Shown in pieces: positions 1 through 64,000 of a stretch of 64,000 nt of DNA; positions within the stretch are counted from its first letter, which is position 1, and every line of letters starts with the position of its first letter. The DNA lies in NCBI RefSeq assembly GCF_000384115.1, contig NZ_KB913029.1, forward strand, positions 5,369,057-5,433,056. The letters are read 5' to 3'. The stretch is from Sporichthya polymorpha DSM 43042 (GTDB taxonomy: Bacteria; Actinomycetota; Actinomycetes; Sporichthyales; Sporichthyaceae). The position numbers and the translations under genes were made by a program. The notes below the pieces were generated by a model. That model saw only the letters and a program-made list of their open reading frames with translations, was not told the DNA's origin and did not search any database.

Positions 1-2
1 CG

Positions 3-1445
3 GCCGCCGTCGCCCTGCTGGCGAGCGGTTGCGGGACCCGCGCGTCCGAGGAGGAGGTCCGCGCCGGCGTCGGCGGCGGGCCCGTCGAGCTCGACCCGGC
101 GGCCCTCGACCAGCTGCGCGATGCCGGTGCCGGCACCGGTGCCCTCCCCGGCGCGCCGGCACCCGCGCGCGGGCCCGCGGACGCGAGCACCGACGCCGTC
201 CCCGGCACCGTCCCGCAGTCCGGCTCCGGCACCGCCCCGGGCACCGACTCCCCCGGCACCGCCGGCGCCCCGAGCACGTCGGCGCCCGCCGCAGCGGCCG
301 GCACCGGCTCGTCGGGCGGCGCCTGCACCAAGCCGGGCGTCCCCCTGCACATCGGTCAGGTCGGCAGCTTCAGCGGCGTCTTCGGGCCGCTGGTCGGTTC
401 CGCCCGGACCGGATTCGCGGTGTGGATCAAGCACATCAACGCGTCCGGCGGGCTGGCCTGCCACCCGATCGTGCTCCACGCCGTCGATGACGGCGGGGAC
501 CCGAGCCGTGGGTCCGCCCTGGTCGGCGAGATGGTGAGCAAGTACAACGTCCAGGCCTTCGTGGGAATGGCGTCGATGGCGCTCCCCGGGATGGTCGGTG
601 CGATCGAGCGGACCAAGCTCCCCGTCGTCGGCGGCGATCTGGTCTCCGACCCGTGGTTCGCGCACCCGCAGTTCTTCCCGCAGGGCGGCGGTCTGCGCGC
701 GATCGTCGACGGAGCGCTCAAGCAGGCCGTGGCCGACGGTCGGACCGTCCACGGTCTGCTCTACTGCGTCGAGGTCGGGGTCTGCGGATCGGTCGCGAAG
801 ATGCTGCCCGACCGCGCGAAGGTGGCGGGGGCCAAGGTCGTCTACAGCTCCCCCGTGTCCCTGACCCAGACCGACTTCACCGCGCAGTGCCAGAACGCCA
901 AGAACGCCGGCGTGCAAGCGTTCGGGATGGCGGTGGACGGGTCCGCGATCGCGCGGGTCGCCCGCTCCTGCGCCGCGCTGAACTACTTCCCGCAGTTCGT
1001 CACCGGCGGCCCGGTCGTCAGCAACGAGCAGGCGAAGGACCCCGGGATCCGCCGGAACACGATGTCGACCGCCAGCGCCAATGCGCCCTGGTTCCGGACC
1101 GACACCCCGGGCCAGCGCGAGTACGCCGAGGCGCTGAAGCGGTACGCCCCCGGCTTCGAGGTGGACGGTCCCTCCATGCTCGCCTGGGCGGCCGGCAAGT
1201 TGTTCCAGGCGGCCGTTGAGCGCCTCGGTGACGCGGCGCGCAACGCCCCGGTGACGAGCGCCGACATCTTCACCGGCCTCGGCAAGATCAGGAACGAGAC
1301 CCTCGACGGGCTGTCACCCCCGATCACCTTCACACCCGGTCAGAAGGCGGCGCCGGACATCCCGTGCGTGTTCTTCGCCCTGGACTCCGAGAAGGGCTGG
1401 ACGGCTCCGAACAGCACGTACGTCTGCACGAAGGTGGACCGATGA
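3..1445 (+). CDS. ABC importer substrate-binding lipoprotein (LivK-type), 5' end cut by window edge
   Basis: Extracytoplasmic solute-binding protein of the branched-chain amino acid (Peripla_BP_6/LivK) family, which captures a ligand and delivers it to an ABC permease. The frame is open from the first bases and about 480 residues are visible. LLASGC near the beginning is a lipobox, so only the extreme N-terminus of the signal peptide is missing. An Ala/Gly/Pro/Thr-rich linker of roughly 70 residues precedes the folded domain, which begins around GQVGSFSGVFG. Its stop overlaps the next start (ATGA), so the two genes are translationally coupled. The following gene is a close paralog. The ligand cannot be told from sequence; members of this family also bind amides, urea and aromatic compounds. 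Confidence 0.9.
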   Translation, partial: AAVALLASGCGTRASEEEVRAGVGGGPVELDPAALDQLRDAGAGTGALPGAPAPARGPADASTDAVPGTVPQSGSGTAPGTDSPGTAGAPSTSAPAAAAGTGSSGGACTKPGVPLHIGQVGSFSGVFGPLVGSARTGFAVWIKHINASGGLACHPIVLHAVDDGGDPSRGSALVGEMVSKYNVQAFVGMASMALPGMVGAIERTKLPVVGGDLVSDPWFAHPQFFPQGGGLRAIVDGALKQAVADGRTVHGLLYCVEVGVCGSVAKMLPDRAKVAGAKVVYSSPVSLTQTDFTAQCQNAKNAGVQAFGMAVDGSAIARVARSCAALNYFPQFVTGGPVVSNEQAKDPGIRRNTMSTASANAPWFRTDTPGQREYAEALKRYAPGFEVDGPSMLAWAAGKLFQAAVERLGDAARNAPVTSADIFTGLGKIRNETLDGLSPPITFTPGQKAAPDIPCVFFALDSEKGWTAPNSTYVCTKVDR

Positions 1446-2923
1446 CCGGCCGGCACCCGCTGCGGCGCGCGGCCCTCGCCGTGCTCACCGCCGCCGTGCT
1501 CGTCACCGGGTGCGGAACGCGCGCGAGCGAGGAGGAGGTCCGCGCCGGTGCCGGCGGCGGAGCCGTAACTCTGGATTCGGCGACGCTCGACCAGCTGCGC
1601 GCCGCGACGGCCGGCGGGAACGGTGCCGTGCCGAACGCCCCCGCCGCGGTCGGCCGGGCGCCGGTGTCGGTCGACAGCGGCGATCCGTCCGCGGCGCTCG
1701 TACCCGGTGCGCCCGCAGCCGCGGCCGCGCCGGCGAACGGCACCCGACCGCAGGCCGGGTCCAAGTCCTCCGGCGGGACGGCCGCGGTCAGCTCGGCGAC
1801 GTGCTCCGGCTCCGAGGCGCCCGTGGTGCTCGGCCAGATCGGCAGCTTCAGCGGCGTCCTCGGGGCGATCTTCGCCTCCGCGCGGACGGCCGCCGCGATC
1901 CACGTTCAGCACATCAACGCCTCGGGCGGGCTGGCGTGCCACCCCGTCACCCTGTACGCGGTCGACGACGGCGGCGACCCCAGCCGCGCCGCCTCCCACG
2001 CCCAGGCACTCCTGACGACCCGTAAGGCGGTGGCGCTGGTCGCCACCTTCGCGCCGATGTCGATGTCGGGGATCGTCCCGGTCGTCGAGCGTCACCAGGT
2101 GCCGATGATCGGCGGCGACGCCATCGACCCGGCGTGGTTCGCCAACCCGCTGCTGTTCCCGCAGGGCGCGGGTCTGGACGCCCTGGTCGAGGGTGGCCTG
2201 CGGCAGACCGTGCAGTCCGGCAAGACGAAGCTCGGCCTGCTCTACTGCGTCGAGGCGAGCCTGTGCACCTCGATCGCGAAGTCGATCCCGGACCGGGCGA
2301 AGGCCGTCGGGGCGGAGATCGTCTACAGCTCCGCGGTCTCGCTGACGCAGACCGACTTCACCGCGCAGTGCCAGAACGCGAAGAACGCCGGCGTGGAGTC
2401 GTTCGGGATGGGCGTCGACGGGTCGGCCATTGCGCGCGTCGCCCGGTCCTGTGCGGCGCTGGGCTACTACCCCCAGTTCGCCTCCGGCGGCGGGGTGATC
2501 AGCCCGGCCCAGTCGAAGGACCCCGGCATTCGCCGCAACACGATGACCACGTCGTCCGGCAACGCCCCGTGGATGCTGACGGACACCCCGGGTCTGAAGG
2601 AGTACCACGCGGCGCTCGCCCGCTACGCCCCCGGCACGGAGGCGGACGGCAACTCGCTCTCGGCGTGGGCCTCGATGAAACTCCTCGAGGCGGCCGTGCA
2701 GAACCTGGGCCCCGGCGCGGCGGCGAAGCCGCTGACCGCGACGGACCTGCGAACGGGGCTCGGCAAGGTGAAGAACGAGACGCTCGGCGGGCTCGCGCCC
2801 CCGATCACGTTCTCGCCCGGCCAGAAGGCGGCGCCGCAGATTCCCTGCGTGTACTTCGAACTGCTGACCGAGAAGGGCTGGACCGCTCCGAACGGGTCCA
2901 AGGCCGTGTGCGCCAAGAGATGA
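1442..2923 (+). CDS. ABC importer substrate-binding lipoprotein (LivK-type), second tandem copy
   Basis: 493-residue paralog of the preceding protein with the same plan: signal peptide ending in the lipobox LVTGC (Cys at about residue 23), the shared ASEEEVRAG stretch, an Ala/Pro-rich linker to about residue 120, then a LivK-type ligand-binding fold starting near GQIGSFSGVLG. Long stretches match the first copy almost exactly, for example SLTQTDFTAQCQNAKNAGV. The ATG at 1442 lies inside the stop of the upstream gene, which fixes the start. A livF-type ATPase gene follows 13 bp downstream. The tandem pair could give one importer two ligand specificities. That is an inference. Confidence 0.92.
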   Translation: MTGRHPLRRAALAVLTAAVLVTGCGTRASEEEVRAGAGGGAVTLDSATLDQLRAATAGGNGAVPNAPAAVGRAPVSVDSGDPSAALVPGAPAAAAAPANGTRPQAGSKSSGGTAAVSSATCSGSEAPVVLGQIGSFSGVLGAIFASARTAAAIHVQHINASGGLACHPVTLYAVDDGGDPSRAASHAQALLTTRKAVALVATFAPMSMSGIVPVVERHQVPMIGGDAIDPAWFANPLLFPQGAGLDALVEGGLRQTVQSGKTKLGLLYCVEASLCTSIAKSIPDRAKAVGAEIVYSSAVSLTQTDFTAQCQNAKNAGVESFGMGVDGSAIARVARSCAALGYYPQFASGGGVISPAQSKDPGIRRNTMTTSSGNAPWMLTDTPGLKEYHAALARYAPGTEADGNSLSAWASMKLLEAAVQNLGPGAAAKPLTATDLRTGLGKVKNETLGGLAPPITFSPGQKAAPQIPCVYFELLTEKGWTAPNGSKAVCAKR

Positions 2924-2936
2924 CAGGGAGGCCGCG

Positions 2937-3632
2937 ATGCTGACGCTCCATGAGGTCCACGCCGGGTACGGCGGGACGCGGGTGCTGCACGACGTCACCC
3001 TGCACGTGCCGCCGGGCTCGATCGTCGCGCTGCTCGGCGCGAACGGCGCCGGGAAGACCACGGTGCTGCGCGTCGCCGCCGGCCTGGTCCGGCCGACGTC
3101 CGGCGCTCTTCTCGTCAACGGCACCGACGTCACCGGCTGGGCACCGCACACCCTCGTCGATCAGGGCGTCTGCCATGTCCCCGAGGGCCGCGGCGTGTTC
3201 CCGTCGTTGACCGTCCGGGAGAACCTCGTCGTCCAGTGCAAGCGCGGCGACGAGGAGAAGACGTTCGAGGCCGCCGCGTCGGTCTTCCCCGTCCTCGGCC
3301 GGCGCATGGACCAGCTCGCGGGGACCTTGTCCGGCGGCGAGCAGCAGATGCTCGCGCTGATGCGCGCCTACGTCCAGAACCCGAAGACCGTCCTGCTCGA
3401 CGAGGTCTCGATGGGCCTCGCGCCGATCATCGTCGACGAGATCTTCGACTTCCTGCGCACCATCGCCGCCGGCGGCGCGAGCCTGCTGCTCGTCGAGCAG
3501 TACGTGACCAAGGCCCTCGAGCTCGCGGACTTCGTCTACCTGCTGCACAAGGGCCGCGTCGCGTTCGCCGGCGAACCCGGCGAGCTCGACGGCGAGGACC
3601 TGTTCGCCCGGTACCTCGGCCACGCCGCCTGA
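2937..3632 (+). CDS. livF: LivF-type ABC transporter ATP-binding protein
   Basis: Cytoplasmic ATPase subunit that energises the branched-chain amino acid-type importer. 231 residues, the usual LivF length. Walker A is GANGAGKTT (about residues 35-43), the ABC signature is LSGGEQQ (about residue 129) and Walker B is TVLLDEVSMGLAP, followed by the H-loop region LLLVEQY. An AGGGAGG ribosome binding site precedes the ATG. It is the last gene of the operon and a hairpin follows. The permeases and LivG are presumably upstream of the window. The choice of LivF over LivG rests on length and on the start pattern of the protein. Confidence 0.93.
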   Translation: MLTLHEVHAGYGGTRVLHDVTLHVPPGSIVALLGANGAGKTTVLRVAAGLVRPTSGALLVNGTDVTGWAPHTLVDQGVCHVPEGRGVFPSLTVRENLVVQCKRGDEEKTFEAAASVFPVLGRRMDQLAGTLSGGEQQMLALMRAYVQNPKTVLLDEVSMGLAPIIVDEIFDFLRTIAAGGASLLLVEQYVTKALELADFVYLLHKGRVAFAGEPGELDGEDLFARYLGHAA

Positions 3633-3637
3633 CGCTG

Positions 3638-3679
3638 CGTCCGAACATCCGGCTGCAATAGCAGCCACATCCTCGGACG
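3638..3679. terminator. Nested stem-loop between convergent livF and SDR genes
   Basis: An outer 7-bp inverted repeat (CGTCCGA at 3638-3644 with TCGGACG at 3673-3679) encloses an inner perfect 6-bp stem with a 4-base loop (GGCTGC-AATA-GCAGCC, 3651-3666). It starts 5 bp after the livF stop and ends 6 bp before the SDR stop, which is the position of a bidirectional terminator. No U-tract is present, as is common in high-GC actinobacteria. Confidence 0.55.
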
Positions 3680-3685
3680 TCCGGC

Positions 3686-4456
3686 TCAGTGCTGCTGCAT
3701 GTCCCCCAGCGGGACGGTGAGGCCACCGTCGATGACGAGGGTCTGGCCGGTGATCCAGGCCGAGTCGTCGGAGAGCAGGAACGCGACGGCGGAGCCGATG
3801 TCGCTCGGGACGCCGAGGCGCTTGAGCGGGTACGGGGCCGTGGCACCCTCTTCGTCGCCGGCGTAGAGGACCTCGGCGAACTTGGTCTTCACGACGCCGG
3901 GGGCGATCGCGTTGACACGGATGGTCGGGGCGAGCTCGACGGCGAGCTGCTGGGTCAGCGCGATCAGCGCGGCCTTGCTGACGCCGTAGACGCCGATGCC
4001 GGGGCTGGCACCGAGGCCGGTGACGGAGGACATCGTGACGATCGAGCCGCCGTGCTCCTTCATCCACGCCCCGTGGACCAGCCGGATCCACTCGACCGCG
4101 CCGATGATGTTGACGTCGAAGACCTTGCGGATCGCGGCCGGCGGGGCCTCCAGGATCGGGCCGTAGACCGGGTTCACCGCGGCGTTCGCGACGAAGTGGT
4201 CGATGCGGCCGAACTCGGCGATCGTCGCTTCGACCACGGAACGCGCGTGGTCGGCGTCGTCGGCCTTGCCCGCGATCCCGAGCGCGACGCCGGGGCCACC
4301 GAGCTCCTTGACCGCCGCGGCGAGCGCGTCCGCGTCCCGGCCGGTGATGGTCACCCTGCCGCCGCGCCGCACGATCTCCTCGGCCGCCGCGTACCCGATG
4401 CCGCGACTGGCGCCGGTGATGATCGCCACCCGGCCCTCGAACGATCCCTGGCCCAT
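3686..4456 (-). CDS. SDR family NAD(P)-dependent oxidoreductase
   Basis: Classical short-chain dehydrogenase/reductase, 256 residues. The cofactor motif TGASRGIG lies at residues 14-21, the NAA-type motif at about residues 90-92 (VANAAVNP), and the catalytic Ser and YGVSK Tyr/Lys at about residues 143-160. The acidic or basic residue after beta-2 (ITGRD) favours NADP, an inference only. The start ATG shares one base with the stop of idi upstream, so it is probably co-transcribed with pgm and idi. The substrate is unknown. Confidence 0.9.
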   Translation of the reverse strand: MGQGSFEGRVAIITGASRGIGYAAAEEIVRRGGRVTITGRDADALAAAVKELGGPGVALGIAGKADDADHARSVVEATIAEFGRIDHFVANAAVNPVYGPILEAPPAAIRKVFDVNIIGAVEWIRLVHGAWMKEHGGSIVTMSSVTGLGASPGIGVYGVSKAALIALTQQLAVELAPTIRVNAIAPGVVKTKFAEVLYAGDEEGATAPYPLKRLGVPSDIGSAVAFLLSDDSAWITGQTLVIDGGLTVPLGDMQQH

Positions 4457-5028
4457 CAGTCCTCCCTCGATCTGCCTAGGAAGGTTTCCACATGGCCCCC
4501 GGCGATCAACGCCCGGACCTGTTCCTGCGCCCAGGGTGAGATCTGGCTCTCAGGCGCCGTGGCCGCCGCGACGAACTCGTCCCAGCTCCGCCAGACCGCG
4601 TCCGCGACCTCGCTCGGGTCGGGCGTGGGGACGGCGTCGGAGCGCGCCAGGAACACCGGGCACAGCTCGTACTCCTCGACCCCGCGGAAGCTGGCGCGGT
4701 AGGAGAAGTCGGGCAGGACGAGGGTCAGGTCCGCCGCCGGGATGCCGAGTTCCTGGTCGAGCCGGCGGAGGACGGCGTCGGCCGGGTCCTCCCCCGGCCC
4801 GGGGTGCCCGCAGCAGCTGTTGGTCCACACGCCCGGCCAGGTCGGCTTGTCCAGCGCCCGCCGGGTGACGAGCAGCCGTCCGTCGCGGTCGAAGACGTAG
4901 CACGAGAACGCCAGGTGATACGGCGTCACTTCACCGTGGACGCTGGCCTTGTCGGCGACGCCGCAGGGAGTCCCGTCGGGGGTCAGCAGGACGACCTGCT
5001 CGACCACCGACGCGTCGAGGTTGCTCAT
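4456..5028 (-). CDS. idi: Isopentenyl-diphosphate delta-isomerase (type 1, Nudix fold)
   Basis: Interconverts IPP and DMAPP in isoprenoid synthesis, a cytoplasmic metal-dependent reaction. 190 residues. The type 1 active-site segment WTNSCCGHP carries the catalytic Cys, the N-terminal part shows [11 protein letters not shown] and ASVHGE, and a conserved Glu lies in [10 protein letters not shown]. It overlaps pgm by 4 bp upstream (ATGA) and touches the SDR gene downstream, giving a tight pgm-idi-SDR unit. No other isoprenoid or carotenoid genes lie nearby, so the grouping with pgm does not point to a pathway. Confidence 0.93.
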
Positions 5029-6704
5029 GCCCCACCCAACGCAGCCGTGACGACCTCTCGGGCCTCGTCCTGGATCTGCGCGAGGTGGTCGGCACCCAGG
5101 AAGGACTCGGCGTAGATCTTGTACACGTCCTCGGTCCCGGAAGGACGCGCGGCGAACCAGCCGTTCTCGGTGGTGACCTTGAGGCCGCCGATCGCCGCGC
5201 CGTTGCCGGGCGCCGCCGTGAGCCGCTCCCGGATCGGCTCACCCGCCAGCTCGGTGGCGGTGACCTGATCCGGCGTCAGCTTCTTCAGGACGTCCTTCTG
5301 GGCCGGGGTCGCGGGGGCGTCGATCCGCGCATAGGCAGGGTCACCGAACTTCGCGGTGAGCTCGGCGTAGCGCTCGCTCGGCGACCGGCCGGTGACGGCC
5401 GCGATCTCCGCCGCGAGCAGGCACAGCAGCGGGCCGTCCTTGTCGGTCGTCCACACCGAGCCGTCGCGGCAGAGGAACGAGGCACCGGCGCTCTCCTCGC
5501 CACCGAACAGCAGGGTGGAGTCGAGCAGCCCGGAGACGAACCACTTGAACCCGACCGGCACCTCGACGACCTCGCGGCCGAGCGCGGCCGCGACGCGGTC
5601 GATCATCGCCGAGGAGACCAGCGTCTTGCCGATCGCGGCACCCGCGGGCCAGCCGTCCCGGTGCGCGACGAGGTAGTCGATCGCGACCGCGAGGTAGGCG
5701 TTGGGGTTGAGCAGTCCGCCGTCGGGCGTGACGATCCCGTGGCGGTCGGCGTCGGCGTCGTTGCCGGTGGCGATCTGGTAGGTCGCCCGGTTCGCGGTCA
5801 CCTTCTCGATGAGCCCAGCCATCGCGTAGGGCGACGAGCAGTCCATCCGGATCTTGCCGTCCCAGTCCCGGGTCATGAACCGGAACGTCGCGTCGACGAG
5901 CGGGTTCACGACCGTCAGGTCAAGGCCGTAGCGCTCGCCGATCACGCCCCAGTACGCGACGCTCGATCCGCCGAGCGGGTCAGCGCCGATGCGGACGCCG
6001 GCCGCGCGGATCGCCTCGAGGTCGACAACCAGGGGCAGGTCCGCCACGTAGCGGTCGAGGAAGTCGTAGGTGCCGGTGGTCTCAGCGGCGCGGGCGCGGG
6101 CGAGCGGGATGCGCCGCACCCCGGCCAGGCCGGCGGCGAGCAGCTCGTTGGCACGGTCCTGGATCCAGCCCGTCGCGTCGGTGTCCGCGGGCCCGCCGTG
6201 CGGCGGGTTGTACTTGAACCCGCCGTCCTGGGGCGGGTTGTGGGACGGCGTGATGACGACCCCGTCGGCGAGGCCACGCGCCTTTCCTTGATCCGCTCGC
6301 CCGCGGTTGTGCGTCAGCACCGCGCGGGACAGCGCCGGCGTCGGGGTGTACCCGTCGCGGCTGTCGAGCAGCAGCGTCACGCCGTTGGCCGCGAAGACCT
6401 CGATCGCGGTCGCGGCGGCCGGCTCGGACAACGCGTGGGTGTCCTTCGCGAGGAACAGCGGACCGTCGATGCCCTGCGCTGCGCGGTATTCGCAGATCGC
6501 CTGGCTCGTGGCCGCGATGTGGTCGTCGTTGAAGCTCAGGTTCAGGGCGCTGCCCCGGTGACCCGATGTCCCGAACGCGACCCGCTGGCCCGGCTCGGCC
6601 GGGTCCGGGTGCTCGGCGTAGTACGCCGTGATCAGGCGGGCGACATCGACGAGGCCGGCCGGATCAGCGATCCGGCCGGCCTCGGGGTGCACAGCGTTAC
6701 TCAT
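5025..6704 (-). CDS. pgm: Phosphoglucomutase (alpha-D-glucose phosphate-specific)
   Basis: Interconverts glucose-1-phosphate and glucose-6-phosphate, linking glycolysis with glycogen and nucleotide-sugar synthesis. 559 residues, close to the family norm. The phosphoserine loop is TPSHNP (in [14 protein letters not shown]), the metal loop is [10 protein letters not shown], the sugar-binding loop is [10 protein letters not shown], and the phosphate-binding segment near the C-terminus is [12 protein letters not shown]. It heads a minus-strand unit with idi and the SDR gene. Its product pool would feed the glycan genes elsewhere in the window, but no direct link is visible. Confidence 0.95.
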
Positions 6705-6731
6705 CCGATCAGTCTGCCCAACTCGTGCGGG

Positions 6732-7736
<1,005 letters not shown>

Positions 7737-7766
7737 TCGTGTCTCCTCCCCGCGCCGCGGTCGCGC

Positions 7767-7792
7767 ATGCGATTCGCGTATGCGATTCGCGT
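7767..7792. repeat. Tandem 13-bp direct repeat in the sigma-factor leader
   Basis: Two perfect head-to-tail copies of ATGCGATTCGCGT (7767-7779 and 7780-7792), followed by a further ATG. Each copy contains the near-palindrome GCGATTCGC. The pair lies about 30 bp upstream of the sigma-factor start and just downstream of the candidate -10 element, so it would fall within or at the start of the 5' untranslated leader. Confidence 0.75.
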
Positions 7793-7800
7793 ATGGGTGG

Positions 7801-7828
7801 AACCTCGGATGGGTGTCGGAGTGTTCCC
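7801..7828 (-). promoter_or_regulatory. Candidate ECF-sigma (SigE/SigH/SigR-type) promoter for the group 2 sigma gene
   Basis: On the minus strand GGGAACA (-35 like) is followed after 17 bases by GGTT (-10 like), matching the GGAACA-N16/17-cGTT pattern known for SigE/SigH/SigR-dependent promoters. In mycobacteria and streptomycetes, sigB and hrdD are known to be driven by such ECF factors, which makes the location plausible. Transcription would start near 7793, leaving a leader of about 57 bases. This is a pattern match only. Confidence 0.45.
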
Positions 7829-7923
7829 GGAATGACTCCAGAAAACAAACGCTTATCCCACACCCAGCGCACGCACAGCGACGCTGCGTGACCGATCGGT
7901 CAGCGCACGGTGACGAAACGGGC

Positions 7924-8262
7924 TTACAGGTACAGGCCGGGCGAGCCGTCGTCGATCCGCTCGGACGCCACCGCGTGGACGTCACGCTCGCGGAGCAGGA
8001 CGTAGTCGGTCCCGCGGACCTCGACCTCGGAGCGGTCCTCGGGGTCGAACAGGACCCGGTCGCCCACGACGACCGACCGCACGTGCTGGCCCACCGCCAC
8101 CACTTCGGCCCAGGCCAGCCGCTTGCCCATCTGCGCCGTCGCCGGAATCAGGATGCCCGCGCCGGACCGCCGCTCCCCCTCACCGGCGTCGGCCCGTACC
8201 AGGACGCGGTCGTGCAGCATCCGGATCGGCAACTTGTCCGCCGCACTCTCAGAGGAACTCAC
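7924..8262 (-). CDS. GroES-family co-chaperonin-like protein
   Basis: 112-residue Cpn10/GroES-fold protein. LPIRMLHDRVLV at the start, GILIPATAQMGKRLAWAEVV in the middle, GDRVLFDPEDRSEVEVRGTDYVLLRERDVHAV and a C-terminal GLYL show the family pattern. It is a divergent stand-alone form common in actinobacteria and has no groEL beside it, so a role as the main GroES is unlikely. The GTG at 8262 is preferred because the region before it (MPGRTAYAGN from 8292) does not look like the family, but the ATG at 8292 cannot be excluded. Confidence 0.82.
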   Translation of the reverse strand: MSSSESAADKLPIRMLHDRVLVRADAGEGERRSGAGILIPATAQMGKRLAWAEVVAVGQHVRSVVVGDRVLFDPEDRSEVEVRGTDYVLLRERDVHAVASERIDDGSPGLYL

Positions 8263-8312
8263 GTTTCCAGCGTAGGCGGTGCGCCCGGGCACCCGAACGC
8301 CGGTTAAACGAC

Positions 8313-8342
8313 GGAACCCCGCAGCCGAAGCTGCGGGGTCCC
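8313..8342 (-). terminator. Intrinsic terminator downstream of the 8374-9138 gene
   Basis: A strong GC hairpin: ACCCCGCAGC (8316-8325), loop CGAA, GCTGCGGGGT (8330-8339), extendable past one mismatch to 8313/8342. On the minus strand it is followed by GTCGTTTAACC, a short T-run. It lies between the stop at 8374 and the GroES-like start at 8262. Confidence 0.7.
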
Positions 8343-8373
8343 GGACGCGTGCGTCAGATCACGTACGCGGAGG

Positions 8374-9138
8374 TCACTTCTTGCCGAGCAGGCCGGTGCC
8401 GAGGAGGCCCCCGCCGCCGAGCAGGCCGCCGCTCTGCTGACCGCTGGTACCGGTCGAGCCGGTGACGGTGCCGACCACGCCGCCGACGGTGTTGCCCAGC
8501 GACGGAACCAGGCCCTGCTTGGCCTCCTGGCTCGAGCCGACGCCGAGCGTGTCGGTGACGGGCTTGAGCAGGTTGCCGGTCGTGCCGTTGACGGTGTCGA
8601 CCAGGCCGTCCGCGGTGCCGCCGACAGTGTCGACCACGCCGCCGACGGTGGTGCCGACACCCGGCAGGACGCCGTCGACCAGGTCCGTGACCGGCTTGGT
8701 GACGGTGCCGACCGAGCTGGACGTGTCGGCGGGCTTCGACGGCGTCGACGGGGTCGACGGCGTGTTCGGCTTGGTCGGCGTGGTGCTCGGCTTGTCGACC
8801 ACGACCGGCTTGGTGGTGGTCGGCGTCGGGAGCACGACGGTGCGGGTGACGGTCGGAGCGGTGCGCTCGGAGGCGCCGACGGGGGCGCTGTTCGAGGCCG
8901 GCTCGAAGACGACCGGCGCGGGCTCGACCGGCGCGGTCACGGCGTTGGGACGACCCAGCGCGTCGAGACCGTCGCTGCCCGGCAGGACGGCCGGCGAGAC
9001 GAGAACCATCGCCTTGAGTGCGAGGAGCAGAGCGCCGGAGATACCGGCCACAGCCGCGGTCTGCCCGAGAACCCGGACCGAACCCTCGGCGTTGCCACGG
9101 TGCTTGGCCGCAATCGCAGCCGCGTTGATGCTGGACAT
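8374..9138 (-). CDS. Membrane-anchored repetitive Gly/Val/Thr-rich protein of unknown function
   Basis: I do not recognise the family. 254 residues from the ATG at 9138, preceded by a GGGGTGGGA ribosome binding site. One hydrophobic segment at about residues 25-50 (TAAVAGISGALLLALKAMVL) suggests an N-terminal membrane anchor or uncleaved signal. A Pro/Thr/Val/Lys-rich linker follows at about residues 85-140. Then come imperfect repeats built on VDTVGGT / VDGVLPGVGTTVGGV / VGGVVGTVTGSTG, and a Gly/Leu-rich tail (LLGGGGLLGTGLLGKK). The composition recalls secreted low-complexity actinobacterial proteins such as chaplin-associated or wall-linked proteins, without clear homology. A terminator follows. 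Confidence 0.7.
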   Translation of the reverse strand: MSSINAAAIAAKHRGNAEGSVRVLGQTAAVAGISGALLLALKAMVLVSPAVLPGSDGLDALGRPNAVTAPVEPAPVVFEPASNSAPVGASERTAPTVTRTVVLPTPTTTKPVVVDKPSTTPTKPNTPSTPSTPSKPADTSSSVGTVTKPVTDLVDGVLPGVGTTVGGVVDTVGGTADGLVDTVNGTTGNLLKPVTDTLGVGSSQEAKQGLVPSLGNTVGGVVGTVTGSTGTSGQQSGGLLGGGGLLGTGLLGKK

Positions 9139-9341
9139 GAAAATCCCACCCCTGGAATCAAAGCTTCTTGCTGCGGACACCGAGATGCAGCGTATTTCCC
9201 CTGAAGAAAGCCCGCCGCCGCGATTCCCCAGATCGGGCGATGAACTGTCCCGCCTTTGACGTGACGTTGGGCCGTTCGGTTCCAGGTCTTCTGACCTGCG
9301 AAAACTCGGGCCCAAAGGCCCTCAAGTCGGGCGAAACCCGG

Positions 9342-9605
9342 TCAGTGGTAGCGCCGCCAGAGCCCGATGACGAGGACAATCCCGGCGACCGCGGCAATTT
9401 TGACCATGCGGTCGGTTCGCAGCGATCCGTCCTCATTCACGACGAAAGATCGCGCTTTCGATTTCGCCTCGGCGGCCACATTCTTCGGTGCCACCCGTTC
9501 GGCGATCGCGTCGATGGTCTCGGCGAGGTTGTTGCGCGCCTCTTCGATCTGCGCCTCGAGACGGGCGTTCGCGCCCCCCGACTCCGGTGCCCCGCTCTTC
9601 GCCAC
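9342..9605 (-). CDS. DUF3618 domain small membrane protein
   Basis: 87 residues from a GTG at 9605 with AAGGAGG eight bases upstream. The DUF3618 signature is seen in ARLEAQIEEARNNLAETIDA at about residues 15-34, followed by IAERVAPKNV. A single transmembrane helix near the C-terminus (VKIAAVAGIVLVIGLW) ends with the basic tail RRYH. DUF3618 proteins are small actinobacterial membrane proteins of unknown role. It is divergent from bcp. Confidence 0.85.
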   Translation of the reverse strand: MAKSGAPESGGANARLEAQIEEARNNLAETIDAIAERVAPKNVAAEAKSKARSFVVNEDGSLRTDRMVKIAAVAGIVLVIGLWRRYH

Positions 9606-9801
9606 GACGCTCGCCTCCTTCACCTGCGTGGACCCGCGCAGTCTGTCAGGTTCCGGACAAATCACGCCGGACGCCCCGCACGCCGCGCCCGCCGAGTGTC
9701 CGCCGACGGGACCCGACGCGGGTCGCGCGCGCCCAGGGGACAGGATGGATTCCTCGTCCTGATCAGATGTGCGATCAGACACCTGACCGAGGAGCCGCGC
9801 C

Positions 9802-10272
9802 GTGGCGAACGTCCGCCTGTCCCCCGGGGACACCGCACCCGACTTCACGCTGACCGACGCCGACGGCAAGAAGCACAAGCTCAAGGACTACCGAGGCCGG
9901 ACGGTCATCCTCTACGCGTACCCGGCGGCGATGACCCCGGGCTGCACCAAGCAGGCCTGCGACTTCCGGGACAACTTCGCCCGGCTCACCGACGCCGGCT
10001 ACGTCGTCCTCGGCCTCTCCCCCGACTCAGAGGCCAAGCTCGCGAAGTTCCGCGACCGGGACAACGTGCCGTTCCCGCTGCTCTCGGACCCGGACAAGTC
10101 CGTCCTCACCGCCTACGGCGCCTTCGGCGAGAAGCAGATGTACGGCAAGACGGTCACCGGCGTCATCCGGAGCACGTTCGTCATCGATCCCAAGGGCAAG
10201 CTGACCAAGGCGATGTACGGCGTGAAGGCCACCGGCCACGTCGAGCGCCTGCTGCGCGACCTGGAGGTCTGA
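9802..10272 (+). CDS. bcp: Thioredoxin-dependent thiol peroxidase (Bcp/PrxQ-type peroxiredoxin)
   Basis: Reduces hydrogen peroxide and organic hydroperoxides in the cytoplasm using thioredoxin. 156 residues, the normal Bcp length. The peroxidatic Cys is in MTPGCTKQACDFRD (about residue 51), with the resolving Cys five residues later (KQAC), which is the PrxQ arrangement. The conserved Arg is in VIRSTFVID. GTG start at 9802. It is divergently transcribed from the DUF3618 gene, with about 200 bp of promoter space. Confidence 0.95.
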   Translation: MANVRLSPGDTAPDFTLTDADGKKHKLKDYRGRTVILYAYPAAMTPGCTKQACDFRDNFARLTDAGYVVLGLSPDSEAKLAKFRDRDNVPFPLLSDPDKSVLTAYGAFGEKQMYGKTVTGVIRSTFVIDPKGKLTKAMYGVKATGHVERLLRDLEV

Positions 10273-10371
10273 CCCTCTGGTGGGTCGAACTCGGCCGACC
10301 GCTGAATCCGACTCAACGAACGACCCCGTCGGTCAGTTGGCCCGCCGCACCCGTGGTCGAGAAGGGGCGCC

Positions 10372-10410
10372 GACACCCCGTACTCCCGAGTAATGGGGTG
10401 TCACCCTTTC
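10372..10410. repeat. Imperfect palindromic element related to the 41.25-kb palindrome
   Basis: GACACCCC (10372-10379) and TACTC (10381-10385) pair with GAGTA (10388-10392) and GGGGTGTC (10395-10402), with a CC loop and a small bulge. The right flank reads GGGGTGTCACCCTTTC (10395-10410), identical to 41284-41299. It lies 100 bp after bcp and could act as its terminator on the plus strand (CCCTTTC tail). It reads as a decayed copy of the perfect 58-bp palindrome after sbcC. Confidence 0.65.
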
Positions 10411-10502
10411 GTCGGGGTTATCCACAACCCGTTGGAGATGACATCTTCAATGGGGGTCGCGTGGTGTTGATGGGGCGTCAGAGGCGTTGTGGCACCGCGG
10501 AT

Positions 10503-10534
10503 TCCGCTCCTCCGCTCCTCCGCTCCTCCGCCCC
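10503..10534. repeat. 8-bp tandem repeat (TCCGCTCC)
   Basis: Three perfect head-to-tail copies of TCCGCTCC (10503-10526) plus a fourth degenerate copy, 58 bp upstream of the DUF222 start. Such a short array can vary in copy number by slippage and would change promoter or leader spacing. No function is shown. Confidence 0.7.
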
Positions 10535-10591
10535 CGCGCCTCGATCCCGTCGAAAATGGACTGTCGGTGGTGCCCGCTAGGTTCATTCGTG

Positions 10592-12379
10592 ATGACGGGG
10601 ACATCGACGGCAGCAGCACCCACGCCGAGTGCGTGGCAGGTCTCGCTCGGCCTGAGGCCGAGTGAGGCCGAGTGCGCGTCGATGACCGGGGCCGAGACGG
10701 TCGCGGTGCTGCGGGCGGCGCAGCGGCAGACCAACGCCGCCGACGCGGTGCGGTTGGCGATGGTGGCCGAGGTCGGGTCCCGGGGCCTGGACTCGCAGGA
10801 GGAGATCGTGCGCCTGGCGGCCCCGGACCGGTGGGGCGCCGATGAGGTCCGCACCGCCCTGCACATCTCGGGCTATACCGCGAATGAGCTGCTCGACTTC
10901 GCCTGGGCCGTCGTGCGGCGCTTCCCCAAGTTGCACGCCGCCATGGCCGCCGGCGAGTTGAGCATCGAACGGGCCCGGGTGATCCACTTCTGGGTCCGGG
11001 ACATGAGCGACGAGCACGCCAACACCGTGATCGATGAGGTCCTCGGGCACTGCTCGATCGACGCCGACCGGCCCTGGACCAGTGAGCAGCTCGCCGCGCG
11101 GTGCCGCAAACTCGGCATCCAGCTCGACCCGGACTGGGCGCTGCGCCGGTTCACCGAAGCCCACCGGGAACGGCGGGTCATCTCCTGGCGCAACGAGGAC
11201 GGCACCGCCACCATGGCCGCGCAGAACCAGGACCCCGCCCGGGTCGCCGCCGCGATCGCGCGGGTGCGGAAGCTCGCTGACGACGCCAAACGAACCGGGG
11301 ACCCGCGACCGCTGGATCACCTGCGCTCGGAGATCGCCCTCAACCTGCTGGACGGCACCTACGCCGGGTTCACCGACGAGGCGATCCTCGCCCACCTCGC
11401 CACCACACGCCCGACCGACGAGGAGATGGGCGAGGAGTTCCCGCCAGAGCCCGAACCCGAGCCTGAGCCGGAGCCGGCGCCCGAGCCGGAGCCCGAGCCG
11501 GAGGCAGCGCCCGAGCCCGAGCCCGAGGCCGAGCCGGAGGCAGCGCCCGGGCCGGAGGCGGCGCCCGAGCCGGAGCCCGCCCCGAGCGCGGTGTCTCCGC
11601 ACCACGGGGTGCAGCTGACCGCGAAGGTCTCCACCCTGCTCGGGTTGGACCGGGACCCGGCCGAGCTGGCCGGGCAGGGCCCGGTGCACGCCGAGTACGC
11701 CCGCGACCTTGCCCACCGACTGGCGGCGGGCCAGTGGCGGTTCGCGGTCACCGGCCCCGACGGGTACGCGGTCAGCTCCGGCCTCGTCAGCCCGCGGCCG
11801 GTCGACTGGGAACGACGCCGGACCAGTGACCACGGCATCGTCGACCTGCTCATCCCCGCCACCCTCCTGCAAGCGCTGCTCGACGGCACCGTCACCGGTG
11901 AACACGTCCCCACCTGGCGGGCCGTGCTGGTCGAGATCGGCCGCCAACACCTCCTCGCGACCGCCGGCGCCGAGAACGAGCCCGCCCCGGAGGACCCGGA
12001 CGACGACGCCCGGCGGCGCTTCCCCCGCCAAGGACTACGCCGGGACACCCAGCTGCGGATGACGACCTGCCAGGCCCCCGGCTGCCGGCTCCCCGCCGCG
12101 CGGTCCGAGATCGACCACACGATCGACCACGCCCGCGGGGGACTGACCCTGGCCGGGAACCTCGGCCCGCTCTGCGAGCACGACCACGACCTCAAGACCA
12201 AAGGCGGGTGGCAACTCATCCGGCTCGGCCACGACCGAGTCCGCTGGATCACCCGCCTCGGCGTCGGCTACGACGTCGAGATCCCACCCCTGATCGAGCC
12301 CGACCCACCCGGCCGGCCCCGAGCACCCGGGGAGGAGCGACCAGCACCCCGCTACGGACCCGACGAGCCAGCAGCCTGA
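10592..12379 (+). CDS. DUF222 domain HNH endonuclease-like protein (13E12-type family)
   Basis: 595 residues from the ATG at 10592; a GTG immediately before it is an equal alternative. The N-terminal DUF222 region covers about residues 20-280 ([20 protein letters not shown], and the RVIHFWVRD segment). A strongly acidic Glu-Pro/Ala-rich low-complexity insert follows at about residues 285-332. A second part of the domain leads to a C-terminal HNH motif at about residues 491-540, with [28 protein letters not shown] and HDLKTKGGW. Such proteins are abundant and multi-copy in actinobacteria, sometimes called 13E12 repeat proteins. The biological role is unproven, and nuclease activity or a mobile-element link is inference. 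Confidence 0.88.
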
Positions 12380-12437
12380 GGCTCCCGGGGCGATGACGGG
12401 CGGCCGCGGTCCCCCGCTGCCCTACCCTCGTCGGTAC

Positions 12438-12522
12438 GCGGAAGTGGCGGAATTGGCAGACGCGCCAGACTTAGGATCTGGTGCCTTCGGGCGTGGGGGT
12501 TCAAGTCCCCCCTTCCGCACCA
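12438..12522 (+). tRNA. tRNA-Leu (anticodon UAG)
   Basis: An 85-base class II tRNA. The acceptor GCGGAAG (12438-12444) pairs with CTTCCGC (12512-12518), followed by discriminator A and an encoded CCA (12520-12522). The anticodon stem CCAGA/TCTGG holds the loop CTTAGGA, giving anticodon TAG (Leu, CUN codons). The variable arm is long and the T-arm is GGGGGTTCAAGTCCCCC. It lies just upstream of the glycan locus. Confidence 0.97.
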
Positions 12523-12580
12523 CCTAGGCTGAAGCGATCTTTCGGCCCCTGACCAGCGCAGCCGCGCGGAGGATTTCGGC

Positions 12581-13789
12581 GTGCCCGTGCAGCTATCCGA
12601 CCTGCTGACTCCGCACCTCACGGGCGTCCAGGCCGTGGTCCAGCTCAGTGGCCCGGCGGTCGAGCTGCCGGGTGGGCTGAAGGCCCGGCCGGCCGCGGAC
12701 GACGAGCGGTTCGGGCCGGGGACGCTGGTCGTCCTGGCCGACGCGCCGGTCGCGGGGATCGCGGACCGGTTGCAGGCGGGGGCGCGGGTGCTGCTGCTCT
12801 CGACCGACGCCGGCGAGCCGGTGCCGCTGCACCTGATCCCTCGCGGGGGGACGCTGCAGCTGGTCGCCGCGGGCGCGCTGGACAGCGCCGACAGCCAGGA
12901 CGACACCGTCGTGGGAGCGGCGCTGCTGACCTGCGTCGAGGCGCACTCCGGGCTCCCGGCGGCGGAGCCGGACGACGACGAGGACATCGACGTCATGAGC
13001 GGGGCCGCGGCGACGGCCCGGTACGAGCGGGCGCTCGCGGGTCGGGACCGGCGGATCCAGTCGCTGGAGGCGCGGATCTCCGCCCTGGAGTCCTCTGCGA
13101 CCTACGTCGTCGGCCGGACCCTGGTGAACGCGGCCCGCAACCCGCGCAAGGCGAAGACCCTCCCGGCGGACCTGTGGGGCATGTGGAAGGGCCGGGCCGG
13201 CCGGTCGCGCAAGGGCGGCGACGCGGCGCCGGCGGCGTCCGTGCCGAACCGCGGCCTCGCGGCCCGCCAGGTCAACGAGCTCGACGACATCGACGCCGGG
13301 TTGCTCTACCTGACCCACACCGCGATGGCGATCGGGCCACGGACCGTCCCGGTGATCGCGGGCATCCTCACCGCGGACACCGCACCCGCGCTGCGCGGCG
13401 AGGCCGCCACCCCGCACGCGGTCGTGAACAAGCTGCTCCCCCACGACGGCGAGGGCATCGTGACGCGCACCGACCCCGACGTGGTGCTCATCGAGTCGGC
13501 CGCGCTCGGCGCGCCCGGCCCGTGGGCCTACACGACCCAGGGTGCGTACGGGGTGCGCGACCAGGCCCTGGTCGACATCATCACGGCCGCGCGCGCGATG
13601 GGGCGCCCGGTCGTCGTCTGGTGGAACTCGCCGCACTACGCCAGCCCCGGACTCAACCGCGTGGCGACGCACGCCGACCTCGTCCTGACCGACGCCGAAG
13701 CCGGCCCCGCCCTCGTCGCGCGGCTGAACACCCAGCTCGACCTCGGCTTCGACCTGCCGGCCGAGCGGGTCGTGGAGGAAAACGCATGA
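12581..13789 (+). CDS. CgeB/DUF3880-like N-terminal glycosyltransferase module, stand-alone
   Basis: 402 residues, GTG start at 12581 with GGAGG nine bases before. Residues of about 145-175 form a short coiled coil (RRIQSLEARISALESS), often seen at the ends of surface-glycan enzymes. From about residue 240 it resembles the N-terminal half of CgeB-type glycosyltransferases: DPDVVLIESAALG, then ITAARAMGRPVVVWW, then THADLVLTDAE. The C-terminal catalytic half of that family is absent; the gene stops and overlaps by ATGA the large glycosyltransferase gene. I infer that the two act together in polymer synthesis. The family assignment is by eye and only moderate. Confidence 0.6.
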   Translation: MPVQLSDLLTPHLTGVQAVVQLSGPAVELPGGLKARPAADDERFGPGTLVVLADAPVAGIADRLQAGARVLLLSTDAGEPVPLHLIPRGGTLQLVAAGALDSADSQDDTVVGAALLTCVEAHSGLPAAEPDDDEDIDVMSGAAATARYERALAGRDRRIQSLEARISALESSATYVVGRTLVNAARNPRKAKTLPADLWGMWKGRAGRSRKGGDAAPAASVPNRGLAARQVNELDDIDAGLLYLTHTAMAIGPRTVPVIAGILTADTAPALRGEAATPHAVVNKLLPHDGEGIVTRTDPDVVLIESAALGAPGPWAYTTQGAYGVRDQALVDIITAARAMGRPVVVWWNSPHYASPGLNRVATHADLVLTDAEAGPALVARLNTQLDLGFDLPAERVVEENA

Positions 13790-16008
13790 CCCGCCGCGCA
13801 ATGGTCTACGGCCACGTCGACCTCAACCTGATCGACGGCTCGGCCATCTGGGTTCAGGGGATCGTCCAGACGCTGTCGAACGCCGGGTGTCAGGTCGACC
13901 TGGTGCTCAAGGCGCCGATCAAGACCGATCGCCTCACCGCTCCCCTCGCGGCGCTGCCGAACGTCACGCTCGTGAAGCCGTTCGAGGACGCGCTACTGCC
14001 CGAACTCGCGAACGGCAAGTCCAACGGTCTGACGCCGCCTCAGGTCTCGCAGGTCCTGAAAGCCTTGGACACCAAGGCGCCCTACGACCTCGTGGTCGTG
14101 CGCGGCCTGCCCGCGGTGTCCCGCCTCGTCGCCGACGACGTCGCGACGGGCCGGCTCTGGACCTACCTCACCGACGTCCCGCAGTCCGTGGTCGAGGCGA
14201 CGCCGGAGGCCGTCAGCCAACTGACCGCGATCGCGAAGGCGTCCCGCTTCCTGCTCTGCCAGACCGAGGAGCTCCGCGGGTTCTTCGAGGGCCTGGTGCC
14301 CGAGGCCTGCGGCCGCTCGGTGCTCTTCCCGCCGGTCGCGCCGGAGGTGACCGGCGTCGAGTCGCCGCCCCCGCCGTCCGCGGACAGCACCCTCAAGCTC
14401 GTCTACACCGGCAAGTACGCGCCGCGGTGGAACACCCTCGAGATGGCGGCGCTGCCCGAGCAGCTCGCCGCCCGCGGGGTCAACGCCGAGCTGCACATGG
14501 TCGGCGACAAGGTCCACGACGACCCGAAGGACCCGACGTACAAGGAGCGGATGCAATCCGCACTGGAGTCGGGCAAGGGCGTCGTCTGGCACGGCGGGCA
14601 GCCGCGCGAGAAGGCGATGCAGCTCGCCGGCGCCGCGCACGTCGGCCTGTCCTGGCGGGACGCGGACCTCGACGACAGCCTCGAGCTCTCGACCAAGGTC
14701 CTGGAGTACGGCGTCCTCGGCCTGCCGGCCGTGCTCAACCGGACGCCGATGCACGAGCGGCTGCTCGGGCCCGACTACCCGCTGTTCGTCGACGGCATCG
14801 GCGCGGACGGCCCGGACCACGGCCTCGCCGAGGTCGTCGGCCTGATCGCCGGTGTCGCGACCGACCCCGCCAGGTACGCCCTCGCCCGCGAGCGCACGGG
14901 TGCCGCCGCCGCGCAGCACACGATGACGAAGGCGACCGAGCGCATGTCCACGCTGCTCGAGCGCGCCTTCCCCTCGGCCCGGCCGAACCTGCCCGCCGCC
15001 GGCGCGCGCCCGCTGCGCGTCGTGGTCGCCGGGCACGACATGAAGTTCTTCACCCGCATCGCGGACTACCTGGCCGCGCTCCCCGGCGTCGAGCTCCGCA
15101 TGGACAACTGGGAGACCCTGGGCCGCCACGACAAGGAGCGCAGCCGGGAACTGCTCGACTGGGCCGACGTCATCATCTGCGAGTGGTGCGGCGGCAACGC
15201 GATCTGGTACTCGAAGCACAAGCGGTCCAACCAGCGCCTGATCATCCGCCTGCACCGGTTCGAGCTGTTCACGAACTACGTCAAGCAGGTGAAGATCCGC
15301 AACGTCGACACCGTCGTCTGCGTGAACCGGCACTACGCCGACCTCACCGCTCAGATCACGAGGTGGCCGACGGAGAAGATCGTCGTGGTCCCGAACTGGG
15401 TCGACGGTGCGCAGCTCGACCGCCCGAAGCTGACGGGTGCTCAGTTCCACCTGGGCATGATCGGCATCGCCCCCGCCCGCAAGCGGATGGACCTCGCGCT
15501 CGACGTCCTCTCCGAACTCCGCCGGGACGACAAGCGCTTCCACCTGTTCGTGAAGAGCAAGCAGGCCTGGGACTACTGGTGGGTCTGGAAGCAGCCCGCC
15601 GAGCGCGCGCACGTCGACGACCTGATGCGCCGCATCCGAACGGACCCGAACCTGCGCGACGCGGTGGTCTTCGACGGCTTCGGGCCGGACGTGCCGGCCT
15701 GGTTACGGGGCATCGGCTGGGTGCTCTCGACCAGTGACGACGAGAGCTTCCACCTCTCCCCCGCCGAGGGCATGGCCTCCGGCGCGGTGCCCGCGGTCCT
15801 GCCCTGGCCGGGCGCGCGCACGGTCTACGCCGAGGAGTGGGTGCACGACTCGGCGGCCGCGATCGCGGCGGAGATCCGCACGGTGACCGCCGAGGGGACC
15901 TGGGAGGACCGGCGCGCCGAGGCACAGCGTCAGGTCACCGCCGCGTTCGACCTCCCGGTCGTCTGCGGCACCTTCGCGGACCTGCTGACCGGGGCTCCGA
16001 AGAGCTGA
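13786..16008 (+). CDS. Two-domain glycosyltransferase (tandem GT-B modules)
   Basis: 740 residues from the ATG at 13786, which overlaps the upstream stop. The first GT-B-like module is at about residues 1-400, with GSAIWVQGIVQTLSNAG near the start, a KLVYTGKYAPRWNTLEM segment and a donor-site-like ESLELSTKVLEYGVLGLPAV region. The second module begins near residue 407 (LRVVVAGHDMKFFTRIADYL), with VVVPNWVDGAQL, LGMIGIAPARKRMDLALDVL and the GT4-type donor region STSDDESFHLSPAEGMASGA. Two nucleotide-sugar-using modules in one chain suggest that two sugars are added in turn, as in bifunctional polymerases, which is an inference. The deacetylase gene follows after 2 bp. Confidence 0.82.
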   Translation: MTRRAMVYGHVDLNLIDGSAIWVQGIVQTLSNAGCQVDLVLKAPIKTDRLTAPLAALPNVTLVKPFEDALLPELANGKSNGLTPPQVSQVLKALDTKAPYDLVVVRGLPAVSRLVADDVATGRLWTYLTDVPQSVVEATPEAVSQLTAIAKASRFLLCQTEELRGFFEGLVPEACGRSVLFPPVAPEVTGVESPPPPSADSTLKLVYTGKYAPRWNTLEMAALPEQLAARGVNAELHMVGDKVHDDPKDPTYKERMQSALESGKGVVWHGGQPREKAMQLAGAAHVGLSWRDADLDDSLELSTKVLEYGVLGLPAVLNRTPMHERLLGPDYPLFVDGIGADGPDHGLAEVVGLIAGVATDPARYALARERTGAAAAQHTMTKATERMSTLLERAFPSARPNLPAAGARPLRVVVAGHDMKFFTRIADYLAALPGVELRMDNWETLGRHDKERSRELLDWADVIICEWCGGNAIWYSKHKRSNQRLIIRLHRFELFTNYVKQVKIRNVDTVVCVNRHYADLTAQITRWPTEKIVVVPNWVDGAQLDRPKLTGAQFHLGMIGIAPARKRMDLALDVLSELRRDDKRFHLFVKSKQAWDYWWVWKQPAERAHVDDLMRRIRTDPNLRDAVVFDGFGPDVPAWLRGIGWVLSTSDDESFHLSPAEGMASGAVPAVLPWPGARTVYAEEWVHDSAAAIAAEIRTVTAEGTWEDRRAEAQRQVTAAFDLPVVCGTFADLLTGAPKS

Positions 16009-16010
16009 AC

Positions 16011-16967
16011 GTGGCCCGAGGGACCCGAGCCGCGGCGTTCGTCCTCGGCCTCGCCCTGCTCGGGGCCTGCGGCGGTGGCGACGACTCCCGGGCGGCCGAA
16101 CCCAGCCCGACGCCGTCCCCCGCCACCCGCGTCCCCGCCACCCGCGTCCCCGCCGCGGGCGGGATCGACGAGCTCGGCCAGATCCCGATTCTGATGTACC
16201 ACCAGATCCGGCCCGAGGCCCGCGCCCCGTCGGACCGGACGCCCGCGCAGTTCCGCGCGGACCTGCGCCGGCTCCACGCCGAGGGCTACCGGCCCGTCAC
16301 CGCGGCGGACTACGTCGCCGGGAACATCGACCTGCCCGTCGGCACGCACCCGGTCGTGCTGACCTTCGACGACTCCTCGGCCGGCCAGGCCCAGATCGGT
16401 CCGGACGGCGAACCGGAGCCGAACACCGCACTCGGCATTCTCGAGGCGTTCGGCCGCGCGCACCCGGACTTCCGCCCCACCGCGACGTTCTTCGTTGTCA
16501 CCAACCGCATCCCGTTCAACGACCCGGACGTCCTGCCCTGGCTCGCCGCCAACGGCTACGAGATCGGGGCGCACACCCAGTCGCACCCGGAGCTGCAGCA
16601 CCTCGACGACCTCGCCGTGCAGGAGCAGATCGGCGCCAATCTCGCCGACATCGACGCCGCGGTCCCCGGCTACCAGGTCCGGACGTTCGCGACGCCGTAC
16701 GGCCACCTGCCGCGCAATCCCGAACTCGCCTGGCGCGGGTCGTACAACGGCGTCCCGTACGAGTTCGCCGCCGTCTTCGGCACCGGACGCACGGCGGCGC
16801 TCTCCCCGTTCGCGACGGCGTTCGACCCCTACGCGATCCCGCGCCTCGCCGCCGGGCTCTCCGCCGCCGAAGCGGTGCTCGCCGAGCTGCGCCGCCGCCC
16901 GGAGCTGCGGTACACGTCCGACGGCGACCCCGACCGGGTCAGTGGCGGGCGGCGAGCCAGCGCTTGA
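16011..16967 (+). CDS. Polysaccharide deacetylase (CE4/NodB family) lipoprotein
   Basis: Probable metal-dependent N-deacetylase acting outside the membrane on a glycan. 318 residues from the GTG at 16011, two bases after the glycosyltransferase stop. The signal peptide ends in lipobox LLGAC (Cys about residue 18) followed by a Pro/Thr linker. The NodB domain shows ILMYHQI, the catalytic TFDD motif and the metal-binding HTQSH motif. The C-terminal part (FATPYGHLPRN) carries the usual R/P motif. The substrate is inferred to be the polymer made by neighbouring genes. The last 29 bp overlap the 3' end of convergent wecB. Confidence 0.9.
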   Translation: MARGTRAAAFVLGLALLGACGGGDDSRAAEPSPTPSPATRVPATRVPAAGGIDELGQIPILMYHQIRPEARAPSDRTPAQFRADLRRLHAEGYRPVTAADYVAGNIDLPVGTHPVVLTFDDSSAGQAQIGPDGEPEPNTALGILEAFGRAHPDFRPTATFFVVTNRIPFNDPDVLPWLAANGYEIGAHTQSHPELQHLDDLAVQEQIGANLADIDAAVPGYQVRTFATPYGHLPRNPELAWRGSYNGVPYEFAAVFGTGRTAALSPFATAFDPYAIPRLAAGLSAAEAVLAELRRRPELRYTSDGDPDRVSGGRRASA

Positions 16968-18036
16968 GGACGTGCGCGATGCGCGGGCCGGCCTGACCGT
17001 CCCACAGCGGCGGGCCCTCCGGCGGCCACTCGGCCTCGGCGGACAGCGCCTCCTTCGCGGCGGCGACCATCGTCGCCGGCGTCACGAGCTTGTTGGTGCC
17101 GTGGGTCGTGGTGATCGGACGCTCGGTGTTCGGACGGGCCGTCAGACACGGCACCTTCAGCGCCGTCGTCTCCTCCTGGACGCCACCGGAGTCGGTGAGC
17201 ACCAGGGCGGCGCCGCGCACCAGCGACATGAAGTCGAGGTAGCCGAGCGGGTCGACGATCTGCAGGTCGGGCGTGGCGACGAGCCCCGCCTCGGCCAGCG
17301 TCGCCCGGCCACGCGGGTGCAGCGGCAGCACGATCGGCAGCATGCGACTGACCTCGTTGACCGCCTCGACAAGTTCACGCGCGGAGGCGACGTCGTCGAC
17401 GTTGCCCGGCCGGTGCAGGGTCGCGACGCCGTAGCGCTCCGGCAGGCTGAAGCGGGCGCGCATCGCCGCGGCGTCGAGCTTGGGCAGCGCGGCGAACAGG
17501 CTGTCGATCATCGGGTTGCCGACGAGGTGGACCTTGTCCGGGCTGATGCCCTCCTGCCCGAGCAGGCCGATCGCCTCGGGGCTGGTGGCGAAGAGCAGGT
17601 CGGCGAGGGAGTCCGTGACGATCCGGTTGATCTCCTCCGGCATCGTCCGGTCGAACGAGCGCAGGCCGGCCTCGACGTGGCCGAACGGGACGCCCATCTT
17701 CGAACACACCAGCGCCGCGGCGAGGGTGGAGTTCACGTCGCCGTAGACGAGCACGAGCTCGGGGCGGCGCTCCGCGATCAGGTCCTCGAGCCCGGCCAGC
17801 AGGGCGCCGGTCTGCTTGCCGTGGCTGCCCGAGCCGACGCCGAGGTTGGCCACCGGCTCCGGCAGCCCGAGGTCGGCGAAGAACACGTCGGACATCAACG
17901 CGTCGTAGTGCTGACCGGTGTGGACGATCTGCTGCGTCAGGCCGGGGATCGCGAGGGCGTCGAGCGCCCGGATCACCGGGGCGGCCTTGGGAAAGTTGGG
18001 ACGCGCTCCGAGTACGTGCAGGATCTCCGCGTCCAT
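16939..18036 (-). CDS. wecB: UDP-N-acetylglucosamine 2-epimerase (non-hydrolysing)
   Basis: Converts UDP-GlcNAc to UDP-ManNAc, the precursor of ManNAcA and ManNAc residues in surface glycans. 365 residues, typical length. It shows GARPNFPKAAPVIRAL at the N-terminus (the usual consensus is GTRPE), HTGQHYD, VYGDVNSTLAAALVC, the catalytic region HVEAGLRS, MPEEINR and the UDP-binding TDSGGVQEE. With wecC at 23.4 kb it would give UDP-ManNAcA. It is transcribed opposite to the neighbouring glycosyltransferases and overlaps the deacetylase gene tail to tail. Confidence 0.94.
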   Translation of the reverse strand: MDAEILHVLGARPNFPKAAPVIRALDALAIPGLTQQIVHTGQHYDALMSDVFFADLGLPEPVANLGVGSGSHGKQTGALLAGLEDLIAERRPELVLVYGDVNSTLAAALVCSKMGVPFGHVEAGLRSFDRTMPEEINRIVTDSLADLLFATSPEAIGLLGQEGISPDKVHLVGNPMIDSLFAALPKLDAAAMRARFSLPERYGVATLHRPGNVDDVASARELVEAVNEVSRMLPIVLPLHPRGRATLAEAGLVATPDLQIVDPLGYLDFMSLVRGAALVLTDSGGVQEETTALKVPCLTARPNTERPITTTHGTNKLVTPATMVAAAKEALSAEAEWPPEGPPLWDGQAGPRIAHVLKRWLAARH

Positions 18037-18090
18037 CGGCGGCAGTGTAGTGGGCGCCGAGCGGCCGGAGCCCAGCAGGCCCGCCGGCTG

Positions 18091-19362
18091 TCAGCCCGAG
18101 ATCGCGAAGGTCCGCGAGCCGCGGCGCCCCCGAATGCGCCACCGGTGCGGCAGCGCCGCGAGCCCGGAAGCCGTGGACGTGGCCGGCAGGACGTGCTGCT
18201 GCCACCCGCGGTTGAGCTCGCCGATCAGGCGGGTCGCGCGCCGGCGGCCCATCACCTCGACGGCCTGCCGGAAGTACGCACCGGACGCCTTGCCGAACCC
18301 GGGGACCCGGTATCTCGCCGCGAGACCGAGGTGGATCATCGCGTAGCCGTTGCCCCGGGCGGCCGCGTCCGCGAGCAGCTCCCGGGCGGCGCCGAAGTCC
18401 TGCGCGCTGCCCAGCCCGCGCAGGTGGACCAGGGCGAGCTCCACCATCGCCGCCTCGCGACCGTCGGCGACGCCCGAGACCAGCAACGCGATGCGCTCGG
18501 GGGTGTAGTCGGCCCGGGCGAGCATCTCCGGCCGGCCGGCACCCACGAGTCGCGGACGTTCCAGGTTCTTCTCGACGTACCGCGACCCCGTCTCCGGGTC
18601 GATCCGCGGCGCGGCTTCGAGCGTCCAGTCCAGGTCGTAGTCGTGCCGCCGGAGCTGGGCCTCGAACAGCGGCCGGTAGGTGTCGACGTCGCTCGGGGTG
18701 AACCAGTGCCGCCATCCGCCCGCGGTCTTGGCCCGCTCGTTGTGGGCGATGTGCTGCCCCACGCTGACCTCGGTGCGGACGGGCACCCCGAGCTGCCGAG
18801 CGAGATCCGCGACCTCGCCGGCGAGGAAGTCCTCGTACCGGATGCGGTGCAGGTCCGGGTACCGCTCGCACACGGCGTCCTCGTCGGCGAAGGCGCGCTC
18901 GAAGCGCTCCGCGAACGGGCGCCCGACGCCGTGCCGGCGGTACACGTCCTCGAGCTCGGCGAGCGGAACCGACCGGGGATCGGCCTCCTTCCGCCGCAGC
19001 GCCCCGCAGAACTCCGAGAGGAACTCCGGATTGCGCGCGGACCCGCCGAGCAGCGGACGGAAGAGCATCCAGCTGACGAGCATGTCCCGCGGGTCGCGGA
19101 CGATGTGGACGCGGTGGTCGAAGCCGGTCAGGTCGAGGCCGCGCTCGACCACGCGGCTCAGCAGCACCTTCGTCACGCGTCGCGGTGCCGAATGGGTCGT
19201 CAGGAAGTGGACCTGGCCCTGGTGGTTGGTCTCGTAGATGGCGAGCCAGTGCCCGGAGCTCCGGATGGCCGAGAACAGGGCGGAGGTACCGGACTTGGCG
19301 GCGCCCACCACGACCACGCTCAGGCCGGCCGACTGGCCGGTGTCCGCGGATCGGTTCGCCAT
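18091..19362 (-). CDS. Sulfotransferase with C-terminal Sel1-like repeats (copy A)
   Basis: 423 residues. The N-terminal sulfotransferase domain (about residues 15-285) has the PAPS 5'-phosphosulfate loop GAAKSGTSALF and the 3'-phosphate motif VRDPRDMLVSW, so transfer of sulfate from PAPS to a glycan or lipid hydroxyl or amine is the likely reaction. Residues of about 300-370 look like one to two Sel1/TPR-like repeats (AAMVELALVHLRGLG, AARELLADAAARGNGYAM), which normally mediate protein contacts. A basic C-terminal tail follows. It has no signal peptide, so the domain is cytoplasmic. A close paralog with the same fusion lies at 20465-21727. Confidence 0.85.
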   Translation of the reverse strand: MANRSADTGQSAGLSVVVVGAAKSGTSALFSAIRSSGHWLAIYETNHQGQVHFLTTHSAPRRVTKVLLSRVVERGLDLTGFDHRVHIVRDPRDMLVSWMLFRPLLGGSARNPEFLSEFCGALRRKEADPRSVPLAELEDVYRRHGVGRPFAERFERAFADEDAVCERYPDLHRIRYEDFLAGEVADLARQLGVPVRTEVSVGQHIAHNERAKTAGGWRHWFTPSDVDTYRPLFEAQLRRHDYDLDWTLEAAPRIDPETGSRYVEKNLERPRLVGAGRPEMLARADYTPERIALLVSGVADGREAAMVELALVHLRGLGSAQDFGAARELLADAAARGNGYAMIHLGLAARYRVPGFGKASGAYFRQAVEVMGRRRATRLIGELNRGWQQHVLPATSTASGLAALPHRWRIRGRRGSRTFAISG

Positions 19363-19465
19363 GTCACACGACCGTACGGACGTCGTGGGCGACTTCTGCC
19401 CAATTCAGGCGCCGCACGCGAACATCTCAGGACCTTGCCAGGAACGAACCGATAGCCTGCTGCGC

Positions 19466-20461
19466 GTGTCGAATGCGCGTGCCGAACGTCCTGTCCTGGT
19501 CATGGGGTGCCCGCGCTCCGGAACGACGCTGATGCGGCTGATGCTGCTCTCGCACCCGCGGATCGCCGTCCCGCCGGAGACGCGCTTCGTGCTCCGCAGC
19601 TACTACGAGCGCGAGCGCTTCGGCGACCTCACGCAGGAGGCGAACCGGCGCAAGCTCGCCGAGTTCATCACCGGCAAGCAGGGCCAGTTCGACCGCCTCG
19701 GCATCGACCGGAAGACCACGATCGAGGCCATCGTCGCCGCGCCGCCCACGATCGGGTCCGCGCTGTCCGCGACGTTCGAGCAGTACGCCGCGCGCTTCGA
19801 CAAGCCGCGCTGGGGCGACAAGTTCCCCACCTACATCGAGCACGTCGACGACCTGCTGCGGCTGTACCCGAACGCGCAGCTGGTCAACATGGTCCGCGAC
19901 GGCCGCGACGCCGCCGCGTCCCTGACCCGGCAGCGCTGGTCCAAGCGCGACACCCCCGAGGCGATCGCCCAGTGGAACCGCGCGATCGACTACGGCCGCC
20001 GCGCCGCGAAGCGCGTGCCGTCCGGGCAGTGGATGGAGATCCGCTACGAGGCCCTCGTCAGCGACCCCGAGCCCGTCCTCAAGGAGCTGTGCAACTTCCT
20101 CGGGGAGGACTTCGCGCCCGAGATGCTCACTCCCTCGGAGGTGGGCTCCGACGCCACCGTCGACGGGCGGCCGCTCGCGGGCAAGCTCGCCGGTGAGGTG
20201 ACGACGAGCAGCATCGGCCGCTGGCAGGAGCGCTTCCAGCCCTGGGAGGCCGAGCTGATGAACGCGATGTCGGGCCGCCGGCTGCGTTCTCTCGGCTACG
20301 AGGTGCCGAAGGGCGCCCGGCCGTCGCCGAAGGGCGTGCTCCGCACCATCCAGGCCGACGTCGAGCACCGCGCCCGGCGGCTCCGGCGGCAGCAGAAGGA
20401 CCTGCTCCGCCGTCGCCAGGAGGCCAAGGACGGCGTCTCGGTGGCGGCCGTCCAGGGCTGA
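19466..20461 (+). CDS. Sulfotransferase family protein (single domain)
   Basis: 331 residues from the GTG at 19466, which gives a normal N-terminus just before the PAPS loop VLVMGCPRSGTTLMRLML. The 3'-phosphate-binding region is VNMVRDGRDAAASL, and the acceptor side includes RWGDKFPTYIEHVDDLL. The C-terminus is strongly basic (RARRLRRQQKDLLRRRQ), which suggests contact with membrane or anionic polymer. It lies between the two Sel1-fused sulfotransferases and is divergent from copy A. The substrate is unknown. Confidence 0.85.
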   Translation: MSNARAERPVLVMGCPRSGTTLMRLMLLSHPRIAVPPETRFVLRSYYERERFGDLTQEANRRKLAEFITGKQGQFDRLGIDRKTTIEAIVAAPPTIGSALSATFEQYAARFDKPRWGDKFPTYIEHVDDLLRLYPNAQLVNMVRDGRDAAASLTRQRWSKRDTPEAIAQWNRAIDYGRRAAKRVPSGQWMEIRYEALVSDPEPVLKELCNFLGEDFAPEMLTPSEVGSDATVDGRPLAGKLAGEVTTSSIGRWQERFQPWEAELMNAMSGRRLRSLGYEVPKGARPSPKGVLRTIQADVEHRARRLRRQQKDLLRRRQEAKDGVSVAAVQG

Positions 20462-20464
20462 GGC

Positions 20465-21727
20465 TCAGCGCCCGACGCGCTCCTGCAGCTTCGACCGCAG
20501 CGCCTTGGCGCGGGCGAGCCCGTCCGCCAGCTGCAGCCGGATTCGCTCCGTCGGGACCGCGAACGGCCGCGCCTTGCCCGCGGCCGGGAGCACGTGCTGC
20601 CGCCAGGCCGGGTCGAGCGCGAGGATGATCTGGTCGGTCCGCTTGCGGCCGGCGACCGACGCGGCCTTCGAGAAGAACGGACCCGGGTCGGTCCCCCAGC
20701 CCGGGACGCGGTACCGGGCGCCGAGGCCCCGGTGGACCATCGCGTACGCGTTGCCGCGGGCCGCGGCGTCCTCGAGCAGTTCCTTCGCCGCGGCGAGGTC
20801 CTGCGGCTGGTGCACCCCACGGAGGTAGACCAGCGCGAGCTCGATCATCGCGGCCTCGCGGCCGTCCTGCACGCCGGAGCGGAGCACCGCGAAGCGCTCC
20901 TCGTCGTACTTCTCCGCCGGGAGGAACTGCTCGGGACCGTTGCCGATCAGCTGCGGCCGGTTCCGGTTGCGCTCCAGGTACTCCGACGACGTCGCGGGGT
21001 TGATCTGCGGGTCCGCGGCCAGCGTCCAGTCGAGGTCGTAGTCGTACTTGGCCAGCTGCGGCTCGAAGAGCTCGCGGTAGGTCTCGACGTCGCCCGGGGT
21101 GAACCAGTGGCGCCAGCCGCCGGCGGACTTGCTGCGCTCGTTGTAGCCGCTGTGCTCACCGAGGCGAACCTTCGTCGCGATCGGGATGCCGAGGTACTCG
21201 GAGACCGCGTCGACCTTGCCGTCGAGGAAGTCCTCGTAGCGCAGTACGTGCATGTCCGGGTACTGCGTCAGCACCTGCTTCTGGTCGAAGAAGCCGCGCT
21301 TGAGCCGACGCGAGAACGGCATGTCCATCGAACGGCGCAGATAGATGGCCTCCAGGTCGGCGATCGACACCGACGCCGGGTCGGCCTCCTTCTTCCGCAG
21401 CGCGGCGAGGAACTCGTTCCAGAAGTCGTCGTCACGCGCGCTGCCGTGCAGCAGCGGGCGGAACAGCATCCAGCTGATGAGCATGTCCCGCGGGTCACGG
21501 ACGAGGTAGACCTGCTTGTCGAACGCGGTCAGGTCCAGGTTCCGCTCGACGACCCGGCGCACGAGGATCTTCGTCATCCGCTGCGGTGCCGGATGGTTCG
21601 TCAGGAACGCGAGCTGACGCTCGTTGTTCATCTCGTAGATGGCCAGCCAGTCGCCCACGTTGCGGACGGCCGCGAACAGCGCCGACGTGCCCGACTTGGC
21701 GGCCCCGACGACCGCGATGCACGTCAT
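20465..21727 (-). CDS. Sulfotransferase with C-terminal Sel1-like repeats (copy B)
   Basis: 420 residues from the ATG at 21727. The ATG at 21776-21778 would add 17 residues, and neither start has a strong ribosome binding site. The architecture is the same as copy A: PAPS loop GAAKSGTSALF, 3'-phosphate motif VRDPRDMLISW, a shared NERSKSAGGWRHWFTPGDV block, then Sel1-like segments (AAMIELALVYLRG, AAKELLEDAAARGNAYAM). The two copies are clear paralogs of the same strand flanking a third sulfotransferase. It is divergent from the glycosyltransferase at 21789, with about 60 bp between the starts. Confidence 0.85.
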   Translation of the reverse strand: MTCIAVVGAAKSGTSALFAAVRNVGDWLAIYEMNNERQLAFLTNHPAPQRMTKILVRRVVERNLDLTAFDKQVYLVRDPRDMLISWMLFRPLLHGSARDDDFWNEFLAALRKKEADPASVSIADLEAIYLRRSMDMPFSRRLKRGFFDQKQVLTQYPDMHVLRYEDFLDGKVDAVSEYLGIPIATKVRLGEHSGYNERSKSAGGWRHWFTPGDVETYRELFEPQLAKYDYDLDWTLAADPQINPATSSEYLERNRNRPQLIGNGPEQFLPAEKYDEERFAVLRSGVQDGREAAMIELALVYLRGVHQPQDLAAAKELLEDAAARGNAYAMVHRGLGARYRVPGWGTDPGPFFSKAASVAGRKRTDQIILALDPAWRQHVLPAAGKARPFAVPTERIRLQLADGLARAKALRSKLQERVGR

Positions 21728-21788
21728 GCCCGAAATCCGATCCGTGTCCGAACGCCACCCCTCACGGGCACCGAGCATACTTGCGCCG

Positions 21789-23363
21789 GTGAACGCGCTC
21801 CGGGCTCTCGTCGGTCCCCTGCTGCGCGGGGCCCTGACGCGGCCCGCGCTGACCGCCCGGGTCGTCCGTGACCGCATCACCGAGGACCCCGCCCGCCTCC
21901 CCGGACTGAACCGGCTCCCCCGCACCGCGGCCGGGCAGACCCGCGACCGCGCCCGGGCACTCGCCCGGGCGGGTGAGCTCTCCGCGGCCGTCGCGCTGCT
22001 CCCGGCGGGCGACCGCCTCCGCCGGCGCTACGAGGGGGAACTGCGCGCCTACGGCAAGGACCCGGTGCCCTCCCGCGGCGGCGAGCGCGTGGTCGGGACG
22101 CCCGGCCGCGTGCTGCACCTCGTCACCAACGCGCTCCCCTACGCCCAGGCGGGCTACACACTGCGGACGCACCGCATCCTGCGCGCACAGCGGGCGGCCG
22201 GGCTGGACCCGGTCGCGGTCACCCAGTGGGGCTGGCCCGCCCGCGACGGCCACCCGGAGGCGGCGCCGGCGGAGACGATCGACGGGATCGTCTACCACCG
22301 CCTGATCCCCACCGGCCGGATCCCGGCCGAGGCCGACCGTCGCCTGCAGCGCGGCGCGGACGCCGCGACCGAGCTCGTGCGCACGCTGCGCCCGAGCGTC
22401 CTGCACGCCGCGACCGACCACCGCAACGGCACCGTCGCCCTGGCCGTCCGCGAGCGGACCGGGCTGCCGGTGCTCTACGAGATCCGCGGCTTCCTCGAGG
22501 AGTCCTGGGCCGCCGGGGCCGCGCTCGACCCGAACGCGGACCTCGAGGCGACGATGCCCGAACGCATGCGTCTGCACCGGGACCGCGACACCGCGATCAT
22601 GGCCGAGGCCGACCTGGTCGCGACGCTGTCGGAGACCATGCGCGCCGAGATCCTGAACCGCGGGATTCCGGCCGAGAAGATCGTGCTGACCCCGAACGCC
22701 GTCGACGCAGCACTTCTGACGCAGCATCACGACCGACCGGCCGCGCGCCGCGAGTGGGGCCTCGCCGACGACGAGTTCGTCGTCGGCACCGTGTCCAAGC
22801 TCGCCGCGTACGAGGGCTTCGACGTCCTGCTCCAGGCCGCCGCCCTGCTGCGGGACCGCGGGGCGAAGGTCCGGGTGCTCCTGGTCGGGGGCGGGCCGTT
22901 CCGGTCGACCCTCGACAAGCTCGCCGCCGAGCTCGGTCTGGGGCCGGAGCACCTGCTGATGCCCGGTCAGGTCGCCCCCGACGTGGCGCTGCGCGTGGTC
23001 GCCGCCCTGGACGTCTTCGTCTGCCCCCGTCTCGACCTGCGGGTGACCCGGCTGGTGACCCCGCTCAAACCGCTGGAGGCCATGGCCGCGGGCCGGCCGC
23101 TGGTCCTTTCGGATCTTCCTGCGCTCCGCGAGCTCGTCGACGAGCGCAGCGGCCCGACGCCCGGGCGAGTGGCGGCCGAGCTGGTCCGGCCGGGTGACGC
23201 GGAGTCCCTGGCCGCCGGTTTGGAGCGGTTGCGCACCGATTCCTCCCGGTGCGCGGAGTTGGCGGCGGCCGCGCGGGACGTCGTGGCCGAGCGGTTCACC
23301 TGGGACCGGCTGGCGGAGACGTATCGCGCCCTCTACGCCCGGCTGGGCACCCCGAACGCGTAA
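21789..23363 (+). CDS. GT4-type glycosyltransferase
   Basis: 524 residues from the GTG at 21789. An N-terminal extension of about 110 residues precedes the GT-B fold, which starts near RVLHLVTNALPYAQAGYTLR. Acceptor-side motifs include LYEIRGFLEESW, and the linker VLTPNAVDAALL precedes the C-terminal domain with VGTVSKLAAYEGFDVLLQA and the retaining-GT donor region PLKPLEAMAAGRPLVLSDL. It probably transfers a sugar from a nucleotide donor to the growing glycan at the cytoplasmic face. wecC follows 58 bp downstream. Confidence 0.9.
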   Translation: MNALRALVGPLLRGALTRPALTARVVRDRITEDPARLPGLNRLPRTAAGQTRDRARALARAGELSAAVALLPAGDRLRRRYEGELRAYGKDPVPSRGGERVVGTPGRVLHLVTNALPYAQAGYTLRTHRILRAQRAAGLDPVAVTQWGWPARDGHPEAAPAETIDGIVYHRLIPTGRIPAEADRRLQRGADAATELVRTLRPSVLHAATDHRNGTVALAVRERTGLPVLYEIRGFLEESWAAGAALDPNADLEATMPERMRLHRDRDTAIMAEADLVATLSETMRAEILNRGIPAEKIVLTPNAVDAALLTQHHDRPAARREWGLADDEFVVGTVSKLAAYEGFDVLLQAAALLRDRGAKVRVLLVGGGPFRSTLDKLAAELGLGPEHLLMPGQVAPDVALRVVAALDVFVCPRLDLRVTRLVTPLKPLEAMAAGRPLVLSDLPALRELVDERSGPTPGRVAAELVRPGDAESLAAGLERLRTDSSRCAELAAAARDVVAERFTWDRLAETYRALYARLGTPNA

Positions 23364-23421
23364 CCTGGGAAGTCGATCACCGGGGGAAAACTGGCCCCGG
23401 CACGGCGGACTGGATGGGGAC

Positions 23422-24687
23422 ATGAGCGGCTTTCAGTACGACCTCGGCGTCATCGGCCTCGGCTACGTAGGCCTGCCGCTCGTGGTCGAGGCGGTGGCCG
23501 CCGGCATGCGCGTCGCCGGGGTCGACGCCAGCGAGCGCAAGGTCACCGGGCTGCTGGCCGGGCAGTCCCACGTCGACGACATCAGCGACGAGCAGGTCGC
23601 GCACCTGATCGCCACCAACTTCTTCCCCACCACCGACTCCACCGTGGTCGGCGACTGCGAGACGGTCGTCATCTGCGTCCCGACGCCGCTGGACGACGAC
23701 CGCCGCCCCGACCTCGGCGCGGTCAACGCTGCGACCGCGGCCATCGCGGCCCACCTGAAGCCGGGTCAGCTCGTCGTGCTGGAGTCCACGACCTGGCCGG
23801 GCACCACGCGGGACGTCCTCCTGCCCGCGCTGGAGGCCGGCGGTCTCGAAGCGGGTTCGGACTTCTTCCTCGCGTTCTCGCCCGAGCGCATCGACCCGGG
23901 CAACCCGACCTTCGGCCTCCGCAACACCCCGAAGGTCGTCGGCGGTCACACGCTCGCGTGCCGGGACCGCGCCGTCGCGTTCTACGGGAAGATCGTCGAG
24001 ACCGTCGTGCCGGTGAAGGGCACCGCCGAGGCCGAGATGGCCAAGCTGCTCGAGAACACCTACCGGCACGTGAACATCGCGCTCGTCAACGAGATGGCGA
24101 TGTTCTGCAACGAGCTCGGCATCGACCTGTGGTCGGCGATCGACGCGGCCGCGACGAAGCCGTTCGGGTTCCAGGCGTTCCGCCCCGGCCCCGGCGTCGG
24201 CGGGCACTGCATCCCGATCGACCCGAACTACCTCTCGCACGCGGTTCGCAAGCTCGGCTACCCCTTCCACTTCGTGGAGCTGGCGCAGGAGGTCAACGAG
24301 CGCATGCCGGTGTACGTCGCCCAGCGCGCGACGCGGCTGCTCAACACCCAGCGCAAAGCGGTCAACGGCTCGAACATCCTGCTGCTGGGCGTGACCTACA
24401 AGCCCGACATCGCCGACGAGCGCGAGACCCCGGCGCTGCCGCTGGTCCGTCGCCTCCGGGCGCTCGGGGCCGAGGTCAGCTACTGCGACCCGCACGTCCC
24501 GTCGTGGAACGTCGACGGCACGCCGGTGCCGAAGGTCGACGACCTCGGCGACGGCGTCCGCCTCGCGGACCTGTCGATCCTGCTCGCGCCGCACCGCGCC
24601 TTCGACCTCGACGTGATCACCGGCGGGCAGCTCGTGCTGGACACCCGCGGCGTACTGACCGCGTCGTCCACGGTCGAGCGCCTCTGA
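23422..24687 (+). CDS. wecC: UDP-N-acetyl-D-mannosaminuronate dehydrogenase-type nucleotide sugar dehydrogenase
   Basis: NAD-dependent four-electron oxidation of a UDP-sugar to the uronate. 421 residues. Rossmann motif VIGLGYVGLPL (residues 9-19), SPERIDPGNP (typical of the UDP-ManNAc/UDP-GlcNAc branch rather than UDP-Glc dehydrogenase), the NTYRHVNIALVNE helix, and the catalytic Cys in GVGGHCIPIDP. The C-terminal domain has LGVTYKPDIADERETP. wecB nearby supports UDP-ManNAc as substrate, although UDP-GlcNAc (WbpA-like) remains possible. ATG at 23422. Confidence 0.88.
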   Translation: MSGFQYDLGVIGLGYVGLPLVVEAVAAGMRVAGVDASERKVTGLLAGQSHVDDISDEQVAHLIATNFFPTTDSTVVGDCETVVICVPTPLDDDRRPDLGAVNAATAAIAAHLKPGQLVVLESTTWPGTTRDVLLPALEAGGLEAGSDFFLAFSPERIDPGNPTFGLRNTPKVVGGHTLACRDRAVAFYGKIVETVVPVKGTAEAEMAKLLENTYRHVNIALVNEMAMFCNELGIDLWSAIDAAATKPFGFQAFRPGPGVGGHCIPIDPNYLSHAVRKLGYPFHFVELAQEVNERMPVYVAQRATRLLNTQRKAVNGSNILLLGVTYKPDIADERETPALPLVRRLRALGAEVSYCDPHVPSWNVDGTPVPKVDDLGDGVRLADLSILLAPHRAFDLDVITGGQLVLDTRGVLTASSTVERL

Positions 24688-24706
24688 CGCGGAGGCGCCC
24701 AAGGTC

Positions 24707-25795
24707 ATGCGCGTCCTCGTGATGACGGTCGTGCACCATCCGGAGGACGCCCGGATCCTGCACCGCGAGATCGCCTCGCTGACCGCGGCCGGGCACTCGG
24801 TCGTGTACGCGGCGCCGTTCTCGGCGCGCGGCGTGACGCCCCGGGACGGGCTGGAGGGCGTCGACCTGCCGCGCTCGGCCGGCCGCAACCGGCTCGGCGC
24901 GGTGAAGGCCGCCCGCGCCGCCTACCGGCGGCTGCGGGACGAGGTCGACATCACGGTCCTGCACGACCCCGAGCTGCTGCTCGCCGTCGCCGGCGCGCAC
25001 CGCGGGCGCCCGGTGGTGTGGGACGTGCACGAGGACACCGCCGCCGCGCTCGGCATGAAGGCCTGGCTCCCCCGGCCGGCGCGGGTGCCGCTCGCGGCCG
25101 CCGTCCGCCTCGCGGAGAGCGCCGCGGAGCGCTCGGTGCACCTGCTGCTCGCCGAGCACGGCTACGTCGGCCGGTTCCGCCGCCCCCACCCGGTGGTGCC
25201 GAACCAGACACTGGTGCCCGCGCAGGTCCCGCCCCCGGGCGCGGACCGGGCCGTGTACCTCGGCGCGATCACCCTCGAGCGCGGCGCGGCCGAGATGGTC
25301 GCCGTCGCCCGCCGCCTCGCGCCCGAGGGTGTGCGGGTCGAGCTGATCGGCGGCGCCGACGCGGCCGCGACGCCGCTGCTGGAGCAGGCCGTCGCCGACG
25401 GTGTCCTCGACTGGGCCGGGTTCCAGCCCAACGACACCGCACTCGCCCGACTGCCCGGCGCCCTGACCGGCCTGTCCCTGCTGACCGACCAGCCGAACTA
25501 CCGGCACTCGATGCCGACCAAGGTCATCGAGTACATGGCCCACGGGCTGCCGGTCGTCACCACCCCGAACCCGCCCGCGGCCGACCTCGTCACCCGGCAC
25601 GGCTGCGGGACGGTCGTCGGCTGGGACGACCCCGCCGCCGCGGCCGCCGCGGTGCTGCGGCTGCGGGACGACGCCGAGCGGCGGGTCGCCTACGGCCGCC
25701 GCGGTCACGAGGCCGCCCTCGCCGAGCACGACTGGCGGACCGCCGGCGAGAAGTTCGTCGCCCAGCTGGAGGCCTGGGCGCGGGCCGGGTCCTGA
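24707..25795 (+). CDS. GT4-type glycosyltransferase
   Basis: 362 residues. The GT-B N-terminus is MRVLVMTVVHHPEDARILHR, with VVWDVHEDTAAALG in the acceptor domain, VVPNQTLVPA at the domain linker, YLGAITLERGAAEMVAVARR at the start of the donor domain, and HSMPTKVIEYMAHGLPVVTT as the retaining-GT nucleotide-binding region. It follows wecC by 19 bp, so the two are likely co-transcribed and this enzyme is a candidate for transferring the uronate. It ends 15 bp before the convergent sulfotransferase. Confidence 0.9.
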   Translation: MRVLVMTVVHHPEDARILHREIASLTAAGHSVVYAAPFSARGVTPRDGLEGVDLPRSAGRNRLGAVKAARAAYRRLRDEVDITVLHDPELLLAVAGAHRGRPVVWDVHEDTAAALGMKAWLPRPARVPLAAAVRLAESAAERSVHLLLAEHGYVGRFRRPHPVVPNQTLVPAQVPPPGADRAVYLGAITLERGAAEMVAVARRLAPEGVRVELIGGADAAATPLLEQAVADGVLDWAGFQPNDTALARLPGALTGLSLLTDQPNYRHSMPTKVIEYMAHGLPVVTTPNPPAADLVTRHGCGTVVGWDDPAAAAAAVLRLRDDAERRVAYGRRGHEAALAEHDWRTAGEKFVAQLEAWARAGS

Positions 25796-25810
25796 CCGTT
25801 CTCGAAGCGC

Positions 25811-26530
25811 TCAGTCCAGGACGAGGTCGTCGGAGGAGCTCGGCTCCTCCGCCGGCAGGGCGGTGCCCCACGCCGCGAGAAACGCGTCCGCGGCGGCGTC
25901 CATGCGCGCGAGCGTTCCGGCGGTCTCGGCGCCGATGCGCTCGGCGTTCGCCTCGCCGACCTCGTCGAGGATCTCCTCCTTGCTCCGGGTCGCGCGGAAC
26001 AGGTTGTCGCCGCGGGTGCCGAGGAACTTGTTCATCGCCCCGAAGGACGGCCCGCCCTGGAGCAGGCGGTCGTAGCTGACGACCCCGATCCGGGGGTCGT
26101 TCGCGTCCAGGGCCGAGGAGTTGATGCGGTTCCACTCGTTCGCGAAGCGGGCGGCGTCGTTGCGGTCGGTCCAGCGCGCGCTGCGGGAGCGGAACACCGC
26201 CACCGGGTCGCGGTAGATCCACGCGACCTTGAGGTCGTAGTCCGCGAACGGGGCGAGAAACTCCGCCACCGGGGTCTTGAACACCGACTGGATCGGCTTG
26301 AGCAGCACCTTGTGCGGGGCGCAGGAGCGCAGGAAGCCGCGGATCTCCGGCTCCGGGCGCAGCTTCCACCGCGCGTACAGCTCACTGTTCGCCCGCTCGT
26401 TGAAGCCCATCACGTACGGGTCGAGCGAAAGGGACTGCCGCAGCGCGTTCGTCCCCGAGCGCTGCGAGCCGAGCACGAAGATCAGCGCCGGGCGCCGCCC
26501 GGGGCGGAGCTTCGAGATCACGCCGCTCAC
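25811..26530 (-). CDS. Small sulfotransferase-like protein
   Basis: 239 residues, GTG start at 26530 overlapping the SMI1/KNR4 stop (GTGA). The PAPS-loop-like motif VLGSQRSGTNALRQSL lies at about residues 19-34 and the 3'-phosphate-like motif WIYRDPVAVFRSR at about residue 105. Basic and aromatic residues (KPIQSVFKTP) occupy the expected catalytic area. The protein is shorter than usual and divergent from the other three. Because it is coupled to SMI1/KNR4 and rdgB rather than to the glycosyltransferases, its role may be separate from the glycan locus. Confidence 0.78.
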   Translation of the reverse strand: MSGVISKLRPGRRPALIFVLGSQRSGTNALRQSLSLDPYVMGFNERANSELYARWKLRPEPEIRGFLRSCAPHKVLLKPIQSVFKTPVAEFLAPFADYDLKVAWIYRDPVAVFRSRSARWTDRNDAARFANEWNRINSSALDANDPRIGVVSYDRLLQGGPSFGAMNKFLGTRGDNLFRATRSKEEILDEVGEANAERIGAETAGTLARMDAAADAFLAAWGTALPAEEPSSSDDLVLD

Positions 26531-26991
26531 CCTAACGAGCGGTCCTCGTCCGGCAGGTCTCCGCGGTACCAGTCGTCGAGCAGGCTCTGCAGGTCCGAGG
26601 CGATCCAGACCGCCTCGCGCAGGTCGGGCTGCCAGAGGTACACGTCGGGCTCGGTGACCTCGTCACCCTCGAGCTCGTAGGCGAGCAGACGGCCGTCCCC
26701 TGCGTCGCCGAAGAACAGCAGGTCGTCGTCGGCGCCGTCGGGCAGCGCGGGGGTCGACCCCGCGGTGCGGAGCAGGACGTTCTCCTCGGCGATCCGCTCG
26801 GCCGGCCACACGGGCTCCCCACGACCGATGCCGACCACGCCGTCGGACTCCAGCAGCAGCGTGCGCAGGGCGTCGGGCAGGATCAGGCCGAGCCGGTCCT
26901 CGGCGTCGGCAAGGACGTCCGGATCCACCGGCTCGGTGAGCGCGATCGTGCCCTCAAGGGTGTCGAGGCCACGTAGCCATGCGGTCCACAT
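26527..26991 (-). CDS. SMI1/KNR4 (SUKH) family protein
   Basis: 154 residues. The SUKH pattern is visible in a WxxxL start, LADAEDRLGLILPDALRTLL, LESDGVVG, LLFFGDAGDGRLLAY and VYLWQPD. Members include immunity proteins against nuclease toxins and also general intracellular proteins. No toxin gene is adjacent. The stop overlaps the sulfotransferase start by 4 bp, and the gene lies 11 bp after rdgB on the same strand, so rph-rdgB-SUKH-sulfotransferase looks like one operon. Confidence 0.82.
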   Translation of the reverse strand: MWTAWLRGLDTLEGTIALTEPVDPDVLADAEDRLGLILPDALRTLLLESDGVVGIGRGEPVWPAERIAEENVLLRTAGSTPALPDGADDDLLFFGDAGDGRLLAYELEGDEVTEPDVYLWQPDLREAVWIASDLQSLLDDWYRGDLPDEDRSLG

Positions 26992-27002
26992 CGCGGTTCA
27001 AT

Positions 27003-27635
27003 CTAGCCGCCGGTGCTGGGAGTTCCCCTCAAGCACACGGCGATGTGGGGGACGAGCGCGCGCAGGGCGCGACCCCGGTGGCTGATCGCGTCCTTCTCCG
27101 CCGCGTCCATCTCGGCCGTGGTCCGGTCGTACCCGTTCGGACGAAAGATGGGGTCGTAGCCGAACCCGTTCTCGCCCCGCCGCTCCCGGAGCAGGACACC
27201 GACGACCTCGCCGGTCACGACCTCCGCCTCCCCCGACGGCAGAGCCAGCGCCGCGGCGCACGCGAAGTGGGCACCCCGCCGGTCGTCGGGGAGGTCGGCG
27301 AGCTGGCCGAGGACGAGGTCGAGGTTCGCCTCGTCGTCTCCGTGCTTCCCCGCCCAGCGGGCCGACAGGATGCCCGGCATCCCGTTCAGGGCGTCGACGC
27401 ACAGCCCGGAGTCGTCCGCCACCGCCGGCAGCCCGGTCGCGGCCGCGACCGCGCGGGCCTTGAGGACCGCGTTCTCGGCGAACGTCGCGCCGGTCTCGGC
27501 GATGTCGGGCACCTCGGCGAACACCTCGGGCCCGGCGAGCTCGACGTCGAGCCCGGCCTCGTCGAGGATCCGGCGGAGCTCGGCGAGCTTCTTGGAATTG
27601 CGCGTGGCGAGGACCAGCTGGGGCTTCGCGGTCAC
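27003..27635 (-). CDS. rdgB: dITP/XTP pyrophosphatase (RdgB/HAM1 family)
   Basis: Hydrolyses non-canonical purine NTPs (ITP, dITP, XTP) to monophosphates, keeping them out of DNA and RNA. 210 residues from the GTG at 27635, which overlaps the rph stop (GTGA). It has the N-terminal [50 protein letters not shown] and the C-terminal SHRGRAL, all family landmarks. rph-rdgB is a conserved actinobacterial pair. Confidence 0.96.
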
Positions 27636-28366
27636 CGGTTCCCCAGCGGGACAGCCAGCGCGTCGGCCTGAATGCGCGTCAGATCCGCACAGCCCTTGAC
27701 GGCGAGGTCGAGCAGGGCGTCGAGCAGCTTGCGGTCGAAGGGCTCGCCCTCGGCGGTGCCCTGGACCTCGACGAAGCGCCCGTCGCCGGTGCAGACGACG
27801 TTCATGTCGGTCTCGGCGGCGACGTCCTCGACGTACTCCAGGTCGAGCCGGGGCTCGCCGTTGAGGATGCCGACGCTGACGGCCGCGACGGAGCCGGTCA
27901 GCGGCTCGCCGGCGAGCGCGCCCTTGGCGCGCAGCCACTCGACCGCGTCGGCGAGGGCGACGTACGCGCCGGTGATCGCCGCGGTGCGGGTGCCGCCGTC
28001 GGCCTGGAGGACGTCGCAGTCGAGCAGGATCGTGTTCTCCCCGAGCGCCTTGTAGTCGATGACCGCGCGCAGGCTGCGGCCGATGAGGCGGGAGATCTCG
28101 TGCGTGCGGCCGCCGAGCTTGCCCTTGACCGACTCGCGGTCGCCGCGGGTGTGCGTCGCGCGCGGGAGCATCGCGTACTCCGCGCTGACCCAGCCGAGGC
28201 CGGAGCCCTTGCGCCACCGGGGGACGCCCTGCGTCACCGACGCCGCGCACAGCACGCGGGTCTTGCCGAACTCGACGAGCACCGACCCCTCGGCGTGGTC
28301 GAGCCACTGCCGAGTGATGGTGACGGGACGGAGCTGGTCGTTCGCGCGGTTCTCGGGTCGAGGCAT
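27632..28366 (-). CDS. rph: Ribonuclease PH
   Basis: Phosphorolytic 3'-to-5' exoribonuclease that trims tRNA precursors. 244 residues, full length. It starts [15 protein letters not shown] and shows [11 protein letters not shown], the conserved basic stretch around [16 protein letters not shown], the phosphate/active-site region [20 protein letters not shown], and the C-terminal GNR. Coupled to rdgB downstream. In many actinobacteria the gene upstream is an MBL-fold hydrolase. Here that gene is 4 kb away, beyond an inserted pair. Confidence 0.97.
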
Positions 28367-28404
28367 CCCGCGAGCCTAACCAGCCCCGTCCTCGGGGCCC
28401 GCGG

Positions 28405-29280
28405 TCAGGCCGCGCCGCTGCCGACGAGCAGCTCGCACGGGCCGGCGAAGCCACCGGCGGTCTCGAACCGGCGCAGCGCGGCCTCGATGTCGTCCCACAC
28501 CGCGGGGCGCTCGTCCTCGGGCACGCCGCTGAGCATCTGATGCAGCGCCCCGAACGACTCGCGCTCGAACCGGACGCACTCCGCCGCCGAGCCGAGCAGC
28601 AGCGGCGCCGGCACGGTCTCCACGCGGACGTCGCTGAAGCCGGCGGCGGTCAGCGTCTCGGCGAGCACCCCGGGCGCGCCGAGGCTGAACGGGCCCGGCT
28701 GGCCCGGCGCCGGCGGCGGGAGCTGCGCGCGGGTCCGGATGATCGAGACCGGCAGCGAGAAGAACTCGTTCGCCGCCGGGGTCGAGTACACGATCGCGGC
28801 GAACCGTCCGCCGGGGCGCAGGGCGCGCCTGATCCCGGCGAGCGCGCGGGCCTGGTCCGGGAAGTAGATCAGCCCGACCCGGCAGATCGCGGCGTCGAAC
28901 GCAGCGGCCGGCAGCGTCTCCAGCGTCTCGCCGTCGATCTCCCGCGTCGCGAGGTTGGTCAGCCCGGCCTCGGCCGCCACCTTCGCGGCGTAGGTGAGGA
29001 TCGTCGGGGAGATGTCGGTGGCCAGCACCGAGCCGGCCGACCCGACCCGGCGGGCCGCGGCCAGGCTCTGCCCGCCCGCCCCGGCCGCGACGTCGAGCAC
29101 CCGCGTCCCCGGGCCGACCCCCGCGGCGTCGAGCATCGCGAGCGTGGCCGGCCCGAGCCAGCTCTCCAGCGTCGGACCCCAGCGGTGCCAGGCCTCGGCG
29201 GCGTCCTCCCACTGGGCGCGGGTGGTCACCTTGTACTGCGTCGCGTCGAACTGCGTCGTGTCGAGTCTCGTGGCGGTCAT
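28405..29280 (-). CDS. Class I SAM-dependent methyltransferase
   Basis: 291 residues, UbiE/Methyltransf_11-like. SAM motif I is VLDVAAGAGGQSLAAA (about residues 61-76), motif II is ATDISPTILTYA, and the motif at the end of the SAM domain is ALRPGGRFAAIVYST. The substrate is unknown. Its start faces the large AAA regulator, with 116 bp between the starts that contain an inverted repeat, so the regulator probably controls it. The resemblance to menaquinone or arsenite methyltransferases is only at fold level. Confidence 0.85.
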   Translation of the reverse strand: MTATRLDTTQFDATQYKVTTRAQWEDAAEAWHRWGPTLESWLGPATLAMLDAAGVGPGTRVLDVAAGAGGQSLAAARRVGSAGSVLATDISPTILTYAAKVAAEAGLTNLATREIDGETLETLPAAAFDAAICRVGLIYFPDQARALAGIRRALRPGGRFAAIVYSTPAANEFFSLPVSIIRTRAQLPPPAPGQPGPFSLGAPGVLAETLTAAGFSDVRVETVPAPLLLGSAAECVRFERESFGALHQMLSGVPEDERPAVWDDIEAALRRFETAGGFAGPCELLVGSGAA

Positions 29281-29352
29281 GTCGTCCTCCAGGTCTGTGG
29301 TGTTCCCTCACCCCGTACGCGCCAGAAATCGGCGCCGGACCGGCTGAGCCGA

Positions 29353-29369
29353 TCTGGCGATTCGCCAGA
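29353..29369. promoter_or_regulatory. Inverted repeat, candidate operator between divergent methyltransferase and AAA regulator
   Basis: Perfect 8-bp arms TCTGGCGA (29353-29360) and TCGCCAGA (29362-29369) separated by one base. It sits 73 bp from the methyltransferase start and 28 bp from the regulator start, a typical operator position for either gene. Confidence 0.5.
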
Positions 29370-29396
29370 CGACAGCGGGCCCGGTCGGGCGGAAGA

Positions 29397-32300
29397 ATGC
29401 GGGGCGTGGGCGCCGAGGGCCTGATCGGCCGCGAACCCCTGCTCGCCCGGCTGGCCGACGCCGTCGAGCGGGCGGAGCACGGCGATCGCGTCGCCCTGCT
29501 CGTCAGCGGCGAGGCCGGGATCGGGAAGACCTCCCTGGTCCGCGCCGCGACGGCCGCGGCCGCCCGCCGCGGGCACCGCGTCGCCTGGGGCAGCTGCCCG
29601 GACACCCCGGGCGTCCCCGGCTTCTGGCCCTGGACGCAGGTGCTCGGCGCACTGATCCGCGATCTCGGTGCCGCCGCGGCCCGGAAGCTCGCCGGGGACG
29701 ACGCGGGCCTGCTCGCCGTGCTCTCCCCCGCCCTCGGGTCGGTGGGGCGGAACCCCGCCACCGACCGGGACCGGCTGCTGCTGCTCGACGCGACGACGCG
29801 CTTCCTCGACGCCGTCGCCGCCGACGCGCCGGTGGTGATCGTGCTCGACGACCTCCACTGGGCCGACGACTCGACGCTGGCGCTGTTCGACTTCGTCGCC
29901 CGCTCCCCCGTCGCCGCGCGGCTGTGCCTGATCGGGTGCTTCCGTCCCGACGAGCTGCGGTCGAGCATCCGCGACCGCCTGTTGTCCGCCGGTGAGGTCG
30001 TCCCGGTCCCGGGAATCGATGCCGACGCCGTGCACCGGCTGATGGAGAGCGTGCGGAACACCGCGGTCGACCCCGTCGACGCCGCAGCCGTTGCCGCCCG
30101 CACCCAGGGGCACCCGTTCTTCGTCCGCGAGATCGCACTGCTCCCACCCGGGGGCACTGATCAGGTGCCCGCCGCCGCCTCGGATCTGATTGCCCGTCGG
30201 ATCGGGCGCCTGTCCGACCGGACCCGGCGCGTGCTGGAGGCGATCGCGTTGCTGGGCACCACCCCGCGGCCCGACGTCCTGGCCCGGGCGCTCGAGCTGG
30301 ACCCGACCGTCGTGGCCGACGCGACGCGCGAGGCGGTGGCGGCGGGGGTCCTGCTCCCGGACGGGCCCCGCTTCAGCCACGACCTCCTGCGCGAGACCGT
30401 CGTCGAGTCCGTGCCCGCCGCCGACCGCGTTGCGCTGCACCACGCCCTCGGCGAGGCGCTGACGGACCGCGCCGACCGCGCCGGTGACGTCGCCCCCACC
30501 GAGCTCGCGCGCCAGTTCGTCGCGGCGGTCGCCGTCGACGGCCCCGACCGCGCCCTGCAGTGGGCCCTCGCCGCCGCCGCGGCCGATCGCGACGCACTCG
30601 CGTTCGACGAGGCGGCCGGGCAGTTGCGGCGACTGCGCGCGGCGGTCGCGGACGCCGGTCTCGAGCTGGCGCCCGCCGCGATGTTCGAGGTGCTGCTCCT
30701 CGAGGCGGACGCGCTCGCCCGGGCCGGGGAGATGATCGAGGCACGCGGGCTGCTCCGCGCCGCCACGGACCTCAGCCGGCGCACCGCCGACCCGGACCGG
30801 ATCGCCCGCGCGGCGCTCGCGGTCACCGCCCTCGGGGCGCGGTTCGCCGTGCGGCGCGACGACGTCGTCGCCGACCTGACGGCGGCACTCGACGCGGTCC
30901 GTGGCATCGACGACGCCCGCGAGGCCGAGGTGTGCGCGACGCTCGCACGCGAACTGCAGCACTCGGTCGCGGCCGACCGGCCGCGCGCCGGCCCGCTGAG
31001 CGAGCACGCCCTCCGCCTGGCTCGGAAAGCGGGCGACCCGGCGACGCTGCTCGCCTCGCTGTTCGCGCGGCACGACGTGCTGTGGGCACCCGGCACCGCG
31101 CCCGAACGCGCCGAGCTCGCCCGCGAGATCGTCGCCGTCGCCGACGCGTGCGGCGACCCCGAACGCCGCGCGGACGGTCTGCTGCTGCTCGCGACCGCAC
31201 TGCTCGAGGAGGGCTCCCCCGCGTTCGAGCCCGCCCTCGACGAGGCGCTCGCTCTGCTCGACGGCCTGGGCCAGCCGCGGCACCGCTACCTCGCCCTGAC
31301 CCGGCGCGCGTGCCTCGCCCTCCTCCGCGGCGACCTCGACGCGGCCGAGGACCTCATCGAGCGCGCGGCCGACCTCGGCGACCGCATCCGGGAGCCCGAC
31401 ACCGGCAACGTGCGGATGTCCCAGCGGATCGAGCTCGTCCGGGCCCGGGGCGAGGCCGCGGAGCTGCTCACCTTCGCGGCCGAGGCCGTCGCGCACTGGA
31501 CCGGCGTCCCGATCCACGCTCACGCGGTCGCCGCCGGGTTCTGCGCCCGGGGCGGCGATCTCGCTGCGGCCGAGCGGCACCTGCGGACCGTCGCCGACCT
31601 CGGCGGCTGGCGGGCCGAGACGTCCTACCTGCGCGCGGTCTTCCTGCGCGAGCTCGCCGAGGCCGCGATCGCCGTCGGCGACCGGGAGCTGTGCGCCGAC
31701 CTCGTCGCCCACACCGAACCGCTCGCCGCGACGTGCGGGGTGAACGCCTCGGTCGTCGCGTTCGCGGGCAGCTGGGCCCGGACCGCGGGCCGCCTGGCCG
31801 CCACCCTCGGCGACGCGGCGGCCGCCGCGACCCTGCTCGAGCGCGCCGCCGCCACTCACCGCCGACTCGGCGCGACCACGTTCGACGACGCCACGGCCGG
31901 CGGCCCGCGCGCCTCGTTCCACCGGGTCGGGACCGGGTGGCAGATCGGTTGGGACGGCGAGAGCGCGCTCCTGCGGCCCGCCCGCGGCCTGACCGATCTC
32001 GCGCAGCTGCTGGCCGCGGCCGGCCGGGAGGTGCACGTCCTCGACCTGATGGACGCCGCCGACCGGTCCGGCCCCGCGGGACCGGTGGCGGACGCCGCCG
32101 CGCTGCGGGCCTACCGCCGCCGGTTGGCGGAGCTCGAGGACTCGGGGAGTTCCGCGCCCGAGCGCGCCGCTCTCGTCGCCGAGCTCTCGCGACTGACGGA
32201 CCGTCAGGGTCGCGCGCGGAACTGGGCGAACTCAACCACCGAACGCGCGCGCAAGGCGGTCTCGGCCCGGGTGCGGGACGCGATCCGCCGCATCGAGGGC

Positions 32301-32432
32301 GATCTGCCCGACCTCGCCGCGCACCTCGACCGCACGGTCGTCACCGGCAACTACTGCCGGTACCGCACCGACGAGGGTGTGGAGTGGGATGTCCGGGTGT
32401 CGCCCGGTCACTCATCCGGTCAGAGGACGTAG
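29397..32432 (+). CDS. Large AAA/STAND-type ATPase regulator
   Basis: 1011 residues. The N-terminal nucleotide-binding domain begins with LIGREPLLARL, has Walker A SGEAGIGKTSLV at about residues 37-48 and Walker B VVIVLDDLHWADD at about residues 142-154. A long alpha-helical, TPR-like region follows at about residues 400-830 (many Ala/Leu/Glu-rich repeats such as EALALLDGLGQPRHRYLALTR). The C-terminus lacks a LuxR HTH. Instead it ends in a basic ERARKAVSARVRDAIRRIEG segment plus a short beta-like tail, as in a known group of actinobacterial ATPases found with or without BTAD domains. It likely senses a signal and acts on transcription of the neighbour. The mode of DNA contact is unclear. The convergent MBL gene overlaps its 3' end by 13 bp. 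Confidence 0.85.
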   Translation: MRGVGAEGLIGREPLLARLADAVERAEHGDRVALLVSGEAGIGKTSLVRAATAAAARRGHRVAWGSCPDTPGVPGFWPWTQVLGALIRDLGAAAARKLAGDDAGLLAVLSPALGSVGRNPATDRDRLLLLDATTRFLDAVAADAPVVIVLDDLHWADDSTLALFDFVARSPVAARLCLIGCFRPDELRSSIRDRLLSAGEVVPVPGIDADAVHRLMESVRNTAVDPVDAAAVAARTQGHPFFVREIALLPPGGTDQVPAAASDLIARRIGRLSDRTRRVLEAIALLGTTPRPDVLARALELDPTVVADATREAVAAGVLLPDGPRFSHDLLRETVVESVPAADRVALHHALGEALTDRADRAGDVAPTELARQFVAAVAVDGPDRALQWALAAAAADRDALAFDEAAGQLRRLRAAVADAGLELAPAAMFEVLLLEADALARAGEMIEARGLLRAATDLSRRTADPDRIARAALAVTALGARFAVRRDDVVADLTAALDAVRGIDDAREAEVCATLARELQHSVAADRPRAGPLSEHALRLARKAGDPATLLASLFARHDVLWAPGTAPERAELAREIVAVADACGDPERRADGLLLLATALLEEGSPAFEPALDEALALLDGLGQPRHRYLALTRRACLALLRGDLDAAEDLIERAADLGDRIREPDTGNVRMSQRIELVRARGEAAELLTFAAEAVAHWTGVPIHAHAVAAGFCARGGDLAAAERHLRTVADLGGWRAETSYLRAVFLRELAEAAIAVGDRELCADLVAHTEPLAATCGVNASVVAFAGSWARTAGRLAATLGDAAAAATLLERAAATHRRLGATTFDDATAGGPRASFHRVGTGWQIGWDGESALLRPARGLTDLAQLLAAAGREVHVLDLMDAADRSGPAGPVADAAALRAYRRRLAELEDSGSSAPERAALVAELSRLTDRQGRARNWANSTTERARKAVSARVRDAIRRIEGDLPDLAAHLDRTVVTGNYCRYRTDEGVEWDVRVSPGHSSGQRT

Positions 32433-33166
32433 ACCGCGCCGGGGTGCGCGAGGTCGATCGGGCCCTCGAAGTTGCCGGTGGCCTCGTTGAGCGTGCGCTC
32501 CGGGTCGTTCCACGGCGGGATGTGCGTGAGCACCAGCCGGTGGGCGCCGGCGCGGGCGGCGTGCTCGGCGGCCTCACGTCCGTTGAGGTGGATCTCCGGC
32601 ACGTCGTCGCGACCGTCGTGGAACGAGGCCTCGCACAGGAACAGGTCGGAGTCCTTCGCCAGGCGGACCAGGCCGTCGCAGGCGCCGGTGTCGCCGGAGT
32701 AGGTGAGGACCTTGCCCTCGTGCTCGATCCGCAGGCCGTAGGCGTCGATCGGGTGCACGAGCAGGTCGGTGGTGATGCGCAGCGGGCCGAGCTCGAAGGC
32801 GCCGTCGGGGAACAGCGTGAAGTCGAACTCGCCGTGCATCCCGGGGTCCATCGGCAGGTCGTAGGCCCGGGCCATGCGGTCCGCGGAGTCGACCGGGCCG
32901 TAGACCGGGATCCGCGGGGCCGAGCCCTCCGGCCGGTACTTGCGCGCGACGTAGTAGCCGCACAGGTCCATGCAGTGGTCCGCGTGCAGGTGGGAGAGCA
33001 GCACGGCGTCGATGTCGTAGACGTCCGTGTAGCGCTGCAGGGCGCCCAGCGCCCCGGAGCCCATGTCGAGGAGCACCTTGTAGCCCTCGACCTCGAGCAG
33101 GTAGCAGCTCGCGGGCGACGCCGGCCCGGGGAAGGACCCCGAGCAGCCGATCACCGTCAGCTTCAC
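32420..33166 (-). CDS. MBL-fold metallo-hydrolase (cyclic phosphodiesterase/RNase Z-like)
   Basis: 248 residues from the GTG at 33166, overlapping the murI stop (GTGA). The metal motif is SHLHADHC at about residues 59-66. Further ligands are in TYSGDTGAC and in the C-terminal LTHIPPW. The start [15 protein letters not shown] is typical of the actinobacterial hydrolase that sits between murI and rph; homologues have been called 3',5'-cyclic-nucleotide phosphodiesterases, but activity here is inferred. rph is displaced by the inserted regulator and methyltransferase. Confidence 0.9.
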
Positions 33167-33984
33167 GCGATAGCTCCCATCACGCCGACCGACCCCAGCG
33201 CCTCCACGACGCCGATGTCCGGTCCGAGGAACCGACGTCCCACGGCGGCGAACGGCTGCCGGTCCCCGGTGGCGAGGAACCGGTGCGTCGGAGCGGGCAG
33301 CTCCGCCGAACGCGTGAGACCTGAGTCGACGAGTACCCGGTACACGTCCTTGGCAGTCTCGTCGGCGGACGAGACGAGGGTGACACCGTCGCCCAGGACG
33401 TGCGCGAGCACGCCGGTGAGCAACGGGTAGTGCGTGCAGCCGAGGACGACCGTGTCGACACCGGCCTCCTGCAGCGGAGCGAGGTACTCGGTGGCGACGG
33501 CGAGCACCTCGTCGCCGGAGGTCCGGCCCCGCTCGGCGAACTCGACGAACCGCGGGCAGGCCGTCACGGTCAGTTCGATCTGGGGGGCGGCGGCGAAGGC
33601 GTCCTCGTAGGCCTTGGACGTCTTCGTCGCCTGCGTGCAGATGACGCCGACGCGGGAATTGCGGGTGGCCGCGACGGCCCGGCGCACGGCGGGGCGGATG
33701 ACCTCGACGACCGGTACCGGGTACCGCTCTCGGGCGTCGCGCAGCACCGCGGCGGAGGCGGTGTTGCAAGCGATCACGAGCAGTTTCACGCCTTCGTCGA
33801 CGAGATGGTCCAGAACGTCCAGGGCGAGGGCGCGCACCTGGGCGATCGGGCGGGGACCGTAGGGCGCGTGAGCCGTGTCACCGACATAAACGATGGGCTC
33901 GGCGGGCAACTGATCCAGCACCGCGCGAGCCACCGTCAGTCCTCCGACTCCACTGTCGAAGATGCCGATGCCTGCCTCAGACAT
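33163..33984 (-). CDS. murI: Glutamate racemase
   Basis: Makes D-glutamate for peptidoglycan. 273 residues from the ATG at 33984, chosen because [16 protein letters not shown] is the conserved N-terminus; the longer frame from 34047 adds a non-family sequence. Catalytic cysteines are in IACNTASA and LGCTHYPLL. The phosphate/carboxylate loop [10 protein letters not shown] is present. It is followed by the MBL gene with a 4-bp overlap. Confidence 0.96.
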
Positions 33985-34083
33985 ATGCCAAGACGGTAAG
34001 GGAGACGGCGGGGAAACAGCGGGGAAACCCGCGGTCAGCTTGGTCACACTTCGCAGGTGACGCGGCGTTTTGCCCGGACAGAT

Positions 34084-34127
34084 GTGCTAAATTTTGTTAG
34101 CACTTTCGGCTCGTTCAGCTAGCACTC
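34084..34127. promoter_or_regulatory. AT-rich palindrome with CIRCE-like half-sites upstream of murI
   Basis: GTGCTAA (34084-34090) and TTAGCAC (34097-34103) form a perfect 7-bp inverted repeat around ATTTTG. A second half-site CTAGCACTC follows at 34119-34127 in the same direction as TTAGCACTT (34097). The words resemble CIRCE (HrcA) half-sites, but the order is everted and the spacing does not fit. It is the most AT-rich spot of this intergenic region, about 100 bp from the murI start, so it may be a promoter/operator. Confidence 0.35.
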
Positions 34128-34162
34128 CGACACGTGCGGTGAACACTCCCGCGAGGTGCTGC

Positions 34163-35152
<990 letters not shown>

Positions 35153-35425
35153 TCAGCCGCCGGCCACGGCCGGGAGGACCGTGACGCTGTCGCCGTCCTT
35201 GAGCTCGGTCTGGAGCCCGCCGAGGAAGCGGACGTCCTCGTCGTTCAGGTACACGTTGACGAAGCGGCGCAGGCCGTTCTCGTCCACGAGCCGGGCGCGC
35301 AGGCCCGCGTGGCGGCTCTCGAGGTCGTCGAACAGCTCGTCGAGCGTCTTGCCCTCGCCGTTCACGGCCTTCTCGCCGCCGGTGTACTGGCGCAGGATCG
35401 TCGGGATCCGGACCTCGATCGCCAT
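35153..35425 (-). CDS. cysO: MoaD/ThiS-fold sulfur carrier CysO
   Basis: 90-residue ubiquitin-like sulfur carrier ending in the diagnostic VAGG; the C-terminal Gly-Gly is thiocarboxylated. The ATG at 35425 has GAGGAG upstream and gives the family start (MAIEVRIPTILRQYTGG). Conserved FVNVYLNDEDVRFLGG and LKDGDSVTVLPA are present. It lies between mec and cysM, the normal order for the CysO pathway. Confidence 0.95.
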   Translation of the reverse strand: MAIEVRIPTILRQYTGGEKAVNGEGKTLDELFDDLESRHAGLRARLVDENGLRRFVNVYLNDEDVRFLGGLQTELKDGDSVTVLPAVAGG

Positions 35426-35572
35426 CGGGCTGCTCTCCTCGTGTTCTTCGGTTCGTGCTTCGGGGTGCTTCGGGGTGCTGCCCGCGCAAACCGTGCACGA
35501 GCGGTGGACATTCCGAGCGGTCATTCTCCCCCGCGCCCCGGGGTGGGTGCTGGGCGGGAGATCGTGCGGGGA

Positions 35573-35989
35573 TCAGTCGTAGCTGGTGACGACGTTCACC
35601 GGTTCCTCGGTGACCTCGCCGTCCACGATGCGGAACGAGCGGAACTCCACCTCGTCGGGTTCCCGGGTGGACACCAGCACGTAGTGGGCGTCCGGCTCCG
35701 ACGCGTAGTGGATGTCGGTGCGGGACGGGTACGCCTCGGTCGCGGTGTGCGAGTGGTAGACGACCACCGGCACCTCGTCGTTTGCGTCCATCTCCTTGTA
35801 CAGGCGCAGCAGGTCCATCGAGTCGAACTCGTAGAACGTGGTCGAGCGCGCCGCGTTGGCCATGGGGATGAAGCGCACCGGGCGGTCCGAGCCGATCGGG
35901 CCCGCGATCACGCCACAGGCCTCGTCGGGGTGGTCGGCGCGGGCGTGGGCGATGATCGCCTCGCGGAGCGACGCTTCGATGGTCAGCAC
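35573..35989 (-). CDS. mec: Mec-type JAMM/MPN metallopeptidase (CysO-cysteine peptidase)
   Basis: 138 residues. The JAMM zinc motif is HSHTATEAYPSRTD (His-X-His-X7-Ser-X2-Asp), with the upstream Glu in the N-terminal helix region around HPDEACGVIAG. In Mycobacterium, Mec cleaves cysteine from the CysO-cysteine adduct, and adjacency to cysO and cysM supports the same role. The 147-bp gap to cysO contains a short direct repeat (CTTCGGGGTG twice, 35459-35479). Confidence 0.92.
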   Translation of the reverse strand: MLTIEASLREAIIAHARADHPDEACGVIAGPIGSDRPVRFIPMANAARSTTFYEFDSMDLLRLYKEMDANDEVPVVVYHSHTATEAYPSRTDIHYASEPDAHYVLVSTREPDEVEFRSFRIVDGEVTEEPVNVVTSYD

Positions 35990-36032
35990 GGGGCCAGATT
36001 ATCCAGGACCGACCGGACCACTTGTCCGGACG

Positions 36033-36596
36033 TTATCTCGCGACCCGGATCAGGCCGTCCTGGAGCGCGGACAGCCATTCGTACAGGTAGTAGAGCGGCA
36101 GCCGGGGGTCCTCGGGCGGGAGGGCCGCCATCTGCTCGACGTAGCCCTCCTCCAGCTCCAGCCGGGTGCCGATCGTCAGCCGCAGGTCGTTGATCGCGTA
36201 CATCCAGGCGTGGACCTGCTCGCGGTCCAGCCGGACGGGCTCGGTGCCGTCGCCCAGCGTCGCGAGCATCGTGTTCAGGTTGCCCCGCTTGAAGGCGATC
36301 ACGTCGGACTCGCTGTAGCGGCGGAACTCGCCGGTCGCCTCGACGTCGTCCGGGTACGCGTCCGGCAGCAGGCGCGCGAGCGCGGGGTCGTCCGGGCGCG
36401 TCTTCTCCTCGTTGTCCGCGAACGGGTCGAGGACGCCGGGGATCACCGACTCCGTGCCGCCGCGGGGCGTGTCCCGGTCTCGCGAGTCGAACAGCTCCGC
36501 CATCTGCTCACAAGCGCTGCGCACGACTCGCACCTCGTGCTCGTCGAGGGCGACGGTGATCACGCCGCCGCGTTCGCGCTTGATGTCCAGACTCAC
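36033..36596 (-). CDS. DUF2017 family protein
   Basis: 187-residue cytoplasmic protein of the DUF2017 family, almost always placed next to clpS in actinobacteria. Landmarks are IKRERGGVITVALDEHEV, EFRRYSESDVIAFKRGNL, QVHAWMYAINDLRLTIGTRL and the C-terminal YLYEWLSALQDGLI. No enzyme motif is visible and the function is unknown; a link to ClpS/ClpAP proteolysis is inferred from position. It starts 22 bp after clpS on the same strand. Confidence 0.88.
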   Translation of the reverse strand: MSLDIKRERGGVITVALDEHEVRVVRSACEQMAELFDSRDRDTPRGGTESVIPGVLDPFADNEEKTRPDDPALARLLPDAYPDDVEATGEFRRYSESDVIAFKRGNLNTMLATLGDGTEPVRLDREQVHAWMYAINDLRLTIGTRLELEEGYVEQMAALPPEDPRLPLYYLYEWLSALQDGLIRVAR

Positions 36597-36618
36597 CCGG
36601 CGATTGTGTCGGGCGCGC

Positions 36619-36909
36619 TCAGTCGTCCTTCTGCAGGGTCGCCCACAGGCCGAACCCGTGCATGGCGCTGACGTCGCGCTCCATCTCCTCGCGAGAGCCG
36701 GTCGAGACGACGGCGCGGCCCTCGTGGTGGACGTCGAGCATGAGCTTGGTGGCCTGCTTCTTGCTGTAGCCGAAGTAGGTCTGGAACACGTACGTCACGT
36801 ACGACATGAGGTTGATCGGGTCGTTCCAGACGATGGTCACCCAGGGAACGTCCGTGCGGAGCTGCTCGGAGGCCTCCGGCTGCTCGAGCTCGACGGGTGC
36901 GACCGACAT
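36619..36909 (-). CDS. clpS: ATP-dependent Clp protease adaptor ClpS
   Basis: Adaptor that presents N-end-rule substrates to ClpA/ClpC. 96 residues from the ATG at 36909. It shows the [20 protein letters not shown] core, with the N-degron pocket signature NDP, and [22 protein letters not shown], plus the C-terminal LWATLQ. The acidic, Glu-rich N-terminal tail of about 20 residues is normal for the family. It is divergent from sbcD, with 123 bp between the starts. Confidence 0.96.
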
Positions 36910-37032
36910 GCCTCCATCTTGCACCCCACGAGCGGCGGCTGGTCCGGTGCGCCCCGCTCTGCTCGACGGTGTGCGCGACGCGGCGCGCGGCGTTGCCGGG
37001 AGTTGTCGGTGCCCGCCCCTAGCGTCGTGGGT

Positions 37033-38277
37033 ATGCGGCTGCTGCACACCTCGGACTGGCATCTCGGGCGCTCCCTGCACCGGGCGGACCTCGCCCCGGC
37101 GCAGGCCGCGTTCCTCGACCACCTCGTCGAGACGGTGCGGGCCGAGCGCGTCGACGCGGTGCTGGTCCCCGGCGACGTGTACGACCGCGCGCTGCCCCCG
37201 CTGGAGGCCGTCGACCTGCTCAACGACGCTCTGTTCCGGCTCCGCGAGGCCGGCGCGCGGGTGGTCGTGACCAGCGGCAACCACGACTCGGCGAAGCGGC
37301 TCGGCGTCCACGACCGGCTGGTCGACGCCGCCGGCGTGCACCTGCGGACGCGGGTCTCCGACGTCGGCACCCCGGTGGTGCTGGAGGACCGGCACGGGCC
37401 GGTCGCGGTCTACCCGATCCCCTACCTGGAGCCCGCGGCGGTGGGGGCGGACGACCTGCCCCCGCTGCCGAGCACGGGGGCCCCCGCCGCCGGGCACTCC
37501 TGCGACGAGGAGGTCCCGACCCGCGGGCACGCGCACGTGCTCGGCCGCGCGATGGCCGCGGTCCGGGCCGACCGGGAGTCCCGCGGCGGCCGGTCCGTCG
37601 TCATGGCCCACGGCTGGGTGACCGGCGGCGCCGCCTGTGAGTCCGAGCGGGACATCACCGTCGGGGGCGTGGGTGCCGTCTCCGCCGCGCTGTTCGACGG
37701 CGTCGACTACGTCGCCCTCGGGCACCTGCACGGCCCGCAGACGCTCTCGGACCGGCTGCGCTACAGCGGTTCGCCGCTCGCCTACTCCTTCTCCGAGGCC
37801 GGGCACCGCAAGGGCTCATGGCTGGTGGAGCTCGACGCGTCCGGCCTGAGCCGGGTCGAGTTCGTGCCGGCGCCGACTCCGCGGGCCCTGGCGGTCGTGC
37901 GCGGGAACCTCGAGGAGCTGCTGTCCGACCCGGCGCTGGAGGGCCACGTCGACGACTTCGTCAGCGTGACGCTGACCGACGTCGTCCGCCCCGCGGCGGC
38001 GATGGACCGGCTGCGCACCCGGTTCCCGCACGTGCTCGTCCTGACCTGGGAGCCGGTCGGGGCGCTGGTCGACGAGCGCGGGTACACCGAGCGGGTGCGC
38101 GGCCGCTCCGACCTCGCCGTGGCCGCCGACTTCGTCGCCCACGTGCGCGGGGCCGGCGTCACCGGCGAGGAGGTCGCCCTGCTGGAGCAGGCCTTCGAGG
38201 CGGTGCGCGTGGCCGAGGACGCGGACCCGTTCGCGGCACCCGGCACGCTGTTCGCGGGCCTGGAGGGTGTGGCGTGA
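37033..38277 (+). CDS. sbcD: Exonuclease SbcD (Mre11-like nuclease subunit)
   Basis: Metal-dependent nuclease subunit of the SbcCD complex that opens hairpins and processes DNA ends. 414 residues from the ATG at 37033. Phosphodiesterase motifs in order: [13 protein letters not shown] (I), VPGDVYDRA (II), [12 protein letters not shown] (III), MAHGWV (IV) and [11 protein letters not shown] (V). The stop overlaps the GTG of sbcC (GTGA), fixing both. The complex could act on the long palindrome directly downstream. Confidence 0.96.
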
Positions 38278-41234
38278 GGCCGCACTCCCTGGAGGTCACG
38301 GCGTTCGGGGCGTTCGCCGGCACCGTGCGGGTGGACTTCGACGACCTGGCCTCCTCCGGGCTGTTCCTGCTCCACGGCGAGACCGGGGCCGGCAAGTCGA
38401 CGCTGCTCGACGCGCTCGGCTTCGCGCTCTACGGCCGGGTGCCGGGTGAGCGCGGGATCGTGCGGCGGCTGCGGTCGGACCACGCGGGCGCGACCGAGCG
38501 GACGTCGGTGCGCCTGGAGGTCACGATCGGCGGGCGCCGGTTACGGATCACCCGTACGCCCGAGCAGTCCCGACCGAAGGTCCGCGGCGAGGGCAGAACG
38601 ACCGAGCCGGCGAAGGTGCTGCTGGAGCGCTGGACCGGGGCCGGGTGGGACCTGGTCTCCAACCGCGTCGGCGAGGCGGACGACGAGATCACGACCCGCC
38701 TCGGCATGACGGCGGATCAGTTCTTCCAGGTGATCCTGCTGCCGCAGGGCGAGTTCGCGCGCTTCCTGCGCGCGCCGTCCGACGAGCGGGTCGTCCTGCT
38801 CGAGCGGCTCTTCGGCACGGACCGGTTCCGCGACGTCGAGCAGTGGCTCGCCGAGCGCCGCCGGACGACGAGCGCGACCCTCGACCGGCGCCGGGACGGC
38901 ATCGCCCAGCGAGTCGCACTGATCGCCTCGATCGCCGAGGTCGAGCCGCCCGCCGGCCTGCCCGACGCCCTGTGGGCGTCGGACCTGAGTGCCACGGCCG
39001 CCGCGGCGGTCGACATCGCCGTACGGACCGTCGCCGAGCGCGGCGTGGACCTCGAGAACGCCCGGGCCGCGGCCGAGGCGACGCGCGCGCTGGCCCGCCG
39101 CCAGGAGCGGCGGGTCGAGGCCGACCGGAGGGCGGCCGAACTCGCGGCGGCCGAACCGGCGATCGCGGCCCTGGCCGCCGAGTGCGAGGCCGCGACCGCG
39201 GCCGCCGGGGTGCTGCCGCTCCTGACGGCCCTGCAGTCCGCCGACCGGTCGCGGGCGCAGGCGCGCGAACTCGACCGCGCGGCGCGGGAGCGCGCGGTGG
39301 CCGCCGGGGCGGGCCCGGCCGACGGTCCCGCCGCGCTGCGCGCGGCCGCCCGGGAGTGCGAACGGCGCTCGGGCAGCCTCGCCGACCTGCACGCGGTGGC
39401 GGCCGACGTGGCCGCGGAGGAGCGCGCGGCCGCCGCCGCCCGCGCGAGTGCCGCCGAGCTGGCGACGCAGCTGGCCGCCGCGGCGAAGGCGGGTCCGGCG
39501 CTCGCGGAGCGGCGCACCGCGCTGCTCGCCCGGCGCGAGGGCGCGCGTGATGCGGCGGTGCAGCTGCCCGCCGCCCAGCGGACGGCGGACGCCCTGGCCG
39601 ACGCCGCCCGAACCGCCGCCGAACTGGCTCAGGAGTCCACTTCCGCCGAGGAACTGAGGCAGCGTCACCTCGAAGCGCGTGAGCACGCGCAGACGCTCGC
39701 CGAGGAGCACCTGCGGCTCCGGCGCGACCGGATCGACGCCATGGCCGCCGAGCTGGCCGCGCGCCTCGAGGAGGGCACGCCGTGCCCCGTGTGCGGCTCG
39801 CTCGACCACCCGGACAAACCGGTGCTCTCCCCCGGCCGCGTCACGCGCGGGCAGGAGGAGGCGGCCGGCGCCGCCGCCGAGCAGGCTCGGGCCGCGGCCG
39901 AGACCGTGGGCGCGGCCCACGCCGCCGCGGTCGCGAAGGTCGAGTCGGCCCGCGGACGGCTCGGTGCGATGGCCGGAACGCCGGCCGACGAGCTCGCCGC
40001 CCGCGCGAAACAGGCGGCCGCCAAGCGGGACGAGCTCGCCACGGTCGCCGCGACCGCCACCACCGTCGACGCCGCGCTCGCGGACGTCGACGGCTCGATC
40101 GCCGAGCTCGCCCAGGTGACCACCAAGGCCGAGGAGGCCCGCGCCGGCGCCGAGCGCGACGCCGCGGCCGCGGACACCCGCGCGGCCCGGTTGCGCGCGA
40201 CGCTGGCCGAGCGGCTCGACGGCGCCCCGGATCTGGCCACCGCGATCGCCGCGGCGGCCGAGGGTGCCGCCGCGCGCACCGCCGCCGCCGACGCGCGGGA
40301 GGCGCTCGATCGGGCCGAGACCGCCCGGACCGAGGCCCGAACCGCGGCGGTCACCGCCGCCGACGACGCCGGCTTCCCCGACCTGGACGCCGCCGCCGGT
40401 GCGGTGCGCGACGCGTCGTGGCGGGCCCAGGCCGCCGAGCGGGTCCGCGCCCACCGGGCCGCGGTCGACGGCGTCGCCGCCGTCCTCGCCGACCCGGACC
40501 TCGACGTGCCCACGATGCCCCCGGCCGACCTGGAGGCCGCCGCGGCTGCCGTCGCGCGCGCCACGACGGACCATCAGAACGCGGTGATCGCCCTCGCCGA
40601 CGCCCGCGGCCGCGTCAGCCAGTTGGGCACGCTGGTCCCCGCCCTGGTCGACGACCTCGCGGCACTGCCCGGCATCGCGACCGAGGCGGAGCGGATCAAG
40701 TCCCTCGCCGAGCTCGTCGCCGGCCAGGGCGCGAACACCCGGCGCATGACGCTGTCGGCGTTCGTCCTCGCGGCACGGCTGGAGGAGGTCGCCACGGTCG
40801 CGAGCGAGCGGCTGCTGCGCATGACGCAGGGGCGGTATTCGCTCGTGCACACCGACACCGGCCGCGACGGCCGCCGCCGCGCCGGCCTCGGCCTGCTCGC
40901 CCGCGACAACTGGACCGGCGTCGACCGCGACACCGCGACCCTGTCCGGCGGCGAGACGTTCCTCGCGAGCCTCGCCCTCGCCCTCGGCCTCGCCGACGTC
41001 GTCTGCGCCGAGGCCGGTGGGGCCCGCCTCGAGTCGCTGTTCGTCGACGAGGGCTTCGGCAGCCTCGACTCCGAGACCCTCGACGAGGTCATGGACGTCC
41101 TCGACGGCCTCCGCGAGGGCGGCCGCATCGTCGGCGTCGTCAGCCACGTTGCCGAGCTGAAGCAGCGCATCCCCGCCCAGCTCCACGTCCGCAAGCGGGA
41201 GACCGGCTCCGACGTCGTCGCCGTCGTCGCCTGA
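38274..41234 (+). CDS. sbcC: Exonuclease SbcC (Rad50-like ATPase subunit)
   Basis: SMC-like ATPase of SbcCD. 986 residues from the GTG at 38274. Walker A GETGAGKSTLL is at about residue 36 and the Q-loop region LLPQGEFARFLRAP near residue 158. Two long Ala/Glu/Arg-rich coiled coils surround the zinc hook CPVC at about residue 503. The signature LSGGETFLASLALALGLAD is near residue 890 and Walker B SLFVDEGFGSLD near residue 922. The arms are exceptionally alanine-rich even for a high-GC host. Confidence 0.96.
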   Translation: MRPHSLEVTAFGAFAGTVRVDFDDLASSGLFLLHGETGAGKSTLLDALGFALYGRVPGERGIVRRLRSDHAGATERTSVRLEVTIGGRRLRITRTPEQSRPKVRGEGRTTEPAKVLLERWTGAGWDLVSNRVGEADDEITTRLGMTADQFFQVILLPQGEFARFLRAPSDERVVLLERLFGTDRFRDVEQWLAERRRTTSATLDRRRDGIAQRVALIASIAEVEPPAGLPDALWASDLSATAAAAVDIAVRTVAERGVDLENARAAAEATRALARRQERRVEADRRAAELAAAEPAIAALAAECEAATAAAGVLPLLTALQSADRSRAQARELDRAARERAVAAGAGPADGPAALRAAARECERRSGSLADLHAVAADVAAEERAAAAARASAAELATQLAAAAKAGPALAERRTALLARREGARDAAVQLPAAQRTADALADAARTAAELAQESTSAEELRQRHLEAREHAQTLAEEHLRLRRDRIDAMAAELAARLEEGTPCPVCGSLDHPDKPVLSPGRVTRGQEEAAGAAAEQARAAAETVGAAHAAAVAKVESARGRLGAMAGTPADELAARAKQAAAKRDELATVAATATTVDAALADVDGSIAELAQVTTKAEEARAGAERDAAAADTRAARLRATLAERLDGAPDLATAIAAAAEGAAARTAAADAREALDRAETARTEARTAAVTAADDAGFPDLDAAAGAVRDASWRAQAAERVRAHRAAVDGVAAVLADPDLDVPTMPPADLEAAAAAVARATTDHQNAVIALADARGRVSQLGTLVPALVDDLAALPGIATEAERIKSLAELVAGQGANTRRMTLSAFVLAARLEEVATVASERLLRMTQGRYSLVHTDTGRDGRRRAGLGLLARDNWTGVDRDTATLSGGETFLASLALALGLADVVCAEAGGARLESLFVDEGFGSLDSETLDEVMDVLDGLREGGRIVGVVSHVAELKQRIPAQLHVRKRETGSDVVAVVA

Positions 41235-41247
41235 CCGCCGAAACCCT

Positions 41248-41305
41248 TGTCAAGAAAGGGTGACACCCCTTACTGCGCAGTAAGGGGTGTCACCCTTTCT
41301 TGACA
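41248..41305. terminator. Perfect 58-bp palindrome between convergent sbcC and hpd
   Basis: Two 29-base arms meet without any loop: the left arm starts TGTCAAGAAAGGGTGACACC and ends at 41276, the right arm is its exact complement and ends TTTCTTGACA at 41305. It occupies most of the 79-bp gap between the sbcC and hpd stops, so a bidirectional terminator is the simplest role; each strand gives a strong hairpin followed by a short T-containing tail inside the arm. A degenerate relative lies after bcp (10372-10410), which suggests an interspersed palindromic repeat family. Confidence 0.85.
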
Positions 41306-41313
41306 GCAACGCG

Positions 41314-42537
<1,224 letters not shown>

Positions 42538-42545
42538 TCAATGGT

Positions 42546-42594
42546 CAATCTGTACAGTAATCGTCAGAACCGGCCGCGTACGCTGCACAGATTG
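42546..42594. promoter_or_regulatory. Inverted repeat, candidate Lrp/AsnC operator between hpd and its regulator
   Basis: CAATCTGTACAG (42546-42557) is mirrored by CTGCACAGATTG (42583-42594), 12-bp arms with one mismatch and 25 bp between them. The near arm ends 6 bp before the regulator ATG, so binding there would repress the regulator and could control hpd. A further small palindrome GGTTGTGCAACC lies at 42516-42527 on the hpd side. Confidence 0.6.
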
Positions 42595-42600
42595 CGAGCC

Positions 42601-43086
42601 ATGATGAGGGTCGACGATCTCGACGTCCGGCTGATCGACCTGTTCGCCGCCGAGCCCCGCCTCGGCGTCCTGGAGGCGTCCCGCCGGCTCGGCGTCGCCC
42701 GCGGCACCGTCCAGGCCCGCCTCGAACGCCTGCAGCGCGACGGCGTCGTCACCGGCTTCGGGCCCGACCTCGAACCAGGCGCGCTCGGCTACCCCGTCAC
42801 CGCGTTCGTGACGCTGGAGATCGTCCAGGGCCACGGGCACGAGGCCGTCGCGGCGCACCTCGCGACGATCCCCGAGGTGCTGGAGGCCCACACGATCTCC
42901 GGCGCCGGCGACCTCATGTGTCGCGTCGTCGCCCGGTCCAACGCGGACCTGCAGCGCGTCCTCGACCTCGTCGTCGCCGACCGCTCGATTCGCCGCAGCT
43001 CGACCACGATCGCCCTCGCGACCCAGATCCCGTTCCGGACCCTCCCCCTGCTCCGCCAGACCGGCCGCGGCGCGGCGGCGCACTGA
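42601..43086 (+). CDS. Lrp/AsnC family transcriptional regulator
   Basis: 161 residues from the ATG at 42601; a second in-frame ATG is at 42604. The N-terminal winged helix-turn-helix (DVRLIDLFAAEPRLGVLEASRRLGV through RLERLQRDGVVTGFGPDLE) is followed by an Lrp/RAM effector domain (TAFVTLEIVQGHGHEAVAAHL, VLEAHTISGAGDLMCRVVA). It is divergent from hpd and separated by 135 bp that hold a 12-bp inverted repeat. Its likely job is control of hpd in response to an aromatic amino acid or a derivative, an inference from position. Confidence 0.92.
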   Translation: MMRVDDLDVRLIDLFAAEPRLGVLEASRRLGVARGTVQARLERLQRDGVVTGFGPDLEPGALGYPVTAFVTLEIVQGHGHEAVAAHLATIPEVLEAHTISGAGDLMCRVVARSNADLQRVLDLVVADRSIRRSSTTIALATQIPFRTLPLLRQTGRGAAAH

Positions 43087-43089
43087 GGC

Positions 43090-44865
43090 TCAGGGTTTGC
43101 CCTGGGTCTGCCACTTCCGGAGGGTGTCGATGCGGCGGCGGAGGTCGTCGACGCTGGCCTGGGCGGTGGCGGGGCCGCCGCAGACCCGGCGGAGCTCGGC
43201 GTGGATCGCGCCGTGCGGGGAGCCGCTGCGGTGGTGCCAGGCGCCGACGAGGGCGTGCAGCTCGCGGCGCAGGGCGCTGCGCTCCGCGGAGGTGACGACG
43301 GGGCGGGCGGCGGCCGGGGGCGCGATCGTGTCGCCCTCCCGGCGGGCGCGCCGCTGCGCCGCCTTGAGCTGGTCGGCCTGACGCTTCTTCAGAACTGTTG
43401 CGACCTGGTCGGCGTCGAGGAGGCCGGGCAGGCCGAGGTACTCCTGCTCCTCGACGCTGCCGGGCGTCGCCGGGAGACCGAACTCCGCTCCCCCGAACAT
43501 GACGCGGTCGAAGTTGGCCTCGGACTCCAGCGCCTGCCACTCGCCGAGCAGGTCGCCGTTGCCCTGCTCCCGCTGGGCGGCCTCGAGCAGCGCTTCCTCA
43601 GGGGCGAACAGGTCCTCGCCCGCCGGCGCCGGCTTGCCGAGAACGTGATCCCGCGTCAGTTCCAGTTCGGCGGCGTGCTTGAGCAGCGGTGCGACGGTCG
43701 GGAGGAACACCGACGCGATCTCACCGCGACGCCGGGCCCGCACGAAGCGCCCGACCGCCTGGGCGAAGAACAGCGGGGTCGAGGCGTTCGTCGCGTAGAC
43801 GCCGACGGCGAGCCGTGGGATGTCGACGCCCTCGGACACCATGCGGACCGCGACCAGCCACCGGTCCTCGCTCTCGGAGAACTCGGCGATCCGCTTGCTC
43901 GCGCCTTTGTCGTCCGACAGGACCACGGTGGGCGCGGTCCCGGTCATCTCGCGGATCAGCCGCGCGTAGGCGCGGGCGTTGTTCTGGTCGGTCGCGATGA
44001 CCATCGCACCGGCGTCGGGGACGTGGCGGCGCACCTCGTTCAACCGCTGGTCCGCGGCCCGCAGGACGGCGGGCATCCACTGGCCGCCGGGGTCGAGGGC
44101 GGTCCGCCAGGCCTGGTTGGTCAGGTCGTTCGTGAGCGGTTCGCCGAGCGTCGCGGCGAGCTCGTCGCCGGCCCGCGTCCGCCACCGCATCTGTCCGGCG
44201 TAGGCGAGGAACACGACCGGCCGGACGACCGCGTCGGCGAGAGCCTCGCCGTAGCCGTAGACGAAGTCGGGGACGCTGCGGTCGACGCCGTCCGCCCCCG
44301 GGGCGTACGTGACGAACGGGATCGGGTTGGTGTCGGACCGAAAGGGGGTTCCGGTGAGCGCGAGACGGCGCGTCGCCGGTTCGAAGGCCTCCAGGATCGC
44401 CTCGCCCCAGCTCTTCGCGTCACCCGCGTGGTGCACCTCGTCGAGGATCACGAGCGTCGACCGGGCCTCGGTGCGGTTGCGGTGCAGGATCGGGTGCGCG
44501 GCGACGCCGGCGTAGGTGACGGCGACGCCGGAGAACCCGCGCGCCGTCTTGCCGTCGGCGTTGCGCCACCCGGCGTCGATGCGGATGCCCGCCCGTTGCG
44601 CCGCCTCGGCCCACTGGGTCTTCAGGTGCTCGGTCGGCGCGACGACCGTGACGGCGCGGACGATCTTGCGCTCGAGCAGGTCGGCGGCGACCCGGAGCGC
44701 GAAGGTCGTCTTGCCGGCGCCCGGGGTCGCGACCGTGAGGAAGTCCTTGTGCGGGTGCGAGTGGTAGGACTCGAGCGCGGCCTCCTGCCACGCACGCAGC
44801 TTCCCGGCGGTGCCCCACGGCGCCCGGTCGGGGAACGCGGGGGGCAGGTGTTCGGCGCGGCTCAT
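43090..44865 (-). CDS. DEAD/DEAH-box (SF2) helicase family protein
   Basis: 591 residues. The Q/I region is WGTAGKLRAWQEAALES, Walker A (motif I) is ATPGAGKTTFAL near residue 47, motif II is ILDEVHHAG near residue 145, motif III is ALTGTPFRSD, and the C-terminal helicase domain shows SEGVDIPRLAVGVYAT and QAVGRFVRARR (motifs V/VI). The C-terminal 200 residues have a charged helical segment (VLKKRQADQLKAAQRRARRE). It resembles restriction-type or XPB-like helicases conserved in actinobacteria. The exact role is unknown. It overlaps the upstream molybdoenzyme-like gene by 4 bp (ATGA). Confidence 0.9.
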   Translation of the reverse strand: MSRAEHLPPAFPDRAPWGTAGKLRAWQEAALESYHSHPHKDFLTVATPGAGKTTFALRVAADLLERKIVRAVTVVAPTEHLKTQWAEAAQRAGIRIDAGWRNADGKTARGFSGVAVTYAGVAAHPILHRNRTEARSTLVILDEVHHAGDAKSWGEAILEAFEPATRRLALTGTPFRSDTNPIPFVTYAPGADGVDRSVPDFVYGYGEALADAVVRPVVFLAYAGQMRWRTRAGDELAATLGEPLTNDLTNQAWRTALDPGGQWMPAVLRAADQRLNEVRRHVPDAGAMVIATDQNNARAYARLIREMTGTAPTVVLSDDKGASKRIAEFSESEDRWLVAVRMVSEGVDIPRLAVGVYATNASTPLFFAQAVGRFVRARRRGEIASVFLPTVAPLLKHAAELELTRDHVLGKPAPAGEDLFAPEEALLEAAQREQGNGDLLGEWQALESEANFDRVMFGGAEFGLPATPGSVEEQEYLGLPGLLDADQVATVLKKRQADQLKAAQRRARREGDTIAPPAAARPVVTSAERSALRRELHALVGAWHHRSGSPHGAIHAELRRVCGGPATAQASVDDLRRRIDTLRKWQTQGKP

Positions 44866-46838
44866 GAACTGCTCCAGGCGACGCCCGGGATCGGCAGCAC
44901 CTCGGCGTCCCCGCCCGCGCCCGCGTCGTGGGCGGCGCGCAAGGCGGCGGCCACCGCCCCGGCCGCGACTCCGGCGGCGCCCTTGGGCGCCGACCCGTCG
45001 TGCAGGTGGACGCGAACGGCGTCCGGCCGCACCGTCGCCTCCGGCAGCGCGAGGCGGACGCCGGTCGACACCGACGCCTCGACCGCGGCCCGCGCGCGGG
45101 CGGCGTCGAGGACCTGCCCGCAGTCGGCGGCGACGTCGAGCTGGACGACCTCGACCTTCCCACGCGCCGACAGGCTCAGCACCGCCCGCGCGGCGGCGTA
45201 GGAGAACCCGGCGAACGCGTCGCCCTGGCCGTCGCCGTCGAGCACCTCGGTGTCCGGCGGGACGTACGTGGCCTCGGCCGCGCCCGGGTCACCCGCGAGG
45301 GCGTCGGCCAGCGGGACGTCGACGACGCCGTCGAACGACCGCAGCCGGCCCGCGCCGGCGCGCAGCAGCGCCGGCGACAGCCCGACCTTCGCCCCGAGGC
45401 GCTCCCGCGCCGGAGCGGTCAGAGCCTCCACCACCGCCGCGACGGCGCCCCCGACCGAGGCCGCGGACCCACCGGGCGCCGGTTCCCCCGTCGCCGCGAA
45501 TCGCATCGGAACGTCGAAGGCCCGGCCAGCGACGGCGACGGCCGCGGCCTCCCGGGACTCGTCGCCCTCGGCCGCGGGGCACGACACCGTCCCGGCGCGG
45601 AGGTCGACCGTCGCGGTCACCGGCACCGGAAATCCCTCGGCCACCCCGAACGGCACGAGGCCGAGCCCGGCGCCGACGCCCCAGGCGTGGTCGCGTCCAC
45701 CGTCCGGCATCGGCGGCAGCGGGGCGGCGTCGAGGAGCGCGAGCAACGCCGGGACCGGGGAGGCCTCGAGCGGCAGCTGGCCGGTCGGGAGCGGGTCGTC
45801 GAGCCCGAGCAGGTTGCGTTCGCGGATGGCCCGCCGGTCGGCGAGGAACCGCGACGCCTCGCGGCCCTCCGGGTAGGAGAGCAGGTCGGAGAGCCGATCC
45901 AGCTGCGCCTCGACCGCGAACGCCACCGCCGCGGCCGCGGCGCCGGGCTCGATCAGTGGCGGCGGGGTGGTGCTCCGCAGCGCGCGGACGCGGAGGTCGA
46001 CGGCCGGCACCCGGTAGGGCCCGACCCCGACGGCGCAGAGCTCGGCGACCAGGGACTCCGCGATCCCGGCGTACGGCCCGACCTCGACCTCGATCTCGCC
46101 GGACACCGCGGCGAGCGTCCCGTCCGGCCGGACGTGGTGGCGGTACCGCGCGAGGACCGCCGGGCCGCCGCCCTGGCCGTGGGTCGACGGACCGACGACG
46201 AGCGACACCGACCGGTGGTGCCGGCGGGCGAAGAGCGCCGCCAGCACCGGCGACCCGAGGTCGGTGGAGTGGTCCCGGGTCCCGGTCGACCGCAGCTCGA
46301 CCTGACGCGGAATCAGGTTCAGGCACTGGGCGATCTGGTCACGGTCCTCGGGGTGCCAGCGCCGGGGCGCCGCGATGCGGACGCCGGTGTCGGTCGGCTC
46401 GGCCTCGATCAGCGCGGGCACGGCCGGGGCGCCGTCGGTACCGAAGCGTTCCTGGCGCGGGATCCAGCCGTGGGTGTTGTAGCTGCCCTCGACGACGGTC
46501 CCCGCCACCGTCGGCCACTCCCCACGGCGGACGTGCACCGCCCGGACGACGTTGCCGTCCGGGTGCAGCGGGTCGGCGGCGTCGCCGCGGAACCAGCAGA
46601 CCTCCGGCAGCGCGCGGTACTCGACCGCGACGGCGTACGCGGCCCGCGTCGCGCTCGCGGGGTCGGTCGCGAGCACCGCCGCGACCGGTTCACCGACGTG
46701 CCGGACCACCCCGGCGGCGAGCACCGGACGGTCGGCCCGGACCGGCCCGGTCCAGAACTGCCCGGGCAGGTCCGCGGCGGTGAGCACGTCGACGACGCCG
46801 GTCGAGCGCAGCGCGGCTGCGGTGTCGACGGCCAGCAC
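44862..46838 (-). CDS. Divergent xanthine dehydrogenase/aldehyde oxidase-like molybdopterin-binding protein, start uncertain
   Basis: 658 residues from the first canonical start (GTG 46838). The N-terminal part (TGVVDVLTAADLPG, RHVGEPVAAVLATD, AAYAVAVEYRALPEV) is the a/b hammerhead domain of the large subunit. The C-terminal domain has GDGQGDAFAGFSYAAARAV. The family SPHAHA motif lies upstream of the GTG in the same frame, in a stretch that contains no ATG or GTG. A CTG at 46890-46892 preceded by GGGGGGAACGGAA would include it. The GGGFG molybdopterin motif is not recognisable. No FAD or Fe-S subunit gene adjoins it, so activity is doubtful. Confidence 0.72.
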   Translation of the reverse strand: MLAVDTAAALRSTGVVDVLTAADLPGQFWTGPVRADRPVLAAGVVRHVGEPVAAVLATDPASATRAAYAVAVEYRALPEVCWFRGDAADPLHPDGNVVRAVHVRRGEWPTVAGTVVEGSYNTHGWIPRQERFGTDGAPAVPALIEAEPTDTGVRIAAPRRWHPEDRDQIAQCLNLIPRQVELRSTGTRDHSTDLGSPVLAALFARRHHRSVSLVVGPSTHGQGGGPAVLARYRHHVRPDGTLAAVSGEIEVEVGPYAGIAESLVAELCAVGVGPYRVPAVDLRVRALRSTTPPPLIEPGAAAAAVAFAVEAQLDRLSDLLSYPEGREASRFLADRRAIRERNLLGLDDPLPTGQLPLEASPVPALLALLDAAPLPPMPDGGRDHAWGVGAGLGLVPFGVAEGFPVPVTATVDLRAGTVSCPAAEGDESREAAAVAVAGRAFDVPMRFAATGEPAPGGSAASVGGAVAAVVEALTAPARERLGAKVGLSPALLRAGAGRLRSFDGVVDVPLADALAGDPGAAEATYVPPDTEVLDGDGQGDAFAGFSYAAARAVLSLSARGKVEVVQLDVAADCGQVLDAARARAAVEASVSTGVRLALPEATVRPDAVRVHLHDGSAPKGAAGVAAGAVAAALRAAHDAGAGGDAEVLPIPGVAWSSS

Positions 46839-46946
46839 GGCGGCATGCGCGTGCGGGCTGCGGGTCAGCGCAGCGTGCAGACGTCCGTCCAGTTCCGTTC
46901 CCCCCGTGCCGATCCGTGCGCGATCCCTGCCCTGCGAGCAGCAGTG

Positions 46947-47225
46947 CTACGCGTCCGGGTCGTCACCCTCGCCGGGCGGGATGCCGTCGTAGATCTCCTT
47001 GCACTCCGGGCAGACCGGGTACTTCTTGGGGTCGCGACTGGGGACCCACACCTTGCCGCACAGCGCCTGCAGCGGAGTGCCCTCGACCATCGCCTCGGTG
47101 AGCTTGTTACGGACCACGTAGTGGGAGAAGCGGTCGTGATCGCCGTCGCCGGTCGAGGTCTCGACGCGCTCGTCGGTGATCGTGCTCAGGGCGCCGGCGG
47201 GCTCCGGCTGATCGGGGTAGCTCAT
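46947..47225 (-). CDS. DUF3039 domain protein (zinc-ribbon-like)
   Basis: 92 residues. It has HYVVRNKLTEAMVEGTPLQALCG, then CGKVWVPSRDPKKYPVCPEC, in which spaced cysteines (LCGK, CPEC) form a likely zinc site, and the tail EIYDGIPPGEGDDPDA. DUF3039 is an actinobacterial family of unknown function commonly found near a DEAD/DEAH helicase gene. Here the molybdoenzyme-like gene lies between the two. Its stop at 46947 is the in-frame stop immediately upstream of the molybdoenzyme frame. Confidence 0.9.
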   Translation of the reverse strand: MSYPDQPEPAGALSTITDERVETSTGDGDHDRFSHYVVRNKLTEAMVEGTPLQALCGKVWVPSRDPKKYPVCPECKEIYDGIPPGEGDDPDA

Positions 47226-47300
47226 CCCCGAAGTCTAGAACCCGGATCCGCGGTTCCCCAGACGTCGCGGCCGGGCCTGCGGGGACGACCGCGAAGTGGA

Positions 47301-47873
47301 TCAGTTCAGCGACGGATCGGCCGGGCAGGTGGCGAGAAGTCGCAGGTCACCGGGCTGCCGGCGCAGGACGTCGCCCCAGAGGCGGTCGGGCCGGGGGCTG
47401 AACGCGTCGCCGGGCAGCGAGTCGGCGACGACCCAGGCGCCCTGCGAGAGCTCGGAGTCGAGCTGGCCCGCGCCCCACCCGGCGTAGCCGGCGAAGATCC
47501 GCAGGGCGCGCAGGTCCTGGCGGACGGCCTCGGGGTCGGAGTCCAGGTCGATCAGGCCGATCCCGCCGATCACCGGACGCCAGCCGCGGGGCCGGGACCC
47601 CAGGGCCGCGGGGACGCTGTCGAACGCCGCCAGCGCGAGGGCGCCGTCGACGCCGACCGGGCCGCCGGAGAACACCACGTCCGGGGACGAGGAGAAGCCC
47701 GACCAGGGCACGAGGACCTCGGCCACGGGCAGCTCGGTGGGACGGTTGACCACGACGCCGAGCGAGCCCGAGCCGTCGTGATCGAGCAGGAAGATCACGC
47801 TGCGCTCGAAGTTCGGATCACCCAGATCCGGTGCCGCGATGAGCAGCTGACCTGCACACACGCTCGGGACCAT
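47301..47873 (-). CDS. YqgE/AlgH family protein
   Basis: 190-residue cytoplasmic protein. The family start is GQLLIAAPDLGDPNFERSV, followed by LGVVVNRPTELPVAEVL, FSGGPVG and RIFAGYAGWGAGQLDSEL. The function of the family is not settled, and the old AlgH name refers to alginate regulation in Pseudomonas. It lies 75 bp upstream of DUF3039 on the same strand. Confidence 0.93.
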   Translation of the reverse strand: MVPSVCAGQLLIAAPDLGDPNFERSVIFLLDHDGSGSLGVVVNRPTELPVAEVLVPWSGFSSSPDVVFSGGPVGVDGALALAAFDSVPAALGSRPRGWRPVIGGIGLIDLDSDPEAVRQDLRALRIFAGYAGWGAGQLDSELSQGAWVVADSLPGDAFSPRPDRLWGDVLRRQPGDLRLLATCPADPSLN

Positions 47874-47985
47874 GGGAAAAGCGTGTCAGAGCCGAGCACC
47901 GCGGGAAAGATGCCGCGCACGAACCTGCCGGAAAGTTGGGGGCGGGGGAACTACGGTGTTCGCACCCTGACCAGCTGGAGACCGC

Positions 47986-49101
47986 ATGCCCCTGCACCGG
48001 CGCACCACGTCCGTCGCCCTGGCCGCCCCGCTCGCCGTCGCGCTCACGCTGACGGCGCTGCCGGAGGCCGCGGCCGCGCCGGCGGCCCCTGCGCGGACCG
48101 CGGCCTACAGCCCGGCGCTGACGCCGAAGGTCCACAAGGTGGTCGCCAAGAACCTGAACGCGCCCTGGGGGATGGCGTTCATCTCCAAGGCCCGGGCGCT
48201 GGTCGCCGAGCGCGACTCGGGCCGGATCAAGCGCCTCGACGGCAAGGGCCGCGCCCAAACGGTCGGCCGGGTGCCGGGCGTCGTCGCCGCCGGCGAGGGC
48301 GGCCTGCTCGGGCTCGCGGTGCCGAAGGACTTTCGGACCTCGCGCTGGGTCTACGCGTACTACACCTCGGCGACCGACAACCGGATCGTCCGGATGAAGT
48401 TCACCAAGGGCAAGCTCGGCCGCTCGCGTGTGGTCCTCAAGGGCATCCCCAAGGGCTTCATCCACAACGGCGGCCGAATCGTGTTCGGCCCCGACGGCAT
48501 GCTCTACGCCGGCACCGGCGAGGCCGGGAACCGGCCGCTGTCGCAGAACTCGCGCTCGCTCGGCGGCAAGATCCTGCGGATGACGCCGACCGGGAAGGTG
48601 CCGAGCAGCAACCCGACGAAGGGGTCGTACGTCTACAGCAAGGGCCACCGCAACGTGCAGGGCCTCGCGTTCGACGGCGCCGGCCGGCTCTTCGCCGCCG
48701 AGTTCGGGCAGAACACCTGGGACGAGCTGAACCTGATCAAGCCCGGCCGCAACTACGGCTGGCCGAAGGTCGAGGGCCGCTCGAACGACTCGCGGTACGT
48801 GAACCCGGTCGCGCAGTGGCGCACGGACAAGGCGTCCCCGTCGGGCATCGCGATCGTTCAGGGAACGGTCTTCATGGCCGGCCTGCGCGGCAAGCGGCTC
48901 TGGCGGATCCAGATCGGGGACCTCAAGTCCGACGGCGTCCCCCGCTCGCGCACCGAGGACTTCTTCGTCGGCACGTGGGGCCGGCTGCGCACGGTGACCG
49001 CCGCCCCCGACGGCTCCCTGTGGCTGAGCACGTCGAACACCGACGGCCGCGGCAACCCCGCGTCCCGCGACGACCGCGTGTTCCGGCTGCGGCTGAGCTG
49101 A
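47986..49101 (+). CDS. Secreted PQQ-type sugar dehydrogenase (GSDH family)
   Basis: 371 residues with a cleavable signal peptide (Arg-rich start, hydrophobic AAPLAVALTLTALP, then AAAAP). The six-bladed propeller typical of soluble aldose sugar dehydrogenases shows APWGMAF, VAAGEGGLLGLAVPKDF, HNGGRIVFGPDGMLYAGTGE, GGKILRMTPTG, the conserved His in GHRNVQGLAF and NYGWPKVEG. It probably oxidises aldoses outside the cell with PQQ; whether the host makes PQQ is not visible. Monocistronic, convergent with the GGDEF gene. Confidence 0.9.
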   Translation: MPLHRRTTSVALAAPLAVALTLTALPEAAAAPAAPARTAAYSPALTPKVHKVVAKNLNAPWGMAFISKARALVAERDSGRIKRLDGKGRAQTVGRVPGVVAAGEGGLLGLAVPKDFRTSRWVYAYYTSATDNRIVRMKFTKGKLGRSRVVLKGIPKGFIHNGGRIVFGPDGMLYAGTGEAGNRPLSQNSRSLGGKILRMTPTGKVPSSNPTKGSYVYSKGHRNVQGLAFDGAGRLFAAEFGQNTWDELNLIKPGRNYGWPKVEGRSNDSRYVNPVAQWRTDKASPSGIAIVQGTVFMAGLRGKRLWRIQIGDLKSDGVPRSRTEDFFVGTWGRLRTVTAAPDGSLWLSTSNTDGRGNPASRDDRVFRLRLS

Positions 49102-49111
49102 GGCCCCGCCG

Positions 49112-49990
49112 TCAGGAGGCGCCGCGCCGCCGCTTGGCGGCGTACATGGACTCGTCGGCGCGGACGAGCAGGCTGCGCGGGTCGGTCCGGGAGTCGTGGG
49201 AGACCGCGTACCCGATGCTCACGCGGACCGGGACCTCCGTGCCGTCCGGTGCGAGCAGCCCCGGCGCGGCCTCGACGGCGGCCGAGAGCCGGCGGCACAT
49301 GGAGTCCGCGTCGTCCGGGGAGCGCAGGTTGCAGACGACGACGAACTCGTCGCCGCCGAAGCGGGCGAGGGTGTCGCCGCCACGGACCTGGTCGCCGAGC
49401 CGGCGGGCGACGGTGACGAGCAGTTCGTCGCCGAACGGGTGCCCGTGGCGGTCGTTGACCGCCTTGAGCCCGTCGACGTCGCAGAACAGAACCGCGACGA
49501 CCCCGCCCTCGCGCTCGCAGGCCGCGACCGCCTGGCTGAGCCGGTCGTCGAGCAGGGCGCGGTTGGCGAGACCGGTGAGGGCGTCGTGGAGGGCGAGGTA
49601 GGCGAGCCGGGCGTCCTGGGAACGCCGGTGGTCGATGTCCTCGTAGACCGCGACGACGTACTCGGGAATCCCGGCGTCGTCGCGGACCAGCGTCGCCGTC
49701 CGCCGGACCCAGAGGACGTGGCCCTCCCGGTGGCGGTAGCGCTGCTCGACGGTGACGGCCGGTTCGCCGGCGGCGAGGCGTGCGGCCGCCTGCTCCTCGA
49801 TGGGCCGGTCGTCGTCGTGGACGATCTGCGGCGGATCCTGGGCGAGCAGTTCCTCCGCGTCCCAGCCGAGCATCCGGCACAGCGCGGGGTTGATCCGGAA
49901 CCAGCGGCCGGTCAGGTCGAGCAGCGCGAGCCCGACGGGCGCCTGGTCGAAGGCGGCGGCGACCAGCGGGTCCGGTGTGTGCGCGCCCAT
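49112..49990 (-). CDS. PAS-GGDEF diguanylate cyclase
   Basis: Synthesises c-di-GMP. 292 residues from the ATG at 49990 with GGGAGGGAGG upstream. The PAS domain is at about residues 8-130 (DQAPVGLALLDLTGRWFRIN, MLGWDAEELL, EYVVAVYEDIDHRR), followed directly by the GGDEF domain with HDALTGLANRALL, DVDGLKAVNDRHGH and an intact GGDEF active site. RGGD five residues before GGDEF is the product-inhibition I-site. There are no transmembrane segments, so it is a soluble sensor-cyclase. The PAS ligand is unknown. Confidence 0.95.
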   Translation of the reverse strand: MGAHTPDPLVAAAFDQAPVGLALLDLTGRWFRINPALCRMLGWDAEELLAQDPPQIVHDDDRPIEEQAAARLAAGEPAVTVEQRYRHREGHVLWVRRTATLVRDDAGIPEYVVAVYEDIDHRRSQDARLAYLALHDALTGLANRALLDDRLSQAVAACEREGGVVAVLFCDVDGLKAVNDRHGHPFGDELLVTVARRLGDQVRGGDTLARFGGDEFVVVCNLRSPDDADSMCRRLSAAVEAAPGLLAPDGTEVPVRVSIGYAVSHDSRTDPRSLLVRADESMYAAKRRRGAS

Positions 49991-50144
49991 GCTCGCCTCC
50001 CTCCCCCGACGGAACCGCCCGGCGGACGGGCCCCGACGTACCACTTGTCCGCGCAGTCCCTCGCGCGGAGTGTGGTGTGTTTTGTCCCCCTCATTGTGCT
50101 CGTGCGAACACAATTTGTCAGCGTGGACCTGCCAGGAGGAACTC

Positions 50145-50732
50145 TCAGCCCTCGGCGAGCTGCTTCGCCAGCTGTTGCAGCTGAACGGTGATCGACCAGG
50201 TCACCTCGTCGACCGGCCGGGCCCCGTTGACGTTGACCAGCTTCTCCCGCTCTGCGTAGTACGCGAGCATCGGCAGCGTCTTCTCGTCGTAGACGTCGAG
50301 CCGGTGGTTGATGACGTCGAGGTTGTCGTCGGCCCGGCCGCTGGCCTCCCCGCGCTCGAGCAGCCGGCGGATGAGCTCGTCGCGCGGGACCTCCAGGTGC
50401 ACGACGATCTGGACCTCGACCCCGAGCGTCTGCGCGACGGAGTAGGCGATCTCGGCCTGCTCGACGGTCCGGGGGAAGCCGTCGAGGACGTAGCCGCCCT
50501 GCTTGCTGGCCTCGACCACGGGCTTGCGGAGGATGTCCATGACGATGCCGTCGGGGACCAGGTCACCGCTCGCGAGGTACGACTGGACCTGGCGGCCGAT
50601 CGCCGTCTCGTTCTTCACGTGCGCCCGCAGGAGGTCGCCGGACGAGATGTGGACCAGGTTGAACTTCTTGGCGATCCGGACAGCCTGGGTTCCCTTCCCG
50701 GCTCCGGGCGGCCCGATCATCAGCAGTCGCAT
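50145..50732 (-). CDS. adk: Adenylate kinase (short-LID type)
   Basis: Interconverts ATP+AMP and 2 ADP. 195 residues. P-loop GPPGAGKGTQA (residues 7-17), AMP-site SSGDLLRAHV, VLDGFPRT, and a short LID (LERGEASGRADDN) without the zinc-binding insertion, as in mycobacterial Adk. It is not in the usual secY-adk-map ribosomal neighbourhood, so it may be an additional copy. It is the last gene of a long minus-strand run. Confidence 0.92.
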   Translation of the reverse strand: MRLLMIGPPGAGKGTQAVRIAKKFNLVHISSGDLLRAHVKNETAIGRQVQSYLASGDLVPDGIVMDILRKPVVEASKQGGYVLDGFPRTVEQAEIAYSVAQTLGVEVQIVVHLEVPRDELIRRLLERGEASGRADDNLDVINHRLDVYDEKTLPMLAYYAEREKLVNVNGARPVDEVTWSITVQLQQLAKQLAEG

Positions 50733-50756
50733 TCGGCAAAAGCTATACCGGCGCGG

Positions 50757-51773
50757 TCAGCGACCTTCAGCCAACACCAGCCGGGCCACCAGCGCCCCGT
50801 GGTCGGTGCCGCTGACCTCGAAGTTTGCGGTCGAACGCGCCCCGAGCCGGTGGTTGAACAGGATGTGGTCCAACTGCACGAAGTGCGGGATCCAGTAGCG
50901 CGGGGACCACGTGCCGACGAACCCCGACCCGGCGTACTCGGGGGCGTCGCGCCAGCCGTCGGAGAGCAGCCGGCGGAACGCGGTGTGGTCGCGGGAGGCG
51001 TTGAAGTCCCCGAGGACGATCGCGGGAAGGTCGCCCGGCTGCCCGGCCAGGCGCTCCCGGAGCAGCCGGTGGTCCCGCTCGTAGGAGCGCGCGTGGTAGC
51101 GCGAGGTCCGGAACGGGTGCGCGACGCGGACGGCGACGTCCCGCGGCCCGGCCGCCGTCGGCACCGCGACGGTGCCGCCGGGCATCCGGTGGATTCCGCG
51201 CCACTCCTCGGCCGGGGTGACCGGCCACCGTGCCCACAGACCGCTGCCGTGGGCCAGGACGTCCGGGTTGAGCACGCGGTGCGGGAGCAGGTCGTCCAGG
51301 CCCGCGGCCCCGAGGGCGGTCACGGCCTCCGGGGTGAGCTCGGTGACGCCGAGGACGTCGACGCGGTGCTCGCGAACGGCCGTCACGACCTCGGTCGCGT
51401 CGGCCAGGCCGTACTGCAGGTTGATCGTCATCGCGACCAGGTCGGTGCCCGGGGGCGGGTCGTCGGCGACGTAGAGCGGGGCGAGCCAGAGCCCGTTGAG
51501 AGCGACGAGCGCGGCGCCGACCGCCCCGGTGCGCCACCGCCGGAGCAGGCAGGCGAGCACCGTCAGCGGGACGAGCGCGAGCACCGCCACCGGCACGAAC
51601 GTGACGACCATGATCGGCCAGGCGTGGTCGCCGTCGCCGGTGATGCGGACGGCCGACGGACCGGCGGCGACCGCCACGAGGGCGGGCAGGATCGAGCGGC
51701 GGCGCAGGACGCGGCGGGACAGGCGGCGGAGCCGGTCCCGGGCCGCGTCGGCGCCGTCAGGACGTGGCGGCAC
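50757..51773 (-). CDS. Membrane-anchored endonuclease/exonuclease/phosphatase (EEP) family protein
   Basis: 338 residues. Three hydrophobic segments at about residues 27-46, 50-76 and 84-102 anchor it. The EEP domain follows (VAMTINLQYGLADATEVV, VDVLGVTELTPEA, LGDFNASRDHTAFR, QLDHILFN, GTDHGALVA), with catalytic Asp/Asn/His in GDFN and the terminal SDH-like GTDH. Such YafD-like proteins may cleave nucleic acid or phosphoester headgroups outside the cytoplasm. It overlaps the upstream SCO6745-family gene by 17 bp. Confidence 0.87.
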   Translation of the reverse strand: MPPRPDGADAARDRLRRLSRRVLRRRSILPALVAVAAGPSAVRITGDGDHAWPIMVVTFVPVAVLALVPLTVLACLLRRWRTGAVGAALVALNGLWLAPLYVADDPPPGTDLVAMTINLQYGLADATEVVTAVREHRVDVLGVTELTPEAVTALGAAGLDDLLPHRVLNPDVLAHGSGLWARWPVTPAEEWRGIHRMPGGTVAVPTAAGPRDVAVRVAHPFRTSRYHARSYERDHRLLRERLAGQPGDLPAIVLGDFNASRDHTAFRRLLSDGWRDAPEYAGSGFVGTWSPRYWIPHFVQLDHILFNHRLGARSTANFEVSGTDHGALVARLVLAEGR

Positions 51774-52656
51774 CGGGCAGCGGGAGGCCGATCGGGTTGG
51801 GCTCGGGGAGCAGCCCCGCGGCCACGACGCGACCGGCCAGCGGCATCAGGAGCCGCTCGAGCTTCGCCGTCGCGTCCGGCCCGAGCTGGGCCCACGGGCC
51901 CGCGGCCGCGCTGTCCGTGTCGGCCTCGACCGCCTCGTGGAGGGCAGCCCCGGTGCCGGTGAGCCGCCCGGCGTCGTCGATCAATCCCTGCTCGCGGGCG
52001 TGCAGCTCGGCGGCCTGCCACTCGAACGTCGCCCACTTGCGACCGAGGCGCAGCGGCTCGGCCTCGGACTCCCCGGCCCCGACCTTGAGCAGCATCGCCG
52101 TGACCGGGTGGATCCGACGGACCGTCAGAGCCGCGATGTGGCCGTCACCGCGGTGCTCGCGCAGGGTGGTGGCGGCCTGCCAGAGGGCGAGATGCGCCTC
52201 GTCCGGGCGCGGCAGTGCCCGGTTGGCGGCGCCCAGCGGACGGCCCGCGCAGTCGGCCGCCTGCGCGGCGTCCCAGGCGAGATCCGCGGCGGCGCGGACG
52301 TCGGGGTCCTCGGCCGCGCTCTCGCCCCAGACCCGGCGCAGCGCGCGGTCCACACCGGCGAGGCGCGCGGCGAGGACGGCGTCGGGGGTGGTGGACTCCC
52401 AGACCGCCGGCAGGGTCGCGGCGATGCGGTCGGGGTGGAAGCCGTAGAAGACCGCGGTGACGAGGTCCGGCCCGACCGCGCCGAGCGGGGCGGAACGCAT
52501 CGCGACGTAGTTCCCCCAGAAGCCCTCGACGCCGAGCGACTCGGCGGCGCTGCGGGCCTCGGGGTCGAAGTAGGTGACGGCGTGGAAGGTCTCGAACAGC
52601 TGCCACATCCGGCGGGCAACGTTCTGCGAGGCGGGCTGCTGCAGCGCGGCGGTCAC
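51757..52656 (-). CDS. SCO6745-family helical protein
   Basis: 299 residues from the GTG at 52656, which overlaps the upstream stop (GTGA). The family pattern is RRMWQLFETFHAVTYFDPEA, EGFWGNYVAMRSAPLG, VVTAVFYGFHP-like (LVTAVFYGFHPDRI), then an Ala-rich helical region and KWATFEWQAAE. It is an actinobacterial family known only from conservation and has no catalytic motif that I can identify. It sits inside the lipid-related minus-strand run. Confidence 0.75.
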   Translation of the reverse strand: MTAALQQPASQNVARRMWQLFETFHAVTYFDPEARSAAESLGVEGFWGNYVAMRSAPLGAVGPDLVTAVFYGFHPDRIAATLPAVWESTTPDAVLAARLAGVDRALRRVWGESAAEDPDVRAAADLAWDAAQAADCAGRPLGAANRALPRPDEAHLALWQAATTLREHRGDGHIAALTVRRIHPVTAMLLKVGAGESEAEPLRLGRKWATFEWQAAELHAREQGLIDDAGRLTGTGAALHEAVEADTDSAAAGPWAQLGPDATAKLERLLMPLAGRVVAAGLLPEPNPIGLPLPGAATS

Positions 52657-53768
52657 GAACGCCAGTCCTCCAGGATCGCTTCGATCTCGTCGACCCACAG
52701 GCCGAGCAGCCGCCCGGCCGGGAGGTCACGGGCGCCGGCGACGCCCTGCCCGGCCCACAGCGACTGGAGGTCCGAGCGGCCGGCCGCCCGGGCGGCGGCC
52801 CGCAGTTCCGTCGTCAGGACATGGGTGACCGGGTAGGGCGGCACGTCCGGGCGGACGCCCACGGCGTCGACGTAGGCGTTGCGCAGACCGCGCGCGGGCT
52901 TGCCGGAGAACGCGGTGGTCAGGACGGTCTCGCTGCCGTCGGCGGCGGCGAGGGCGGCGCGGTACGGCTCGTTGGTCCCGGCCTCGGGCGTGCGGAGGAA
53001 CGCGGTGCCGAGTTGCGCGGCGTCCGCCCCGAGGGCGAGGACGGCGAGCACCGAACGGCCGTCGCGCAGACCCCCCGCGGCGACCACCGGGACGTCGGCG
53101 CCGAGCGCGTCGACGACGGCGGGCACGAGCGCCATCGTCCCGATCGGGTCGCCGACCGGGGTGCCCTCCTCGCGGGGCCCGGAGCCGTCGCCGCCGACGA
53201 ACTGGCCGCGGTGGCCACCGGCCTCCGCGCCCTGGGCGGTCACGACCTGCACGCCGGCGGCCACGAGTGCGCGGGCCTCGGCGACCGAGGTGGCGGTCGC
53301 GAAGACGACGGTGCCGTTCTCGCGCAGAGCGGCCACGGTGTCGGCGGGCGGGACGCCGAAGGCGAACCCGGCGACCGGGACGCGCTCCTCGATCAGCACG
53401 GCGGTCTGGTCGGCGAACGGGACCGAGAGCCGCTCCGGCACCGGCAGGCGCACCGGCAGGCCGAGGTCGGAGCGCAGCTCGGCGACCATCTCCTCGACCT
53501 GCCCGACCGCGGCCGCATCGAGGAGCGGCGGCTCCGGCGGGGGGACGAAGAGGTTGATCTGGAACGCGGCGTCGGTCAGTGCGCGCGTCGCGCGGATCGC
53601 GGCCCGGATGTCGTCGGGCGTCGAGTAGCCGAGCCCGAGCGAGCCCAGTCCACCGGCGTCACTGACCGCGGCGGCCAGCGCGGAAGTGCTGGGACCGCCG
53701 GCCATCGGCGAGCTGACAATCGGCAGCTCGATACCGAGCAGCCGCGTCAGCCGGGTGTTCTGCCACAT
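52653..53768 (-). CDS. Nitronate monooxygenase-type FMN oxidoreductase
   Basis: 371 residues, NMO/2-nitropropane dioxygenase TIM barrel. N-terminal LLGIELPIVSSPMAGG, AGGLGSLGLGYSTPDDI, the FMN/substrate region TAQGAEAGGHRG, VVAAGGLRDGRSV and the phosphate-binding ALGADAAQLGTAFL. Members detoxify propionate-3-nitronate or act as NAD(P)H:quinone reductases or enoyl reductases; the subgroup cannot be fixed by eye. It is coupled to the SCO6745-family gene downstream. Confidence 0.9.
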   Translation of the reverse strand: MWQNTRLTRLLGIELPIVSSPMAGGPSTSALAAAVSDAGGLGSLGLGYSTPDDIRAAIRATRALTDAAFQINLFVPPPEPPLLDAAAVGQVEEMVAELRSDLGLPVRLPVPERLSVPFADQTAVLIEERVPVAGFAFGVPPADTVAALRENGTVVFATATSVAEARALVAAGVQVVTAQGAEAGGHRGQFVGGDGSGPREEGTPVGDPIGTMALVPAVVDALGADVPVVAAGGLRDGRSVLAVLALGADAAQLGTAFLRTPEAGTNEPYRAALAAADGSETVLTTAFSGKPARGLRNAYVDAVGVRPDVPPYPVTHVLTTELRAAARAAGRSDLQSLWAGQGVAGARDLPAGRLLGLWVDEIEAILEDWRS

Positions 53769-53803
53769 CGGCAGCAACCTAAGGCATACGCGGTCCGCAG
53801 CGA

Positions 53804-54586
53804 TCACCGCTGCTTCGGCGGCAGGGGCACGAAGCCCGAGGTGCGCCGGGCGTACTCCGCGAACCCGGGCCGGCCGGCCATGCGCTTCTCGGTCAGCGCG
53901 GCGCCGGTGCCCTTGGTGAGGAAGAAGGTCATCACGATGGGCGAGAGCACGGTGAGGGCCCCGACGCCGGTCTCGGCCGCGACCAGCCAGATGCCCCACC
54001 ACACGCACGCGTCACCGAAGTAGTTCGGGTGCCGGGTCCAGCGCCACAGGCCGCGGTCCAGCACCTTCCCGCGGTTGGCCGGATCCGACTTGAACGCCTG
54101 GAGCTGGTGGTCGCCGACCGCCTCGAAGAACAGGCCGAGCCCCCAGACCGCGACGCCGAGGACGGCGAGCGGGCCGAGCTCGGCGTCGGCGTGCATGCCG
54201 ACCTGGACCGGCAGCGAGATGACCAGGATCAGCACGCCCTGCAGGCCGTAGATCATCCGCAGCGCGTAGGCGGTGCGGCGCTCCGGCGGCGCTTTGGACA
54301 GCAGCTCGGAGTAGCGCGGGTCCTCCCCGTGCCCGGCGTTCCGGCGTCCGATGTGCCAGGCGAGCCGGCCGCCCCACAGCACCACCATTCCGGCGAGCAG
54401 TACCGACCGCGTCCCGTTCCCGGTCGCGACCGCGAGGCTGCTCAGAGCCACCGCCGCGAACCCGAGCCCCCAGGACACGTCGACGACGCTGTGCTTCCCG
54501 GCCTTCCGGGCAACCGCGAACGTCCCCGCCATCAGCAGGACCACCGCGGCCGCGGACACCGCGAGCCCGATCCCGAAGCCCGTCAC
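53804..54586 (-). CDS. DUF1295 (steroid 5-alpha-reductase C-terminal-like) membrane protein
   Basis: 260 residues from the GTG at 54586 (GTGA overlap with the CFA gene). Six to seven hydrophobic segments. The isoprenylcysteine methyltransferase/steroid reductase-type signature is FKSDPANRGKVLDRGLWRWTRHPNYFGD, written here in parts as DRGLWRWTRHPNYFGD and WWGIWLV. N-terminal VVDVSWGLGF is typical of DUF1295. Members occur with CFA synthases and FAD oxidoreductases, suggesting a lipid redox or methylation step in the membrane. The activity is unknown. Confidence 0.9.
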   Translation of the reverse strand: MTGFGIGLAVSAAAVVLLMAGTFAVARKAGKHSVVDVSWGLGFAAVALSSLAVATGNGTRSVLLAGMVVLWGGRLAWHIGRRNAGHGEDPRYSELLSKAPPERRTAYALRMIYGLQGVLILVISLPVQVGMHADAELGPLAVLGVAVWGLGLFFEAVGDHQLQAFKSDPANRGKVLDRGLWRWTRHPNYFGDACVWWGIWLVAAETGVGALTVLSPIVMTFFLTKGTGAALTEKRMAGRPGFAEYARRTSGFVPLPPKQR

Positions 54587-55896
54587 GGCGCCTCGAAGGA
54601 TCGGCGGGTCCGGGGCAGGCCGGCGACGCCGGCGGGTGAGCGGCGGACGGCGAGGATCTGGTCGACGCCCATCCGGCCCTCCTCGAAGACGAGGGCGCCG
54701 CCGACGAGGTACAGCCGCCAGACGCGGGCCACCTCCTCGCCGACGAGGGCGACGACGGCCTCCCAGTTCTTCTCGAGCGTCTCGAGCCAGGCCCGGACCG
54801 TCCAGACGTAGTGCTCGCGCAGCGCGTGGACGTCGCGGATCTCGAGGCCGCCGTCCTCGATCAGCGCGACGGTCTCGCCGACCGGCCGCATGTGCATGTC
54901 CGGGGCGATGTAGCACTCGATGAAGTCGCCACCGCCGGGCCGGTCGCGGCGGGACATCTGCTGGATCAGTGCGCGGCCGCCGTCGCGCAGGGCGTCGGCG
55001 ACCACGCCGACGAACGTCGGGTAGTTCTCCGCCCCGACGTGCTCGCCCATCTCGATCGAGGACACCGCGTCGAAGCTCCCGCGGGCAGCCGGATCGGCGA
55101 GCACGTCGCGGTAGTCCTGCAGCCGGATCTCGACGCGGTCGCCGAGGCCGCGTTCGGCGACCCGGGCCCGGACGAAGTTCCGCTGCTCGCCCGACAGCGT
55201 GACGCCGAGGACGTGCGCGCCGTAGTGCTCCGCGGCGTGCAGGGAGAGTGAGCCCCAGCCGCAGCCGATGTCGAGCAGCCGGGACCCGGGACCGAGCCCG
55301 AGCTTGCGGCAGACCAGGTCGAGCTTGTCGCGCTGGGCGTCGACGAGCGTGTAGTCCGGCGCGTCCGAGGTGAAGTACGCGCAGGAGTACGCGAGGTGCT
55401 CGTCGTCGAGGAGCAGGGCGTAGAACTCGTTGGAGAGGTCGTAGTGGTGGCTGATCGCCGCCCGGTCGCGCCGCCGACTGTGCAGCGCCCCGGTCAGCTT
55501 CGCCTGTGACGCCGGCGCGGCCGGCCGCGGGCCAATCGCGCCGAGACGCGCGGCGGTCCCGGCCGCCCCGATGATCTGACGGGGTGTCATCCTCGGCGCG
55601 ACGAGGTCGCGCTCGCGGATCGTCGACCAGATCAGCCGGAAGCCTTCGGTCAGGTCACCCTCGACGTCGATCTCGCCGGTGACGTAGGCCTGCGCGAGCC
55701 CGAGCTCGCCCGGCTGCCAGAGCAGCCGCCGCAGCGCTCGCCGCGAACGCACCACGACCGCCGGGGCGTCCGGGGGGCCCACCTCGCTGCCGTCCCAGGC
55801 CCGGACACGGATCGGCAGGTCCCCGCCGAAGAGCGGCTCGAGCAGCGCGACGAGTCGGTGCGCCGCTCCACGTCGCATCCGTGCGGACATCGTCAC
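54583..55896 (-). CDS. Cyclopropane-fatty-acid synthase-like SAM methyltransferase (paralog 1)
   Basis: 437 residues from the GTG at 55896. The N-terminal SCP2-like region covers roughly the first 100 residues. The methyltransferase domain has ISHHYDLSNEFYALLL, the bicarbonate/active-site Cys in AYSCAYF, SAM motif LLDIGCGWGSLSLHA, the catalytic Glu in SSIEMGEHVG and the conserved Tyr in HYVWTV. The usual YIFPGG segment is replaced by ECYIAPDMHMRPV, so the product may be a methyl-branched rather than cyclopropane acyl chain. That is an inference. Overlaps of 4 bp on both sides couple it to its neighbours. Confidence 0.9.
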   Translation of the reverse strand: MTMSARMRRGAAHRLVALLEPLFGGDLPIRVRAWDGSEVGPPDAPAVVVRSRRALRRLLWQPGELGLAQAYVTGEIDVEGDLTEGFRLIWSTIRERDLVAPRMTPRQIIGAAGTAARLGAIGPRPAAPASQAKLTGALHSRRRDRAAISHHYDLSNEFYALLLDDEHLAYSCAYFTSDAPDYTLVDAQRDKLDLVCRKLGLGPGSRLLDIGCGWGSLSLHAAEHYGAHVLGVTLSGEQRNFVRARVAERGLGDRVEIRLQDYRDVLADPAARGSFDAVSSIEMGEHVGAENYPTFVGVVADALRDGGRALIQQMSRRDRPGGGDFIECYIAPDMHMRPVGETVALIEDGGLEIRDVHALREHYVWTVRAWLETLEKNWEAVVALVGEEVARVWRLYLVGGALVFEEGRMGVDQILAVRRSPAGVAGLPRTRRSFEAP

Positions 55897-57179
55897 CCCT
55901 CCCCCCGGGTCAGCACGAACTGATGAACGTCCAGGTACTCCGCCCGGAAGCCGGCCTCGGAGTAACCGAGGTAGAACTCCCACATCCGGCGGAACGTCGC
56001 GTCGAACCCGAGCGCCTCGACCTCCGTCGCGCGGGCGGCGAACCGCTCCCGCCACAGCCGCAGGGTCTCGGCGTAGTGCCGGCCGAACCCGTGCCGGTCG
56101 GTGACGGTCAGGCCCGCCTGCTCGGCCGAGAACTCGACCGACTCCACCGACGGGATCAGCCCGCCGGGGAAGACGTACTTGTGGATCCAGGTGTAGGTGT
56201 CGCGGGAGGCGAGCATCCGGTCGTGCGGCATGGTGATCGCCTGCAGGCCGATCCGGCCGCCCGGGGTCACCAGGCGGTGCAGCGTCGCGAAGTAGTCCGG
56301 CCAGAAGTCGTACCCGACGGCCTCGATCATCTCGACGGAGACGGCGGCGTCGTACTGTCCCTGCGCCGCGCGGTAGTCGCACAGCTCGATGGACACGCGA
56401 TCGCTCAGTCCGGCGGCCGCGACCCGCTGCAGCGCAAGGCTCCGCTGCTCCTCCGACAACGTGATCGAGCGGATCGTCGCACCGCGCGCGGCCGCCCGCA
56501 GGGCGAGCTCGCCCCACCCGGTCCCGATCTCCAGCACGCGCGACCCGGCGCGCACCCCGGCCGCGTCGAGCAACCGGTCGACCTTGCGGCGCTGGGCGTC
56601 GGCGAGGTCGTCCCACGTGGCGGTGGCCGCGGCCGCGTCCGACCCGTCCCCCGGACCGAACAGGGCCGCCGAGTAGGTCAGGGTCTCGTCGAGGAACAGC
56701 GCGAACAGGTCGTTGGACAGGTCGTAGTGCCGGGAGATGTTGCGCCGCGCGTTCTCTGCGGTCCCGCGCTCGGTGTGCGGGTGGCGGTGCACGGCGACGT
56801 CACGCAGCCGCTGCAGTGCCGGCGGCACGAGCGTCGCCATGCGCCGGCAGAAGACCGTGAGGACGGCGGTCAGGTCGTCGGCGGTCCAGTCCCCCGCGAG
56901 GTAGGCCTCGCCGAAGCCGATCAGGCCGCCGTTGCCCAGCCGCCGGTACAGGGCCGGGGGACGCACCAGCCGCATCATCGGCGTGCCGGCGCCGCCGGCG
57001 CCGATGTTCGTCCCGTCGGGCAGCAGGATCTGCAGCTCCATCCGCCGGGCGACGCGCTCGAAGAGCACCCGGGCGGCCTTGGCGCGGTAACCGCCCGGGG
57101 GCAGGGACGCGACGTCCGGCCACCGGACGGGGTCGACGCCGGGGTCGTAGCTGCTCCGGCGGGGCAGGGTGAGGCTCAC
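55893..57179 (-). CDS. Cyclopropane-fatty-acid synthase-like SAM methyltransferase (paralog 2)
   Basis: 428 residues, GTG start at 57179 directly after the DUF1365 stop. HYDLSNDLFALFLDE and TYSAALF replace the usual YSCAYF, so the active-site Cys is Ala here. SAM motif VLEIGTGWGELALRA, catalytic Glu in SVEMIEAVG, KYVFPGGLIPS and the Tyr in RHYAETL are retained. This pattern is close to the UfaA1-type branch. The two paralogs in one operon probably act on different acyl positions or in sequence. Confidence 0.9.
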   Translation of the reverse strand: MSLTLPRRSSYDPGVDPVRWPDVASLPPGGYRAKAARVLFERVARRMELQILLPDGTNIGAGGAGTPMMRLVRPPALYRRLGNGGLIGFGEAYLAGDWTADDLTAVLTVFCRRMATLVPPALQRLRDVAVHRHPHTERGTAENARRNISRHYDLSNDLFALFLDETLTYSAALFGPGDGSDAAAATATWDDLADAQRRKVDRLLDAAGVRAGSRVLEIGTGWGELALRAAARGATIRSITLSEEQRSLALQRVAAAGLSDRVSIELCDYRAAQGQYDAAVSVEMIEAVGYDFWPDYFATLHRLVTPGGRIGLQAITMPHDRMLASRDTYTWIHKYVFPGGLIPSVESVEFSAEQAGLTVTDRHGFGRHYAETLRLWRERFAARATEVEALGFDATFRRMWEFYLGYSEAGFRAEYLDVHQFVLTRGEG

Positions 57180-57905
57180 TCAGACTCCTGGCTGACGAGG
57201 GTGGGGCGGACGGGGGACGACGGGGACGCGGCGGAGCCAGAGGCGGATGCCCTGGTACCGGATCTGCGCCGCGACGGTGAGGGTGACCCAGGGGACCCGC
57301 GCCGCGGCCCGCAGCAGGGCGGCGGTGCCCGCACCGCGGCGGACCCCGCGGACGGTCGCGACGAACGGCCGCGCCTCGCCGCGATGCAACTCGACGGTGA
57401 TCGCGACGCGCTCGTCCGGCGTGGGCAACGACATCAGGTAGCGGCCGTCGACGGGGTGGAACGGCGAGACGTAGAACTCCTTGGCGAACTCCGCCCGGCC
57501 GTCGGGCCCGGGGCGCAGCAGGTACGCATGACGCTCGCCGTAGGTGTTGTGGACCTCCGCGACCACGGCGACGAGGTGGCCCGCGGGGTCGTGGCACCAG
57601 AACACCGACAGCGGGTTGAACACGTACCCGAGCACCCGGGCGTTGGCGAGCATGAGGACGCGCCCACCCCGCAGATCGATGTCGTGCAACGCGAGGAAGG
57701 CGTCCACATTCTGACGGAGCGTCGAATTCGGCTCGCCCAGGTGGTCCTGGGCCCGGAACTCGGCGAGCGGCCGGAGCGGCCAGACCGGCCGCGGCAGGTC
57801 GTCGACGTCGACCAACCAGGAGTAGCTGCGGTACCGGAACGCGTTGCGCACCGGCGTGTACCGGACGTGCGCGATCGTCGTGTCGTACAGCGCGGGTGCG
57901 CTCAC
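57180..57905 (-). CDS. DUF1365 family protein
   Basis: 241 residues from the GTG at 57905, which overlaps the FAD oxidoreductase stop by 4 bp like its operon neighbours. An ATG at 57923 would add six residues (MSRGHL). Family landmarks: ALYDTTIAHVRYTPVRNAFRY, LVDVDD, VLMLANARVLGYVFNPLSVF, EVHNTYGERHAYLL, FYVSPFHPVDGRYLM. DUF1365 proteins are regularly found between FAD-dependent oxidoreductases and CFA synthases. Their biochemical role is unknown. Confidence 0.92.
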   Translation of the reverse strand: MSAPALYDTTIAHVRYTPVRNAFRYRSYSWLVDVDDLPRPVWPLRPLAEFRAQDHLGEPNSTLRQNVDAFLALHDIDLRGGRVLMLANARVLGYVFNPLSVFWCHDPAGHLVAVVAEVHNTYGERHAYLLRPGPDGRAEFAKEFYVSPFHPVDGRYLMSLPTPDERVAITVELHRGEARPFVATVRGVRRGAGTAALLRAAARVPWVTLTVAAQIRYQGIRLWLRRVPVVPRPPHPRQPGV

Positions 57906-59194
57906 CAGGTGGCCCCGAGACATTCGGCGGCCGCGACGCCGGAGGCCGCGCCGTCCTCGTGGAAGCCCCACCCGTGGTACGCGCCGGCGAACGCGATTCG
58001 GTCGTCGCCCAGCTCGGGCAGTCGCCGCTGCGCGGCCACCGAGGCCGGCGTGTAGACCGGGTGCTCGTAGACCATGCGCGCGAGCACGGTGGCCGGGTCG
58101 ACCAACGCCGGCGAGTTCAGGCTGACCACGTACCGTTCGGGACCGGGCAGCGCCATCAGCCGGTTCAGGTCGTAGGAGACGACCACCGACTCCGCCGACG
58201 CCGCGCAGGAGGCGAGCCGGTAGTTCCACGACGCCTGCGCGCCCGACCGCCGCGGCAGCGGGGTGGGGTCGGTGTGCAGGACGGTCTCGTTGACCGAGTA
58301 CGGGATCGCGCCGAGGACCTCGCGCTCGGCGTCGGTCGGCTCCGCGAGCAGCGAGAGCGCCTGGTGCGGGTGCGTGGCGACGACCGCGGCGTCGAAGGTC
58401 GCGACGTCGTCGCCGTCGTCGCGGATCTCGACGCCGTCCGCGGTGCGGCGCAGCCCGCGCACCGGGGTCGCGGTGCGCACCGCGTGCAGCGTCTTCGCGA
58501 CGCGCTCGACGTAGGTGCGCGACCCGCCCGTCACGGTCCGCCACTGCGGCGACCCGGTGACGCTGAGCATCCCGTGGTTGGCGAGGAACGCGAACAGGTA
58601 CCGCGCCGGGTACTGCAGCGCCGTCGCCGGCGAGCACGACCACACGCACGCCACCACCGGCGTGAGGAAGTGCTGCACGAAGTAGTCCGAGTACCGGCCG
58701 CGGGCGACGAACTCGCCGAGGGTCTCCTCGCGGGCCGCTGCGCCCGCGGTGTCCACGAACTCCGGCGCCGCGAGCACGGCGCGGGCGGCCCGGTGGAAGC
58801 GCGGGACCTCGGTCAGCATCCGCAGGTACGCGGGGCGGGCGTTACCGGCGCCCGGGAACAGTCCGCGTAGTCCCCGGGCGCCGGCGTACTCGAGCCCGCA
58901 GCCGTCGCAGCGGACCGACATCGACATGTCCGACGGCTGCGTCGTGACGCCGAGCTCGGCGAACAGGCGCAGCAGCGTCGGGTACGTCCGCTCGTTGTGG
59001 ACCAGGAAGCCCGTGTCGAGCGCGGCGGTCCCGCCGGAGTCCCGGACGACGTCGTGGGTGTGGGCGTGCCCCCCGAGACGGTCGTCGGACTCGTAGAGGG
59101 TGACGTCGGCCGTGCGGGAGAGCACCCAGGCGGCGGTGAGCCCGGAGACCCCGCCCCCGATGACGGCGATGTGGCGGCGCGACGTGTTCGGCAT
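57902..59194 (-). CDS. FAD-dependent amine-oxidase-like oxidoreductase
   Basis: 430 residues. FAD-binding GGGVSGLTAAWVL at about residues 13-25, then YESDDRLGGHAHTHD, DTGFLVHNERTYPTLL and the C-terminal AFAGAYHGWGFHEDG, which closes the FAD site. The WHG-type ending and partner genes (DUF1365, CFA synthases, DUF1295) mark the lipid-associated subgroup rather than true amine oxidases. It may desaturate or otherwise oxidise a methylated or cyclopropanated acyl chain, which is inferred from context. Confidence 0.92.
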   Translation of the reverse strand: MPNTSRRHIAVIGGGVSGLTAAWVLSRTADVTLYESDDRLGGHAHTHDVVRDSGGTAALDTGFLVHNERTYPTLLRLFAELGVTTQPSDMSMSVRCDGCGLEYAGARGLRGLFPGAGNARPAYLRMLTEVPRFHRAARAVLAAPEFVDTAGAAAREETLGEFVARGRYSDYFVQHFLTPVVACVWSCSPATALQYPARYLFAFLANHGMLSVTGSPQWRTVTGGSRTYVERVAKTLHAVRTATPVRGLRRTADGVEIRDDGDDVATFDAAVVATHPHQALSLLAEPTDAEREVLGAIPYSVNETVLHTDPTPLPRRSGAQASWNYRLASCAASAESVVVSYDLNRLMALPGPERYVVSLNSPALVDPATVLARMVYEHPVYTPASVAAQRRLPELGDDRIAFAGAYHGWGFHEDGAASGVAAAECLGATW

Positions 59195-59221
59195 GGTGCC
59201 GGAACTTCGGAGCCGCGCCTC

Positions 59222-59863
59222 CTACCGGTTTGGTGTGACCCGTTCGTTGAAGCAGAGGCAGACGAACTCGCTGGTCAGGCGCTTCCACTCCCCCGCCCGG
59301 CGGAGCATGAAGTGCCCGTGGCCCGTCATCGGGACGAAGGTGGCCGGGACCCCGTCGGCCCGGGCGGCCTCGACGTAGGCCTCCGACGCGCGCGGGTCCG
59401 TCCAGGAGTCCGCGGTCCCGTGGACCACGAGCAGCCGGGTGGACCCGAGCGCGGGACGCCGTTCGCCGGCGGGGAGCCAGGGCGCGAGGGCGACGATCCC
59501 GACCACGGCCGGGTCGTCGGCGACCTGCAGCGCGGTCCGGCCGCCCATCGAGTGCCCGACGAGGATGACCGGGACGTCGCCGTGCTGCTCCCGGACCCGG
59601 TCCAGCGCCCAGCGGGCGTCCGCGACCGGGCTGGCCTCGGCCCCGTTCCAGCCCCGGACCCGGTAGCGGAGCGACCAGACGGCGACCCCGTCCCGGCGGA
59701 TCCGGCGCGCGATCGCGCGGGCGAACGGGCGCAGTCGGAGCACGGAGGTGTGCCAGGGCGACGACGGCTCCCGGCTCTCGGCCTTGCCGCCGTGGAGCAG
59801 GAGCACCACCCCGATGGTCTCGCCGCGCGCACGCATCACGCGCACGGTCGGTTCGGCAGTCAC
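59222..59863 (-). CDS. Alpha/beta-hydrolase (small, dienelactone-hydrolase/acylglycerol-lipase-like)
   Basis: 213 residues from a GTG at 59863 with CAGGAG upstream. The oxyanion region is VLLLHGGKAES, the nucleophile elbow GHSMGG (about residues 102-107), the acid in VVHGTADSWTDP and the catalytic His in GHGHFM. There is no signal peptide. It is the first gene of the minus-strand lipid run, 27 bp before the FAD oxidoreductase, so an ester or lipid substrate is plausible but not shown. Confidence 0.85.
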   Translation of the reverse strand: MTAEPTVRVMRARGETIGVVLLLHGGKAESREPSSPWHTSVLRLRPFARAIARRIRRDGVAVWSLRYRVRGWNGAEASPVADARWALDRVREQHGDVPVILVGHSMGGRTALQVADDPAVVGIVALAPWLPAGERRPALGSTRLLVVHGTADSWTDPRASEAYVEAARADGVPATFVPMTGHGHFMLRRAGEWKRLTSEFVCLCFNERVTPNR

Positions 59864-60273
59864 GTCGTCGACTCCTGGGTGGGATGTATGCGAAAGCCTG
59901 TCATGTCCGGTGCTCCGTCCGGTATTCGGAACCGGCGGCCGAACGGTTCGCCCTTTCGGGTACCACCCACGCCCAAGCGGGTTGGCTTACCCAACGGGCC
60001 CGGCAACCCAAACCTTTCTTGTCAGCAAGTGCTCAGTTAGCCCGTTCGGGTGGCCCCAAAGTGGGTGAATTCGGACAAGCGGTTACCCAACGCACGCATT
60101 AGCGCAGTGCGGTCCAATGCCTGCCGAAGGACCGCAATCCGCTGGAAGAATTTGCCATAACAGCAGGGGCAAAAACTGCAGTCCGTCGCGCGCCGGGCAT
60201 TCGCACTGCGATCATCGTGGTAACGGCAAGCCACCGTCCAAGGCCCGTACTGACAGGGGATCAGTGACCCGCG
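59864..60273. other. Divergent intergenic region upstream of the DivIVA-like gene
   Basis: 410 bp between divergent genes and no supported coding sequence. It is clearly less GC-rich than the surroundings (for example AACCTTTCTTGTCAGCAAGT near 60010). The word TTACCCAACG occurs twice (59987-59996 and 60083-60092). I see no recognisable riboswitch, RNA gene or strong hairpin. It must hold the promoters for both neighbours. Confidence 0.6.
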
Positions 60274-61137
60274 ATGACCATGAACCAGAGCACCTCGAAC
60301 TTTGACACCGCCATGCGCGGTTACGACCGGGCGGCTGTGGACGCCAAGGTGGCCCAGCTGACCGACGAGCGCATTGCGTTCGAGCGCCGCGCGGCTGAGC
60401 TCGAGCGGGAGATGGTGCGCATGCGCCAGTCCCTCGAGAACGGCGAGAGCGCGCCGTACTACATCACGCTCTCCCGCAAGATGGAGGGCATCCTCCGCGA
60501 GGCTCACGAGGACGCCGACCGCACCAAGGCCGACGCCGAGCTGGCCGGCCAGCGTGAGCGCGAGCGCGCCATGTCCGTGGCCGAGGAGCTCATGGGCCGC
60601 ACCAAGGACGAGAGCGACCGCCGCGAGGCCGAGACCCGCGCCCAGATCGAGGGCATGATCAACGCCGCCCGGTCCGAGGCCGAGCGCGTCCGTCAGGAGG
60701 CGACCGACAAGGCCGCGCAGCTGGTCGCGAGCACGAGCGACGTCGTCGAGAAGGCGCGCATCAAGGGCGCCCAGATCGCGACCGAGGTCGAGACCAAGCT
60801 GACCGCCCAGCGCGAGCAGTTCGAGCGCGACACGGTCTCCCGTCAGGAGACCGCGGAGCGTCGTCTCGCCGAGACCGCCCAGATGGCCGAGCAGATGAAG
60901 GCCGAAGCGGCTCGGATGACCGAGGACTCGCAGCGTGCGGCCAAGGCCCTCATCGAGGCCGCCCGCACCGCCGCGTCGGAGCTCATCGCCGAGACCACCT
61001 CGCGCGCCGAGCGCCTTCAGCAGGACGCCGAGCGTGAGCTCGCCGCCCTGACGCACCGCCGCGACAGCATCAACGCGCAGCTGTCCACCGTCCGCGAGAC
61101 GCTCTCCTCCCTCTCGGGTGGCGCGCTCGCCAAGTAA
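60274..61137 (+). CDS. DivIVA-like coiled-coil cytoskeletal protein
   Basis: 287 residues. The short N-terminal DivIVA-type segment FDTAMRGYDRAAVDAKVAQL (residues 10-29) is the membrane/curvature-binding signature, then an almost uninterrupted coiled coil runs to residue 280 with Glu/Ala/Arg heptads (QIEGMINAARSEAERVRQEA, RRLAETAQMAEQMKAEAARM). In actinobacteria such proteins organise polar growth or septation (Wag31, Scy and FilP relatives). ATG at 60274; the ATG at 60280 is an alternative. Monocistronic, with a strong terminator. Confidence 0.85.
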   Translation: MTMNQSTSNFDTAMRGYDRAAVDAKVAQLTDERIAFERRAAELEREMVRMRQSLENGESAPYYITLSRKMEGILREAHEDADRTKADAELAGQRERERAMSVAEELMGRTKDESDRREAETRAQIEGMINAARSEAERVRQEATDKAAQLVASTSDVVEKARIKGAQIATEVETKLTAQREQFERDTVSRQETAERRLAETAQMAEQMKAEAARMTEDSQRAAKALIEAARTAASELIAETTSRAERLQQDAERELAALTHRRDSINAQLSTVRETLSSLSGGALAK

Positions 61138-61147
61138 GCACGAAACC

Positions 61148-61183
61148 GAAGCGCCGGCCCGACTCCTAGCGGGCCGGCGCTTC
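61148..61183 (+). terminator. Intrinsic terminator of the DivIVA-like gene
   Basis: A perfect 14-bp stem GAAGCGCCGGCCCG (61148-61161) / CGGGCCGGCGCTTC (61170-61183) with loop ACTCCTAG, 10 bp after the stop codon. It is followed by GCGCCTTAA without a strong T-run. Confidence 0.85.
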
Positions 61184-61193
61184 GCGCCTTAAC

Positions 61194-61267
61194 GCGCTTC
61201 ACTCGCCGGGAACAGCCTTCACTCGCCCGGTCGGGCGAGTAAGGGCTTGCCCCAGCGAGTGAAGCGC
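61194..61267. repeat. Nested inverted repeat between the DivIVA-like gene and ssrA
   Basis: The outer 13-bp perfect arms GCGCTTCACTCGC (61194-61206) and GCGAGTGAAGCGC (61255-61267) enclose an inner hairpin ACTCGCCCG (61221-61229)-GT-CGGGCGAGT (61232-61240), extendable through AGCC/GGCT. The word TTCACTCGCC recurs within it. It lies just past the 3' end of the minus-strand tmRNA and may serve as its terminator or as an interspersed palindromic element. Confidence 0.75.
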
Positions 61268-61279
61268 TGAGTGCTCAGG

Positions 61280-61661
61280 GGTGGAGGTGGCGGGAATTGA
61301 ACCCGCGTCCTACGGCACCGATCCAGGTCTTCTCCGGGCGCAGTCTGCTGCTGATTTTCTCGGCCCCGGGTTGTCACGCAGACAAGCAACCCGACAGGCC
61401 CAGCCACTGTTTGGTGTCCTCGACGCCCCCGTGGCCCGGGCGGCGAGTGAGTCATCTAGCTGATGCCAGACACCGGGTCGATGACAATCCCCGGGCTGAC
61501 AGACCTCTTAAGTGCTCTGCTGACTAGGCAGCGAGAGCGAGGTCGCGCTGGTTGTTAACCTTGGCGCTTATTTTTTTGCGAGGCATGGTTAACGAGATCG
61601 TCCCCGCATCCTCGGCCCGCTTCTCCTGCAACGACATCCGCAGTCGAAACCGATCACCCCC
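61280..61661 (-). ncRNA. ssrA: Transfer-messenger RNA (tmRNA)
   Basis: Rescues stalled ribosomes together with SmpB. The 5' acceptor GGGGGTG (61661-61655) pairs with the 3' CACCTCC (61289-61283), discriminator A at 61282, and the T-arm is CGGGTTCAATTCCCG. The D-side begins GATCGGTTTCGACTG. The tag reading frame encodes AKVNNQRDLALAA followed by TAG (61565-61524), ending in the typical ALAA degron. The DNA after the discriminator reads CCC rather than CCA, so the terminal A has to be added enzymatically. smpB is 90 bp upstream on the same strand. Confidence 0.95.
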
Positions 61662-61750
61662 TGTGCAGTTGTGCTCCCAGGATAGCGTCGGGCACCTCCC
61701 GCGGCATTCCCGATGTCGCGCGGGCGGCGGCGGTGGGCCGGGCGTCCGCG

Positions 61751-62227
61751 TCAGCGCTCGCCGCGGTTGCGCCGGCTGAGCTCGCGGGCCATCTCCCGCG
61801 TCGCCTGCTTCTCGGCGAGGGCCTGACGCTTGTCGTGGAGCTTCTTGCCGCGGGCGAGGGCGATCTCGACCTTCGCCCGGCCGTCGAGGAAGTACAGCGA
61901 GAGCGGGACGATCGTCAGCCCCGACTCCTTGGTCTTGAGCATCCACCGGTCGATCTCGGCGCGGTTCAGCAGGAGCTTGCGGACCCGCCGCGGCTCGTGG
62001 TTGGTCCAGGTGCCCGCGGTGTACTCGGGGATGTGGACGGCGTGCAGGTAGGCCTCGCCGTCCCGGAACGTGACGAAGCCGTCGACCAGCGAGGCACGAC
62101 CGGCCCGCAGCGACTTGACCTCGGTGCCGGTCAGGACGAGCCCGGCCTCGTAGACGTCCTCGATGTGGTAGTCGTGCCGCGCCTTCTTGTTCTGGGCGAT
62201 GATCTTTCGCCCCTTCTCCCGCGACAT
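61751..62227 (-). CDS. smpB: SsrA-binding protein SmpB
   Basis: tmRNA-binding partner in trans-translation. 158 residues. It starts [22 protein letters not shown], then [29 protein letters not shown] and the basic C-terminal tail ([20 protein letters not shown]) that enters the ribosomal A-site channel. Located downstream of the M23 and ftsX genes and directly upstream of ssrA, a common actinobacterial order. Confidence 0.97.
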
Positions 62228-62258
62228 GAGGACGAAGAGTACCCAGCGACCGGTCGGG

Positions 62259-63512
62259 TCAGTTCAACCATTTCATCGGGTCGACGAAGTGGCCGTCCTC
62301 CATCACCTCGAAGTGCAGGTGCGGGCCGGTCGAGTAGCCGGTGCTGCCGGAGTACGCGAGCACCTCGCCGCGGGAGAGCTTCTCCCCGCGGCTGGCGGCG
62401 AAGCGCGAGAGGTGGTTGTAGGTCGTCACGAGGTAGACCCCGTTGACGTAGCCGTGGTCGACGACGACCCGGTAGCCGTAGGCGCTGTTGTAGTACGCCT
62501 CGATGACCCGGCCGTCGCGGGCGGCGCGGACGGCGGTGCCGCTCGGGACACCGAAGTCCGTGCCGGTGTGCAGCTTGTACCGGCGCAGGATCGGGTGGTA
62601 GCGCATCCCGTACGACGAGGTGATCGGGCCACTGACGGGCCGGCTGAGCCATCCGGTGCCCGAGACGACCTTGCGGCCGGTCTTCTCGGCGGCCTTGCGG
62701 GCGGCCTCGGCGCGCTTGCGGATGATCTCGGCGAGTCGGTCGGACTCGGCCTTCATCGCCGCGAGGCGCGTCTCGATCTGATCGCGGAGCTCCTCGGCCT
62801 TCTCCAGCGCCGACTCGCGGGCCGCGATCAGCACCTGCACCTCGGCCTGGGCGGCAGCGGCGGCGTTCCGCGCCTGGGTCGTCCGGGTGACCGCGACCTC
62901 GGCGGCCTGCTTCTGAGCGACGATGCGCTCGCGGGACTCGTCGAGGAACTGCTGCTTGGCCTCCAACTCCTGCTGGAGGGCGTCGAGGTCGGCCAGCACC
63001 TGCTTCTCGGAGCGGTTGACCGTCTCGTAGTAGGCCAGTGACGAGGTGAGTTCCTCCGGGCTCTGCGCGTTCATGACGACCGAGAGCCGCTGGAAGTCCC
63101 CGCCCATGTACGCGGCGCGGGCCAGCGCGGCCAGGGCCTCGCGGTGCGCCCGCATCCGGCCCTGGGCGCCGAGATACTCGATCAGCGCCTGCTCGGCGTG
63201 GGACTCGGTCGCGGCGAGGTCGATCGCGGCGTCGTGCTCGGCCAGCTCGGCCTCGGCGACGGCCGTCCGGGCAGCGGCGAGCGCCGCCTGCGCCGGCGGC
63301 AGCTTGGCCTCGGCGGCCTCGAGCGCGGACGTCGCCTCGGCGACCTCCTCCTCCTGCTCGTGGAGGTGCTCGTCGAGCTGCTGGACCTGCTGGTCCACCG
63401 CCCGCTTCTTCGCCTTGGGGTCGGTGTCCGCGGCGGCCGACGGCACCAACAGCGCCCCCACCGTCACGGCGACGACGACCGCGAGCCGCTTGCGGCGGAC
63501 CCAGACGGACAT
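62259..63512 (-). CDS. EnvC-like murein hydrolase activator / M23 peptidase
   Basis: 417 residues from the ATG at 63512 (GGAGAGG upstream). The signal peptide ([18 protein letters not shown]...SAAA) is followed by long coiled coils (about residues 30-250) and a C-terminal LytM/M23 domain (about residues 285-415) with HTGTDFG (His and Asp ligands) and HLHFEV (His-X-His). Zinc ligands are therefore intact, so it could cut peptidoglycan itself. The gene follows ftsX, and the coiled coil probably binds the FtsEX loop as in EnvC/RipC-type systems. Confidence 0.92.
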
Positions 63513-63604
63513 ACCTCTCCCCCAAACCCCAACAATCACATCCGTCCCATGAGTATCACGCCGGAGCGGGCGCGGTCCGCAGGGCGCGCCGGGGCGGGGT
63601 CAGG

Positions 63605-64000
63605 TCAGACGCGGAGGTAGCGGCGCAGCGTGACGGCGGAGACGAGGGCGGAGCCGCCGACGCCGAAGAGGAACAGCCACGGGATGGTCGTGAAGACGGC
63701 GTCCCAGCCGATGAACGAGGTGAACTGGAAGTTCGGTTCGAGGTAGTGGTCGACGCCGGCCCACTTGGCGGCGACGACGAGGATCGTCGCAAGCACCGCC
63801 CCGACCGCGCCGGCGATGGCGCCCTCGAGGATGAACGGCAGTCGGATGTAGAAGTTCGACGCGCCGACCAGGCGCATGATCCCGGTCTCCCGCCGTCGGC
63901 TGTAGGCCGAGAGCCGGATCGTGTTGATGATCAGCAGCAGGGCGGCGCCGAGGATGATCCCCGCGAGCAGGAGCGCACCGATCGAGACGGCGCGCAGGAC
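63605..64000 (-). CDS. ftsX: Cell division protein FtsX, C-terminal part (cut by window edge)
   Basis: The last 131 residues of an FtsX-type permease. Hydrophobic segment LLLAGIILGAALLLIINTI, then the MacB/FtsX signature region YSRRRETGIMRLVGASNFYI (conserved RETGIMRLVGAS), a further transmembrane pair and the C-terminal helix (IPWLFLFGVGGSALVSAVTL). With FtsE it transmits ATP hydrolysis to the M23 protein encoded downstream. The N-terminus and periplasmic loop are outside the window. Confidence 0.95.
   Translation of the reverse strand, partial: VLRAVSIGALLLAGIILGAALLLIINTIRLSAYSRRRETGIMRLVGASNFYIRLPFILEGAIAGAVGAVLATILVVAAKWAGVDHYLEPNFQFTSFIGWDAVFTTIPWLFLFGVGGSALVSAVTLRRYLRV

What the first reader, a model, noticed from the sequence alone, without database searches (positions are those of the whole stretch)
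18091..21727. Sulfotransferases fused to Sel1-like repeats, in a symmetrical three-gene arrangement
Copies A (18091-19362) and B (20465-21727) share an N-terminal PAPS-dependent sulfotransferase and a C-terminal Sel1/TPR-like region, and flank a third, unfused sulfotransferase on the opposite strand. Sel1 repeats normally mediate protein-protein contacts, so these enzymes may be tethered to a glycan-assembly complex. I know of no described role for this fusion.
Basis: partly seen in the sequence, partly recalled or inferred. Interest (0 to 1): 0.7.

Follow-up and report, generated by a model that had tools for sequence, protein, structure and literature searches.

The report
Sulfotransferases with docking-repeat tails
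Two enzymes predicted to add sulfate to a bacterial surface sugar carry a protein-docking tail, and in other actinobacteria relatives with the same two-part build sit beside, or are fused to, the pump that exports such sugars, which suggests that sulfation and export are physically coupled.

Summary
Genes A (18091-19362, -) and B (20465-21727, -) encode a PAPS-type sulfotransferase domain (about residues 1-255 in B) followed by about two Sel1-like repeats (about 272-385) and a basic tail. No single protein reaches Pfam's Sel1 cut-off. However, a profile of the C-terminal regions of nine homologues hits Sel1 structures down to E 5.5e-32, and the region modelled alone matches Sel1 proteins best (Z about 10). 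Two stand-alone homologues stop where the Sel1 part begins, so it is an add-on.

The architecture is rare but not private to this genome. It recurs in Acidimicrobiia and in another class of Actinomycetota. There it lies beside Wzm/Wzt-type ABC exporter genes (two loci), beside orthologues of the window's WecB epimerase and double glycosyltransferase, or beside a homologue of the middle sulfotransferase. In one genome a catalytically degenerate copy is fused to the exporter ATPase.

Best reading: active glycan sulfotransferases docked by Sel1 repeats and a basic tail to a membrane glycan assembly or export machine. Binding partner, acceptor sugar and activity are untested; the window itself holds no exporter. 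"Symmetrical" overstates the layout: A and B share a strand. I found no published description.

The parts
18091..19362 (-). Gene A: sulfotransferase-Sel1 fusion, 423 aa
   Evidence: ORF and GC3; Pfam; orthologue in sister species 79% identical, dN/dS 0.35
18562..19362 (-). A: PAPS-type sulfotransferase domain (aa 1-267), PSB loop GAAKSGT, 3'-phosphate motif RDPRDMLVS
   Evidence: alignment and conserved residues
18172..18513 (-). A: Sel1-like repeat region (about aa 284-397)
   Evidence: Pfam Sel1 15.5 bits; family profile vs PDB
19466..20461 (+). Middle gene: free-standing Sulfotransfer_3 enzyme, 331 aa (ORF opens at 19238; likely GTG start 19466)
   Evidence: PF13469 E 3.6e-41; sister orthologue starts at the matching GTG; homologue adjacent to a sulfotransferase-Sel1 gene in L038, 45% over 286 aa
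20465..21727 (-). Gene B: sulfotransferase-Sel1 fusion, 420 aa
   Evidence: sister orthologue 95% identical, dN/dS 0.14
20963..21727 (-). B: PAPS-type sulfotransferase domain (aa 1-255)
   Evidence: AlphaFold model, Z 13.4 to SULT2A1 with PAPS over aa 1-232
20573..20914 (-). B: Sel1-like solenoid (aa 272-385; helices 276-287, 291-302, 308-323, 327-338, 349-359, 361-384)
20465..20572 (-). B: basic C-terminal tail (net +4 in last 20 residues), candidate membrane-contact helix
   Evidence: dN/dS 0.07
16939..18036 (-). WecB-type UDP-GlcNAc 2-epimerase, neighbour; orthologues travel with sulfotransferase-Sel1 genes in L054 and L035
   Evidence: Pfam; 62% and 56%
13774..16008 (+). Double glycosyltransferase; full-length orthologues (37.5-52%) in L054 and L035
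   Evidence: Pfam; tblastn
21639..23363 (+). Family 4/1 glycosyltransferase (ORF; true start later)
23194..24687 (+). UDP-glucose/ManNAc-type dehydrogenase (ORF; true start later)
24707..25795 (+). Glycosyltransferase; 52% orthologue in L054
25811..26530 (-). Fourth, short sulfotransferase-like protein, 239 aa
   Evidence: Pfam borderline, 26.9 vs cut-off 27

Best explanation
A and B are PAPS-dependent sulfotransferases that sulfate a cell-envelope glycan built by the surrounding cluster (WecB epimerase, sugar dehydrogenase, several glycosyltransferases). The short Sel1 solenoid and basic tail act as a docking and membrane-contact module that holds the enzyme at the membrane-bound assembly or export machinery, so the glycan is sulfated in the cytoplasm before export. 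Shown here: two-domain architecture, retained catalytic signature, purifying selection on both domains, recurrent linkage of the architecture to glycan genes and Wzm/Wzt-type exporters, and one natural fusion to the exporter ATPase. Inferred: enzymatic activity, acceptor, docking partner, membrane contact by the tail, and timing of sulfation. A and B are paralogues from a duplication before the split of the two species and probably differ in acceptor position (inference).
For: Sulfotransferase fold with PAP/PAPS-bound structures as best matches, Z 13.4. Twelve catalytic homologues keep E32, K53, R77, S85 and Y164 (B numbering), and all but one (Arg in the phage copy) keep the K11 of the PSB loop. 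APS kinase is encoded in the genome. Sel1 identity. The Sel1 region evolves under constraint equal to the enzyme domain (dN/dS 0.14 vs 0.15 in B, 0.34 vs 0.33 in A). The first homologues in other classes were found with a sulfotransferase-only profile, yet most carry the Sel1 part. L054: sulfotransferase-Sel1 beside permease, ATPase, WecB (62%), double glycosyltransferase (52% over 742 aa) and another glycosyltransferase (52%). L038: beside a middle-sulfotransferase homologue (45%) and permease/ATPase. L035: fused to the ATPase, next to permease, WecB and double glycosyltransferase. In 345 sampled Acidimicrobiia, 3 genomes have full-length sulfotransferase-Sel1, 3 have the full-length double glycosyltransferase, 2 have both in one locus (my hypergeometric estimate 1.5e-4, genomes treated as independent). 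All 11 free-standing copies have basic tails (+3 to +9; background mean 0.1), the ATPase-fused copy does not (-2). Precedent: the alginate AlgK-AlgX modification and secretion complex (PMC9734138); AlgK also appears among the fold matches.
Against: No exporter, flippase or polymerase was recognised in the window cluster. The nearest Wzt-like ATPase/permease pair lies in a separate glycan locus near the contig start. Some homologues are not in a glycan locus (L055, L036, L037), and a closely similar glycan-export locus lacks the module (L076). Two Sel1 repeats make a short docking surface. Partner, acceptor and activity are untested. The exporter-fused copy is catalytically degenerate, so it need not mirror what A and B do.
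Confidence: 0.55

Rival explanations
1. Cap-writer model: A and B place a terminal sulfate on the growing glycan chain and so end it and license its export, like the WbdD-type terminators of O-antigens. The Sel1 part (with a coiled coil in some relatives) spaces or docks the terminator, and the ATPase-fused pseudo-enzyme in L035 reads the cap as a Wzt carbohydrate-binding domain does.
For: Same set of parts: modifying enzyme, helical-repeat bundle, C-terminal coiled-coil-like stretch in N23 and G771 (sequences), dual-glycosyltransferase protein, Wzm/Wzt-type exporter. The Klebsiella O4 terminator has a TPR-like bundle before its coiled coil, and capped chains are read by a C-terminal domain of Wzt (PMC11231755; PMC9445017). 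The L035 ATPase carries its degenerate sulfotransferase-Sel1 at that C-terminal position.
Against: A and B lack an obvious coiled-coil ruler and their cluster lacks an exporter. A similar locus (L076) has the exporter without any sulfotransferase-Sel1. No sulfate-capped, ABC-exported glycan was found in the papers held. Only one fused copy was seen.
Confidence: 0.15
2. The Sel1 region is a dimerisation or substrate-binding module of the sulfotransferase itself, without any partner complex.
For: The Sel1 part is conserved at the same rate as the enzyme domain. TPR-type domains can bind glycans and modulate polymer processing (title of PMC9384988).
Against: Stand-alone homologues (L010, L040) do without it. 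Linkage and fusion to the exporter point to a partner.
Confidence: 0.2
3. The enzymes sulfate a small molecule, glycolipid or protein rather than an exported polysaccharide; the neighbourhood is coincidental.
For: Fold matches include small-molecule, glycopeptide-antibiotic and protein-tyrosine sulfotransferases. Some homologues lie outside glycan loci (L055).
Against: Conserved linkage to the same glycan genes in different classes.
Confidence: 0.1

Closest known systems
Cytosolic and bacterial PAPS sulfotransferases (PF00685: SULT family, Teg12, StaL)
   Same: Fold (Z 11.6-13.4 over about 190 residues), PSB and 3'-phosphate motifs
   Different: 14-23% identity; the SULT catalytic His (from memory) is not evident at the aligned site; invariant E32 and K53 are the likely active-site residues (inference); extra C-terminal Sel1 part
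Sel1-like repeat proteins (SEL1L, 4bwr/c5321, LpnE, AlgK)
   Same: Profile E 5.5e-32 to 4bwr; fold Z 8-10.5
   Different: Only about two repeats, each below the Pfam cut-off, fused behind an enzyme
TPR-containing sulfotransferases as annotated in proteobacteria and cyanobacteria (from memory, not tested)
   Same: Sulfotransferase joined to an alpha-solenoid
   Different: From memory the repeats there are TPR and precede the enzyme; here they are Sel1 and follow it
WbdD/ORF7-O4 chain terminators and Wzt carbohydrate-binding domains (PMC11231755, PMC9445017)
   Same: Modifying enzyme plus helical bundle next to an ABC-exporter glycan system; extra domain at the C-terminus of the exporter ATPase
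   Different: Sulfotransferase instead of methyltransferase, kinase or Kdo transferase; the Wzt domain is a jelly roll, not a sulfotransferase-Sel1 module; capping untested
AlgK-AlgX alginate modification and secretion complex (PMC9734138)
   Same: Sel1/TPR-like scaffold bound to a polysaccharide-modifying enzyme at the export site
   Different: Separate proteins, Gram-negative, acetylation at the outer membrane rather than cytoplasmic sulfation

Membership tests
PAPS-dependent sulfotransferase (PF00685) | Pfam gathering score | tested here: met
   B 31.9 bits vs 22 (A 21.4, just under)
PAPS-dependent sulfotransferase (PF00685) | 5'-PSB Lys loop and 3'-phosphate Arg/Ser motif | tested here: met
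   GAAKSGT and RDPRDMxxS in A and B; R77 and S85 invariant in 12 catalytic homologues
PAPS-dependent sulfotransferase (PF00685) | Sulfotransferase fold | tested here: met
   Z 13.4, rmsd 3.7, 194 residues to 4ifb
PAPS-dependent sulfotransferase (PF00685) | PAPS-dependent sulfation activity | not testable with these tools
   no assay; APS kinase present in the genome
Sel1 repeat (PF08238) | Pfam gathering score in the single protein | tested here: not met
   15.5 and 16.9 bits vs 30.7; filed only as 'Sel1-like'
Sel1-like repeat superfamily | Sequence-profile relationship to solved Sel1 proteins | tested here: met
   E 5.5e-32 (4bwr), 1.8e-27 (8sxq), 7e-14 (SEL1L) with a nine-sequence profile
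Sel1-like repeat superfamily | Helix-turn-helix solenoid of about 36-residue units | tested here: met
   model pLDDT about 90 over the repeats; best matches LpnE, SEL1L and other Sel1 proteins, Z about 10
Wzm/Wzt-dependent glycan export with cap recognition | ABC exporter genes in the same locus | tested here: inconclusive
   present with homologues in L054, L038 and L035 but none recognised in the window; a Wzt-like pair lies elsewhere in the genome
WbdD-type chain terminator | Coiled-coil ruler behind the catalytic domain | tested here: inconclusive
   coiled-coil-like stretches seen by eye in N23 and G771, not in A or B; no coil predictor was run
WbdD-type chain terminator | Modification sits at the non-reducing end and stops elongation | not testable with these tools
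   needs glycan chemistry

The most novel reading that the evidence does not exclude
Sulfotransferase-Sel1 proteins and the ABC ATPase with a dead sulfotransferase-Sel1 domain form a writer/reader pair: a terminal sulfate written on actinobacterial glycans is what the exporter recognises, with the reader domain evolved from the writer.
Probability: 0.15. Interest if true: 0.82.

Novelty: new variant of a known kind. Interest (0 to 1): 0.55.

Why it matters
Little seems to be known about how sulfation of bacterial surface glycans is coordinated with their export; I found no paper on this architecture. This one, and above all its natural fusion to an ABC exporter ATPase, gives a concrete and testable physical link between a sulfotransferase lineage and glycan export in Actinomycetota. 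It also shows a sulfotransferase apparently turned into a non-catalytic exporter domain, which could reveal how exporters acquire glycan-recognition modules.

Tried and rejected
C-terminal region as an ordinary part of the sulfotransferase fold: rejected by stand-alone homologues and fold ranges. Fusion as an artefact of ORF calling: rejected, since the same architecture is in the sister species and other classes with purifying selection on both parts. Private oddity of one genus: suggested by class searches (2 of 394 genomes; C-terminal profile 1 of 396), then rejected once the sulfotransferase-only profile was used. Other Sel1 proteins in the genome as a source of the domain: none; gene B itself is the only hit. 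Plasmid origin: no match in the plasmid collection. phrog_8741 matches only the repeat region and carries no function. The four loci from the genome-contig scan are sulfotransferases without a visible Sel1 extension, three of them only distantly related.
Full report
OBSERVATION. They are 57% identical end to end. Pfam sees a sulfotransferase in both (A just under, B over the cut-off) and one sub-threshold Sel1 hit in each. The middle gene is a clear Sulfotransfer_3 enzyme on the other strand. BLASTP finds no significant similarity between it and B, so the trio is two paralogues around a third, at best distantly related, enzyme. A and B share a strand, so the arrangement is not mirror-symmetric. 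The trio is conserved in a sister species.

IS THE SEL1 PART REAL? The first homologues outside the genus were found with a profile of the sulfotransferase domain only. Most of them nevertheless carry a C-terminal stretch with its own weak Sel1 hit. A profile of nine such C-termini hits solved Sel1 proteins at E 5.5e-32 and several others below E 1e-8. The region modelled alone gives six helices in hairpins (mean pLDDT 80, about 90 over the repeats) and matches Sel1 structures best. Foldseek E-values are weak there, and Z about 10 is modest for helical repeats, so the sequence profile carries the argument. The whole-protein model places the PAPS sulfotransferase fold on residues 1-233. Two homologues, one in an Acidimicrobiia contig (258 aa) and one in a phage-like contig (271 aa), end just before the Sel1 region. 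The Sel1 part is thus an appended domain. It is as constrained as the enzyme part (dN/dS 0.14 vs 0.15 in B; 0.34 vs 0.33 in A).

ACTIVE SITE. In the twelve sequences kept as catalytic in the comparison, residues G8, G13, E32, K53, F69, R77, D78, P79, R80, D81, S85, L88, K113, P117, Y164, R198, G203, W205, W208, F209, D213, Y230 and Y250 (B numbering) are invariant; the PSB lysine K11 is present in all but the phage copy, which has Arg. A and B keep all of them, so both are predicted to be active. That E32 is the general base is inference. The genome encodes APS kinase, so PAPS should be available.

DISTRIBUTION. In the window's own class the fusion was found in one genus only (2 of 394 genomes). 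It recurs elsewhere in the phylum: in two families of another class and in 3 of 345 Acidimicrobiia genomes (that class is identified because locus L046 lies inside the named Acidimicrobiia contig L010). A tree puts A and B together with full support, as a duplication before the two species split. Gene A evolves faster than its neighbours (79% vs 93-99% identity for the other genes measured without a coordinate problem).

NEIGHBOURHOODS. The window cluster holds a double glycosyltransferase, a deacetylase, a WecB epimerase, two more glycosyltransferases, a sugar dehydrogenase and a fourth sulfotransferase-like gene. In Acidimicrobiia locus L054 a sulfotransferase-Sel1 gene lies with orthologues of the window's double glycosyltransferase (52% over 742 aa), WecB (62%) and a glycosyltransferase (52%), and with an ABC-2 permease and ATPase. 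In L035 the double glycosyltransferase (37.5% over 701 aa), WecB (56%) and permease are present, and the sulfotransferase-Sel1 part is the C-terminal domain of the ATPase. In L038, from a third class, the sulfotransferase-Sel1 gene adjoins a homologue of the window's middle sulfotransferase (45%) and a permease/ATPase pair. L076 has the same glycan genes and exporter without any sulfotransferase-Sel1, so the module is optional. Among 345 sampled Acidimicrobiia, full-length double glycosyltransferase and sulfotransferase-Sel1 each occur in 3 and together in 2; under independence that is about 1.5e-4 by my arithmetic, with no correction for relatedness and assuming both searches drew the same genomes. 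Counter-cases: L055, L036 and L037 show no glycan cluster.

THE FUSED COPY. The ATPase-borne copy has lost K11, E32, K53, R77, S85 and Y164, yet keeps W205, W208, K113, P117 and the Sel1 part. It is most simply a non-catalytic domain. Free-standing copies carry basic tails (+3 to +9 in the last 20 residues; 8% of 164 background ORFs reach +4), whereas the fused copy has -2, as expected if the tail serves membrane contact that the exporter supplies by itself. That is one fused case only, and the copies are related to each other.

MECHANISM. Best supported: A and B sulfate a glycan made by this cluster, held at membrane assembly or export machinery by the Sel1 solenoid and tail (0.55). A bolder version follows the O-antigen terminator/Wzt logic (PMC11231755, PMC9445017): the sulfate is a cap and the dead copy its reader (about 0.15). 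The window has no recognised exporter of its own; the closest Wzt-like pair found in the genome is in a separate glycan locus near the contig start. Whether it serves this cluster is unknown.

NOVELTY. No paper held here describes a sulfotransferase-Sel1 protein or its fusion to an exporter. Both domains are known kinds; their combination and the exporter fusion are what is new. Subscription literature and UniProt architecture counts could not be consulted.

Noticed in passing
L035 8225-9991 (-): ABC exporter ATPase whose C-terminal half is a degenerate sulfotransferase plus Sel1 domain with catalytic residues lost; adjacent permease at 9988-10809.
   Followed up: partly
L040 5995-6810 (+): A sulfotransferase of this family, 271 aa, without Sel1, inside a phage-like IMG/VR contig near what look like tail and tail-fibre genes; no match in the deposited phage collection.
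   Followed up: partly
window 18091-19362: Gene A evolves faster than most neighbours against the sister species (dS 0.37, dN/dS 0.35 versus 0.14-0.25 and 0.05-0.21), hinting at relaxed or altered selection or past recombination.
   Followed up: partly
window 25811-26530 (-): A fourth, short (239 aa) sulfotransferase-like protein at the end of the same glycan cluster.
   Followed up: no
window 12581-13789 (+): Protein with a coiled-coil-like stretch and no clear Pfam family, with distant homologues (25-30%) in the L054 and L076 glycan loci.
   Followed up: no
L036 and L037: Sulfotransferase-Sel1 genes outside recognisable glycan clusters; their context is unexplained.
   Followed up: no
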